From an uncultured Clostridia bacterium (GTDB taxonomy: Bacteria; Bacillota; Clostridia; Oscillospirales; Ruminococcaceae), in contig CANQXS010000008.1 of the NCBI GenBank assembly GCA_947627875.1, positions 82,680-120,863 of the forward strand: a stretch of 38,184 nt of DNA, given 5' to 3'. Positions 1 through 38,184 of the stretch are shown here, one piece after another. Position 1 is the first letter of the stretch, and the number at the start of each line of letters is the position of its first letter. Both the position numbers and the translations under genes were made by a program. The notes under the pieces are model-generated. The model had not been told where the DNA came from. It did not search any database and saw nothing but the letters and a program-made list of their open reading frames with translations.

Positions 1-1321
1 ATTTCATACCCTCGATGTCCTCGGGGGAGGTCTCGAGGCGGACGAGAACGACCTTTTCCTTGTTCTTGCCGTGCTTTACGGCGTCTTCTGCGGTGAAGAC
101 AATGGTGCCGGCGGCGGCTCCGGGCGAAGCGGCTATGCCCTTGCCGATGGGAACTGCCTTCTTAAGGGCGGCGGCGTCAAAGGTCGGGTGAAGGAGCATA
201 TCGAGCGACTTGGCGTCGATCTGCATAAGGGCTTCCTTCTCGGTGATCATGCCCTCGTCGATGAGGTCGCATGCGATCTTGATGGCGGCGGCGGCGGTGC
301 GCTTGCCGTTACGGGTCTGGAGCATATAGAGCTTCTCGTTCTCAACGGTGAACTCCATATCCTGCATATCGTGATAATGGTTCTCGAGGATCTCGCAGAC
401 GTTCTGGAACTGCTTGTAGACCTCGGGGAATACCTCTGCCATCTTTGCGATGGGCATAGGAGTGCGGACGCCGGCAACGACGTCTTCGCCCTGGGCGTTG
501 GTGAGGAATTCGCCCATAAGACCCTTTTCGCCGGTGGCGGGGTTGCGGGTAAAGGCAACGCCTGTGCCGCAGTTGTCGCCCATATTGCCGAACGCCATCA
601 TCTGTACGTTTACGGCAGTACCCCAGCTGTAGGGAATGTCGTGATCCATACGGTATACGTTGGCGCGGGGGTTGTCCCAAGAGCGGAAGACGGCCTTGAT
701 AGCCTCAAAGAGCTGCTCCTTCGGGTCGTCGGGGAAGTCTTTGCCGAGCTGAGCCTTATATTCCGCCTTGAACTGATTCGCAAGGGTCTTGAGGTCGTCG
801 GCGTTGAGCTCGACGTCCTGGGTAACGCCCTTCTGCTCCTTCATCTGGTCGATGAGCTTCTCGAAATACTTCTTGCCGACTTCCATAACGACGTCGGAGA
901 ACATCTGAATGAATCTGCGGTAGCAGTCCCAAGCCCAGCGGGGGTTGTTGGACTTCTTTGCGATAACGTTTACGACCTCTTCGTTGAGACCGAGGTTGAG
1001 GATAGTGTCCATCATACCGGGCATAGAAGCTCTTGCGCCGGAGCGGACGGAAACTAAAAGCGGGTTTTCCTTGTCGCCGAACTTCTTGCCGGTAATGCTT
1101 TCCATCTTTTCGATGTATTCCATTATCTCAGCCATAATTTCGGGGTTGATCTGGCGTCCGTCCTCATAATACTGGGTGCAGGCTTCGGTGGAAATGGTGA
1201 AGCCCTGAGGGACAGGCAGACCGATATTGGTCATTTCTGCGAGGTTGGCTCCCTTTCCGCCCAAAAGCTCACGCATCTGCGCGTTGCCTTCGGTGAAAAG
1301 GTAACAATACTTTTTGCTCAT
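1..1321 (-). CDS. ppdK: Pyruvate, phosphate dikinase, N-terminal part (runs off left edge)
   Basis: About 440 codons are present and the C-terminal half lies beyond the left edge. The enzyme interconverts pyruvate, ATP and phosphate with PEP, AMP and PPi in the cytoplasm. The reverse strand reads MSKKYCYLFTEGNAQMRELL, then LGGKGANLAEMTNIGLPVPQ, the start of the PEP-synthase/PPDK ATP-grasp domain. Further on come SVRSGARASMPGMMDTILNL and LMGEFLTNAQGEDVVAGVRT, both family signatures. The fragment stops at about SPEDIEGMK, just before the swivelling domain's catalytic histidine. The ATG at 1321 is preceded by a GGAGG at 1331-1336. The gene is divergent from glmU and has its own promoter at 1396-1424. 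Confidence 0.97.
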   Translation of the reverse strand, partial: MSKKYCYLFTEGNAQMRELLGGKGANLAEMTNIGLPVPQGFTISTEACTQYYEDGRQINPEIMAEIMEYIEKMESITGKKFGDKENPLLVSVRSGARASMPGMMDTILNLGLNEEVVNVIAKKSNNPRWAWDCYRRFIQMFSDVVMEVGKKYFEKLIDQMKEQKGVTQDVELNADDLKTLANQFKAEYKAQLGKDFPDDPKEQLFEAIKAVFRSWDNPRANVYRMDHDIPYSWGTAVNVQMMAFGNMGDNCGTGVAFTRNPATGEKGLMGEFLTNAQGEDVVAGVRTPMPIAKMAEVFPEVYKQFQNVCEILENHYHDMQDMEFTVENEKLYMLQTRNGKRTAAAAIKIACDLIDEGMITEKEALMQIDAKSLDMLLHPTFDAAALKKAVPIGKGIAASPGAAAGTIVFTAEDAVKHGKNKEKVVLVRLETSPEDIEGMK

Positions 1322-1395
1322 AGATTTTTTACCTCCAAGTTATTTATCCGACCTTGCCGAATGATCTTAGCGCGGGCGCAATCGGAGTTGATAAC

Positions 1396-1424
1396 ATTAT
1401 ACCAGAATTTTTTTATTTTTTCCA
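1396..1424 (-). promoter_or_regulatory. Predicted promoter of ppdK
   Basis: Read on the minus strand, TGGAAA (1424-1419), a 17-nt spacer and TATAAT (1401-1396). A TGG directly before the -10 box makes it an extended -10. It lies about 75 nt upstream of the ppdK start. Predicted from sequence only. Confidence 0.65.
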
Positions 1425-1504
1425 TACCCTTTCCATAAAAATTATCACAAATAATATCGGACAAAATTGTGCAATTTAACGCAAAAGTCTTGGCAAATAT
1501 ATGC

Positions 1505-1533
1505 TTGAAACCGGCGTAAAAATATAGTATAAT
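1505..1533 (+). promoter_or_regulatory. Predicted promoter of the glmU-pth-mfd operon
   Basis: TTGAAA at 1505-1510, a 17-nt spacer, then a perfect TATAAT at 1528-1533. Transcription would start just inside the tandem 112-bp repeats, which would then form most of a leader of roughly 265 nt before glmU. Confidence 0.7.
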
Positions 1534-1535
1534 AA

Positions 1536-1759
1536 TCGCAAGCGATTATTATATTTTATTTTAGTCGCCCTTTTGCTCCTCGGCTTCGCCGAGAACCGCA
1601 AAAGATGGCTAATTATAACATAAGCCTTCGGCTTTATGTTATAATAGTCGCAAGCGATTATTATATTTTATTTTAGTCGCCCTTTTGCTCCTCGGCTTCG
1701 CCGAGAACCGCAAAAGATGGCTAATTATAACATAAGCCTTCGGCTTTATGTTATAATAG
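1536..1759 (+). repeat. Two exact tandem copies of a 112-bp hairpin-rich unit
   Basis: Units 1536-1647 and 1648-1759 are identical base for base. Each holds three palindromic parts. The first is TCGCAAGCGA. The second is a hairpin with outer arms CTTTTGC/GCAAAAG and inner arms CTCGGC/GCCGAG. The third is a long AT-rich hairpin with arms ATTATAACATAAGCC and GGCTTTATGTTATAAT (one bulged T). Each unit ends with TATAATAG. This resembles the sequence flanking the first unit (TATAATAA), so each copy carries a -10-like box. Together with the promoter this fills the 484-bp ppdK-glmU gap, where I see no gene. Confidence 0.95.
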
Positions 1760-1805
1760 TCGGTAACGCAAATGCGGAAGATTTTATACACAGGGAGCTG
1801 GTTAT

Positions 1806-3197
1806 GTGAACAACGCGGTCATACTCGCCGGAGGTCAGGGAAAGAGAATGAAGTCGGATAAGCCGAAGGCGCTCACCGAAATACTCGGAAAGCCTATTCT
1901 CGGCTGGATAATCTCTGCCCTCGAAGGCGCGGGGATCGAAAATATATGCGTAGTAACGGGGTTCGCCTCGCAGTATATCGAGGAATACCTCGCGGGAAAA
2001 TACGAGACCGCTTTTCAGTCCGAGCGCCTCGGGACGGGTCACGCGGTAATGATGGCGGCGGAGTTTTTGGAGAAGAACGCCGACGGCAACACCCTTATAT
2101 TCAACGGCGACGCGCCCTTCGTCGACAGCGAAACGGTTGAGCGCTCGCTCGGATACCACGTTTCTTCGGGGAACGCGGTAACCGTTATCACCGCCGAGGT
2201 AGACGACCCCTTCGGCTACGGAAGGATAATCCGCACCCCGGGCGGCATCTCGGGGATACGCGAGCAAAAAGACTGCTCCCCCGACGAGGCAAAGATCCGC
2301 GAGATAAATTCGGGCTGCTTCTGGTTCGATACAAAGGCGCTCCTCGAAACGCTCCCGAAGCTTTCTAAAAACAACGCGCAGGGCGAATACTATATTACCG
2401 ACACCGTCGAAATTCTGCTCTCCGAGGGAAAGAGAGCCGGAGCCTTTGCCGCCGAGAATCAGGACATCGTTCTCTCGGCGAACGACCGCAGGGGTATGCT
2501 TATGCTCAACGACATCGCGAGAAAAAGGGTCCTCGAAAAGCTCTTAGACGGCGGCGTTGAGATAGTCTGCTCCGAGGGGATAATCGTCTCGCCCGACGCA
2601 GAGATAGCCCCCGGCGCAAAGCTACTGCCCAACACGGTCATCTCGGGAAAATGCAGTATCGGCGCGGGCTCGGTGATAGGTCCTAACTGCCAGCTCAACG
2701 ATACAACTGTCGGCGAGCGCTCAAGGCTCAACTCCGTTGTCGCAAACGGCGCAGCCGTGGGCTCCGACTGCAATATCGGTCCCTTCGTTCAGCTCCGCCC
2801 CGGGACGGTCATAAAGGACTTCGCCCATGTCGGCGACTTCGTCGAGATAAAGAACTCGACCATCGGCGAAGGCACCTCGGTATCTCACTTCAACTATGTC
2901 GGCGACTCGGACGTAGGCAAAAACGTGAACTTCGGCTGCGGCTCGCTCACCGCAAACTACGACGGCACCAACAAATACCGCACCGTTATCGGCGACGACG
3001 CCTTCATCGGCTGCAACACAAACCTTGTCGCGCCGGTAAAGGTCGGGAACGCGGCATATACCGCCGCAGGCTCGACGATAACGAAGGAGGTCCCCGACGG
3101 CGCCCTCGGAATAGGCAGAAGCCGTCAGGAAAACATAGCCGGCTACGCCGAAAAGAAGCTGAGCCGCCACCTCGAAAAGGGCAAAAAATTCAGGTAA
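1806..3197 (+). CDS. glmU: Bifunctional N-acetylglucosamine-1-phosphate uridyltransferase / glucosamine-1-phosphate acetyltransferase
   Basis: Makes UDP-GlcNAc for peptidoglycan and surface polymers: acetylation of glucosamine-1-phosphate, then uridylyl transfer. The 463 residues match the usual length. The N-terminal nucleotidyltransferase domain has ILAGGQGKRMKSDKPKAL at about residues 5-22. From about residue 260 onward there is a left-handed beta-helix of hexapeptide repeats, with the acetyltransferase signatures SHFNYVGDS and NYDGTNKYRT. The start is GTG at 1806, because the ATG two bases upstream is followed at once by TGA. A GGGAG lies at 1793-1797. First gene of a plus-strand operon with pth and mfd. 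The gene pair pth-mfd beside glmU is common in Firmicutes. Confidence 0.97.
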   Translation: MNNAVILAGGQGKRMKSDKPKALTEILGKPILGWIISALEGAGIENICVVTGFASQYIEEYLAGKYETAFQSERLGTGHAVMMAAEFLEKNADGNTLIFNGDAPFVDSETVERSLGYHVSSGNAVTVITAEVDDPFGYGRIIRTPGGISGIREQKDCSPDEAKIREINSGCFWFDTKALLETLPKLSKNNAQGEYYITDTVEILLSEGKRAGAFAAENQDIVLSANDRRGMLMLNDIARKRVLEKLLDGGVEIVCSEGIIVSPDAEIAPGAKLLPNTVISGKCSIGAGSVIGPNCQLNDTTVGERSRLNSVVANGAAVGSDCNIGPFVQLRPGTVIKDFAHVGDFVEIKNSTIGEGTSVSHFNYVGDSDVGKNVNFGCGSLTANYDGTNKYRTVIGDDAFIGCNTNLVAPVKVGNAAYTAAGSTITKEVPDGALGIGRSRQENIAGYAEKKLSRHLEKGKKFR

Positions 3198-3270
3198 AAT
3201 ACATTCAATAGCGCGTATACCCCCTGTCCTTGCGGATAAGGGGGCGATGCCCGTTGAAAAAGGAGTAAAT

Positions 3271-3879
3271 ATGGGATTATTTTCTAAATTCAGAAAGCAG
3301 GAGCCTGCGGGTCCCGTCGAATGGCTGATAGTAGGTCTCGGGAACCCCGGGGCGAAATATCTTCGCACCCGCCACAACAGCGGCTGGCTCACGATTGACA
3401 ACCTCGCGGCGAAGCTCGGAGTCGAGGTTACGCGGTCGAAATTCAAGTCGCTGACCGCTCCCGCAGAGATATCCGGCAAAAAATGCCTGCTGATGAAGCC
3501 GATGACGATGATGAACCTCAGCGGCGAAGCTGTCGTTGAGGCGATGAATTTCTACAAGCTGCCCATCGAGCGGGTGCTCGTTATCTGCGACGACATTTCG
3601 CTCGACGTCGGAAAGCTCAGGATTCGCCGCAAGGGCTCTGACGGCGGGCAGAAGGGGCTCAGAAGCATTATTTACCTCACCGGCTCCGACGATTTCACAA
3701 GAATAAAGATAGGTGTCGGCGCGAAGCCCCGCCCCGATTACGACCTCGCGGCTTGGGTTACCTCGGAGTTTACCGACAGCGAGAAGCCCGTGGTCTTTGA
3801 AGCGTTCGGGAAGGCGGCGGAGGCGGTAAAGCTTATCGTCGCGGGCGAGACCGACAAGGCCATGAATCTCTACAACTGA
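3271..3879 (+). CDS. pth: Peptidyl-tRNA hydrolase
   Basis: Releases peptide from prematurely dissociated peptidyl-tRNA. The protein is 202 aa from the start chosen here. Family motifs are IVGLGNPGAKYLRTRHNSGW, with the catalytic histidine in RHNSGW, then KPMTMMNLSG and GSDGGQKGLRSI. An in-frame ATG exists 24 nt upstream at 3247. I prefer 3271 because AAAGGAG sits 5 nt before it and the extra residues (MPVEKGVN) are encoded by the ribosome-binding region itself. There is a short N-terminal extension (MGLFSKFRKQEPAGPVEW) before the usual beginning. It lies 11 bp upstream of mfd and is co-transcribed. Confidence 0.95.
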   Translation: MGLFSKFRKQEPAGPVEWLIVGLGNPGAKYLRTRHNSGWLTIDNLAAKLGVEVTRSKFKSLTAPAEISGKKCLLMKPMTMMNLSGEAVVEAMNFYKLPIERVLVICDDISLDVGKLRIRRKGSDGGQKGLRSIIYLTGSDDFTRIKIGVGAKPRPDYDLAAWVTSEFTDSEKPVVFEAFGKAAEAVKLIVAGETDKAMNLYN

Positions 3880-3890
3880 CGGAGAAGCGA

Positions 3891-6800
3891 ATGAACATTT
3901 ATTTGCAGGCAGCCGAAAGGCTGGAATACTTCCGCGAGCTGAAAAGCGCCGTAAAAAGTGGCGCCACCCCCGCCTCGGTAACGGGGCTTTCGGCGGTCCA
4001 TAAGGCGCACGCGGCGCTGTATCTTGCGCAGGAGAGCAGCGTTTTGTTCATCTGCCCCGACGAGGCTTCGGCGGTAAAGACGGTTGCCGACATCAACGAG
4101 TTAGCGGGCTCGGATATCGCCTCGCTCTACCCTGTAAAGGACTTTTCCTTTGCAAACATCGAGACCGCCTCGCCGGAATATGAGCACCGCAGAATAGGAG
4201 CGCTGCACCGCGTTTTGTCCGGAAAAGCGCGGGTTTTGGCGTGTTCCGTCGAAGCGGCGATGCAGTCGGCAATGCCGCCTGACAAGCTCAGTGACTTTAC
4301 GCTCAGCTTCACCTCGGGCGAGACCATAGACACAGTTGAGCTCAGCGCGCTGCTCACCGAAATGGGCTATTCGCGCTCTCCTCAGACCGAGGGGCGGGGT
4401 CAGTTTTCGGTAAGAGGCTCGATAATCGACATCTACCCCGTCGGCGCAGAACTCCCCTACCGAATCGAGCTCTGGGGCGACGAGATCGACACCATCTCGC
4501 TATTCGACACCGACTCTCAGCGAAGGATAGACACCGTCAGGGAGATATCCGTTACCCCCGCGAAGGAGCTTCTGATACCGAACGAAGAGCTCATATCGAA
4601 GATAGAGCAGATGATAAAATCGGCGTCGGGAAAGCACGCCGACGCGATAAAAAAGAACCTCTATGCCGACCTCGACTCATTAAAGAGCGGCATTCCGCCG
4701 GCGAGCCTCGATAAATACTACTCCCAGATCTACGGCGCGCCCGCAACGGTCTTTGATTATTTTAACGACGGAATATGCATAATTTCGGAGTATACCGGCT
4801 GCTTGGAGCGCGCGAAGGCGTTTTCGGGGCAGCTCCAGGAGGACATAAAAATACTCTACGAGGACGGGATCCTCTTTAAGGAAACGACCGGCTTTTACTC
4901 GGAATTTCCGCAGATAATGAGCAGGGCGGAAAAAATGCGGCTCGTTTACCTCGATATGTTTATGCGCGGGAGCGATGTAAAGCTGAAAAGCCTTACCGCC
5001 GCCGAAGCGTATCAGTCGTCGGGTTGGAGCGGCGAAACGGCTCCCCTCTTTGAGGAGCTTCATTCCTACGTCGGGCGGGGGTGCTGCACCGTTCTCCTCT
5101 CGGGAAGCGAAAAGGCGCGCGACGTACTTATCCAGGACGTTATAAACGAGGGCTTCAGGTGTCAGAAGCTCTCGGAGGATTCCGAGCTCTCCGCGGGAAC
5201 GGTATACGTCGGGACAGGCGGGCTCTCGGGCGGATTTGAATATCCGGCTGCGAAATTCGCCGTTATAACGCGTACAAAAGCCAACACCGCGCGCAGGCGC
5301 TCTAAGCAGAAGCCCCAAAATTCCAAGAGGATAAGCTCGATAGCGGATATAACTCCCGGCGACCTCGTAGTCCACACTCTCCACGGAATAGGTCGGTTCA
5401 GCGGGATATCGAGCATCGAGACGAACGGCGTTACGAAGGACTATATCACGATAAAATACGCGGGGTCCGACGTTTTATACGTCCCCGTCACCCAGCTCGA
5501 CACCGTTTCGAAATACATCGCCCCGGGCGACGACGAAGCCGTTAAGCTCAACCGCCTCGGGACTCAGGAATGGACGCGCACCCGGGCGCGGATAAAAAAA
5601 GCCTGCCGCGATATGGCAGACGAGCTTATTGCGCTTTACGCCAAGCGGCAGCTTGCCAAGGGGTATCAGTTCTCGCCCGACAACGATTGGCAGGCGGAAT
5701 TTGAGGAGCGGTTTGAATATGAGGAGACCGCCGACCAGCTCCGCTCGATAGACGAGATAAAGGCGGATATGATGCGCCCCGTGCCGATGGATAGACTCCT
5801 CTGCGGCGACGTGGGCTTCGGGAAGACCGAGGTCGCGCTGAGAGCGGCGATGAAATGCGTGCTCGACTCGAAGCAGTGCGCGATAATGGTCCCGACGACG
5901 GTCCTCGCCTGGCAGCATTATCAGACCGCGACAAGAAGGTTTTCGCATTTTCCGGTAAATATCGAGCTTCTCTCGCGTTTCAGGACCCAGAAGCAGCAGA
6001 AAGAGATAGTAGAAAAGCTCGCGCGGGGCGAGGTCGACCTCGTTATCGGGACCCACAGGCTCGTTCAGAACGACGTTAAGTTCAAAAACCTCGGTCTGCT
6101 CATAATCGACGAGGAGCAGCGCTTCGGAGTTGCCCATAAGGAAAAGCTCAAGGAGCAGTACCCCTCGGTCGATATACTGACGCTCTCGGCGACTCCTATC
6201 CCACGAACCCTGAATATGGCGATGAGCGGGATAAGGGATATGTCGGTAATCGAGGAGCCGCCTCAGGACAGATACCCAGTTCAGACCTACGTTTTGGAGC
6301 ATCAGCAGGGAATAATTATCCAGGCGATACAAAAGGAGCTTAGGCGCGGCGGGCAGGTATATTATATCCACAACAGGATAGAAACGCTCGAGATGTGCGC
6401 CTACAGGCTTTCGCAGCAGCTCCCCGACGCGAGGATAGGCATAGCCCACGGTCAGATGGAGGAGGAAAAGCTCTCTGATATCTGGCGGCAGCTCCTCGAA
6501 AACGAGATAGACATTCTCGTATGCACCACGATAATCGAGACCGGCGTAGACGTTCCGAACGTCAACACCCTTATCATAGAAGACGCCGACCGCTTCGGGC
6601 TCTCACAGCTCTATCAGCTCCGCGGGCGGGTAGGGCGCTCAAACCGCAGGGCTTACGCATATTTCACCTTCCGCAGAGGAAAGGTAATAACCGAAATAGC
6701 CGCAAAGCGCCTTGAAGCGATAAGAGAGCTTACGCAGTTCGGCTCGGGCTTTAAGGTAGCGATGCGCGACCTCGAAATAAGGGGCGTAGGCTCTATACTC

Positions 6801-7367
6801 TCGGCGAAGCAGCACGGGCATATGGAGGCAGTCGGCTACGATATGTATCTCAGGCTTTTAACCGAAGCCATCGCCGAGCAGAAGGGTGAGCCGCCGCCGA
6901 AGGCTCCCGAGGACTGCCTTGTAGACATAAGCATCGACGCTTTCATTCCCGAGGACTATATCGAGGACCTCTCGCTGAGGATCGACGCATACCGCAAAAT
7001 TGCCCGCATAGTTTCGGTCGAGGATTCGGAGGACGTTATCGACGAGCTCATAGACCGCTTCGGCGAGCCGCCGAAATCGGTGACGGGTCTTATCAACGTC
7101 GCTCTGCTCAGGAATATGGCTTCAAACAACGGAATAAAGGAGATCTCCCAGAAGGGCGACTTCATCTATTTCTATATCCGCGAGGCGAACATTCCCGCGA
7201 TAATGGCCGTGAGCCAAGCCTACAAGGGCAGAATTAAGGTCGACGGCACCGCCAACGGCTTCATAAGCGTAAAGCTCAAGAGCGGCGAGGCTCCTATTCA
7301 GCTTATGAAGGGCGTTTTGGGGGTTATGGACGGTCTCGGAAGAAAAGGGAACGAACAAGCGCAGTGA
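3891..7367 (+). CDS. mfd: Transcription-repair coupling factor (Mfd)
   Basis: An ATP-dependent translocase that removes RNA polymerase stalled at DNA lesions and recruits UvrA. The 1158 aa match the family length. In order: a UvrB-like N-terminal region, a CarD-like RNA-polymerase-interaction domain around VVHTLHGIGRFSGI (about residues 490-510), then an SF2/RecG-like motor. The motor has Walker A GDVGFGKTE (about 639), DEEQRFG (about 740), LSATPIPRTLNMAMSGIRDM, and the GRVGRSNRRAYAYF motif VI region. A C-terminal TRCF domain follows. The start ATG at 3891 has GGAGAAG 5 nt upstream. Last gene of the operon, ending at the convergent terminator at 7377-7414. Confidence 0.98.
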   Translation: MNIYLQAAERLEYFRELKSAVKSGATPASVTGLSAVHKAHAALYLAQESSVLFICPDEASAVKTVADINELAGSDIASLYPVKDFSFANIETASPEYEHRRIGALHRVLSGKARVLACSVEAAMQSAMPPDKLSDFTLSFTSGETIDTVELSALLTEMGYSRSPQTEGRGQFSVRGSIIDIYPVGAELPYRIELWGDEIDTISLFDTDSQRRIDTVREISVTPAKELLIPNEELISKIEQMIKSASGKHADAIKKNLYADLDSLKSGIPPASLDKYYSQIYGAPATVFDYFNDGICIISEYTGCLERAKAFSGQLQEDIKILYEDGILFKETTGFYSEFPQIMSRAEKMRLVYLDMFMRGSDVKLKSLTAAEAYQSSGWSGETAPLFEELHSYVGRGCCTVLLSGSEKARDVLIQDVINEGFRCQKLSEDSELSAGTVYVGTGGLSGGFEYPAAKFAVITRTKANTARRRSKQKPQNSKRISSIADITPGDLVVHTLHGIGRFSGISSIETNGVTKDYITIKYAGSDVLYVPVTQLDTVSKYIAPGDDEAVKLNRLGTQEWTRTRARIKKACRDMADELIALYAKRQLAKGYQFSPDNDWQAEFEERFEYEETADQLRSIDEIKADMMRPVPMDRLLCGDVGFGKTEVALRAAMKCVLDSKQCAIMVPTTVLAWQHYQTATRRFSHFPVNIELLSRFRTQKQQKEIVEKLARGEVDLVIGTHRLVQNDVKFKNLGLLIIDEEQRFGVAHKEKLKEQYPSVDILTLSATPIPRTLNMAMSGIRDMSVIEEPPQDRYPVQTYVLEHQQGIIIQAIQKELRRGGQVYYIHNRIETLEMCAYRLSQQLPDARIGIAHGQMEEEKLSDIWRQLLENEIDILVCTTIIETGVDVPNVNTLIIEDADRFGLSQLYQLRGRVGRSNRRAYAYFTFRRGKVITEIAAKRLEAIRELTQFGSGFKVAMRDLEIRGVGSILSAKQHGHMEAVGYDMYLRLLTEAIAEQKGEPPPKAPEDCLVDISIDAFIPEDYIEDLSLRIDAYRKIARIVSVEDSEDVIDELIDRFGEPPKSVTGLINVALLRNMASNNGIKEISQKGDFIYFYIREANIPAIMAVSQAYKGRIKVDGTANGFISVKLKSGEAPIQLMKGVLGVMDGLGRKGNEQAQ

Positions 7368-7376
7368 ACCGCGCAT

Positions 7377-7414
7377 AAAAATCGGGGAGGTTTGCCCTCC
7401 CCGATTTTTTATTT
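7377..7414. terminator. Bidirectional terminator between mfd and rpiB
   Basis: An A-run followed by a GC-rich stem with arms ATCGGGGAGG and CCTCCCCGAT, a 5-nt loop and a T-run. It overlaps the last codons of rpiB and can serve both convergent transcripts. Confidence 0.9.
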
Positions 7415-7846
7415 ATTCTCGAGTGCGGTTATCTTGTCGACGCGGCGCTGATGCCTTCCGCCCTCAAACTCGGTGTCTAAAAACACGTCCACAAGCTCGC
7501 AGGCAAGCCCCGGACCCACTACCCTTCCGCCGAGGCAGAGCGCGTTGGCGTCGTTATGGAGCCGGGTATATTTCGCCGAGAAAGCGTCGGAGCAGGCGCA
7601 GGCGCGTATCCCCTTTATCTTGTTGGCGGCGATCGAGATGCCTATGCCGGTGCCGCAGAGGAGTATCGCCTTTTCAAGCTTCCCCGAGACTACGTCGCGG
7701 CAGACCATCTCGGCGGCGTCGGGGTAATCGATCTTCTCGCCGGCGCCTATTCCGTAGTCGGTAAATTCTATGCCGCGCTCCCTGAGATGCTCGCAGATGG
7801 CGAGCTTTAATTCAACGGCGGCGTGGTCGTTTCCTATTCCTATCAT
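7409..7846 (-). CDS. rpiB: Ribose-5-phosphate isomerase B
   Basis: Interconverts ribose-5-phosphate and ribulose-5-phosphate in the pentose phosphate pathway. It is 145 aa, the normal size for RpiB/LacAB proteins. The sequence opens MIGIGNDHAAVELK. Cys64 in LLCGTGIGIS and His97 in RLHNDANALCLGGRVVG correspond to the catalytic residues of the family. RBS AAAGGGGAC precedes the ATG. It is 26 bp downstream of the DUF402 gene and is the last gene of the tsa operon. The last codons overlap the terminator stem. Confidence 0.95.
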   Translation of the reverse strand: MIGIGNDHAAVELKLAICEHLRERGIEFTDYGIGAGEKIDYPDAAEMVCRDVVSGKLEKAILLCGTGIGISIAANKIKGIRACACSDAFSAKYTRLHNDANALCLGGRVVGPGLACELVDVFLDTEFEGGRHQRRVDKITALENK

Positions 7847-7872
7847 TTTAAAAGTCCCCTTTCAATAAGTTC

Positions 7873-8448
7873 TCATTGATATTTTGTTTTCAGCGGCTCC
7901 TCACCGAGGGATATCCTCTCAAGAGCCGCGCGGAATACGCTTTCAAGGCGCTTTACGGTCTTCGGAATGTCTCCGCAGAGCTCCGAAAGAATGCTTTCGG
8001 CTTCGGATATAGCTCCGTCATACTGAGCCTTTGTGACGTCTTGCGAATCGAGCGCTTCGTCGAGCTCGTCGCGGTCGAAAAGCCCGCAGTCGCCTTGGGG
8101 CGTAAACACGACGTCGAGGTATTTATCGACATAGGCGGCAACGCCGTCGGGGTCGAATTCTACCCGCTCGATGACGTCGACGTAGCATACCGAAAGTCTC
8201 CCGTTCGGAAGGAACATCGCGGTTATGAGCCTGTTTTTGCCGTCGGGCAGAAGCTGGAGCCACTTCATTCCCCCGCCCGCAACGGGCGCTTCGCCGGCTT
8301 TTTCAAAGCTCCAGCGCTGAGTTTTGCCCGATTTCTGGTCTATAAGGCAGCAGAGCCCGCGGAATTCCCCGCTTTCAAGCCTGAACTGGTAATAGGGAAA
8401 GCCCTGAAATCCCCAGCCTATATCGCGGTCGAGCCTTTTTCGCTTCAT
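7873..8448 (-). CDS. DUF402 domain protein
   Basis: A 191-aa protein whose middle part matches the DUF402 pattern: YVDVIERVEFDPDGVAAYVD followed by KYLDVVFTPQGDCGLFDRDE, with the acidic D-rich metal-binding arrangement typical of the family. Some DUF402 proteins (FomD, and the staphylococcal/streptococcal Ntdp group) are phosphohydrolases acting on nucleotides or CMP-esters. The substrate here cannot be inferred. The start codon overlaps the tsaB stop by 4 bp (ATGA), which suggests translational coupling. The last third (about residues 125-191) is predicted helical and mostly hydrophilic. Confidence 0.8.
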   Translation of the reverse strand: MKRKRLDRDIGWGFQGFPYYQFRLESGEFRGLCCLIDQKSGKTQRWSFEKAGEAPVAGGGMKWLQLLPDGKNRLITAMFLPNGRLSVCYVDVIERVEFDPDGVAAYVDKYLDVVFTPQGDCGLFDRDELDEALDSQDVTKAQYDGAISEAESILSELCGDIPKTVKRLESVFRAALERISLGEEPLKTKYQ

Positions 8449-9161
8449 ATCCTTCGCTCCCTGTCGCGGAGCTTTTCCGCCATAGTGTTCTGCAAATACC
8501 TTGCGCCGAGGGCTTCCGCCGAGCCCGCCTCGTCAAGGTGATTAAGAGCAGCCATACAAACTCCCGCCGCGCTCTGCAGCCTTGCGTTCGCGGGGGATAC
8601 CCTTACGCGGGCGTCGTCGGCAAAGAGCTCGCTCTTAAGCCTTTGGGCGCAGTCGCCTGTCAGGATAACGCTCCCCGAAAAGCCGCTTATAAGCTCGGCT
8701 ATTTCGCTCTCCTGCCCTACCCTGTCGGGGCAGACGGCTTTTAAAACGGCTCCGTCGCTGTCGTAAGCTCCGAAATACGCGACGTTCGGTCTTGCCGAGA
8801 GCGCGGGGATTATCCTCCCCTCCGCCGCGCAGACGTTATAGGCGAGGGCTTCGAGAGTTGAGACCCCCAAGCAGGGCGTTCTGAGGGCGCAAAGCCCCTT
8901 TACAGCCGCGATACCTATTCTTAAACCCGTATACGAGCCCGGACCCGCCGCAACCGCGAAGAGGTCGACGTCTGAGAGCGCGAGCCCGCAGTCGGAAAGA
9001 GTCCGCTTTAAAACCGGAAGGATCACCTGGGAATGGGTGAGCTTAGTCAGAAAAGTCGTCTCCCCCAGAAGCACTCCGCCCCGCATAACCGCGCAGGAGG
9101 CGGTTTTACCCGAGGTGTCTATTCCCAGAACGCAGGGTTCCTCAAAAGTCAAATCTTTCAT
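8445..9161 (-). CDS. tsaB: tRNA threonylcarbamoyladenosine biosynthesis protein TsaB
   Basis: Scaffold partner of TsaD and TsaE in making the t6A37 modification of ANN-decoding tRNAs. It is 238 aa. VLGIDTSGKTASCAVM near the N-terminus and AVAAGPGSYTGLRIGIAAVK at about 70-89 are the ASKHA-fold signatures of TsaB. The start at 9161 lies inside tsaE (20-bp overlap). GGAG abuts the ATG with almost no spacing, so it is probably translated by coupling to tsaE. The gene order tsaE-tsaB is conserved in Firmicutes. rimI and tsaD, frequent next genes, are absent here and a DUF402 gene takes their place. Confidence 0.95.
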   Translation of the reverse strand: MKDLTFEEPCVLGIDTSGKTASCAVMRGGVLLGETTFLTKLTHSQVILPVLKRTLSDCGLALSDVDLFAVAAGPGSYTGLRIGIAAVKGLCALRTPCLGVSTLEALAYNVCAAEGRIIPALSARPNVAYFGAYDSDGAVLKAVCPDRVGQESEIAELISGFSGSVILTGDCAQRLKSELFADDARVRVSPANARLQSAAGVCMAALNHLDEAGSAEALGARYLQNTMAEKLRDRERRI

Positions 9162-9576
9162 CTCCGATCAGGGTTATTTCGCGCCTGTCGCCGTCGATAA
9201 CCGTAAATTCAATGACAATGCAGCCGTCGGGCAGCTCGTCGGCGATGTTTTCGCTCCACTCTATCGCTATAACGCAGCCGTCGGAAAGATAGTCGAAAAA
9301 TCCGGTAGATTCGAGGTCCGAGGCTCCTGTGATGCGGTACATATCGAAATGGCAGAGCCTGAGCGCGCCGCGGTATTCGTTGACGAGGGCAAACGTGGGC
9401 GAGCTGACCTCGTCCTTCAAGCCCATTCCGAGGGCGATGCCCCGGGTCATAGTGGTCTTGCCCGCGCCGAGACCTCCCCTGAATGCGATAACGTCGCCTT
9501 CTTTAAGCCGCGAGCCGATTTTTCTGCCGAGCTCGACAGTCTCTTCGGGGGAATGCGCAGTGAAGCGACGGGTCAT
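9142..9576 (-). CDS. tsaE: tRNA threonylcarbamoyladenosine biosynthesis ATPase TsaE
   Basis: ATPase of the t6A machinery, 144 aa from the chosen start. The Walker A motif is GGLGAGKTTMTRGIA. SSPTFALVNEYRG and HFDMYRI follow, then a switch-like region ending in IEWSENIADELP, all diagnostic for TsaE. A longer reading frame begins at 9621. I use the internal ATG at 9576, giving MTRRFTAHSPEETVELG, because the extra 15 residues are basic, overlap the upstream gene and lack similarity to the family. At this start the stop of the deaminase gene and the ATG share one base (TGATG). The 3' end overlaps tsaB. Confidence 0.93.
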   Translation of the reverse strand: MTRRFTAHSPEETVELGRKIGSRLKEGDVIAFRGGLGAGKTTMTRGIALGMGLKDEVSSPTFALVNEYRGALRLCHFDMYRITGASDLESTGFFDYLSDGCVIAIEWSENIADELPDGCIVIEFTVIDGDRREITLIGDERFDF

Positions 9577-10064
9577 CAGTATCCTCTCGTGCCGTCGACG
9601 GATTCGTCGTTCATTATCCATTCCATTACCTCGATAACGCGGTAATCCTCGTCGGTGTCGCGGATAATAACGCGCTCTATTCCGCTGTTTATGACCACTC
9701 TCTTGCAGAGCGAGCAGCAGACGGAATTTTTGATATATTCTCCTGTAGAAACCTCTCTGCCGACGAGATAGAGGGTAGCGCCTATCATCTCCTCGCGGGA
9801 GGCGCTTATAACGGCGTTCATCTCGGCGTGGACCGAGCGGCAGAGCTCGTAGCGCTCACCGCGCGGGATATTCAGCTGTTCGCGGACGCAGGTCCCGAGG
9901 TCGCAGCAATTCCGCCTTCCGCGCGGCGCGCCGACGTAGCCCGTCGAGATTATCTGGTCGTGATTTACGATCACCGCGCCGTATCTGCGGCGCAGGCAGG
10001 TCGAGCGGGCGGAAACGGTGTCCGCGATGTCGAGATAGTAATTGATTTTGTCCCGTCTTTCCAT
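9576..10064 (-). CDS. comEB: dCMP deaminase / ComEB-type cytidine deaminase family protein
   Basis: Zinc-dependent deaminase, expected to convert dCMP to dUMP for thymidylate synthesis. It is 162 aa. The zinc site has the proton-shuttle motif VHAEMNAVISA and the downstream cysteine pair in CCSLCKRVVINSGIERVI. ComEB-type extra cysteines appear in NCCDLGTCVREQLNIPRGER and ELCRSVHAE. The usual Pro of the PCxxC motif is Cys here, so the motif reads CCSLC. Whether this alters activity is unknown. An AGGAGG lies 7 nt before the ATG. First gene of the operon that continues with tsaE, tsaB, DUF402 and rpiB. Confidence 0.9.
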   Translation of the reverse strand: MERRDKINYYLDIADTVSARSTCLRRRYGAVIVNHDQIISTGYVGAPRGRRNCCDLGTCVREQLNIPRGERYELCRSVHAEMNAVISASREEMIGATLYLVGREVSTGEYIKNSVCCSLCKRVVINSGIERVIIRDTDEDYRVIEVMEWIMNDESVDGTRGY

Positions 10065-10112
10065 TTTGATTCCTCCTGAAAGTAATTTGCGGCGCCATAC
10101 ATAGCTGAATAT

Positions 10113-10141
10113 ATATTAGCATATATGAAAGAAATTTGCAA
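10113..10141 (-). promoter_or_regulatory. Predicted promoter of the comEB-tsaE-tsaB-DUF402-rpiB operon
   Basis: On the minus strand TTGCAA (10141-10136), a 17-nt spacer and TAATAT (10118-10113), about 50 nt before the first start codon. Predicted from sequence only. Confidence 0.55.
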
Positions 10142-10230
10142 GGGGTAATGAGGCGGGTAAGTTTACGCAAAAACCGTACTGCCTGCACGCTGCATAAGTG
10201 CCCTGCGCCTTGAATCACACAAGCTAAGCG

Positions 10231-10392
10231 CATTCGCGCCAGAGAGAGCCGCACCAAATTCCCGCCCTCGAAATCACTTTCGAGGAGCTTTATACCCCTC
10301 CCCTCGAGGGGAGGGGTCGGTCGTTCGCCGAAGGGTGAACGACCGGGTGACAGGGTGAAGTCCCCCTCTTCCTCTTTGAGGGAGAGGGGGAT
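10231..10392 (+). repeat. Dispersed palindrome-rich repeat, copy A
   Basis: Matches copy B at 18871-19005 over about 130 bp in the same orientation, from roughly the AGAGAGCCGC block to GGGTGAAGTCCCCC. It holds a CTCGAAA/TTTCGAG hairpin, a perfect palindrome with arms CCCCTCCCC and GGGGAGGGG around TCGA, and a GTCGTTC/GAACGAC hairpin. Copy A has an additional hairpin (arms TCCCCCTCT/AGAGGGGGA) at 10371-10392. No reading frame is supported. It fills most of the 400-bp gap between two minus-strand operons. Confidence 0.85.
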
Positions 10393-10426
10393 TAGGGGGT
10401 GTGGAAGCAAAATCTTCGGCTTTCAA

Positions 10427-10454
10427 AAGAAAAAGCCCCCTCTCGGGAGCTTTA
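10427..10454 (-). terminator. Intrinsic terminator of the GGGtGRT operon
   Basis: On the minus strand a stem AAAGCTCCC/GGGGGCTTT (loop GAGA, one mismatch) runs into TTTTTCTTTT. It lies directly after the stop codon of the GGGtGRT gene. Confidence 0.75.
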
Positions 10455-10466
10455 TCTTCGCTTAAA

Positions 10467-11465
10467 TTACTTCATCGCTTCTTCGACCGCAACGGCGCAC
10501 GCAACGCTTGCACCTACCATCGGGTTGTTGCCCATTCCGATAAGACCCATCATCTCAACGTGAGCCGGAACGGAGGAAGAGCCCGCGAACTGAGCGTCGG
10601 AATGCATTCTTCCCATCGTGTCGGTCATTCCGTAGCTGGAGGGACCGGCAGCCATATTGTCGGGGTGGAGGGTCCTGCCCGTGCCGCCGCCCGAGGCGAC
10701 CGAGAAGTATTTCACGCCGTTTTCAACGCACCATTTCTTGTAGGTGCCGGCGACGGGGTGCTGGAATCTCGTCGGGTTGGTGGAGTTGCCGGTGATCGAA
10801 ACGCCTACGTTCTCTAACTTCATAATGGCAACGCCCTCGGGAACGTTGTCGGCGCCGTAGCACTTTACGTCGGCTCTCGGACCGTTCGAGTATGCCTTTT
10901 CGTAAACGACCTCTACCTGCTCGGTGAAGGGGTCGAACTTGGTTTCGACATAGGTGAAGCCGTTTATCCTCGAGATGATGAAAGCGGCGTCCTTGCCGAG
11001 ACCGTTGAGGATAACGCGCAGAGGCTTTGTCCTTACCTTGTTGGCGTTAAGAGCAATCTTAATTGCGCCCTCGGCGGCGGCGAAGCTCTCGTGTCCGGCT
11101 AAGAAGCAGAAGCACTCGGTAGATTCCGAGAGGAGCATAGAGGCGAGGTTGCCGTGTCCGAGACCGACCTTTCTGTTTTCGGCGACGGAGCCGGGTATGC
11201 AGAAGCTCTGAAGACCTTCGCCTATTGCGACTGCGGCGTCGGCAGCCTTCTTGCAGCCCTTCTTTATCGCTATAGCGCAGCCGACGGTATATGCCCATAC
11301 CGCGTTTTCAAAGCAGATGGGCTGGGTCTCGCGGACTATCTTATCGCAGTCTATTCCCTTTGCAAGGGTGATTTCTTTGCATTCCTCAACAGAGGAGATA
11401 CCGTATTGAGCTAAAACGGAATTGATCTTGTCAATTCTTCTCTCATAGTTTTCAAATAAAGCCAT
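10467..11465 (-). CDS. GGGtGRT family protein (function unknown)
   Basis: A 332-aa protein carrying the name-giving motif in SVASGGGTGRTLHPDNMAAG at about residues 257-276. It matches the GGGtGRT family of Firmicutes and other anaerobes, which has no established biochemical role. The sequence is rich in conserved Gly and Cys (IVRETQPICFENAVWAYTVG, GHGNLASMLLSESTECFCFL, AGHESFAAAEGAIKIALNAN). There is no signal peptide or membrane segment, so it is presumably cytoplasmic. It follows the IscU-like gene by 21 bp in one operon. This pairing is commonly seen and suggests a role in Fe-S cluster or sulfur handling, which is inference. RBS GGAGGAG lies 5 nt before the ATG. Confidence 0.9.
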   Translation of the reverse strand: MALFENYERRIDKINSVLAQYGISSVEECKEITLAKGIDCDKIVRETQPICFENAVWAYTVGCAIAIKKGCKKAADAAVAIGEGLQSFCIPGSVAENRKVGLGHGNLASMLLSESTECFCFLAGHESFAAAEGAIKIALNANKVRTKPLRVILNGLGKDAAFIISRINGFTYVETKFDPFTEQVEVVYEKAYSNGPRADVKCYGADNVPEGVAIMKLENVGVSITGNSTNPTRFQHPVAGTYKKWCVENGVKYFSVASGGGTGRTLHPDNMAAGPSSYGMTDTMGRMHSDAQFAGSSSVPAHVEMMGLIGMGNNPMVGASVACAVAVEEAMK

Positions 11466-11486
11466 GATAAATTCCTCCTCCTTTAA

Positions 11487-12179
11487 TTACTGCTTGCGGG
11501 GGTCGATATACTTGGCGGCTTCGGCAAATCTGCCGTAGGTGCCTTTTGCCTTCTCGTATGCGGTGTTGGGGTCGTCGCCCTTCTTGATGAAGTCGGTCAT
11601 CTTGCCGAGGGATACGAACTCGTAGCCGATGACCTGGTCGTCTTCGTCGAGAGCCATTCTCGTAACATAGCCTTCCGCCATTTCGAGGTATCTTACGCCC
11701 TTCGCCTTTGTGCCGTACATAGTGCCGACCTGAGAGCGGGTCCCCTTGCCGAGGTCTTCAAGACCGGCGCCGATTGAAAGACCGTCCTCCGAGAATGCCG
11801 ACTGAGTTCTGCCGTAGACTATCTGGAGGAAGAGCTCGCGCATAGCGGTGTTGATGGCGTCGCAGACGAGGTCGGTGTTGAGAGCCTCCAAAATGGTCTT
11901 GCCGGGGAGAATTTCGGCAGCCATAGCCGCGGAATGGGTCATACCCGAGCAGCCTATCGTCTCAACGAGCGCCTCCTCGATAACGCCCTCTTTAACGTTG
12001 AGAGAGAGCTTGCAGGCGCCCTGCTGAGGAGCGCACCAGCCGATACCGTGGGTAAAGCCCGAGATATCGCCTATCTGCTTTGCCTCCACCCATTTGCCCT
12101 CTTCGGGCAGGGGAGCAGGTCCGTGCTTGGGTCCTTTGGCGACCAAACACATCTGTTCGACTTCGCGTGAATAGTTCAT
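11487..12179 (-). CDS. IscU/NifU-like iron-sulfur cluster assembly scaffold protein
   Basis: A 230-aa protein with an IscU/NifU N-terminal-like domain. GWCAPQQGACKLSLNVKEGV and LVETIGCSGMTHSAAMAAEI carry cysteines at positions comparable to the first two IscU ligands. The third canonical ligand region (HCS) is not evident. A later cysteine in LVCDAINTAM might substitute, but I cannot tell. The C-terminal extension (KMTDFIKKGDDPNTAYEKAK onward) is not part of ordinary IscU. AAAGGAG lies 8 nt before the ATG. It is the first gene of a two-gene operon with the GGGtGRT gene. The role is inferred from family and partner. Confidence 0.88.
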   Translation of the reverse strand: MNYSREVEQMCLVAKGPKHGPAPLPEEGKWVEAKQIGDISGFTHGIGWCAPQQGACKLSLNVKEGVIEEALVETIGCSGMTHSAAMAAEILPGKTILEALNTDLVCDAINTAMRELFLQIVYGRTQSAFSEDGLSIGAGLEDLGKGTRSQVGTMYGTKAKGVRYLEMAEGYVTRMALDEDDQVIGYEFVSLGKMTDFIKKGDDPNTAYEKAKGTYGRFAEAAKYIDPRKQ

Positions 12180-12352
12180 TTGTATTGACTCCTTTCAGAA
12201 AATTGAAATATGCCGGTTCATACGCATACATTATAATACATTTCAAAGAATATTACAAGTGTTTTTTTAAATTCCGCAAAAAAGACGAAATTATGAACTT
12301 TTTGTTAAATTTTCTTTACGATGCAACTTTTTGCCATTTCGGAGCGTACTGT

Positions 12353-12384
12353 TTATGTAAGACCTTTTCAAGGATATTACATAA
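12353..12384 (+). promoter_or_regulatory. Inverted repeat in the leader of the surface-protein gene
   Basis: TTATGTAA (12353-12360) and TTACATAA (12377-12384) form a perfect 8-bp inverted repeat enclosing a second one, CCTT-TTC-AAGG. It lies just upstream of the AAGGAGG. It could be an operator or an RNA hairpin near the ribosome binding site. The sequence does not distinguish these. Confidence 0.5.
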
Positions 12385-12405
12385 GAAGTGAAGGAGGATT
12401 TATAA

Positions 12406-13779
12406 ATGAAAAAGGTTTTAGCAATTATTCTTGCGGCTTTAATGCTCGCGGCGCTCGGTATAACGGCTTTTGCCGATTCAGAGGGCTGCCCCGATTTTGA
12501 CGACGGTGCCGAAGAGCTCACTGCCGGAGTGACTGCGGAATTTACCGTGCTCAGCAGCAGCTACAGCGAAGACTATGACAGCTACGGTATGATAGTCTCG
12601 TACCGTAAGTTCGCCTATCAGACCTACGGCGAGTCGTATGCTTGGTATTACACCACAATGGGCGCAAATTATAAAATCGGCGACGAGGAAGTTACGGTCG
12701 GCTCCGACGGCTCCGAGATAGGCAACGCCGCGCTCGAAAGCTTCAAAAACAAAAAGCCCGTCCCCGTGGGAACGGTGGTTCGGCTCAGCTGGAACGGGGA
12801 GATAATGGAAAGCTACCCGCCGCAGTTCGGCGGCAAGATATACGGCATTGAGTTTACCGGAGAGACGACGGAATACACGCTCGACGAGATGGAGCAGGCT
12901 CTGGGCGGCTACTACGGCTATGACGGACCCGCAGAGATACCTCCCGAGGGGGTAAGATGCGCCTATGAGGCGGATTTCACCGTTGCCGGCTGCGACACCT
13001 CGACCCTTGTTGACGGCAGGTCCACCAAGAGCGGCTCGACGCTCTATCTTTTGCAGAACGGCGCATATCAAAACTTTGTAAGGCTCAGGGTAGACGTCGA
13101 TAAATTCGCGGTGGTATGCGGCGAGGGCGACGCCGAACTCACCGAGACGTATAAAAGCTTCTTAAAGACGGGCGAGCTCCCCGTCGGGACGGTGGTCAGC
13201 ATTTCGTGGTCGGGGCTTATCGCCGAGACCTATCCCGAGCAGTTCGAAGGGGTTTTCGGGCTCACCGTCACTTCAAAGAAGAGCGACTATTCCGAAGCCG
13301 ACCTCAAAGCGGAGACAGACGCCTTTTACGAAGAATTCTCGGGCTCTCCTCAGGGCGACTATCCCGCGATGATATTCTATAACGGGGTGCTTTATAAGCT
13401 CGCGGATTCCGCGCTCGAGCTCCCGCAGGACGTCGATTTTGCGAGCTTGGGGACGCTCAGCTACGTCGAGGGCGAGCCTACCGTATCCGGCACTCAGAAC
13501 TATTCTTTGGTCCCTGTAGATTTCGCCGAGGCGGTTTATAACGGGGTCGACTGCCTTGTCGCCCGCTGCGACGGCGATTTCAGGTTCTTCCTGCCCTACG
13601 GAGTTACGGTACCCGAGTTCGAGGAGCAGTCATACCAAAGCGTTCCCAACCCCGGGGCGTTGAATCCCGAGAAGAACCCGAAGACGGGTAACGAAGGCGG
13701 AGCGCTCGCCTTTACCGCGCTCGCGGCGGCAGTCTGCGCGATTATGCTCCGCAAAAGAGGCGGAGAAGCGGAGAAATGA
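12406..13779 (+). CDS. Secreted cell-wall protein with duplicated domain and NPKTG sorting signal
   Basis: A 457-aa protein of unknown function. Residues 1-23 are a signal peptide (MKKVLAIILAALMLAALGIT, cleavage near FADS). The mature part contains two related segments. PVGTVVRLSWNGEIMESYPP at about 122-141 reappears as PVGTVVSISWSGLIAETYPE at about 261-280. In both, the segment is followed by QF(G/E)G and a beta-rich stretch, which indicates a tandem domain duplication. The C-terminus has NPKTG at 424-428, a hydrophobic helix (GALAFTALAAAVCAIML) and a basic tail (RKRGGEAEK). This is the layout of a sortase substrate, although no sortase gene is in the window. AAGGAGG lies 9 nt before the ATG. 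The protein is acidic, typical of surface proteins. Confidence 0.85.
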   Translation: MKKVLAIILAALMLAALGITAFADSEGCPDFDDGAEELTAGVTAEFTVLSSSYSEDYDSYGMIVSYRKFAYQTYGESYAWYYTTMGANYKIGDEEVTVGSDGSEIGNAALESFKNKKPVPVGTVVRLSWNGEIMESYPPQFGGKIYGIEFTGETTEYTLDEMEQALGGYYGYDGPAEIPPEGVRCAYEADFTVAGCDTSTLVDGRSTKSGSTLYLLQNGAYQNFVRLRVDVDKFAVVCGEGDAELTETYKSFLKTGELPVGTVVSISWSGLIAETYPEQFEGVFGLTVTSKKSDYSEADLKAETDAFYEEFSGSPQGDYPAMIFYNGVLYKLADSALELPQDVDFASLGTLSYVEGEPTVSGTQNYSLVPVDFAEAVYNGVDCLVARCDGDFRFFLPYGVTVPEFEEQSYQSVPNPGALNPEKNPKTGNEGGALAFTALAAAVCAIMLRKRGGEAEK

Positions 13780-13817
13780 CCCCAAAGAAAAAATTTAAAA
13801 ATTTTTTCAAAAAACAC

Positions 13818-13846
13818 TTGCATATTTTTTGAAGATGTGCTATTAT
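13818..13846 (+). promoter_or_regulatory. Predicted promoter of tRNA-Ala
   Basis: TTGCAT, 17-nt spacer, TATTAT, about 30 nt before the tRNA. A small TCGGC-AAAA-GCCGA hairpin lies between it and the tRNA. Confidence 0.65.
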
Positions 13847-13876
13847 AGCAGATGTCGGCAAAAGCCGAACATTTGC

Positions 13877-13952
13877 GGGGTATTAGCGCAGTTGGAAGCG
13901 CGCCACACTGGCAGTGTGGAGGTCACGGGTTCGAATCCCGTATGCTCCACCA
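13877..13952 (+). tRNA. tRNA-Ala (anticodon GGC)
   Basis: A 76-nt cloverleaf including encoded CCA. The acceptor stem is GGGGTAT/ATGCTCC with the G3:U70 pair that identifies alanine tRNAs. The D stem is GCGC/GCGC and the anticodon stem CCACA/TGTGG around loop CTGGCAG, giving anticodon GGC. The T arm is ACGGG-TTCGAAT-CCCGT. The natural terminator no longer follows it. A foreign element starts at the next base and the terminator is now at 16901-16938. Confidence 0.97.
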
Positions 13953-13976
13953 AAGTCACAAGTGGCGAACCTTTTT
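13946..13976 (+). other. attL: tRNA end / element left end
   Basis: Core TCCACCA at 13946-13952 is the 3' end of the tRNA. The inverted arm GCGAACCTTTTT at 13965-13976 is the complement of AAAAAGGTTCGC at 16865-16876 beside the right core. The core and the two arms are what a large serine recombinase site would contain. Confidence 0.75.
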
Positions 13977-14039
13977 GACATGGTAGTTGTCAAAAACGTG
14001 TTCGCGCTTGTCTACCGCACAGCGGTTTATGGCCGCTGA
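13953..14039 (+). other. Severed 3' end of the serine recombinase gene (28 codons plus stop)
   Basis: Continuing the recombinase frame from the core codons CCA-CCA into the left end of the element gives 28 open codons, KSQVANLFDM...FALVYRTAVYGR, then TGA at 14037-14039. A strong terminator follows seven bases later. This is the arrangement expected for the true 3' end of the recombinase gene in the circular form. Here it has no start or promoter of its own beyond tRNA read-through. Confidence 0.75.
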
Positions 14040-14046
14040 AAAAGAA

Positions 14047-14083
14047 GCCCGGAACGGTTCGCCGTTCTGGGCCTATTTTTTTT
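14047..14083 (+). terminator. Intrinsic terminator at the left end of the element
   Basis: Stem GCCCGGAACGG/CCGTTCTGGGC with loop TTCG, followed by CTATTTTTTTT. It lies just after the severed recombinase tail. In the integrated state it terminates the tRNA-Ala transcript, because the tRNA's own terminator was displaced to 16901. Confidence 0.9.
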
Positions 14084-14158
14084 GCGTCCGGCTATCCCCC
14101 TAAGAGGGCCCCTGCCGGACAGATACAGGCGCGGAAAAACTCACCGCAGACGGTAAAA

Positions 14159-14333
14159 CATTTTTCCCCACAGTGGGGAAAAATGCGTCCCACGAGTTTC
14201 CCCGATTTTTCCCCAGCGACACATTGAAGGCAAAAAAGTGGGGAAAAATGACTGCGGCTATTTCGGGCAAAACGGCTTCCTTTTCCCCACATTTTGAGGC
14301 TGTTTCAGCCCAATGTGGGGAAAATCGGAAGCC
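14159..14333 (+). repeat. Three consecutive inverted repeats sharing TTTTTCCCCA / TGGGGAAAAA
   Basis: First: CATTTTTCCCCAC (14159-14171) and its exact complement at 14173-14185 with one base between. Second: ATTTTTCCCCA (14205-14215) and TGGGGAAAAAT (14239-14249). Third: TTTTCCCCACATT (14281-14293) and AATGTGGGGAAAA (14312-14324), extended by GGCTTCC/GGAAGCC outside and GGCTG/CAGCC inside. The shared half-site and changing spacing suggest a multi-site protein-binding region or ssDNA structures. No gene is seen at 14084-14679. Confidence 0.85.
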
Positions 14334-14397
14334 CAGTATAGCCGCGAAAAAGCCGCCCGACGGACACGAAAACAGAAAAACACCCCGCAAGGAAAAA

Positions 14398-14545
14398 GGG
14401 CATAAGGGGCGGCGACACATACTGCGTATGTGCCCGGCATAGCCGGGGTCGCTGTTCCGCCTTGCGGCGGGACACCTCTGCGGCTGCTCGGCAGCCTTGA
14501 GGCCCTTACTGCGCCCCCTGTCGGGACCCGCCCTTGACCGATAAG
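14398..14545 (+). repeat. Cluster of short GC-rich hairpins
   Basis: Successive small hairpins: ACATAC/GTATGT, CCCGGC/GCCGGG, CCGC/GCGG and GGCTG/CAGCC. The block lies between the large inverted repeats and the AbrB-like gene. Such blocks occur near mobilisation origins in Clostridia elements. Here that is only a possibility because no relaxase gene is present. Confidence 0.45.
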
Positions 14546-14606
14546 TTACTGCTCTCGGACAAGCCTCGGAGCATAAAAATACGGAAGCTTCGCCTACGCG
14601 GGCGCC

Positions 14607-14635
14607 TTGAATTTCGCTCTACAGTGTGCTATAAT
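14607..14635 (+). promoter_or_regulatory. Predicted promoter of the AbrB-like gene
   Basis: TTGAAT, exactly 17 nt, TATAAT, about 45 nt upstream of the start codon. Confidence 0.7.
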
Positions 14636-14679
14636 TAAATAATATTCGACAAGACGAAATTTTCGGAGATGATAAGACA

Positions 14680-15147
14680 ATGCCTCAGATGAATAAGGGT
14701 GGTAAATTCATATTTGGGAAATCAATAGTACGGAATGACGGTGTGTTGCAATTCCCGGAGCAGGCAATCCGAGAATATGATATTACAGCGGAGGGCAAGG
14801 TCTATCTGTTCACAGGTAGTAAAAGTACAGGCGGGTTTTGTGTTACAAGGAAAGGTTTGCTTGCCCCGTCTAAGCTCGGACATATACTCTCAGATACACC
14901 AGCATTGCGGGAATACACTGCCAAACCGGGCAGCTTTATCCGATACAAGGGGCGTTTTTATGCGTGGACAACTATCTCTGATGACGGTAAAATTGTGCTT
15001 ACAGATGATATGATGACATTCTTAAAAATTGAGCCGGAAATGAAGCTGTTGTCAATTCGCAGCAGCGGCATTGCCTTTACAATGGGTGCATATGGACGGC
15101 TGGTTGAAGAGTCGATGAAACACGAAAAAGAAATACTCGTGTATTAG
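14680..15147 (+). CDS. Small protein with two AbrB-like repeats, possible element regulator
   Basis: A 155-aa protein that I do not recognise by name. Two halves share a pattern of a beta strand, a DG turn, a strand, an acidic helix and a strand. The first is SIVRNDGVLQFPEQAIREYD followed by ITAEGKVYLFTGS. The second is TISDDGKIVLTDDMMTFLKI followed by EPEMKLLSIRSSGIAF. This resembles the swapped-hairpin SpoVT/AbrB DNA-binding fold, which would make it a transcriptional regulator of the element. That assignment is inference from pattern only. GGAG at 14665-14668 precedes the ATG by 11 nt. It lies 183 bp upstream of the recombinase, with a GC hairpin (AGAGGGGC/GCCCCTCT) between. Confidence 0.6.
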   Translation: MPQMNKGGKFIFGKSIVRNDGVLQFPEQAIREYDITAEGKVYLFTGSKSTGGFCVTRKGLLAPSKLGHILSDTPALREYTAKPGSFIRYKGRFYAWTTISDDGKIVLTDDMMTFLKIEPEMKLLSIRSSGIAFTMGAYGRLVEESMKHEKEILVY

Positions 15148-15330
15148 TAGTACAGTTTCCGCTAATCGCGCAGTAGCACAGGGGCGCGAAGCAGTCAAGG
15201 CATCGGCTCTGCCTCGCCTGCGGCGGCCTTGACAGCCCCGCGCTCCTGCGCTTTATTGTAATCAAGAGGGGCAAGGCCCCTCTTTGGGAACACTTCCCGA
15301 CCCGCATATTTTGAAGAAAGGAGCGCAAAG

Positions 15331-16986
15331 ATGGCAAAAAAATTTGTACAGAACAACAACGATTTTGCGATAGCCTATTACCGCTATTCGTCCCATGCAC
15401 AGTCTGAAGCGTCCATCGAACAGCAGCGCGAAGCCGCCAAAAACTACGCCGACGGCCACGGTCTGCAAATCGTCAAAGAGTACGAAGATGCCGCCCTCAG
15501 CGGCACCACCGACCAGCGCCCCGGCTTTCAACTTATGCTGTCCGAGGTAGGCAAGATACGCCCCGCCGCGCTCATCATCTGGAAAACCGACCGGCTGGGG
15601 CGTGACCGCTATGACCTTGCTATCGCCAAGAAGATAATCCGTGATGCCGGGTGTACCATCTACTATATCGCGGAGCCGATTTCCGGGGACGCGCCGGAAA
15701 CCGCCTTGATGGAGGGGGTGCTTGAATCCATGGCCGAATATTACTCACGACAGTTGCGGACGAATATCAAGCGCGGGCACCTCTACAATGCGCAGAATTG
15801 CCTTTACAACGGCCATAAGACCCTCGGCTATAAGGCAGAGCCCGCGCCGGAATTTGGCAAGGACAGAAAGCGGTATGTCATCGACCCGGAAACAGCCCCC
15901 TTTGTGCAAAAAATTTTCGAGGACTATGCCGCCGGCAGACCGACAGTGGATATTGTAAGAGAACTTAACAGCATAGGGCTGAAAACAGCACGGGACAAGC
16001 CGTTCACAGTCAATTCCATCGCGCACATCCTGAACAACCGCGCCTATATCGGGGAGTACCACTACGGCGATATTTTCAAGCCGGACGGTATGCCCGTCAT
16101 CGTCACGCCGGAACTGTTTGAAGCCGCGCAAAAGCGGCTGATACTGAACAAGCGGCAGGGCGGTCAGCGGGCAAACGGTCTTGACCCTGACAATGCCCCT
16201 CGCTTTTGGCTGACGGGCAAGCTGTACTGCGGCGAGTGCGGCACACCCATGCAGGGCTGCTCCGGCACGTCTAAGACCAACGCCGCGAAGCACTATTATT
16301 ACGCCTGCGGCGCGGCAAGAAAGCACAAATGCCCCTTGAAGTATGTAAAAAAGGACAAAATCGAAGCCATCGCCATTTTTATGCTGACCAAGTGCTTGCA
16401 GGACACGGAGCTGCTTGCCTCGCTTGCCGTTGACGTGGCGGCCTACTACCGGCGGGAGCATGAGGACAAGGGCTACCTTGAGGGGCTGAAAGCGGAGCGG
16501 GCAGAAACCGAGAAAGCCTTGAATAACCTTGTGCGGGCAATAGAGCACGGCATTTTCTCTGAAACCACACAGGCGCGGCTCACGGAGTTGGAGAGCCGCA
16601 AAAAGGCGCTGACGGAGGCTATCGACGCGGAGGAAATCAAACGGGCGATAGCGAAGCACGACATCAGCATACAGCATTTCTTTGACGAGTACGCCCACGC
16701 CGATTTGACCGACCCGACCGTCCGGGATTATCTGCTGGACTACTTCGTAGACAAGATTTTCGTCTTTGATGACCGTGTGATAATGACGATATGGTACGGC
16801 GACGACAAAAAGGAAATCACATGGGGCGACATCGACTTTGAAATCAAGCGGCCACGGAAGCGCAAAAAAGGTTCGCGCGCTTCTGCGTCGTTTCCACCAC
16901 GGCGTCGCAAGCTCCATATCGCTTGTGACGCCCTTTTTATACTTAAATTTCGGGTGTCACCGCTCATTCCGCGCGCATACGCGTAA
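15331..16986 (+). CDS. Large serine recombinase, C-terminus altered by integration
   Basis: 551 aa as read in the integrated state. The N-terminal resolvase domain has the nucleophile in AYYRYSSHAQSEASIEQQ (probably Ser20), then LSGTTDQRPGFQLML and KTDRLGRDRYDLAI with the conserved arginines. A recombinase domain follows, and a zinc ribbon with cysteines at 300, 303, 326 and 334. Next is a coiled coil (about 370-430) and a C-terminal domain. Codons 522-523 (Pro-Pro) are the attachment core. Residues 524-551 (RRRKLHIACD...) are encoded by host terminator DNA beyond the element. In the excised circle the tail would be the 28 residues encoded at 13953-14036, giving again 551 aa. AAAGGAG lies 8 nt before the ATG. 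Confidence 0.93.
   Translation: MAKKFVQNNNDFAIAYYRYSSHAQSEASIEQQREAAKNYADGHGLQIVKEYEDAALSGTTDQRPGFQLMLSEVGKIRPAALIIWKTDRLGRDRYDLAIAKKIIRDAGCTIYYIAEPISGDAPETALMEGVLESMAEYYSRQLRTNIKRGHLYNAQNCLYNGHKTLGYKAEPAPEFGKDRKRYVIDPETAPFVQKIFEDYAAGRPTVDIVRELNSIGLKTARDKPFTVNSIAHILNNRAYIGEYHYGDIFKPDGMPVIVTPELFEAAQKRLILNKRQGGQRANGLDPDNAPRFWLTGKLYCGECGTPMQGCSGTSKTNAAKHYYYACGAARKHKCPLKYVKKDKIEAIAIFMLTKCLQDTELLASLAVDVAAYYRREHEDKGYLEGLKAERAETEKALNNLVRAIEHGIFSETTQARLTELESRKKALTEAIDAEEIKRAIAKHDISIQHFFDEYAHADLTDPTVRDYLLDYFVDKIFVFDDRVIMTIWYGDDKKEITWGDIDFEIKRPRKRKKGSRASASFPPRRRKLHIACDALFILKFRVSPLIPRAYA
16865..16899 (+). other. attR: element right end / displaced tRNA flank
   Basis: The arm AAAAAGGTTCGC (16865-16876) and core TCCACCA (16893-16899) lie inside the recombinase coding sequence. 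They are followed at once by the terminator that originally followed tRNA-Ala. Joined to the left end this gives an attP of about 59 bp whose arms are inverted and whose centre falls in the core. Confidence 0.75.
16901..16938 (+). terminator. Displaced terminator of tRNA-Ala
   Basis: Arms GGCGTCGCAAGC and GCTTGTGACGCC pair over 12 positions (one G-U) with an 8-nt loop, then CTTTTT. It overlaps the 3' coding end of the recombinase in the integrated state. Confidence 0.85.
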
Positions 16987-17052
16987 AAACTCTTTGAGGG
17001 CGAGCAATCAGTCCGAAACGATTGCGAAGCCCGAAAAGATAGCTTTTTACGC
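16981..17052 (+). repeat. Stem-loop element 1 of a covarying family
   Basis: Outer arms GCGTAAAAA and TTTTTACGC, then TCTTT/AAAGA, then an inner hairpin GGGC...CAATC/GATTG...GCCC with GAG and CGAA on the two sides of an internal loop. It resembles elements at 17245, 17330 and 17521 in shape rather than in sequence. Confidence 0.55.
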
Positions 17053-17060
17053 TTATGCTG

Positions 17061-17169
17061 CCGGCTTCTCCCCAAAAATGCTTACGCATTTTCGGGGTCC
17101 CCTTTTAGCACCCTCGGGTGCTTTTATTTTTGCGCAGGGTATGGGTGAAAAGTCGTGCTCAAAGCGCCT
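17061..17169 (+). repeat. Hairpin plus terminator module, copy 1
   Basis: About 108 bp, repeated at 17606-17713. It starts CCGGCTTCTCCCC and holds a CCCC...GGGG hairpin with inner arms AAAATGC/GCATTTT (17070-17097). An intrinsic terminator AGCACCC-TC-GGGTGCT plus T-run follows (17107-17131). It ends in a conserved GGGTGAAAAGTCG and CTCAAAGCGCCT. In copy 2 the inner hairpin arms differ on both sides but still pair. Confidence 0.8.
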
Positions 17170-17244
17170 CGAAAGTTACATAGCGGCAGAAAGTATGACA
17201 AGTACAATATTGATTAAACTGCAGACCGTATGAGCGCTTTGATT

Positions 17245-17327
17245 GCGTACGCGATTGCTTTCCAGCGAGACGACCGAGGCAAGCCCAAACGCCGAGGGAA
17301 GTCGAGCGGCTGAAAGCAACGCTTACG
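17245..17327 (+). repeat. Stem-loop element 2 of a covarying family
   Basis: Outer arms GCGTACGCGATTGCTTTC and GAAAGCAACGCTTACG. Inner helices are CAGC/GCGGCTG, GAC/GTC and CC/GG, separated by purine-rich internal loops (GA/GA, GA/AA, GAG/CGAG). Closely related to element 4. Confidence 0.6.
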
Positions 17328-17329
17328 TT

Positions 17330-17412
17330 GCGTACGCGATTATTTCTCCGAGAGCACGAGCGGGCGGGCGTTTATGCCCGCGAGGTGCGAACGGCAAGAA
17401 ATAACGCTTACG
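17330..17412 (+). repeat. Stem-loop element 3 of a covarying family
   Basis: Outer arms GCGTACGCGATTATTTCT and AGAAATAACGCTTACG. Inner helices are GCAC/GTGC and CGGGC/GCCCG, separated by a GAG/CGAG internal loop. It begins two bases after element 2 and ends next to the tRNA 3' fragment. Confidence 0.6.
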
Positions 17413-17415
17413 CTG

Positions 17416-17442
17416 GGGTTACGAATCCCGTATGCTCCACCA
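17416..17442 (+). pseudogene. tRNA-Ala 3' fragment (second attachment-site-like copy)
   Basis: The last 21 bases, 17422-17442, are identical to 13932-13952: T-arm 3' side, acceptor 3' strand and CCA. The T-arm 5' side is GGGTTA, with an extra A compared with the real tRNA. The rest of the tRNA is missing. It is followed by its own terminator. It is probably a remnant of a duplicated tRNA or of an earlier integration. Confidence 0.85.
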
Positions 17443-17443
17443 C

Positions 17444-17482
17444 GCCGTCGCGGACTACGTATCGTTCGCGGCGGCATTTTTA
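17444..17482 (+). terminator. Terminator after the tRNA-Ala 3' fragment
   Basis: Arms GCCGTCGCG (17444-17452) and CGCGGCGGC (17467-17475) pair over 9 positions with one G-U, then ATTTTT. It is comparable in position and form to the terminator at 16901-16938. Confidence 0.8.
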
Positions 17483-17520
17483 TGTCCTGATATATGCCGC
17501 CTCTCACTCACTTCGGAGCA

Positions 17521-17599
17521 AAGCTGCGATTGCTTTCCCGCGAGACGACCGAGGCGGTCGTTCTTGGCGAGGGAAGTCGAACGGCTGAAAGCAACGCTT
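17521..17599 (+). repeat. Stem-loop element 4 of a covarying family
   Basis: Outer arms GCGATTGCTTTC and GAAAGCAACGC. Inner helices are CCG/CGG, GAC/GTC, CC/GG and GC/GC, separated by GA-rich internal loops. The loop differs from that of element 2 while the helices are kept. Confidence 0.6.
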
Positions 17600-17605
17600 C
17601 TTTTT

Positions 17606-17713
17606 CCGGCTTCTCCCCACAAACGCAAGCGTTTGCGGGGACCCCTTTTAGCACCCTCGGGTGCTTTTATTTTTGGTCGTGGTTTATGGGTGAAAAGTCG
17701 CACTCAAAGCGCC
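17606..17713 (+). repeat. Hairpin plus terminator module, copy 2
   Basis: Second copy of the module at 17061-17169. The inner hairpin arms are CAAACGC/GCGTTTG instead of AAAATGC/GCATTTT. The terminator AGCACCC-TC-GGGTGCT with T-run is at 17650-17674. No protein gene is supported between 16987 and 17864. Confidence 0.8.
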
Positions 17714-17780
17714 TTTACATCTTAAAAGCGCAGAAGCCGCGTAAATATAGCGCCGCGCATACATTTTCTTTCAAAACCGC

Positions 17781-17809
17781 TTGCCTTTTGGGTTGAGGTG
17801 TGGTAAAAT
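17781..17809 (+). promoter_or_regulatory. Predicted promoter of the esterase gene
   Basis: TTGCCT, 17-nt spacer, TAAAAT, about 55 nt upstream of the chosen start codon. Confidence 0.55.
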
Positions 17810-17864
17810 AATACTGCACATTATCCGTGCGGTTTACTGAAACATTATGAAAAGAGGAAAGCTT

Positions 17865-18782
17865 ATGAAAAAACTTTTGAAAGCCCTGCTGCTCTCGGCG
17901 CTTATGGGCGCGACTCTTTGCAGCTTCGGCGGCTGTGCCAAAAAGATAACCGTTTTCGACGAAATTCCCGCGGATTACCGCAAGGCGCGCGAAGACGGCG
18001 GCACCGTTACGAGATTCACCTATATGACGAGGGACTATTACGGCGGAATGTCGGAGATAGAGAAAGAGGCCTATATCTATCTTCCCCCGAACTACGACGA
18101 ATCGAAGCAGTATAACGTTATGTTCCTGCTCCACGGCATCGGCGGCGACGTTTGGGAATGGGGTATGACCAACGACAACTCCGACGTTAAAAAGATGATG
18201 GATAACCTTATTCTCAACGGAGACATAGACCCGTTCATCGTTGTTACCCCCAACGGGCGCTCCGCTAAGGATCATTCATCTACTTCCGACTCCGGCTCGT
18301 TCTATGTATTCGGCAAGGAGCTCAGAAACGACCTCGTCCCCTATATCGACGAGCACTACGCGACTTATGCCGACTACTCCGAAGGGTACGACATTTCGGC
18401 TGCCCGCGACCACAGAGCCTGCGCGGGGCTTTCGATGGGCGGAATGCAGACCACCAACATAGCTCTCTGCGAATGCCTCGATATGTTCAGCTATTTCGGA
18501 GGCTTCTCCTCCTGCCCGACTACCTACAGCTCCGATGAAATAGCCAAGCGCCTCGAAAACTTCCCGGATTACGATATTAAGTATTTCTACAACATCTGCG
18601 GGACCGACGACGGCATAGCACTCTGGAGCCATTCTGCGGCGATGGACGGACTTTGCGACAAGACCGACAAGCTCAAGGACGGCAAGAACTACATTTGGCA
18701 GACCCGTCCCGGCGGACACGACTTCGGGATCTGGCACCTCGGATTCTTCAATTTCGCGCAGATAGCTTTTACTCAGGGATAA
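17865..18782 (+). CDS. Esterase-family lipoprotein (feruloyl/acetyl esterase-like alpha/beta hydrolase)
   Basis: 305 aa from the chosen start. MKKLLKALLLSALMGATLCS then FGGC is a lipoprotein signal with the lipidated cysteine in GGC, so the enzyme should sit on the outer face of the membrane. The esterase domain (Esterase D / CE1-like) has AYIYLPPNYDESKQYNVMFL, LHGIGGD (oxyanion region), the nucleophile elbow GLSMGG, and a late histidine in RPGGHDFGIWHLGFF. Enzymes of this family deacylate xylan side chains or other esters. The substrate here is unknown. An in-frame ATG exists 18 nt upstream. I chose 17865 because GAGGAAAG precedes it. It is a single gene with its own promoter and terminator. 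Confidence 0.88.
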   Translation: MKKLLKALLLSALMGATLCSFGGCAKKITVFDEIPADYRKAREDGGTVTRFTYMTRDYYGGMSEIEKEAYIYLPPNYDESKQYNVMFLLHGIGGDVWEWGMTNDNSDVKKMMDNLILNGDIDPFIVVTPNGRSAKDHSSTSDSGSFYVFGKELRNDLVPYIDEHYATYADYSEGYDISAARDHRACAGLSMGGMQTTNIALCECLDMFSYFGGFSSCPTTYSSDEIAKRLENFPDYDIKYFYNICGTDDGIALWSHSAAMDGLCDKTDKLKDGKNYIWQTRPGGHDFGIWHLGFFNFAQIAFTQG

Positions 18783-18803
18783 GCCCGAGGATAAATAAAC
18801 AGC

Positions 18804-18830
18804 AAAACCGCAGGAAACTGCGGTTTTTGC
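18804..18830 (+). terminator. Intrinsic terminator of the esterase gene
   Basis: AAAACCGCAG/CTGCGGTTTT stem with GAAA loop, then TTTGC. It lies 22 nt after the stop codon. Confidence 0.85.
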
Positions 18831-18870
18831 TTAAGTGCGGGGTTTAAAGCTCGGGCGCCTCATTTGCACA

Positions 18871-19005
18871 TATGCGTCCAAGAGAGCCGCGCCAAATTCC
18901 CGCCCACGAATGTTCTTTCGAGGAGCTTTATACCCCTCCCCTCGAGGGGAGGGGTCGTGTCGTTCGCCGAACGGTGAACGACCGGGGGTAGGGTGAAGTC
19001 CCCCG
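18871..19005 (+). repeat. Dispersed palindrome-rich repeat, copy B
   Basis: Same family and orientation as 10231-10392. It keeps the CCCCTCCCC/GGGGAGGGG palindrome and the GTCGTTC/GAACGAC hairpin but lacks the last hairpin of copy A. Several differences between the copies lie in loops or outside stems. Confidence 0.85.
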
Positions 19006-19036
19006 TTTAACAAACTTAAAGACGCTTGTTTGTGCT

Positions 19037-19362
19037 TTAATCAATTTTACCTACAAATCGGTAAAATATTTCGATTTCTTGAGTTCTGGTGCCGTCAAAC
19101 TCTTTTGTTGCTTCGTGTACTACAATCTTCTCGATGAGCGTGTTGAGCATTTCGGCGGTCAGCTCCGTGGGGTTGGAATACTGCTTGATTAAGGCAATCC
19201 ATTTTTCAGCATCAGCTGTGGTCTGTTTTTCGGACGCAAGATCGGCTTTGAGCTTGTCAATCTTTTCGACCAGCTCCTGTTGTTCTGCCTGATACTTCTG
19301 TGACAGCATCTTGAAGTTGTACTCAGTAATACGCTCAGATGTCCAGTCCTCAGACAGCTTTT
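19037..19362 (-). pseudogene. C-terminal remnant of a large serine recombinase
   Basis: About 108 codons on the minus strand, starting KLSEDWTSERITEYNFKMLS and ending IEIFYRFVGKID. The coiled-coil stretch (KYQAEQQELVEKIDKLKADL) and LTAEMLNTLIEKIVVHEATK are typical of the C-terminal DUF4368-type region of Tn4451/TnpX-like serine recombinases. The catalytic, recombinase and zinc-ribbon domains are absent. The match ends abruptly at about 19362. It is a different subfamily from the recombinase at 15331. It is probably the leftover of a lost element. Confidence 0.8.
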
Positions 19363-19384
19363 GTCAAGGGGTAAAATCCATATT

Positions 19385-19426
19385 TTAAAAAGCATCTTAG
19401 CTTTCTTACATTCAGATGCTTTTTAA
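19385..19426. terminator. AT-rich terminator-like hairpin
   Basis: Perfect arms TTAAAAAGCATCT and AGATGCTTTTTAA around a 16-nt loop, usable in either direction. It lies between the recombinase remnant and the IS element. Confidence 0.6.
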
Positions 19427-19490
19427 ATAAGACGCTTCATATTAATTGTCTCAATATTATCCGCTTAGCACAGTGCAGCAGGTAAAATTT

Positions 19491-20885
19491 ACGGTATTGT
19501 CAAGTATTTTTCGCAAATTCATATAGAATGAAGTAATATTTTTGTGTTATCTCCCTCGGCATGCCGAGGGGCGATTTAATGCTGTGAAGCACTACCTTGG
19601 AATTATTCCGTAGCTTCTTCAAGATATTTCATGCACAAATATCTCTTGCACTCCCAATCCTTGCCGGCAACATATCGCAGCCTCGCACAAACAAGCATTA
19701 AAGCCGAATTACCATCCGGAAATGCACCGACCACCCTCGTCCTGCGCCGAATCTCGCGGTTCAGTCTTTCAATTACGTTGTTCGTGCGGATTTTCAACCA
19801 ATGCTGTGACGGAAAATCCATATATGTAAGCGTCTCTTCAATCCCGTCATCCAGCTTTTTGGCGGCAGCATTGAGTCTCATCTCCTTGAGCTTTTCAACG
19901 ACCTCTTTCGCCTTTTTCCTCGCGGCTTCTTTGCTTTCTTGGGCATGTATTGCTTTCAACATCATCGTTACTTCGCGGAGCCTGTTTCTCGGTACACTTG
20001 ACATAATGTTGCGGTAAAAATGCACCGTGCAGCGTTGGTATTTTGCCTCGGGAAAGACTTCGTGAACCGATTCACACATTCCGAGATTTTTATCTCCGAC
20101 AACAAGCTTAACGCCGTCAAGCCCTCTTGATTTGAGCCATACAAGGAAACTTCTCCAGCTTTCCTTGTCTTCTTTCATTCCTTCAGCCGCACCAATTACC
20201 TCGCGATAACCGTCGGAATCAACCCCTATTGCCACAAGGATGCTCACATTCTCAAACTCCCCGCCCCAGTTTCTTTTGAGGTAAATTCCGTCGATGTAAA
20301 CATACGGATACTTGCCGTGAAGAGGTCTTTGCCGCCATTCTTCGATGTGGACATACGCCTTTTGATTCAGATCGCTGATTGTTGAGGCAGATACCCGACT
20401 GCCCCAAAGTGCTTCGCTTATATCTTCTACTCTGCGTACTGATACACCCGCGAGATACATCTCAATCAAAGCTTCCTCTACAGAGCTTTCGCGGCGGCGG
20501 TATCGTTCAATTATCGCCGTTTCAAACGGTACTCCTTTGAGCTTGGGCACCGATAGTTTCGCGTTACCTGACGTGGTGGTGAGATTTCGGGTATAATGCC
20601 CGCTGCGGTAGCCTTTTCGGGATTCGTTGCGTTCATACTTGCCTGCTCCGGTAAGTTCTTCTGCTTCACTGTCAAGGAGCTCGTTCAAAGTCTCCTCCAC
20701 GCTTTTGCGTACCAAATCTTTCAGTTCGGTCTTGACTGCATTCTCGTTTAATGTTATAATCTTTTCAGACATGTTTCTACTTCCTCTCGAATGATTTGTG
20801 GTTACTTCATTCTACCAGAAGTGCAGGGACATGTCTATTTTTTGCACTAATTTTCTTTTTGCGAAAAATAGTGTACCTTATCTCT
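19491..20885 (-). mobile_element. IS256-family insertion sequence
   Basis: About 1.4 kb with a single transposase gene. Terminal inverted repeats include TATTTTTCGCAAA at 19505-19517 and TTTGCGAAAAATA at 20868-20880. A second inner pair, TAGAATGAAGTAA, faces its complement near 20802-20815. The outer limits are approximate, because the match fades outward and I cannot define a target duplication with confidence. A perfect palindrome (CCCTCGGCA/TGCCGAGGG) lies between the left repeat and the transposase stop. Confidence 0.85.
19603..20772 (-). CDS. IS256-family (Mutator-type) transposase
   Basis: 389 aa, full length for the family. The DDE residues are apparent in YVYIDGIYLKRNWGGE, KLVVGDKNLGMCESVHEVFP and the NNVIERLNREIRRRTRVVGA segment that carries the catalytic glutamate. 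The family signature around CTVHFYRNIM is present. GAGGAAG lies 7 nt before the ATG. No frameshift or internal stop is seen, so it may be active. Confidence 0.96.
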   Translation of the reverse strand: MSEKIITLNENAVKTELKDLVRKSVEETLNELLDSEAEELTGAGKYERNESRKGYRSGHYTRNLTTTSGNAKLSVPKLKGVPFETAIIERYRRRESSVEEALIEMYLAGVSVRRVEDISEALWGSRVSASTISDLNQKAYVHIEEWRQRPLHGKYPYVYIDGIYLKRNWGGEFENVSILVAIGVDSDGYREVIGAAEGMKEDKESWRSFLVWLKSRGLDGVKLVVGDKNLGMCESVHEVFPEAKYQRCTVHFYRNIMSSVPRNRLREVTMMLKAIHAQESKEAARKKAKEVVEKLKEMRLNAAAKKLDDGIEETLTYMDFPSQHWLKIRTNNVIERLNREIRRRTRVVGAFPDGNSALMLVCARLRYVAGKDWECKRYLCMKYLEEATE

Positions 20886-21061
20886 CACCGAGCCGACTCG
20901 GTTCTATATTTCTTAATTTTACTTATATATTTCCATACGTACAAGGAATAAGTTATCTACTATACTGCATTTTTTGGTAAAAATCGGTATGTATTCCAAG
21001 AACGGCACTCAGTATTCTTTAATTTCCATGTTGCAATATTATTGATCTCAATTTTCGAATA

Positions 21062-21119
21062 AAAAGATAGGTGTGATTGCATCAGCATATTTGCTTATAC
21101 AAGCACTCACACCTATCTT
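21062..21119 (-). terminator. Terminator at the end of the polysaccharide operon
   Basis: Arms AAGATAGGTGTGA and TCACACCTATCTT pair perfectly around a roughly 30-nt partly structured loop. On the minus strand the stem is followed by TTTTTATT. It lies just after the SIS gene stop. Confidence 0.85.
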
Positions 21120-21129
21120 GATCCTTTTA

Positions 21130-21687
21130 TTACTCTAAATTAGCATGGAACATCCAAAGCTTATCCATTTCAATATTTTTCTGCTCGATTATCTGCATTG
21201 CAACTGCGTCTCCAAAAATCAGCAAGGATTGTTCAAATAACGACGTCATAGGCTGGCAAGATTTGACTTCGTCCTCTAAATAAAGCTTTGTCTGCACCGG
21301 AATACGCACCATGTAATCTGCATATTCCTTTATATCCCCACTTGGATTAGAGCCAATATGTACTACCTTGCCGCCGATTTTCTTTGCTTTTTTTGCTATC
21401 GCAACCGGCACTATCGAGCATCCGCTACCTGAGCCGACAATCAAAAGACTTTTATCCGTCATTGCAGGTTCTGTAATATCTCCTACACAGTGTGCGTCAA
21501 TTCCGAGATGACCAAGCCTTTTGGCAAACGCCTCCAACGAAAGCATTACTCTGCCAACACCGGTCAGAAAAACCTTGTCCGACGAAAGAATATCATCTAT
21601 AAGCCTTTCTGTTTGCGTTTTGTCTACAGAATCGAGTGCTGAAGCTATTTCGTTAAGAATCATTTGTATATTCTGCGAATATGTCAT
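21130..21687 (-). CDS. SIS-domain sugar-phosphate isomerase (6-phospho-3-hexuloisomerase / KdsD-like)
   Basis: A 185-aa single SIS domain. FLTGVGRVMLSLEAFAKRLG at about 35-54 and LLIVGSGSGCSIVPVAIAKK at about 80-99 form the sugar-phosphate-binding loops. IGGKVVHIGSNPSGDIKEYA follows, and SLFEQSLLIFGDAVAMQIIE near the C-terminus resembles PHI/KdsD enzymes. These interconvert phosphorylated ketoses and aldoses. The exact substrate is not deducible. GGGAGG lies 8 nt before the ATG. It is 5 bp after the RPE-like gene and is the last gene of the operon. Confidence 0.85.
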   Translation of the reverse strand: MTYSQNIQMILNEIASALDSVDKTQTERLIDDILSSDKVFLTGVGRVMLSLEAFAKRLGHLGIDAHCVGDITEPAMTDKSLLIVGSGSGCSIVPVAIAKKAKKIGGKVVHIGSNPSGDIKEYADYMVRIPVQTKLYLEDEVKSCQPMTSLFEQSLLIFGDAVAMQIIEQKNIEMDKLWMFHANLE

Positions 21688-21692
21688 TAAAA

Positions 21693-22400
21693 TTACCTCC
21701 CAATATTTGATTTGCCTTTTTCAAGCGCTTCATTAACCTTTATAATTGAACCGCCAATATCATTCCTTTTAATACATGTCGTGCCGCCAACATATAAATT
21801 TACACCGTATTGTGGGAAATCCTCCATGTTTTTTAATGAAATCCTGCCGTCTACCTCAACAAGGCAATTTGGATTGCACCTGCTTATCAATTTCTGAAGA
21901 TCCATAATTTTTCTTGCAGCATAAGATACTTGGGACTCGCCTGCGCTTGAAGCATATCCGGGATTTATAAGCATTAATAGAACACAATCGCATTTCTCAA
22001 TGATGTATTCCAACGAACTTATCGGAGTGGAAGGCTTTATTGCTACTCCTGCTCGAATACCGGCGTTGTGAATTTTGTTTATAAGACCGTCAACGTGGTC
22101 GGTCGTTTCCATATGAAAAGCAATCTGTTCTACGCCGCAGGCAATCAATTCATCCACAAAATATTCCGGGTCTTTTGCCATTACATGACATTCAAATGCC
22201 AGTTTTGTTTTTGGTTTCAGCTGTTTGACAAGTTCAAACCCCAACGGCATACTCGGGCTGAAATGACCGTCAAGAATATCTATATGCAATAAATTCACAC
22301 CTGCAGCTTCTAATTCTTTTACTTGATTCAAGACATCTGTCATATCGAGACAGATAAGAGACGGTGAGACCTGAAAAACATCTTTTGAAAATATGCTCAT
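21693..22400 (-). CDS. Ribulose-phosphate 3-epimerase family protein
   Basis: 235-aa TIM barrel. The metal and catalytic residues of the family are visible: His39 and Asp41 in LLHIDILDGHFSP, His72 in ECHVM, and Asp184 in VEVDGRI, with the same spacing as in RPE. The phosphate loop differs from housekeeping RPE: INPGYASSAGESQV replaces the usual PGFGGQ. This suggests a specialised substrate such as another ketopentose or ketohexose phosphate. GGAGG lies 7 nt upstream of the start. It sits between the nucleotidyltransferase-kinase fusion and the SIS isomerase, so its product probably feeds the same pathway. Confidence 0.87.
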   Translation of the reverse strand: MSIFSKDVFQVSPSLICLDMTDVLNQVKELEAAGVNLLHIDILDGHFSPSMPLGFELVKQLKPKTKLAFECHVMAKDPEYFVDELIACGVEQIAFHMETTDHVDGLINKIHNAGIRAGVAIKPSTPISSLEYIIEKCDCVLLMLINPGYASSAGESQVSYAARKIMDLQKLISRCNPNCLVEVDGRISLKNMEDFPQYGVNLYVGGTTCIKRNDIGGSIIKVNEALEKGKSNIGR

Positions 22401-22402
22401 AA

Positions 22403-23974
22403 CTAATCCTCCAAACTATCCGATAGCATTTCCTTGCCCAGTGCCATTAAAACAAGAGAATATGGGTAATGATGAAGACCCGCTATATTAAGATAAATCA
22501 ATGCACACATCAGTTTTACCTTTGCCACATCGTAGCCATTTTTAGCAAGCCAAGAATAATAATAGTTTTCACAATTAACAAGAATTTGTTTTCTGTTGAA
22601 ATCATACCTGATTTCATTTTGATCCCACGAAATCCTGTATTCCTCTTTTGCAACTAATTCATGGCACATGATAAGTCCATGAAGCATTTTGCCCAAGTCA
22701 TAGTAAATATCTCCTGTTGATAATGAATTACCGAAGTTTTGCCTCCAATCCAAGAATTCAAAATCCCCTTTATCAGCATTATATAGAATATTCTCAAAAT
22801 GAAAATCTCCATGAAATTGTCCCGGTAGACCTTTTGCTACATAATCCCAATCAACCTGACGGAGCATATCTTCAACAGACGGATACCATTTGTTATTGAT
22901 AACCGTTGCTTCATCTTTTTTCTGAAATCTTTCAAAGAATAGCTTTACTCTTTCAAAAGTTTTATCCTTATAAAATTTCATACAGCTATTGTAAAACAAC
23001 TGCCTTTCTTCTGCAGAGAGTTCATTTACCTTCCAAAATCTTTTAGAGGTATTGAGCAGCTGCTTGAATATAGGCAAGGAAACACAGCTTGACATTACAT
23101 CTCCCTGGACGTATTCATATGCGTACATATGATCGGTAGCCCCTATGATTGGAGGGACAAAACCCTCAAGCATCTTTGCTCGTTCTACTCGATCCCTTAT
23201 AAACGCTTTGCTGTCAGAAAATTTTATTACCTTGTCATCCATAAACCAAATGGCTTCATTTTCTTTTTCAAGGATATTCGGCCCGCCCTCATTATGAAAC
23301 CTGCGTCTTGTTGCTTGAAGCTCTATGGTGACGCCAGTGTCAAACCAAGTAAATTTACATGCTTTTACAGCCGACATTTTTATAAGGTTTCTTAATCCTG
23401 CCGATTCACCTTGCAATATCATGCTTGGATCCGACTCCATTCCCTTCCAAAACAGATCATAATCATATATACCCGCCAATCCGATATACGGCTTAGGATT
23501 AGAAGTGAGGTTTTCGCCTTTTTCATTGATTGAGATCACATTATCGTCGCTGTCAACAGATACCGTTCTGTATTGCTCTTTGCTGTCTCTTTCATCCCAA
23601 CCCATCCAGTTGTGATCCAACTCGGGGATGCTTTCTATAACAAGAGTATCGCAAGAGCAAAACACAAAAGGCTTTTGAAGATATTCTTTGCAGCAGCTGA
23701 TTGTATATCCAAGTCCCGAGCCCTCTCCCTCATACGGAAAGACATCAACTATTTTTATATTCTTATCCGCGCATGCCAGAGAAATAAACTCTTTTACAAT
23801 ATCACCCTTATAACCGACCGCAATTACATACTCCGTATCTGACGGGAACATGTCCATGATTCTTGTCAGCGTAGGTTTGTTTTCGATGCTGACCAATGAT
23901 TTGTTTAAATATTTTGTTAGTCCTCCCAGCCTTGATCCGGTGCCGGCTGTTGGTATAAACACAGTGTATGCCAT
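22403..23974 (-). CDS. Fusion of sugar-type nucleotidyltransferase and APH/choline-kinase-like phosphotransferase
   Basis: 523 aa. Residues 1 to about 235 are a nucleotidyltransferase with FIPTAGTGSRLGGLTKYLNK at the N-terminus and a catalytic CSCDTL. Residues about 245-523 are a kinase of the aminoglycoside/choline kinase fold: HGDFHFEN at 388-395 (catalytic Asp390, Asn395) and the metal Asp409 in FLDWR. A kinase joined to a nucleotidyltransferase would phosphorylate a free sugar or polyol and then make its NDP derivative. LicA/LicC is a distant analogy. The frame extends 9 codons further upstream, but AGGAGG before the ATG at 23974 (MAYTVFIP) decides the start. Its KdsC-like neighbour ends 14 bp away. 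Confidence 0.87.
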   Translation of the reverse strand: MAYTVFIPTAGTGSRLGGLTKYLNKSLVSIENKPTLTRIMDMFPSDTEYVIAVGYKGDIVKEFISLACADKNIKIVDVFPYEGEGSGLGYTISCCKEYLQKPFVFCSCDTLVIESIPELDHNWMGWDERDSKEQYRTVSVDSDDNVISINEKGENLTSNPKPYIGLAGIYDYDLFWKGMESDPSMILQGESAGLRNLIKMSAVKACKFTWFDTGVTIELQATRRRFHNEGGPNILEKENEAIWFMDDKVIKFSDSKAFIRDRVERAKMLEGFVPPIIGATDHMYAYEYVQGDVMSSCVSLPIFKQLLNTSKRFWKVNELSAEERQLFYNSCMKFYKDKTFERVKLFFERFQKKDEATVINNKWYPSVEDMLRQVDWDYVAKGLPGQFHGDFHFENILYNADKGDFEFLDWRQNFGNSLSTGDIYYDLGKMLHGLIMCHELVAKEEYRISWDQNEIRYDFNRKQILVNCENYYYSWLAKNGYDVAKVKLMCALIYLNIAGLHHYPYSLVLMALGKEMLSDSLED

Positions 23975-23988
23975 TTTATTTTCCTCCT

Positions 23989-24507
23989 TTATACAGTCCA
24001 ATCTCTACTGAAATTTATATTTTCTTCCGGAAGTTTCATCGGATCGTATTTGACAAAAAACTCTTCAAGAATATGAAGGCATGCCTCAGATACGGCTCTG
24101 TCACCGCCGCTTCGCGACGTTATGTATGAAGCGTATTTCTTGGCATTTTCGTCTGCGTTCCCGGTCGCTATTGAATATCCAACCTCACGCATTACATAAT
24201 GATCAAATATGCCGTCTCCCATATATATGACCTCTTTAGGCTCATATCGCTCTTTTATCCAATCAATGCGCTTAATTGTGCTTACAAGCTCAAGCTTAAA
24301 ATGCATATCTTCTATACGTTTATTACTTATTTCAAAGCCTCGCTTGTCTCCTGTAACAAAAACAATATCAAGGTATGGTCTAAGCAATGACAAAGCGTCA
24401 TTGTCGTCTGCACCGAATTTCTTCATTACCTTTCCATCGACGGTATAATAAAACGAACCGTCGGTTAAAACACCGTCAACATCCATAATAAAACACTTTG
24501 GCGTCAT
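23989..24507 (-). CDS. HAD-superfamily phosphatase, KdsC-like
   Basis: 172 aa, the size of KDO-8-phosphate phosphatases (C0 HAD with no cap). FIMDVDGVLTDG carries the nucleophile Asp9 and acid Asp11. VFVTGDKRGFEISNKRIEDM is motif II, and VIYMGDGIFDHYVMREVGYS with ITSRSGGDRAVSEACLHIL matches the KdsC C-terminal half. It should dephosphorylate a sugar phosphate. No KDO synthase (KdsA) or CMP-KDO synthetase is present and the host is Gram-positive, so KDO is unlikely. AAGGAGG lies 7 nt upstream. First gene of the terminal four-gene set. The 158 bp before it hold no gene. Confidence 0.88.
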   Translation of the reverse strand: MTPKCFIMDVDGVLTDGSFYYTVDGKVMKKFGADDNDALSLLRPYLDIVFVTGDKRGFEISNKRIEDMHFKLELVSTIKRIDWIKERYEPKEVIYMGDGIFDHYVMREVGYSIATGNADENAKKYASYITSRSGGDRAVSEACLHILEEFFVKYDPMKLPEENINFSRDWTV

Positions 24508-24665
24508 GTTGCTCCTCCTTGTTATTTTTCTTCTGCAATTATTGTTTTCAATTTTTGATAAACATAGAAAAATACTCTTATATTATAAACAAAGCCTCCT
24601 TTGGTAACAGCGCATACAAATTACGCGCAGGTAAATACTCATCTCAAGCATCCGATTATTTTAAA

Positions 24666-25877
24666 TTATATCTGCTCCTCCTTGTTTTTACTTATCAGCG
24701 CTAATGATTTCAAATCATTAATAAAGTTTTTGGCAACCTCCTCCTGATTAAAATGCTCCCGCACAAAGCTTTCCCCCGTTTTGGCGATAGCTTTTACTTC
24801 TTCTGTATGATTCATACAATAGTGGATCGTATCAATCAATCCGTTCATAGTGCCGTCATAAGAGATATAATGAACGCCGGGAATAAGACCTAAATCACGA
24901 TAATACTGTGCATCTATACCAATATATGCCGTTCCGCAAGCCATTCCTTCGACAAATCCGATTCCGGGCATTCCGACGAGCTCTTCCGGGCAAGCAAAAT
25001 AAAGGTATTCATTAAACTTTTCAACCATATCAAACGATTCGTATTTTCTCTGCGTCCATATTGAATGTTTGTTTTTCCAGCTCTTATATTTTTTTACAAT
25101 AGCCGAATCCGTGGGATTTATTGCAATCTTGTCCTCAAAAATATATGAAATGTAAGAATCCATTTCCTCAGGATATTTATCGGCATTTTCAAATATTTCC
25201 TTTCTCATTATTTGAATCCACTCGGTTTTAAACATTTCGCGATAAAGCTTATAGCCTTTATTGCCTTTGCAGGTAGACAGAGTTCCAACCGCAAACAGCT
25301 TGTTTTTTCTGCTCAGATTCTTGTTGCAAAATCTCTCGGCAAATGTATAAGGACATGTAATCATCTTAATGTTATCGTGCTTTATATATCTGTTTACAAA
25401 ATCGTTATTGTCAAGATTTATTTCTGAAACAAAAGCCTCCACTCCCCACTTTGTTAAATCCATCGATTCGTTTATGGCAACAAAATGGTTGGACATTAAA
25501 ACTTTATGACCGGGAAGCTCGGCAATAATATTTCGTGTCAATTCGTCAAAAAAGTATCCTATTACAATATCATCAGACTTTATTTCCTCCGTTTTGCCGA
25601 TAATATTTATATTTGTACTTGGAAAATTTTTCTTCAAGACGTATTTTGCCTCATATTTAGCGATTGTTTTTTTCCCAAACACTTTAGAAAGATATTTTGC
25701 TCCTCTAATTTCATATCCCCTTCCCGTAACATAGTTGCAAATCGGGATTCCTTCTTTAAGCGCATAGTCAATAAGAAATCTATGCTTTGCTTTTACAATT
25801 TTGTCATCTACTTTGAGCATAGAGTATGTTCTTACAAGAAAATTAATCCTATGCATATCTACTATTACTATTCTCAT
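24666..25877 (-). CDS. Glycosyltransferase, GT-B fold
   Basis: 403 aa and divergent. The C-terminal half has the GT4-like donor-binding layout at 297-322: PEELVGMPGIGFVEGMACGT, then AYIGID. A preceding FAVGTLSTCKGNKGYKLYRE (about 195-214) sits where GT4 enzymes begin the second Rossmann domain. The N-terminal half (MRIVIVDMHRINFLVRTYSM) is poorly conserved. There are no membrane segments, so it is cytoplasmic or peripheral. It probably adds one sugar of the repeat unit. AGGAG lies 8 nt upstream, within the end of the wzx gene (5-bp gap). Confidence 0.78.
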   Translation of the reverse strand: MRIVIVDMHRINFLVRTYSMLKVDDKIVKAKHRFLIDYALKEGIPICNYVTGRGYEIRGAKYLSKVFGKKTIAKYEAKYVLKKNFPSTNINIIGKTEEIKSDDIVIGYFFDELTRNIIAELPGHKVLMSNHFVAINESMDLTKWGVEAFVSEINLDNNDFVNRYIKHDNIKMITCPYTFAERFCNKNLSRKNKLFAVGTLSTCKGNKGYKLYREMFKTEWIQIMRKEIFENADKYPEEMDSYISYIFEDKIAINPTDSAIVKKYKSWKNKHSIWTQRKYESFDMVEKFNEYLYFACPEELVGMPGIGFVEGMACGTAYIGIDAQYYRDLGLIPGVHYISYDGTMNGLIDTIHYCMNHTEEVKAIAKTGESFVREHFNQEEVAKNFINDLKSLALISKNKEEQI

Positions 25878-25882
25878 TTACT

Positions 25883-27346
25883 TCACTCCTCACGTTTATT
25901 GATTGCTTTTATCTTTGCTCTGATATTATTGAGCATTTGCATAATAAATCTGTTTTTTTGCGCAATAAGCAACGCAAAATACACACATCCCCCGATAGCA
26001 GCAGAACACAAAAGTCTGAGCAATTCATTTTTAACAATCGCTTTTACGCAAATGATTACAAAAAGCAATCCTAAGCATGCCACAGATGACTGAGCTAATG
26101 AAACAAAAGACTTAGCTGAAAAAGCATCTTTCTTAATGAACGGAATTGAAATTATCGTTATTAAAATTTGTGACGCCAATGTTGTACACGCTGCCGCTTC
26201 AATACCAAATAGCGGAATGAAAATAATGTTTGATACCAAATTTACCACTGATGCTGTTACACAGATCAGTAAACAAATTTTATCCTTCCCGGATGCGAGT
26301 AAATTAGCATTAAAAGTACAGTTACTTGCTGAACCGGCTATCAATGTAACAGATAATATTTTTAAGCATCCCTCCGCGTCCAAATAACCGCTTCCTCCGG
26401 CTAAGATTATAATCTCTTGACTCAGAGTAAACATACCAATAACGCATGGCAAACATACTATAACGGAAAAATCCAAAAAATAGTTCAAGATGCGTTTATA
26501 ATCCTCCGAATGGTTTTGCGCAAAGGCAATACTCAGCTGAGGAAGTGTTACTACAAAAATCGAACACGCTATTTGATTTATCACATTATAAATCTTGATT
26601 GCAGCAGAATATAACCCGACCTGATAATCCCCTAAAGTCAACCCAATAATTGTGGTGTCGCACATCGTAAATATCTGCTGTGCCAAAAGCATCGCAAAAA
26701 GCCCTAAGATAGGCGGCAGATGTTTTTTAAAATTACATTTTAAAGTAAATTTGGTTTTACAGTATTTTCTGCGATAAACCATATTCATAATGTTGCCGCC
26801 GCTTGATGATAAAACAGTTATTACAGCATAGTTGATATAATCATTTGGCTCACGCACAAAGATAAACATCAAGATTACGGATAGCACTTGGAAAGCTACG
26901 GTTCTTATTGTGATATATTTGAAATCCTCCATAGCCGTATTGAGCCAGTCCGCTCCCAAAGTCGCAAATAAAACCGACATGCTTTGTATCATAATCAGCA
27001 ATCTGTAATCGCGGAGCTTTCCGTATAGCAAAAGGAGTACAGCCAATACGAGATATGCAATAACGGTTGTAAACAAATTAATTGATAATATCTCGCCGGA
27101 TAGCTTTCCGAGCTCTTCCCTATCGTTTTTAACCTTTGAGCATTCTCTTATCGCATAGGTCGTAACGCCGAGAGTAGCGAGCAAAGATATATAGCCTACT
27201 ATTGAATTTCCAAAGTTTATCTTGCCTATATTATCCGGCTGCAAAACTCTTGAGATATACGGGAAGGTAATAATAGGAAACAGAATTGTAGAAGCAGTTT
27301 TAATTATGTTATAAACAGTATTTTTCTTGATGCTTGCGCTGCCCAT
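25883..27346 (-). CDS. wzx: Wzx-type polysaccharide flippase
   Basis: 487 aa of the MATE/polysaccharide transporter superfamily with about 12-14 hydrophobic segments. The N-terminus KNTVYNIIKTASTILFPIIT then FPYISRVLQPDNIGKINFGN is a characteristic polysaccharide-synthesis (PST) signature. Expected to flip undecaprenyl-PP-linked repeat units across the membrane. Start ATG with GGAGAG 6 nt upstream, inside the end of rmlD. The base after its start codon belongs to the rmlD stop codon. Codon and base use is AT-richer than that of the adjacent rml genes. Confidence 0.93.
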   Translation of the reverse strand: MGSASIKKNTVYNIIKTASTILFPIITFPYISRVLQPDNIGKINFGNSIVGYISLLATLGVTTYAIRECSKVKNDREELGKLSGEILSINLFTTVIAYLVLAVLLLLYGKLRDYRLLIMIQSMSVLFATLGADWLNTAMEDFKYITIRTVAFQVLSVILMFIFVREPNDYINYAVITVLSSSGGNIMNMVYRRKYCKTKFTLKCNFKKHLPPILGLFAMLLAQQIFTMCDTTIIGLTLGDYQVGLYSAAIKIYNVINQIACSIFVVTLPQLSIAFAQNHSEDYKRILNYFLDFSVIVCLPCVIGMFTLSQEIIILAGGSGYLDAEGCLKILSVTLIAGSASNCTFNANLLASGKDKICLLICVTASVVNLVSNIIFIPLFGIEAAACTTLASQILITIISIPFIKKDAFSAKSFVSLAQSSVACLGLLFVIICVKAIVKNELLRLLCSAAIGGCVYFALLIAQKNRFIMQMLNNIRAKIKAINKREE

Positions 27347-28231
27347 TTAAATCTCTCCAATAAAAACTTGAAGTGTTTTTCTCCAATCAGGCATTTGATG
27401 TTTTATGTTTTTATGTATCTTTTCCTTGCTCATCCTGCTGTTTTTCGGTCTCCTCGCCTTGCTAATTCCGTATTCCTCAGTCGTTACGGGAATGACCTTC
27501 GTATCCTTCCCCGCAACGCGGAAAATCTCTTCGGCAAAATCAGCCCAGCTTATATATCCGCCCTCGTTCGTTCCGTGGTAAACGCCGTATTTATCCGTCT
27601 CGCACATATCCACAAGCAGCCTCGCAAGGTCGGGAGTATAGGTTGGCGTGCCGATCTGGTCGTTCACAACGCGCACTTCCTTATGCGTCTCGGCAAGCCT
27701 CAGCATTGTCTTGACGAAATTGTTTCCGTGGCTGCCGAAAACCCAACTCGTCCTTACTATGTAATACTTTTCAAGCGCCTTTTTGACCGCAAACTCACCC
27801 TCAAGCTTCGTTTCACCATAGTAGTTGAGAGGTGCAAAGTCCTCACAGTCGGGCTCCCACGGCTCTGTTCCCTCGCCGCTGAAAACATAGTCGGTCGAGA
27901 TATAGATCATCTTGCAATCTGCTTCTTTACACGCTTCCGCGATATACTTCGTTCCCAAAACGTTGATTGCATAGACCTTCGGCTTGTTTTCCTCTTCCTC
28001 GGCAGCGTCGACAGCAGTCCACGCGGCGCAGTGAACAACCGCGTCGGGCTTTGTTTTTGTAATGACACCGTGAACCGCCTTTTCGTCAGTAATATCAAGC
28101 TTTATGTATTCGCAGTCCTGTTCAAAGCTGTCCGAAATGTCGGTCGCAATCGGCTCATAGTTGCGCTTTTTAAGCTCTAAAATCATGTCCCAGCCGAGCT
28201 GACCGTTAGCGCCTGTAACTAATACTTTCAT
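27347..28231 (-). CDS. rmlD: dTDP-4-dehydrorhamnose reductase
   Basis: Last step of dTDP-L-rhamnose synthesis, NAD(P)H-dependent. It is 294 aa from the chosen start. MKVLVTGANGQLGWDM is the nucleotide-binding start. The SDR catalytic residues are Thr/Tyr in YISTDYVFSGEG and the YGETKLEGE (YxxxK) motif, and IVRTSWVFGSHGNNFVKTML is an RmlD hallmark. A longer frame begins at 28249. I use 28231 because AGGTGAG precedes it and family members start MKxLVTG. It begins 4 bp after rmlB. GC content is clearly higher than in flanking wzx and glycosyltransferase genes. Confidence 0.96.
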   Translation of the reverse strand: MKVLVTGANGQLGWDMILELKKRNYEPIATDISDSFEQDCEYIKLDITDEKAVHGVITKTKPDAVVHCAAWTAVDAAEEEENKPKVYAINVLGTKYIAEACKEADCKMIYISTDYVFSGEGTEPWEPDCEDFAPLNYYGETKLEGEFAVKKALEKYYIVRTSWVFGSHGNNFVKTMLRLAETHKEVRVVNDQIGTPTYTPDLARLLVDMCETDKYGVYHGTNEGGYISWADFAEEIFRVAGKDTKVIPVTTEEYGISKARRPKNSRMSKEKIHKNIKHQMPDWRKTLQVFIGEI

Positions 28232-28235
28232 CTTC

Positions 28236-29255
28236 TCACCTGTTGCCATACATCTTTTCGTAATAGTTTTGATACTCTCCGCTTATGATAGTTTCCCACC
28301 ACTCTCTGTTGTCGAGGTACCATTTAATTGTCTTCTTAATTCCGTCCTCAAACTTAGTTTCGGGGAGCCAGCCGAGCTCGGTATGGATCTTAGTCGGGTC
28401 AATCGCATACCGCATATCGTGACCCTTGCGGTCGGTGACGTATGTGATGAGGCTTTCGGGCCTGCCGAGCTCTTTGCAAATCAGCTTGACGATGTCTATG
28501 TTTTTCATCTCGTTATGCCCGCCGACGTTGTATACTTCGCCTTCTCTGCCCTTGTGAATAATCAGATCAATCGCCTTACAGTGATCCTCTACATAGAGCC
28601 AGTCGCGGACGTTTTCGCCCTTGCCATAGACAGGTAAGGGTTTATCGTTCAGGCAGTTGGCGATCATCAGCGGGATAAGCTTTTCGGGGAAATGGTACGG
28701 CCCGTAGTTGTTCGAGCAGCGGCTGATTGTGACAGGCAGTCCGAAAGTTCTGTGGTATGCCAGAACGAGCAAGTCGGCACTTGCTTTTGAAGCACTGTAA
28801 GGACTTGATGTATGTATAGGGGTTTCCTCTGTAAAGAACAAATCTGGTCTGTCAAGAGGAAGGTCGCCGTATACCTCATCGGTGCTGACTTGATGATAGC
28901 GCGTGATACCGTACTTGCGGCAGGCGTCCATCATTACCTGCGTGCCGAGGATATTTGTCTGCAAGAAGACCTCGGGATTCTCTATGCTGCGGTCAACATG
29001 AGATTCAGCCGCGAAATTCACGACGATGTCAGGGTGTTCCTCCTCGAAGAGAGCATAAACGCCTTTTCTGTCGCAGATATCTAACTTCACGAACCTGAAA
29101 TTCGGATTTTTCATCACAGGTTCAAGCGTGGAGAGATTGCCCGCATATGTAAGTTTGTCTAAGCAGATGATGCGGTAGTCGGGGTATTTTTTGAGCATAT
29201 GGAAAATGAAATTTGAGCCTATGAATCCCGCGCCGCCGGTTACTATAATTGTCAT
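28236..29255 (-). CDS. rmlB: dTDP-glucose 4,6-dehydratase
   Basis: Second step of dTDP-rhamnose synthesis. It is 339 aa. The NAD-binding motif is TGGAGFIGSNF, with catalytic STDEVYGDL and YSASKASADLLV (Tyr/Lys). SRCSNNYGPYHFPEKLIPL and NVRDWLYVEDH are also RmlB signatures. GAGGTG lies 5 nt upstream of the start. It is 2 bp after rmlC. Part of an unbroken rmlA-C-B-D block. Confidence 0.98.
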   Translation of the reverse strand: MTIIVTGGAGFIGSNFIFHMLKKYPDYRIICLDKLTYAGNLSTLEPVMKNPNFRFVKLDICDRKGVYALFEEEHPDIVVNFAAESHVDRSIENPEVFLQTNILGTQVMMDACRKYGITRYHQVSTDEVYGDLPLDRPDLFFTEETPIHTSSPYSASKASADLLVLAYHRTFGLPVTISRCSNNYGPYHFPEKLIPLMIANCLNDKPLPVYGKGENVRDWLYVEDHCKAIDLIIHKGREGEVYNVGGHNEMKNIDIVKLICKELGRPESLITYVTDRKGHDMRYAIDPTKIHTELGWLPETKFEDGIKKTIKWYLDNREWWETIISGEYQNYYEKMYGNR

Positions 29256-29257
29256 AA

Positions 29258-29815
29258 TTACACCTCAAAAGTTATTTTTGATTCGCTGAGCTTCGGGTGG
29301 TTTTTGTCCTTCTCGCTCAGGATTATTTCGCCCGCATCGGGCCATTCTATGCCGATTTCGGGGTCGTTCCACATGATTCCGCCTTCGTCCTCGGGGTGAT
29401 AAAACTCGTCGCACTTATACGCAAACTCCGCAGTCTCGGACATCACGACAAAGCCGTGCGCAAAGCCCCTCGGCACCATAAACTGACGCTTGTTTTCCTC
29501 ACTGAGAACTACTCCTACCCACTTGCCGTAGGTCTTGCTTCCCTTTCGCAGATCTACTGCAACGTCGAATACTTCGCCTTTCAGAACGCGCACAAGTTTT
29601 GCCTGCGGATATGTTTTCTGAAAATGAAGTCCGCGAAGTACGCCCTTGCGGCTGCTCGACTGGTTATCCTGAACAAACGTATAATTCAACCCTGCCGCTT
29701 TAAAGTCGGCTTCATTATAGGTCTCCATAAAGTAGCCGCGGTTGTCGCCGAAAGCCGTCGGTTCGATTATGTAAACGCCCTCGATTTCGGTCTTGATGAA
29801 GTTGAATTTGCCCAT
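29258..29815 (-). CDS. rmlC: dTDP-4-dehydrorhamnose 3,5-epimerase
   Basis: Cupin epimerase of dTDP-rhamnose synthesis, 185 aa. FVQDNQSSSRKGVLRGLHFQ contains the catalytic-region histidine, then KLVRVLKGEVFDVAVDLRKG and FMVPRGFAHGFVVMSETAEF follow in family order. Its start overlaps the rmlA stop by one base. Confidence 0.97.
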   Translation of the reverse strand: MGKFNFIKTEIEGVYIIEPTAFGDNRGYFMETYNEADFKAAGLNYTFVQDNQSSSRKGVLRGLHFQKTYPQAKLVRVLKGEVFDVAVDLRKGSKTYGKWVGVVLSEENKRQFMVPRGFAHGFVVMSETAEFAYKCDEFYHPEDEGGIMWNDPEIGIEWPDAGEIILSEKDKNHPKLSESKITFEV

Positions 29816-30699
29816 CAGTACACCAACTTTCCCTCGGCTACGTTTTTGAGATGCTGTCCATACGGCGATTTCCCGTACTTTTCGGCGCTTTTAAGCAACT
29901 CGTCCTTTGTTATCCAGCCGTTCTTATAGGCAATTTCCTCGGGAGCGGATATTTCAATACCTTGACGGTTTTGAATCATCTTAACGAAATCCGTTGCCTC
30001 TGCAAGACTGTCCATAGTTCCTGTGTCGAGCCAGGCAAAACCTCTGCCCAAAAGCTGAACATCTAAAAGTCCGTCGCTTAAATACATCTCGTTGAGCGTT
30101 GTTATTTCAAGCTCTCCTCTTGCCGAGGGCTTGACCTGCTTTGCTTTTTCCGTAACGCCCGCGGGATAGAAATACAAGCCCGTCACAGCATAGTTTGACT
30201 TCGGATTTTTAGGCTTTTCTTCGATACTGATTGCCTTTCCCTTTTCATCAAACGCAACCACGCCGAAGCGTTCGGGGTCAGGAACGTAGTAGCCAAAGAC
30301 GGTTGCCCTGCCCGATTCAGCGTTCACGACAGCTGCTCGCAAAGACTTGCTGAAACCGTTGCCGTAGAAGATATTGTCGCCCAAAACCATAGCGCAGGGC
30401 TCGTCCCCGATGAACTCCTCGCCCAGAATAAACGCCTGAGCAAGACCGTCGGGAGAGGGCTGGACTTTATAGCTGAAGTGCACGCCGTAGTCTGACCCGT
30501 CGCCCAAAAGACGCTCGAAGTTTGGCAGGTCTGTTGGTGTCGAAATAATGAGAATGTCCTTTATTCCTGCTAACATAAGCGTGGATAAAGGGTAGTAGAC
30601 CATGGGTTTGTCGTAAATCGGTAACAACTGCTTTGAGGTTACCATTGTCAACGGGTAGAGCCGGGTGCCACTGCCGCCGGCGAGGATTATGCCTTTCAT
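29815..30699 (-). CDS. rmlA: Glucose-1-phosphate thymidylyltransferase
   Basis: First step of dTDP-rhamnose synthesis, 294 aa. The signature [20 protein letters not shown] is at the N-terminus. [20 protein letters not shown] and [17 protein letters not shown]-type residues follow (here [18 protein letters not shown]). The C-terminal helical region includes [27 protein letters not shown] lies upstream. The start overlaps the acetyltransferase stop by 4 bp (ATGA). Confidence 0.98.
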
Positions 30700-31325
30700 T
30701 GTTTGCTCGTCCTTTCAATTTTTTGGGGTAGCCAAGACAAATCCGTATCTTCCGTCACCGGTTCATACAGCTTGTCTATATTTTTCTCGACCGTCTCTTT
30801 ATCCAGCTTTGAATAGTCAATTTTCATCAGCTTTTCTATTATTTCTGGCGTAAATCTGTATTTAATGACCTTTGCCGGCACCCCGCCAACAATCGCATAC
30901 GGGGGAACGTCCTTCGTAACAACTGCGCCCGCTGCAATTACGGAGCCCTGTGATATATGTACGCCGGACATTATTGTCGCACCATAGCCTATCCAGACGT
31001 CGTCATCTACAATGATATCGCCTTTTGTGACGCCCTCATATTTCCCTCTCAAAGTCTGTACAAAAAAAGGGTAGGTAGAGATATGATCTAAATAATGATC
31101 AGCGCTTAAAATAAACGCAACCTCTGGAGCTATCGAACAATAATTTCCGATGGAAAGTCTGGTTTTTTCATCATGGGTGAGCACATTTAACCCACCATAG
31201 GTTCCTTTTCCAACAGAAACTAATTGTGGAAAAAACATACATAATGGCAACGTTTGATTTTGAGGATTCCTTTTTCTCCACTTTTTTGAAAAAAACTTAA
31301 TCTTCGCTTTAGAAATCAGTCCCAT
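30696..31325 (-). CDS. CatB-related O-acetyltransferase (hexapeptide repeat)
   Basis: 209 aa, left-handed beta-helix acyltransferase of the xenobiotic-acetyltransferase/CatB group. The catalytic histidine lies in [36 protein letters not shown] then [20 protein letters not shown] and [16 protein letters not shown] are the coil and tail signatures. Probably O-acetylates a sugar of the polysaccharide. GGGGGA precedes the ATG. The 171 bp upstream hold no gene. Confidence 0.9.
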
Positions 31326-31496
31326 TTCTAATTCCCCCTGAGTATTAAAGCGACTAGCACGTTTCCGAAAGCTCGAGAGTAATCATCTTGACATCTTTGA
31401 TTCGTCTCAAAAATATCTACTGTATGCGTGCAGGTCAAATAGAAAACATCCTTTTCATATTTAGCTTTTGCACTCCTTAAATCATTTTATATGACG

Positions 31497-32663
31497 TCAT
31501 ATATCAATCTGACTGTCAACTGCACGCTTCAAAGCTTCGAGGTATCCATATTCATACCTCTCGTCCGGCTCTAAATACGCTCCTTCTGCCCATTCATTCC
31601 AGGCATTTACAAAAACAAGGTTAAGTCCGCTATCTTTCTTAAGTAATTGTTTCATATATTTTTCAAATTTTTCCGGTGTAGAGCCTTGAAATACTACTCC
31701 AGTATGTTTACGCGCCGTATTATCCCAAGCTGTAAAGCCTCCATTAATAATATTTTTCCCATAAAAATCACAGTTTAAAATATATTTCCAAGTTTCATCA
31801 TAATCTAATATGATGGGTTTAATTGAATCGTGTTTGATATTACTTTTGAATTTGACATTATCTTTGATTTTTTTATATTTTTTTACCCACGAAATCGGAA
31901 GAAAAGCTTTAATATTATTTCGAATTCTATTGTTTTTTCCCTCCATCTTCTGCCCTATTTCAGTCATCATTGGTTCAAATTTAATAAAATAATCAATCTT
32001 CATTTTCGATACAGCCGGTCTCTTATCAAAAAGAATCGATGGGTATTGCGAGAGTATTAATAATCCATTGAAACCTTCTTTGACAGCAAGTTTTTCAAAA
32101 CAAGCTCGCATTTCGTTGTAATGGTTTATTTCTTCCGGCTTATAAATTACCAGTACTGGTTTCTTCTGAAAAGTAATATATCTTTCATCCTTAAAAAAAG
32201 GTAAAAGATACATAAAATGCTGTATCCATTCTTTTTCCAATCCATAGTCTTGTTCCATTATTACTTCACAATTTCCACCGTCCCAATTACGGCTCCAGTT
32301 TTCATTTGCCCAACATAAGCAAAAAGGAATATCCACATTTTTATCAACAAGCATTTGCTCTATAGGCTTTTCAAGAAGTTTTTTTCCGTTTTTAAACCAA
32401 TAATGATAATAACAGAAACCAGAAACTCCATAACTTTTTGCTAATTTAGCCTGTCCTTCCATAACGGTTACATCTGACAAATCATAATAGTTATTGTGCA
32501 ACGGTGTTTTTGGCTGCTCATGTCCTTCAAATAATGGACGTGCCTTTTTTGTATTGGTCCACTCCGTAAAGCCCTTTCCCCACCATTTATCATTTTCCGG
32601 AATAGTATGAAATTGCGGAAGATAAAATGTAATAACCTGTTTGCTATTCGAATCAAATTCCAT
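31497..32663 (-). CDS. WbsX-like / GH99-related polysaccharide protein
   Basis: 388 aa. VITFYLPQFHTIPENDKWWG then KGFTEWTN is the diagnostic start of the WbsX family (Glyco_tran_WbsX), which has a GH99-like TIM barrel. GFCYYHYWFKNGKKLLEKPI, PFCLCWANENWSRNWDGG, and a C-terminal FVNAWNEWAEGAYLEPDERY with acidic residues follow. The family is common in surface-polysaccharide loci. Whether it transfers or cleaves glycans is unsettled. I chose the ATG at 32663 because GGGAGAGG lies just upstream, and 11 codons further upstream are also open. AT-rich. Confidence 0.88.
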   Translation of the reverse strand: MEFDSNSKQVITFYLPQFHTIPENDKWWGKGFTEWTNTKKARPLFEGHEQPKTPLHNNYYDLSDVTVMEGQAKLAKSYGVSGFCYYHYWFKNGKKLLEKPIEQMLVDKNVDIPFCLCWANENWSRNWDGGNCEVIMEQDYGLEKEWIQHFMYLLPFFKDERYITFQKKPVLVIYKPEEINHYNEMRACFEKLAVKEGFNGLLILSQYPSILFDKRPAVSKMKIDYFIKFEPMMTEIGQKMEGKNNRIRNNIKAFLPISWVKKYKKIKDNVKFKSNIKHDSIKPIILDYDETWKYILNCDFYGKNIINGGFTAWDNTARKHTGVVFQGSTPEKFEKYMKQLLKKDSGLNLVFVNAWNEWAEGAYLEPDERYEYGYLEALKRAVDSQIDI

Positions 32664-32779
32664 ATGCCTCTCCCTATTTTGCCAGCGTTCGCTCATAAAA
32701 TAATTGTGAATGTATGATATGTGCTATTGCTCTGAATTCCCGATTGCTATGCAATTACATGTAACAAAATATAATATCT

Positions 32780-34048
32780 TCATGGACCCATTTCCACAGT
32801 ATTTTTAATGTATTCCGATTTGTTCTTATGGCCACTAATTAATCCTCCCAAGCCAAAAGAATATATAAAAGACACCATTATTTCTTCTGATGACTGCAAT
32901 GTTATATTATTTATAAATACACATATTACTACGCTAAAAAACAATATGAATTCAATCTTTTCTTCACCAAATTCTTTCATTTTGTATTTATTAATGCCTT
33001 TTTTTACTATTAAATATATAAATGAATAATATATAGAAAATCCCAATAATCCAAGTTCGCATAAATGTTTAAGCACACCGCTTTCCGTAACTCCAATAGA
33101 TGCCTCTCCCCAAGACCCGGTCTTTGAAGGCCCTATTCCGAATAAAATATCTGTCTTAAACCAATCTATTGCCTTCTTCCATATGCCTAGCCGTCCAACA
33201 TTTCCGGCATCACCTGTCCAATTTATAATCTGTCTCATACGATACAAAAAATAGTCTATTGTTCCTACTCCAACAGTAAAAGACGTTTTTAAAAAGCCAA
33301 ATCCTACTAATACAACTCCAAAGATAGCGATCCATATTAACACTCTTCTATATAGTTTTTTACTTATTCTGTATTGATTCATAACATAGGCCGATATCAA
33401 AGCTATGAATGTAGCTACTAATGGACCTCTTGACGATGTTGTCAGAATACTCGCCCAACAAAAAAATGAAGAAACAATATACTTCTTTTTATTTGTTTTC
33501 AAATACATATAATACGCACATAAAGATATAAATCCTAAAACCATGCCATGAGATAAATATGATCTTGAAAACACAGCAGACCTAAACGTATATGTTGTGT
33601 CGCTATATAAAATCACATTTTCGAATGATCCTATCAGATAACTTTTTGATAGATACTCATACCAAGATAAAACAGCAATAATTAACCCAAAAGCATGTAT
33701 TTTCCTGACTAATCTCTCTATATTACATTTTCCTAAATAATAACCCATTGCAAAAATCATAGAAAAATAAAATATATATTCATAAACTGCTCGAAATGTG
33801 ACTTGCAATGAGCATTTTAAAAAGCAATCTAAAAGTATGTAACCCGAAAAAACCAAAAAAACAGTAATAATCAATATATTTTCTTTTTTTATTTCTCTAT
33901 AGAAATACAGAAAAAAAGCATAACAAATCAACAATAATGAGATCGCTTCAAATATGCCAAAAAGAAAACTATCCCAAAGCAATTTACTTATAAAATACAA
34001 GCATAATGCGGTAACAATCAAATTCTTTTTTAATATCTTTACTTTCAT
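32780..34048 (-). CDS. wzy: O-antigen polymerase/ligase-like membrane protein (Wzy)
   Basis: 422 aa with about 10-12 hydrophobic segments. TTSSRGPLVATFIALISAYV is followed by a large loop (about 260-320) containing NVGRLGIWKKAIDWFKTDIL and FGIGPSKTGSWGEASIGVTE, the Wzy/WaaL-type pattern of an R-rich segment and GxG turn. It should polymerise repeat units at the outer membrane face. AGAGGACAT precedes the ATG at 34048. An upstream in-frame ATG at 34069 is less likely. Very AT-rich compared with the rml block. Confidence 0.87.
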   Translation of the reverse strand: MKVKILKKNLIVTALCLYFISKLLWDSFLFGIFEAISLLLICYAFFLYFYREIKKENILIITVFLVFSGYILLDCFLKCSLQVTFRAVYEYIFYFSMIFAMGYYLGKCNIERLVRKIHAFGLIIAVLSWYEYLSKSYLIGSFENVILYSDTTYTFRSAVFSRSYLSHGMVLGFISLCAYYMYLKTNKKKYIVSSFFCWASILTTSSRGPLVATFIALISAYVMNQYRISKKLYRRVLIWIAIFGVVLVGFGFLKTSFTVGVGTIDYFLYRMRQIINWTGDAGNVGRLGIWKKAIDWFKTDILFGIGPSKTGSWGEASIGVTESGVLKHLCELGLLGFSIYYSFIYLIVKKGINKYKMKEFGEEKIEFILFFSVVICVFINNITLQSSEEIMVSFIYSFGLGGLISGHKNKSEYIKNTVEMGP

Positions 34049-34124
34049 ATGTCCTCTTTTCCAATGCATCCCAGGTATTGTTGCTCATCTCAAACACATG
34101 ATGCAATTTAAATATGAAGATAAA

Positions 34125-35015
34125 TTAAAACATGTTAAAGAAAATACGTATTTTATATGATCTCAAACATTTTTTATCCATACCTAATATGCCTTTATAA
34201 TTGATAAGAAACAACTTATTCCTAATTGATTTTTTATAGTTAGCCGCTGCCAATAAATAAGATTTATCCTCAGCGGTCAATTCTTTCCCTTTTTGCAATA
34301 ATTCCCAAGCAACATTTGACATAGAATTCTTAGAGCTATTATTCCAGTTCCAAATCGTCGTTTTTAGTTTCTTAAAAAATGAGTTGTTTTTTGCAACAAC
34401 ATTACTCTCATGAACACGATAGCTAAATAACGGTGTATCTATCCAGCCCGTATTTCCAATAGATAAAGAGTATAATATCACTATAATATCATGCATTGGG
34501 ATACATTTTATGTTATTATCAATTATGAAACTCCTTACTTCTTTAATAAAAGCTATTGAACAGCCTTGTGTAAAACCCGTAACAAAGAGTCGAGGTATAC
34601 TGACATTTGGAGGATCGATCACTCTCTTGCTGATTTTTGTTTGACCTTTAGAATCAATTATTCTACAGTTACACGCTGCCAAGCTATAACCCTCGTTCAG
34701 TTTTTCAATCAATTTCTGAGTCTTATCCGGATCCCAAATATCATCTTGATCGCAAAACAAATAATAGTCGGCATCTATTTCCTTACTAAGCAGATTCCAA
34801 AAGCTTTTTGCAGGACCAACATTTTGCTCTTTATATATGACAAGATTTATTTTATCTTTATAAGATTCGATTATCTTGACTGTATTATCCTTACTACCAT
34901 CATCTCGAATATATACCGTTATGCTGTCCGATATAGTTTGACCTACAAGACTATCCAACTGCATTGGAAGATATTTTTCCCCATTATATGTAGACATAAG
35001 AATAGCAATATTCAT
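34125..35015 (-). CDS. Family 2 glycosyltransferase
   Basis: 296 aa. The N-terminal GT-A domain starts MNIAILMSTYNGEKYLPMQL. DDG at 38-40 binds nucleotide, and CDQDDIW at 88-94 is the metal-binding DXD region. IPRLFVTGFTQGCSIAFIKE (about 146-165) is the acceptor-side segment and IPMHDIIVI carries the late HD motif, as in rhamnosyltransferase-like GT2 enzymes. The donor may be dTDP-rhamnose, given the rml genes, but that is inference. AAGGAG lies 6 nt upstream. Strongly AT-rich. Confidence 0.9.
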   Translation of the reverse strand: MNIAILMSTYNGEKYLPMQLDSLVGQTISDSITVYIRDDGSKDNTVKIIESYKDKINLVIYKEQNVGPAKSFWNLLSKEIDADYYLFCDQDDIWDPDKTQKLIEKLNEGYSLAACNCRIIDSKGQTKISKRVIDPPNVSIPRLFVTGFTQGCSIAFIKEVRSFIIDNNIKCIPMHDIIVILYSLSIGNTGWIDTPLFSYRVHESNVVAKNNSFFKKLKTTIWNWNNSSKNSMSNVAWELLQKGKELTAEDKSYLLAAANYKKSIRNKLFLINYKGILGMDKKCLRSYKIRIFFNMF

Positions 35016-35429
35016 GTTATCTCCTTTACAGATAAAGCGTTCCTATTAGATATATTAAAAATCATCTACCGCTTGATGACTGAGTCAACGCTCATTCTTC
35101 TATCTTGATAAGTTGGATTTCTTGAAGACGATCTCAGCACCCAGATATTCCGACAGTCTTTTTCAAAATCTTTATTTGATTATTTATCACAATAAACAAT
35201 CCCACAGCAGGCGACTGACTTTGCAAATAATAGTAATACTTCGCCACTTTCAAGAAATAATAGTAATTTGCTTTCTATGATTATTACGAGCATTTTATAT
35301 TTAATATCTAATATTATAAATCTTAAGCCTTCAAAAGTTGTCATATGTATACAACTCAATTTAGTTGAATTATATCTTATAATTTCTTTTAATTCGAGTT
35401 CCTCATTTAAGCACATTTAATATTTTTAC
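35016..35429 (-). other. AT-rich gap without a convincing gene
   Basis: A 414-bp gap inside the operon. The only long frame is 78 codons (35180-35416, minus), MCLNEELELKEIIRYNSTKL..., with no ribosome binding site that I can see and no family I recognise. A shorter frame nearby ends ...LSEYLGAEIVFKKSNLSR. These may be remains of decayed genes, or chance. Confidence 0.4.
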
Positions 35430-36518
35430 TTATAAAATATAATATTGTTTAAGCAAAATAGCATTATCTTTAATATCGAATCCAGCAGCTTTGGCCTGCG
35501 TTATGGCATATAATGCATTTTCGCCTCTTATATTGTTATGCGCCATTTCAACTATTCTTTTTGCCCATATTTTAGGGCTATCATCAAGTGAGAGGAACTC
35601 TGCCGATTTTGAAAATACACATTCTTTTGTTATATTATCAGACAATATGCAAGGAAGCCCATTTATTTGCCATTCAACAGCCACCAAAGGAAGTCCCTCA
35701 AATAATGATGGCAAAAGCATTCCATCCATAGCCTGCAAAAGCTCGGCTGTACAATCAACATTACCCGTAAATATAATATTATTTGAAATACTCCTTGCTT
35801 TTTCTTCAATAGTCAGCTTCAGTGGGCCGTCACCAATCATAAACAATTTTGCAGTCGGCTCAATTCTTAGTATTTGTTCATATATCTCCAATAAAAACCG
35901 ATGATTTTTTTGCTCGACAAAACCTCCGACGTGACCAATTGCGAGTTGCTCATTTATACCTAATTCTTTTCTTTCTTTTTCTCTTACATTATCATTAAAA
36001 GCATATAAGGATATATCGCGCCCGTTTTTTAGAACCCTGAAACGTCTGTTTCCGAAAAGCCACTTTCCTGCGTCTTCTCCACATGCAAAAGCGTCGGTAT
36101 AAAGCAAATTAAAAATAGGTCTTAAAATCTTGTCTGCTTTGATGTGCTCACACTTAGTGTTATGGGAATGAGCTATCCTCCTCTTACAGCCGCCAAGCCA
36201 TGCTGCGATCATCTCAATTGCCATAGTTCCACTATTACCGTGTGTATGAACAATGTCTACATGTTCTTTTCTGATGAACCTGGTAAGAGTCACCATATAT
36301 TTGAGCGGTTTTTCCTTTCGATTAGGAAAATCTATCACCACGCAGCCCATGTCCTCTATATCCTTACGAATCGATTCTTCTACACAAATCGTTCCTAATA
36401 CAAATATGTCCAGACCTTTACGATCCATAGCTTTTAAATATGAGGTTATAACGCTTGTAATTCCGTCTTTAATCAGCCCCACTGTGCTTATTATGAGAAC
36501 TTTTTTTGTCCTTGCCAT
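35430..36518 (-). CDS. Family 4 glycosyltransferase
   Basis: 362 aa GT-B enzyme. The N-terminal Rossmann domain has VLIISTVGLIKDGITSVITS and DIVHTHGNSGTMAIEMIAAW. The C-terminal donor domain begins IGHVGGFVEQKNHRFLLEIY (about 194-213). Glu274 and Glu282 in FEGLPLVAVE form the retaining E-x7-E motif. It resembles EpsF-type exopolysaccharide transferases. AGGAGG lies 13 nt before the ATG, a long spacing, but no better start is seen. Before it is a 140-bp gap without a gene. Confidence 0.92.
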   Translation of the reverse strand: MARTKKVLIISTVGLIKDGITSVITSYLKAMDRKGLDIFVLGTICVEESIRKDIEDMGCVVIDFPNRKEKPLKYMVTLTRFIRKEHVDIVHTHGNSGTMAIEMIAAWLGGCKRRIAHSHNTKCEHIKADKILRPIFNLLYTDAFACGEDAGKWLFGNRRFRVLKNGRDISLYAFNDNVREKERKELGINEQLAIGHVGGFVEQKNHRFLLEIYEQILRIEPTAKLFMIGDGPLKLTIEEKARSISNNIIFTGNVDCTAELLQAMDGMLLPSLFEGLPLVAVEWQINGLPCILSDNITKECVFSKSAEFLSLDDSPKIWAKRIVEMAHNNIRGENALYAITQAKAAGFDIKDNAILLKQYYIL

Positions 36519-36658
36519 GTGAGTTCAGATTCCTCCTTTCTTCTGCATAAAAGCTCAAAACATAAATCGCAGATAATATTTCTTTTCCTGAAATGTATAT
36601 TTTTCCCGAAATCAAGCTATATCAGCAAAAGTAATCATAAACATTATGCCAACTTTTA

Positions 36659-37168
36659 TCACGGCTTTTTCTCCTTAAACATTTCGCTTATTTCTCTTTC
36701 AAAGTCCTTGACGAATTTGCTGTTATTGCTTGTTATCCCGTTAGTTTTAGAAGACACAACGTCGGCGTAATTCACAATTGCAGCTCTTAGCTGTTCTTCA
36801 TTCTCCGCCACAATAATATTCCCAAACCTCTCCTCGACCGCCTTGCAAAACTCCAGTTGGTGGTCGTTGACGTGTTCTCCGTACTGCTTTTGACGGGGAA
36901 CAACGATAGGGATTTTGCCTATCTGCAGCGGCATTATAAAGCTCGACGGGCCGCCGTGGGTTATAACTATTCGCGCCTGATTCACAAGCTCAAGCATTTT
37001 GTCATACGGATACAACTTCTGCCACTCGCAAAACTTCGGCTCATACGTCGAATAGCCGGTCTGGGTTATCACATCGTCCTCAAAAACATTCTCGGCTTTC
37101 ATTTCGTCCACCGTTTCTATAAGCCTGTTAAACGGCTGCTCGTGCGTGCCGACTGTCACAAATATCAT
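36659..37168 (-). CDS. pssE: PssE-like (Alg13-type) glycosyltransferase subunit
   Basis: 169 aa. MIFVTVGTHEQPFNRLIETV is the Alg13/PssE start. ARIVITHGGPSSFIMPLQIG and IPIVVPRQKQYGEHVNDHQL form the UDP-sugar-binding half of the split GT28-like enzyme. It works with PssD to add the second sugar to the lipid-linked primer. A longer frame starts at 37237 inside the previous gene. I use 37168 because AGGAAG precedes it and it begins 11 bp after the pssD stop. Confidence 0.93.
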   Translation of the reverse strand: MIFVTVGTHEQPFNRLIETVDEMKAENVFEDDVITQTGYSTYEPKFCEWQKLYPYDKMLELVNQARIVITHGGPSSFIMPLQIGKIPIVVPRQKQYGEHVNDHQLEFCKAVEERFGNIIVAENEEQLRAAIVNYADVVSSKTNGITSNNSKFVKDFEREISEMFKEKKP

Positions 37169-37179
37169 CTTTACACTTC

Positions 37180-37629
37180 CTAAAATATGCTGCCTAAGTT
37201 TATCGCCTTGGGATAAACTTTTTTCATTTCCTCCCATTCGACGATGAATTTATCTGTAATCGGGTAAACCATTTTTCCGGTCACTGTGGGCTTGTCTATC
37301 CGATCAAAAACCTCGATATAAACGAGTTTCGCACCGAAAAGCTTTCCAAGCCAGAAAAACGGAACTGCAACTGCTGCACCAGAGGAGATGATCAAGTCCG
37401 GCTTTTCGGTTTTAAGAAGCTTCCAGGCCAGTTTTGTGTTGATAATAAGCGCCTTAATGCTTCTGTTTGTGGGATAGTAGCAGGGGTACATTTTTTCGCC
37501 CTTTAAAAGGCTTTTCGCGTCATCCTTATCAAACGTCACCCAGAAGCGCTCTTTGTCTTTCCAAAACGGTTTGAGCATATATAAATGCGTTAGATGCCCG
37601 CCTGACGAGCCGACTAAACATACTTTCAT
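37180..37629 (-). CDS. pssD: PssD-like (Alg14-type) glycosyltransferase subunit
   Basis: 149 aa. MKVCLVGSSGGHLTHLYMLK is the Alg14/PssD signature. ISSGAAVAVPFFWLGKLFGA then KLVYIEVFDRIDKPTVTGKM form the membrane-associated half, and the C-terminus YPKAINLGSIF completes the split enzyme. Partner of the PssE-like protein next door. GGAG lies 7 nt before the ATG at 37629. Four additional upstream codons are open but not preferred. Confidence 0.93.
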   Translation of the reverse strand: MKVCLVGSSGGHLTHLYMLKPFWKDKERFWVTFDKDDAKSLLKGEKMYPCYYPTNRSIKALIINTKLAWKLLKTEKPDLIISSGAAVAVPFFWLGKLFGAKLVYIEVFDRIDKPTVTGKMVYPITDKFIVEWEEMKKVYPKAINLGSIF

Positions 37630-37641
37630 TTTTAACTCCAA

Positions 37642-38184
37642 TCAATAGTTGCTTCCTTTGAACATTATATTTACGGTTCTCCAGATTATTTTTAAGTCTG
37701 TTAATATTCCGCGCTCTCTTATGTATCTATAGTCGAGCTCCAACTGTTCCTCGTCGCTTATCTTTGTTGTATCCTCAAGCTGCCAATAGCAGCTCAGTCC
37801 CGGCTTGACCTGCAATCTGTCATCGGGAAGCTGAGCCTGTTCGCTCGGAATAAAGGGGCGGGGCCCGATTACAGTCATACTACCGGTCAAAAGGTTCAGA
37901 ACCTGCGGCGTCTCGTCGAGGCTTGTCCTTCTCAAGAATTTTCCGACCTCAGTCACCCGCGGGTCATTTTCCATCTTGAAATGAACGCTCGCGTATTCGT
38001 TCTGCTCGGCGAGGTTAACCTTGATTTGCTCTGCATCTTTTCTCATCGAGCGGAATTTTACTATTTTAAAAACTTTGCCGTTCTTACCGACTCTATCCTG
38101 AACAAAGAACGGATTCCCCGGGTCGTCGATCACGATCGCAAGCGCTATTATAAGGTATACCGGCAGTCCTACGGTCAAACAAAT
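37642..38184 (-). CDS. Priming sugar-phosphate transferase (bacterial sugar transferase), C-terminal part
   Basis: The open frame continues through the right edge (reading [20 protein letters not shown]), so the true start is outside the window. Visible are a membrane hairpin, then [42 protein letters not shown] and VIGPRPF, then [20 protein letters not shown]. These are the signatures of WcaJ/WbaP/CpsE-type enzymes, which move a sugar-1-phosphate to undecaprenyl phosphate. It starts the repeat unit in the polysaccharide pathway and is upstream of pssD in the same operon (12-bp gap). Confidence 0.96.

Follow-up and report, generated by a model that had tools for sequence, protein, structure and literature searches.

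A 2.9-kb integrative element directly behind tRNA-Ala(GGC) in an uncultured Clostridia bacterium is predicted to exchange the C-terminus of its serine recombinase upon integration

The window, by which we mean the whole stretch of 38,184 nucleotides analyzed from an uncultured Clostridia bacterium, contains a mobile element of 2.9 kb (13953-16899) located directly 3' of tRNA-Ala(GGC). Its gene content is one large serine recombinase (LSR) and a single ORF of 155 aa. Sequence comparisons make it probable that this is a small integrative element that carries attP in the last codons of its LSR gene, exchanges the tail of the enzyme at tRNA or tmRNA genes, recognizes attB through the T-arm, and retains by selection a tail that is encoded only in the circle. 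The comparisons show that insertion behind a tRNA or tmRNA cuts the LSR gene at TCCACCA. The LSR body then reads on into the DNA that happens to adjoin it, and the opposite end, directly behind the tRNA, is left with the native tail, its stop and its terminator.

The host tRNA-Ala(GGC) is at 13877..13952 (+ strand, as are all features below unless stated; tRNA call, with Rfam RF00005 extending to 13949) and ends in the left copy of the 7-bp core TCCACCA (attL, 13946..13952). Its T-arm and CCA end would together make up the left half of attB. The native LSR tail, which is detached in the integrated state, follows at 13953..14039 (28 codons plus TGA) and was recognized by frame joining and from homologues. 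Its first ~18 nt constitute the right attP arm, with CGAAC at 13966-13970. The native LSR gene has its intrinsic terminator, which now follows the tRNA, at 14047..14080 (stem 14047-14072), as identified by hairpin scan and shuffles. Next come a hairpin-rich module with repeated TTCCCCAC motifs (14081..14640, no strand assigned) and the cargo ORF (14680..15147), which was defined by ORF calling and a Pfam search. The LSR body of 523 codons (15331..16899) ends at the core. The left attP arm and core lie within it (16870..16899), with GGTTCG at 16870 and GTTC 23 nt before CCACCA, and the right copy of the core (attR, 16893..16899) was found, like the left, by word comparison. A host repeat at 16900..16986, with a terminator at 16901-16932 inside it, is read as LSR codons 524-551 plus a stop. 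The inverted attP arms, GTTC...GAAC, span 47 bp with the core at their center.

The product of 15331-16986 (551 aa) has the Resolvase (PF00239), Recombinase (PF07508) and zinc ribbon (PF13408) domains, all above cut-off in one protein, and is on this basis a predicted large serine recombinase. Codons 1-523 run up to the core and codons 524-551 (RRRKLHIACD...) lie past it. When the frame is joined at the core as it would be in a circle, it continues into KSQVANLFDMVVVKNVFALVYRTAVYGR and ends at the TGA at 14037-14039. The original prediction had placed attP inside the LSR gene and expected 28 open codons, a TGA and a terminator 7 nt further on; the frame does cross the core, and both stop and hairpin are found where expected. 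The host-tailed and the joined frame are indeed both 551 aa, as it had also stated. This equality is a coincidence, since host-coded tails elsewhere vary from 1 to 81 codons among the 17 usable rows of a survey described below. The longest words common to 13930-13990 and 16860-16990 are two of 7 bp, TCCACCA and CCTTTTT, the second of which is off the junction. Because a 7-bp match is weak by itself, the junction was fixed by homologues. The 297 genomes of the family yielded only the two separate halves of a circle junction, both in the element's own genome, and no circle junction was found in viral contigs. The tail is unlikely to be an assembly artefact, as several separately assembled genomes contain it, and phage records and IMG/VR contigs show the same arrangement.

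The core is reached by nine of 12 homologous LSR loci. All nine diverge exactly there, in eight distinct continuations, one of which is common to L014 and L015. Among these homologous loci RRRKLHIAC occurs beyond the core only in L009 (genome G028), because that locus is at the same tRNA-Ala with a similar flank; the C-termini of the other homologues do not match it. The 28-residue native tail does have relatives, at L009, L010, L012, L013, L042, L083, L084 and L086, with a decayed copy in L044. Neither of the refuting outcomes named with the original prediction has therefore occurred. In the first four, which were found by LSR homology, it is at the far end of the element; the other four places came from DNA or tail searches. 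In a sample of 394 genomes from the order, five carry the tail at E ≤ 0.001. The exact native tail gave no match in phage or plasmid records (tblastn, E up to 1), and no close LSR relatives were confirmed in viral contigs. LSRs that are 96% identical reside at different targets, Ala-GGC (window, L009) and Ala-CGC (L010), as do LSRs that are 92% identical, at Ala-CGC (L012) and tmRNA (L013). L015, whose LSR is frameshifted, has no tail match within 8.5 kb upstream of that gene. Fifteen tRNA-Ala loci of the same genus (L025-L034, L036-L040) were considered as empty sites and set aside, their trailers being different. The tRNA-Ala site of genome G017 is occupied by a reversed LSR, and the trailer in G022 looks alike.

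Hydrophobic tails of roughly 30 residues are kept in frame with the LSR in other lineages as well. The LSR ends of phages Lelie and Toutatis are nearly identical, but Lelie has a native tail and Toutatis a host-like one, and at its opposite end the Toutatis record has DNA 99% identical to the Lelie-type tail. From the position of the LSR in each record, Lelie appears to be free phage DNA and Toutatis a prophage. An intact attP with a common tail is present in Dulem virus 37, a circular record, and in L105; their relatives L106-L108 end in short, differing tails. In G003, the only element that could be completed (no LSR was present in the stretches examined at L131, L132 and L134), the frame picked earlier by tail likeness is the LSR's own frame. 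Two of three frames are open in that tail region, so openness by itself proves little. The last part of the G003 tail, MVGG-IVLTYQL, is seen again in G015, in a different phase. G286, whose LSR is 38% identical, was withdrawn as a third case with both ends: all three frames behind its tRNA-Val are open for at least 31 codons, the stretch recurs beyond the LSR, and it is probably host trailer.

The feature that is new here is the spacing of GTTC, 23 nt in related LSRs and 18 nt in target tRNAs. GTTC occurs exactly 23 nt before a tRNA-like NN[A/G]CCA in 19 of 27 related LSRs and in none of 30 controls, and shuffles of 3-base blocks gave a mean of 0.34 and a maximum of 3. The tested set comprised the 28 best-scoring matches from the 88 of 394 genomes with a match, less L074, which gave no ORF; the controls were the 30 loci with the highest scores among the PF07508 matches listed for six genomes. 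Among the eight loci without the exact motif, L076 and L079 do have it and were counted as misses because read-through puts it outside the scanned region, L066, L070, L071 and L081 have GTTT or TTTC variants, and L062 and L069 have no motif. On the target side, GTTC is 18 nt before in seven of seven tail-bearing tRNA or tmRNA genes checked; in the window tRNA-Ala it is at 13929, 18 nt before CCACCA. In serine integrases the ZD motif is described as 5 bp nearer the center in attB than in attP (PMC3783163, 2013). The 23 to 18 nt shift equals this published rule, and the tRNA T-arm thus probably serves this clade as one half-site of attB. The systems differ in that here the attB motif is the T-arm and serves one half-site only, the left; no conserved arm is apparent by eye in the right half of attB. 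In the proposed mechanism the zinc domain would read GGTTCG, with the T-arm GTTC as its counterpart in attB, which would let close relatives use tRNA-Ala(GGC), tRNA-Ala(CGC) or tmRNA. No statement that serine recombinases use a T-arm as an attB half-site was found in open-licence literature, which is weak evidence of absence, and the word tRNA does not occur in the main text of PMC3783163 or of Durrant et al. 2022 (PMC10083194).

What the native tail does was approached through its codons. The pN/pS ratio is 0.36 for the whole tail, 0.26 for codons 11-28 and ~1.0 for codons 1-10, pooled over nine related tail rows and so overstating their independence. Between L012 and L013, codons 11-28 differ at seven sites, all silent, and 0 of 5000 randomizations were as low. 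There is no codon signal in the pairs window-L042, window-L083, L084-L086 and L042-L086, and window-L086 has one only beyond codon 10. Constraint acts on the tail DNA as nucleic acid, too. It folds well below its shuffles (z -4.1), and its two hairpins, with 30 pairs, have 95% of cells paired across nine sequences, two pairs showing compensatory changes. The statement that the open codons at 13953 have no other explanation was consequently too strong, since the right attP arm takes up their first ~18 nt and hairpins form in the tail DNA as well. These folds suit a passive tail, a mere 3' overhang of a gene overlapping attP that is conserved as DNA or RNA and whose exchange leaves the enzyme unaffected; so does the free variation of host tails in length and sequence, which suggests that the integrated enzyme is tolerant. 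We consider this explanation possible but doubtful. The ratio of 0.26 beyond the attP arm is contrary to it, the tail's sole indel amounts to exactly one codon, and in the unpaired linker GTC TAC CGC ACA (Val-Tyr-Arg-Thr) nearly all changes are in third positions (exceptions are in L083 and L084). The persistence of hydrophobic tails in frame in other lineages likewise argues against it. We infer that the native tail is under codon-level selection beyond the attP arm and, more indirectly, that it has a job. Made from the circle only and perhaps forming a hydrophobic beta-hairpin, it would be kept for integration or for enzyme stability. The model predicted for the native enzyme of L105 is uninformative here, with a tail pLDDT of ~23.

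The tail read in the integrated state is host DNA, as predicted. A repeat like the host flank (CGGCGTCGCAAGC...) is directly behind tRNA-Trp (L126) and tRNA-Ser (L128), as called by ARAGORN, and by eye also behind the 3' end of a tmRNA (L119) and the end of a further tRNA (L127); no tRNA was recognized at the other seven of 11 copies read. One copy, L120, resembles another LSR gene end. The hairpin scan found eight terminator-like sites (5.2 +/- 2.5 in shuffles), including 14047-14072 and 16901-16932, two folds much more stable than those of their respective shuffles (z -4.4 and -7.2). The terminators are thus swapped as claimed, the tRNA using that of the element and the LSR that of the host. 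The shared terminators would insulate both genes, the element's terminator ending the tRNA transcript and the host's ending the LSR transcript, sometimes before the stop. Since transcription would meet the host terminator (16901-16932) ahead of the host-coded stop (16984), LSR mRNA from the integrated state may often be without a stop codon. This permits a silencing explanation, in which such transcripts lead to trans-translation tagging. The terminator comes before the stop in eight of the 17 usable survey rows, but in the other nine the stop is first or no terminator was called; the order thus seems incidental to where the element landed rather than a conserved device, and we hold silencing to be unlikely. 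The usable rows are those of the 19 motif-positive loci that have the same motif, L064 and L072 having been dropped; the survey chose a wrong motif in L012, L019, L020, L062, L064, L072, L076, L097 and L109. The tail length of L078 is a lower bound, as the frame runs past the end of that locus.

Unless some recombinase is supplied in trans, the host-tailed enzyme must presumably still be capable of excising the element. A direction switch, in which the native-tailed enzyme of the circle integrates and the tail-less enzyme of the chromosome excises with no need for a dedicated directionality factor, is quite unlikely in our estimation. It loses some weight because the left module may contain a small gene that is conserved. 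This module (14081..14640) is conserved in L009, L010 and L042 and mostly not in L083. No gene was recognized in it, and its short translated frames match between elements as the module DNA is conserved; it may hold a small RDF or a small conserved frame, and an RDF could act in trans. The cargo ORF has no Pfam family above cut-off and matches none of its counterparts in L009, L010, L012 and L013 convincingly. Among these five by blastp, the best match, also unconvincing, is 23 aa of a signal-peptide-like start shared by L009 and L012.

The native tails end in YGR (window), SRS and DRS (Dulem, L105), TRK (Shimadzu), QND (G003) and RTA (Lelie), mostly charged or polar, whereas ssrA-like tags have small nonpolar ends. 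The idea that the native tail marks the enzyme for degradation or inactivation, rendering the circle form unstable and the host-tailed form stable, has the geometry of mycobacteriophage BPs gp33 in its favor, with attP near the 3' end and a tail removed by integration (PMC4557955), yet it is unsupported by the tail ends, places the loss where an integrase is needed most, in the circle, and is very improbable. In the integration-dependent immunity of BPs the split gene is a repressor whose tail has an ssrA-like degradation tag (PMC4557955); here it is the integrase and its tail ends in YGR.

Tail exchange as such has been published for other integrases. In streptococcal rumA ICEs the serine integrase gene contains the att site and integration swaps its 3' parts, changing the C-terminus in sequence and length, and a possible difference in function between the two forms is proposed there (PMC4701971, 2016). 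By sequence the element belongs with this type of exchange, but the rumA ICEs are conjugative and target a protein gene, whereas this one has neither a rumA target nor a conjugation module. The Dehalococcoides ssrA islands resemble it in having a tmRNA target and a serine recombinase gene, DsiB, whose 3' end always overlaps att and whose C-termini diverge there; full DsiB function only in the circle was suggested (PMC3146451, 2011). Myxophage Mx8 also has attP within its integrase gene, there cited as a tyrosine integrase; integration replaces 112 C-terminal residues by 13, and the integrated form is less active (Magrini et al. 1999, via PMC4701971). The relevant passages of the rumA ICE and Dehalococcoides reports note the exchanged C-terminus and describe no test of the tail, those on the rumA ICEs in particular none for selection on its native form (PMC4701971, PMC3146451).

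LSR proteins of this group that are read from chromosomes can bear a wrong C-terminus, as in Toutatis and probably in Epona. One paper assigns the targeting of tRNA genes typically to tyrosine integrases (PMC6109161); the 23/18 rule would explain it for a serine recombinase and would make the gene by itself sufficient to predict attP and attB. With codon-level selection and a wider group that includes phages Lelie, Toutatis and Dulem virus 37, the function of the tail becomes testable. If both the direction switch and T-arm recognition were true, the element would be a self-contained cassette movable among the tRNA genes of many species.

In the window, the tRNA-Ala(GGC) gene (13877-13952, from a tRNA call and Rfam) is followed by a 2.95-kb element and then by host flank. 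The final gene of the element encodes a large serine recombinase (LSR; 15331-16986) with Resolvase, Recombinase and zinc-ribbon Pfam domains, and end-to-end comparison finds TCCACCA common to both element ends (13946-13952 and 16893-16899). In the integrated reading the LSR has 551 aa, the final 28 codons lying past this core. In the circle reading, KSQVANLFDMVVVKNVFALVYRTAVYGR makes up codons 524-551, the gene stops at 14039 and a strong hairpin with a T-run comes 7 nt farther on, in agreement with the original prediction that the native end consists of 28 codons, a stop and a strong terminator 7 nt on. No circle junction was seen in the 297 family genomes or in the viral contigs searched.

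Twelve loci homologous to the window LSR were found. All nine that reach the core agree with the window LSR as far as TCCACCA and part after it into eight different continuations, which bears out the proposal that integration swaps the recombinase C-terminus. L014 and L015 have one common flank and a frameshift shortly before the core; L016 has a frameshift near residue 50. The continuation of L012 past the core resembles the left end of another element, and its right flank (11570-11680, read by hand) combines an arm like that of an attP with an open reading frame (...IIYVTGNLFVLVCPLASAMDK), which suggests tandem elements at one tRNA-Ala.

The proposed check was a search for relatives of the 28-residue tail (window 13953-14039 with the stop). 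Five LSR loci retain most of the LSR and have 5 kb or more of sequence ahead of it; in four of them (L009, L010, L012 and L013, not L015) the tail stands at the far end. It was also found in four further places and one decayed copy. In seven places the tail starts with AAA or AAG directly behind the TCCACCA of a recognised gene: tRNA-Ala(GGC) in the window and L009, tRNA-Ala(CGC) in L010, L012 and L083, and tmRNA in L042 and L013. By these sequence comparisons, the exchange of the LSR C-terminus is real. No recognised tRNA end precedes the diverged tails of L084 (578-705) and L086 (78-205), and the contig stretches read contain no intact LSR of the window family; what L086 retains of a decayed LSR copy is only its final ~23 codons. 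Both are likely remnants.

Counted by codon position over all 36 pairs of nine related tails, differences total 162, 58 and 282. The tail pN/pS is 0.36 overall; codons 1-10, where the attP arm lies, give about 1.0, and codons 11-28 give 0.26. Within codons 11-28, the seven sites differing between L012 and L013 are all silent. The alignment contains one in-frame codon deletion. The codon signal is not significant in the window-L042, window-L083, L084-L086 and L042-L086 pairs. As DNA or RNA, the nine tails keep two hairpins, with 95% of cells paired and two pairs changed on both sides. This counts against reading the tail as protein alone, and therefore both the protein and the nucleic-acid layers seem constrained. 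Tails across lineages all begin with polar residues and contain a hydrophobic segment; we read them as a putative beta-hairpin, for which structure prediction gave no support.

The window attP has GTTC 23 nt before CCACCA and a mirror CGAAC on the opposite side, a span of 47 bp in all; this span is 47-48 bp in Dulem virus 37, the IMG/VR contig L105 and the phage Lelie, where the tRNA-like half (GTTC, 23 nt, GGACCA) is on the opposite strand. The T-arm GTTC lies 18 nt before CCACCA in all seven tail-bearing tRNA/tmRNA genes checked. In PMC3783163, the motif bound by serine integrases lies at positions 16-24 in attP and 5 bp nearer the centre in attB. By inference, the tRNA T-arm would be what the zinc domain recognises. 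GTTC occurs exactly 23 nt before NN[A/G]CCA near the 3' end of 19 of 27 LSRs chosen by C-terminal region similarity (shuffled mean 0.34, maximum 3) and in none of 30 other PF07508 loci from six genomes. The six-mers seen (CCACCA, GCACCA, TCACCA, CGACCA, GTACCA and GTGCCA) vary as tRNA ends do. By eye, the listing of motif-survey loci showed no matching arm in the other attB half.

A repeat akin to the window right flank, CGGCGTCGCAAGC... (window 16900-16986 and L118-L128), in some instances within the genus comes immediately after a tRNA-type terminus, CCA or GCCA. Directly in front of it ARAGORN calls a tRNA-Trp in one copy and a tRNA-Ser in another, and inspection by eye adds a tmRNA end and a further tRNA end; no tRNA was recognised at seven of the 11 copies read. 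The repeat looks terminator-like and may itself be mobile.

In two Faecalibacterium phages, Lelie and FP_Toutatis, the LSR ends are nearly identical. The Lelie LSR gene is mid-record and reads through attP into HLAHQQANYSLYAASGYFSLVEHQFSARLWRTA; that of Toutatis is at the record start and ends in VRVARIELTAS, read from antisense tRNA-like sequence, with Lelie-type tail DNA (99% identical) near the opposite end. From these positions, Lelie would be a free phage and Toutatis a prophage. The GenBank LSR protein of FP_Toutatis (MG711462.1, L092) ends in host-coded residues, as that of FP_Epona (MG711466.1, L094) probably does. In circular Dulem virus 37 and in L105 the attP within the gene is complete, and the two have a common tail. 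L106-L108 have short, mutually different ends and L109 a longer, host-like one; a CCA core is absent from L110. In genome G003 a tail at tRNA-Ala was noted by likeness to other tails; two of its three frames are open. An LSR on that contig, ~57 kb from the tail, runs through the core in the frame so noted. A G015 tail, in another phase, retains MVGG-IVLTYQL. Genome G286 is no longer counted as a both-ends case; its tRNA-Val trailer (L137) follows the tRNA and recurs past the LSR. Opposite-orientation LSRs, with 3' ends running into antisense tRNA or tmRNA, were observed at L099 (4413-4809), L094 and L175.

Window-family elements apparently carry one LSR and one different cargo gene each: 14680-15147 (155 aa) in the window, 7470-9236 (588 aa) in L009, 9065-9799 (244 aa) in L010, 8693-9661 (322 aa) in L012 and 8023-9711 (562 aa) in L013. 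In this single differing cargo gene they resemble a one-gene cassette system. No Pfam family was over the cut-off in the four of five scanned; by eye, the L009 and L012 ORFs have lipoprotein-like starts. A conserved module at window 14081-14640 has several inverted repeats built from TTCCCCAC/GTGGGGAA and might act as an origin or as a site of transfer; a small conserved gene within it is possible. Elsewhere in the window are a transposase-like ORF (19603-20772) and a long minus-strand run (21130-38178) of what we take to be polysaccharide biosynthesis-like genes.

This kind of exchange is already known from published cases: the integrase C-terminus of rumA ICEs is exchanged on integration (PMC4701971, which also cites Mx8 as a tyrosine case), and PMC3146451 considers that such an exchange may occur in DsiB of Dehalococcoides. 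As far as literature searches show, the codon-level selection on the tail, the Lelie/Toutatis pair, the spread of the in-gene attP through this LSR group and the 23/18 tRNA rule (distances in attP and tRNA attB) are new. The evidence throughout is comparison of sequences, including metagenome-derived genomes.

Such comparison establishes two gene states with their terminators. In the circle the full LSR gene would be made; after insertion the native tail would be silent. The host terminator lies ahead of the host-coded stop in the window and in 8 of 17 usable survey entries, and therefore non-stop mRNA may arise from some of the integrated copies. In these 17, the host tail ranges from 1 to 81 codons in length, which suggests that its identity matters little; the sole constant across the integrated copies compared is loss of the native tail. 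Because the elements must still leave, excision can probably do without the tail, or a recombinase acts in trans. Since the cargo ORFs of the five elements show no convincing relatedness to each other, it is possible that the exchange itself helps set direction.
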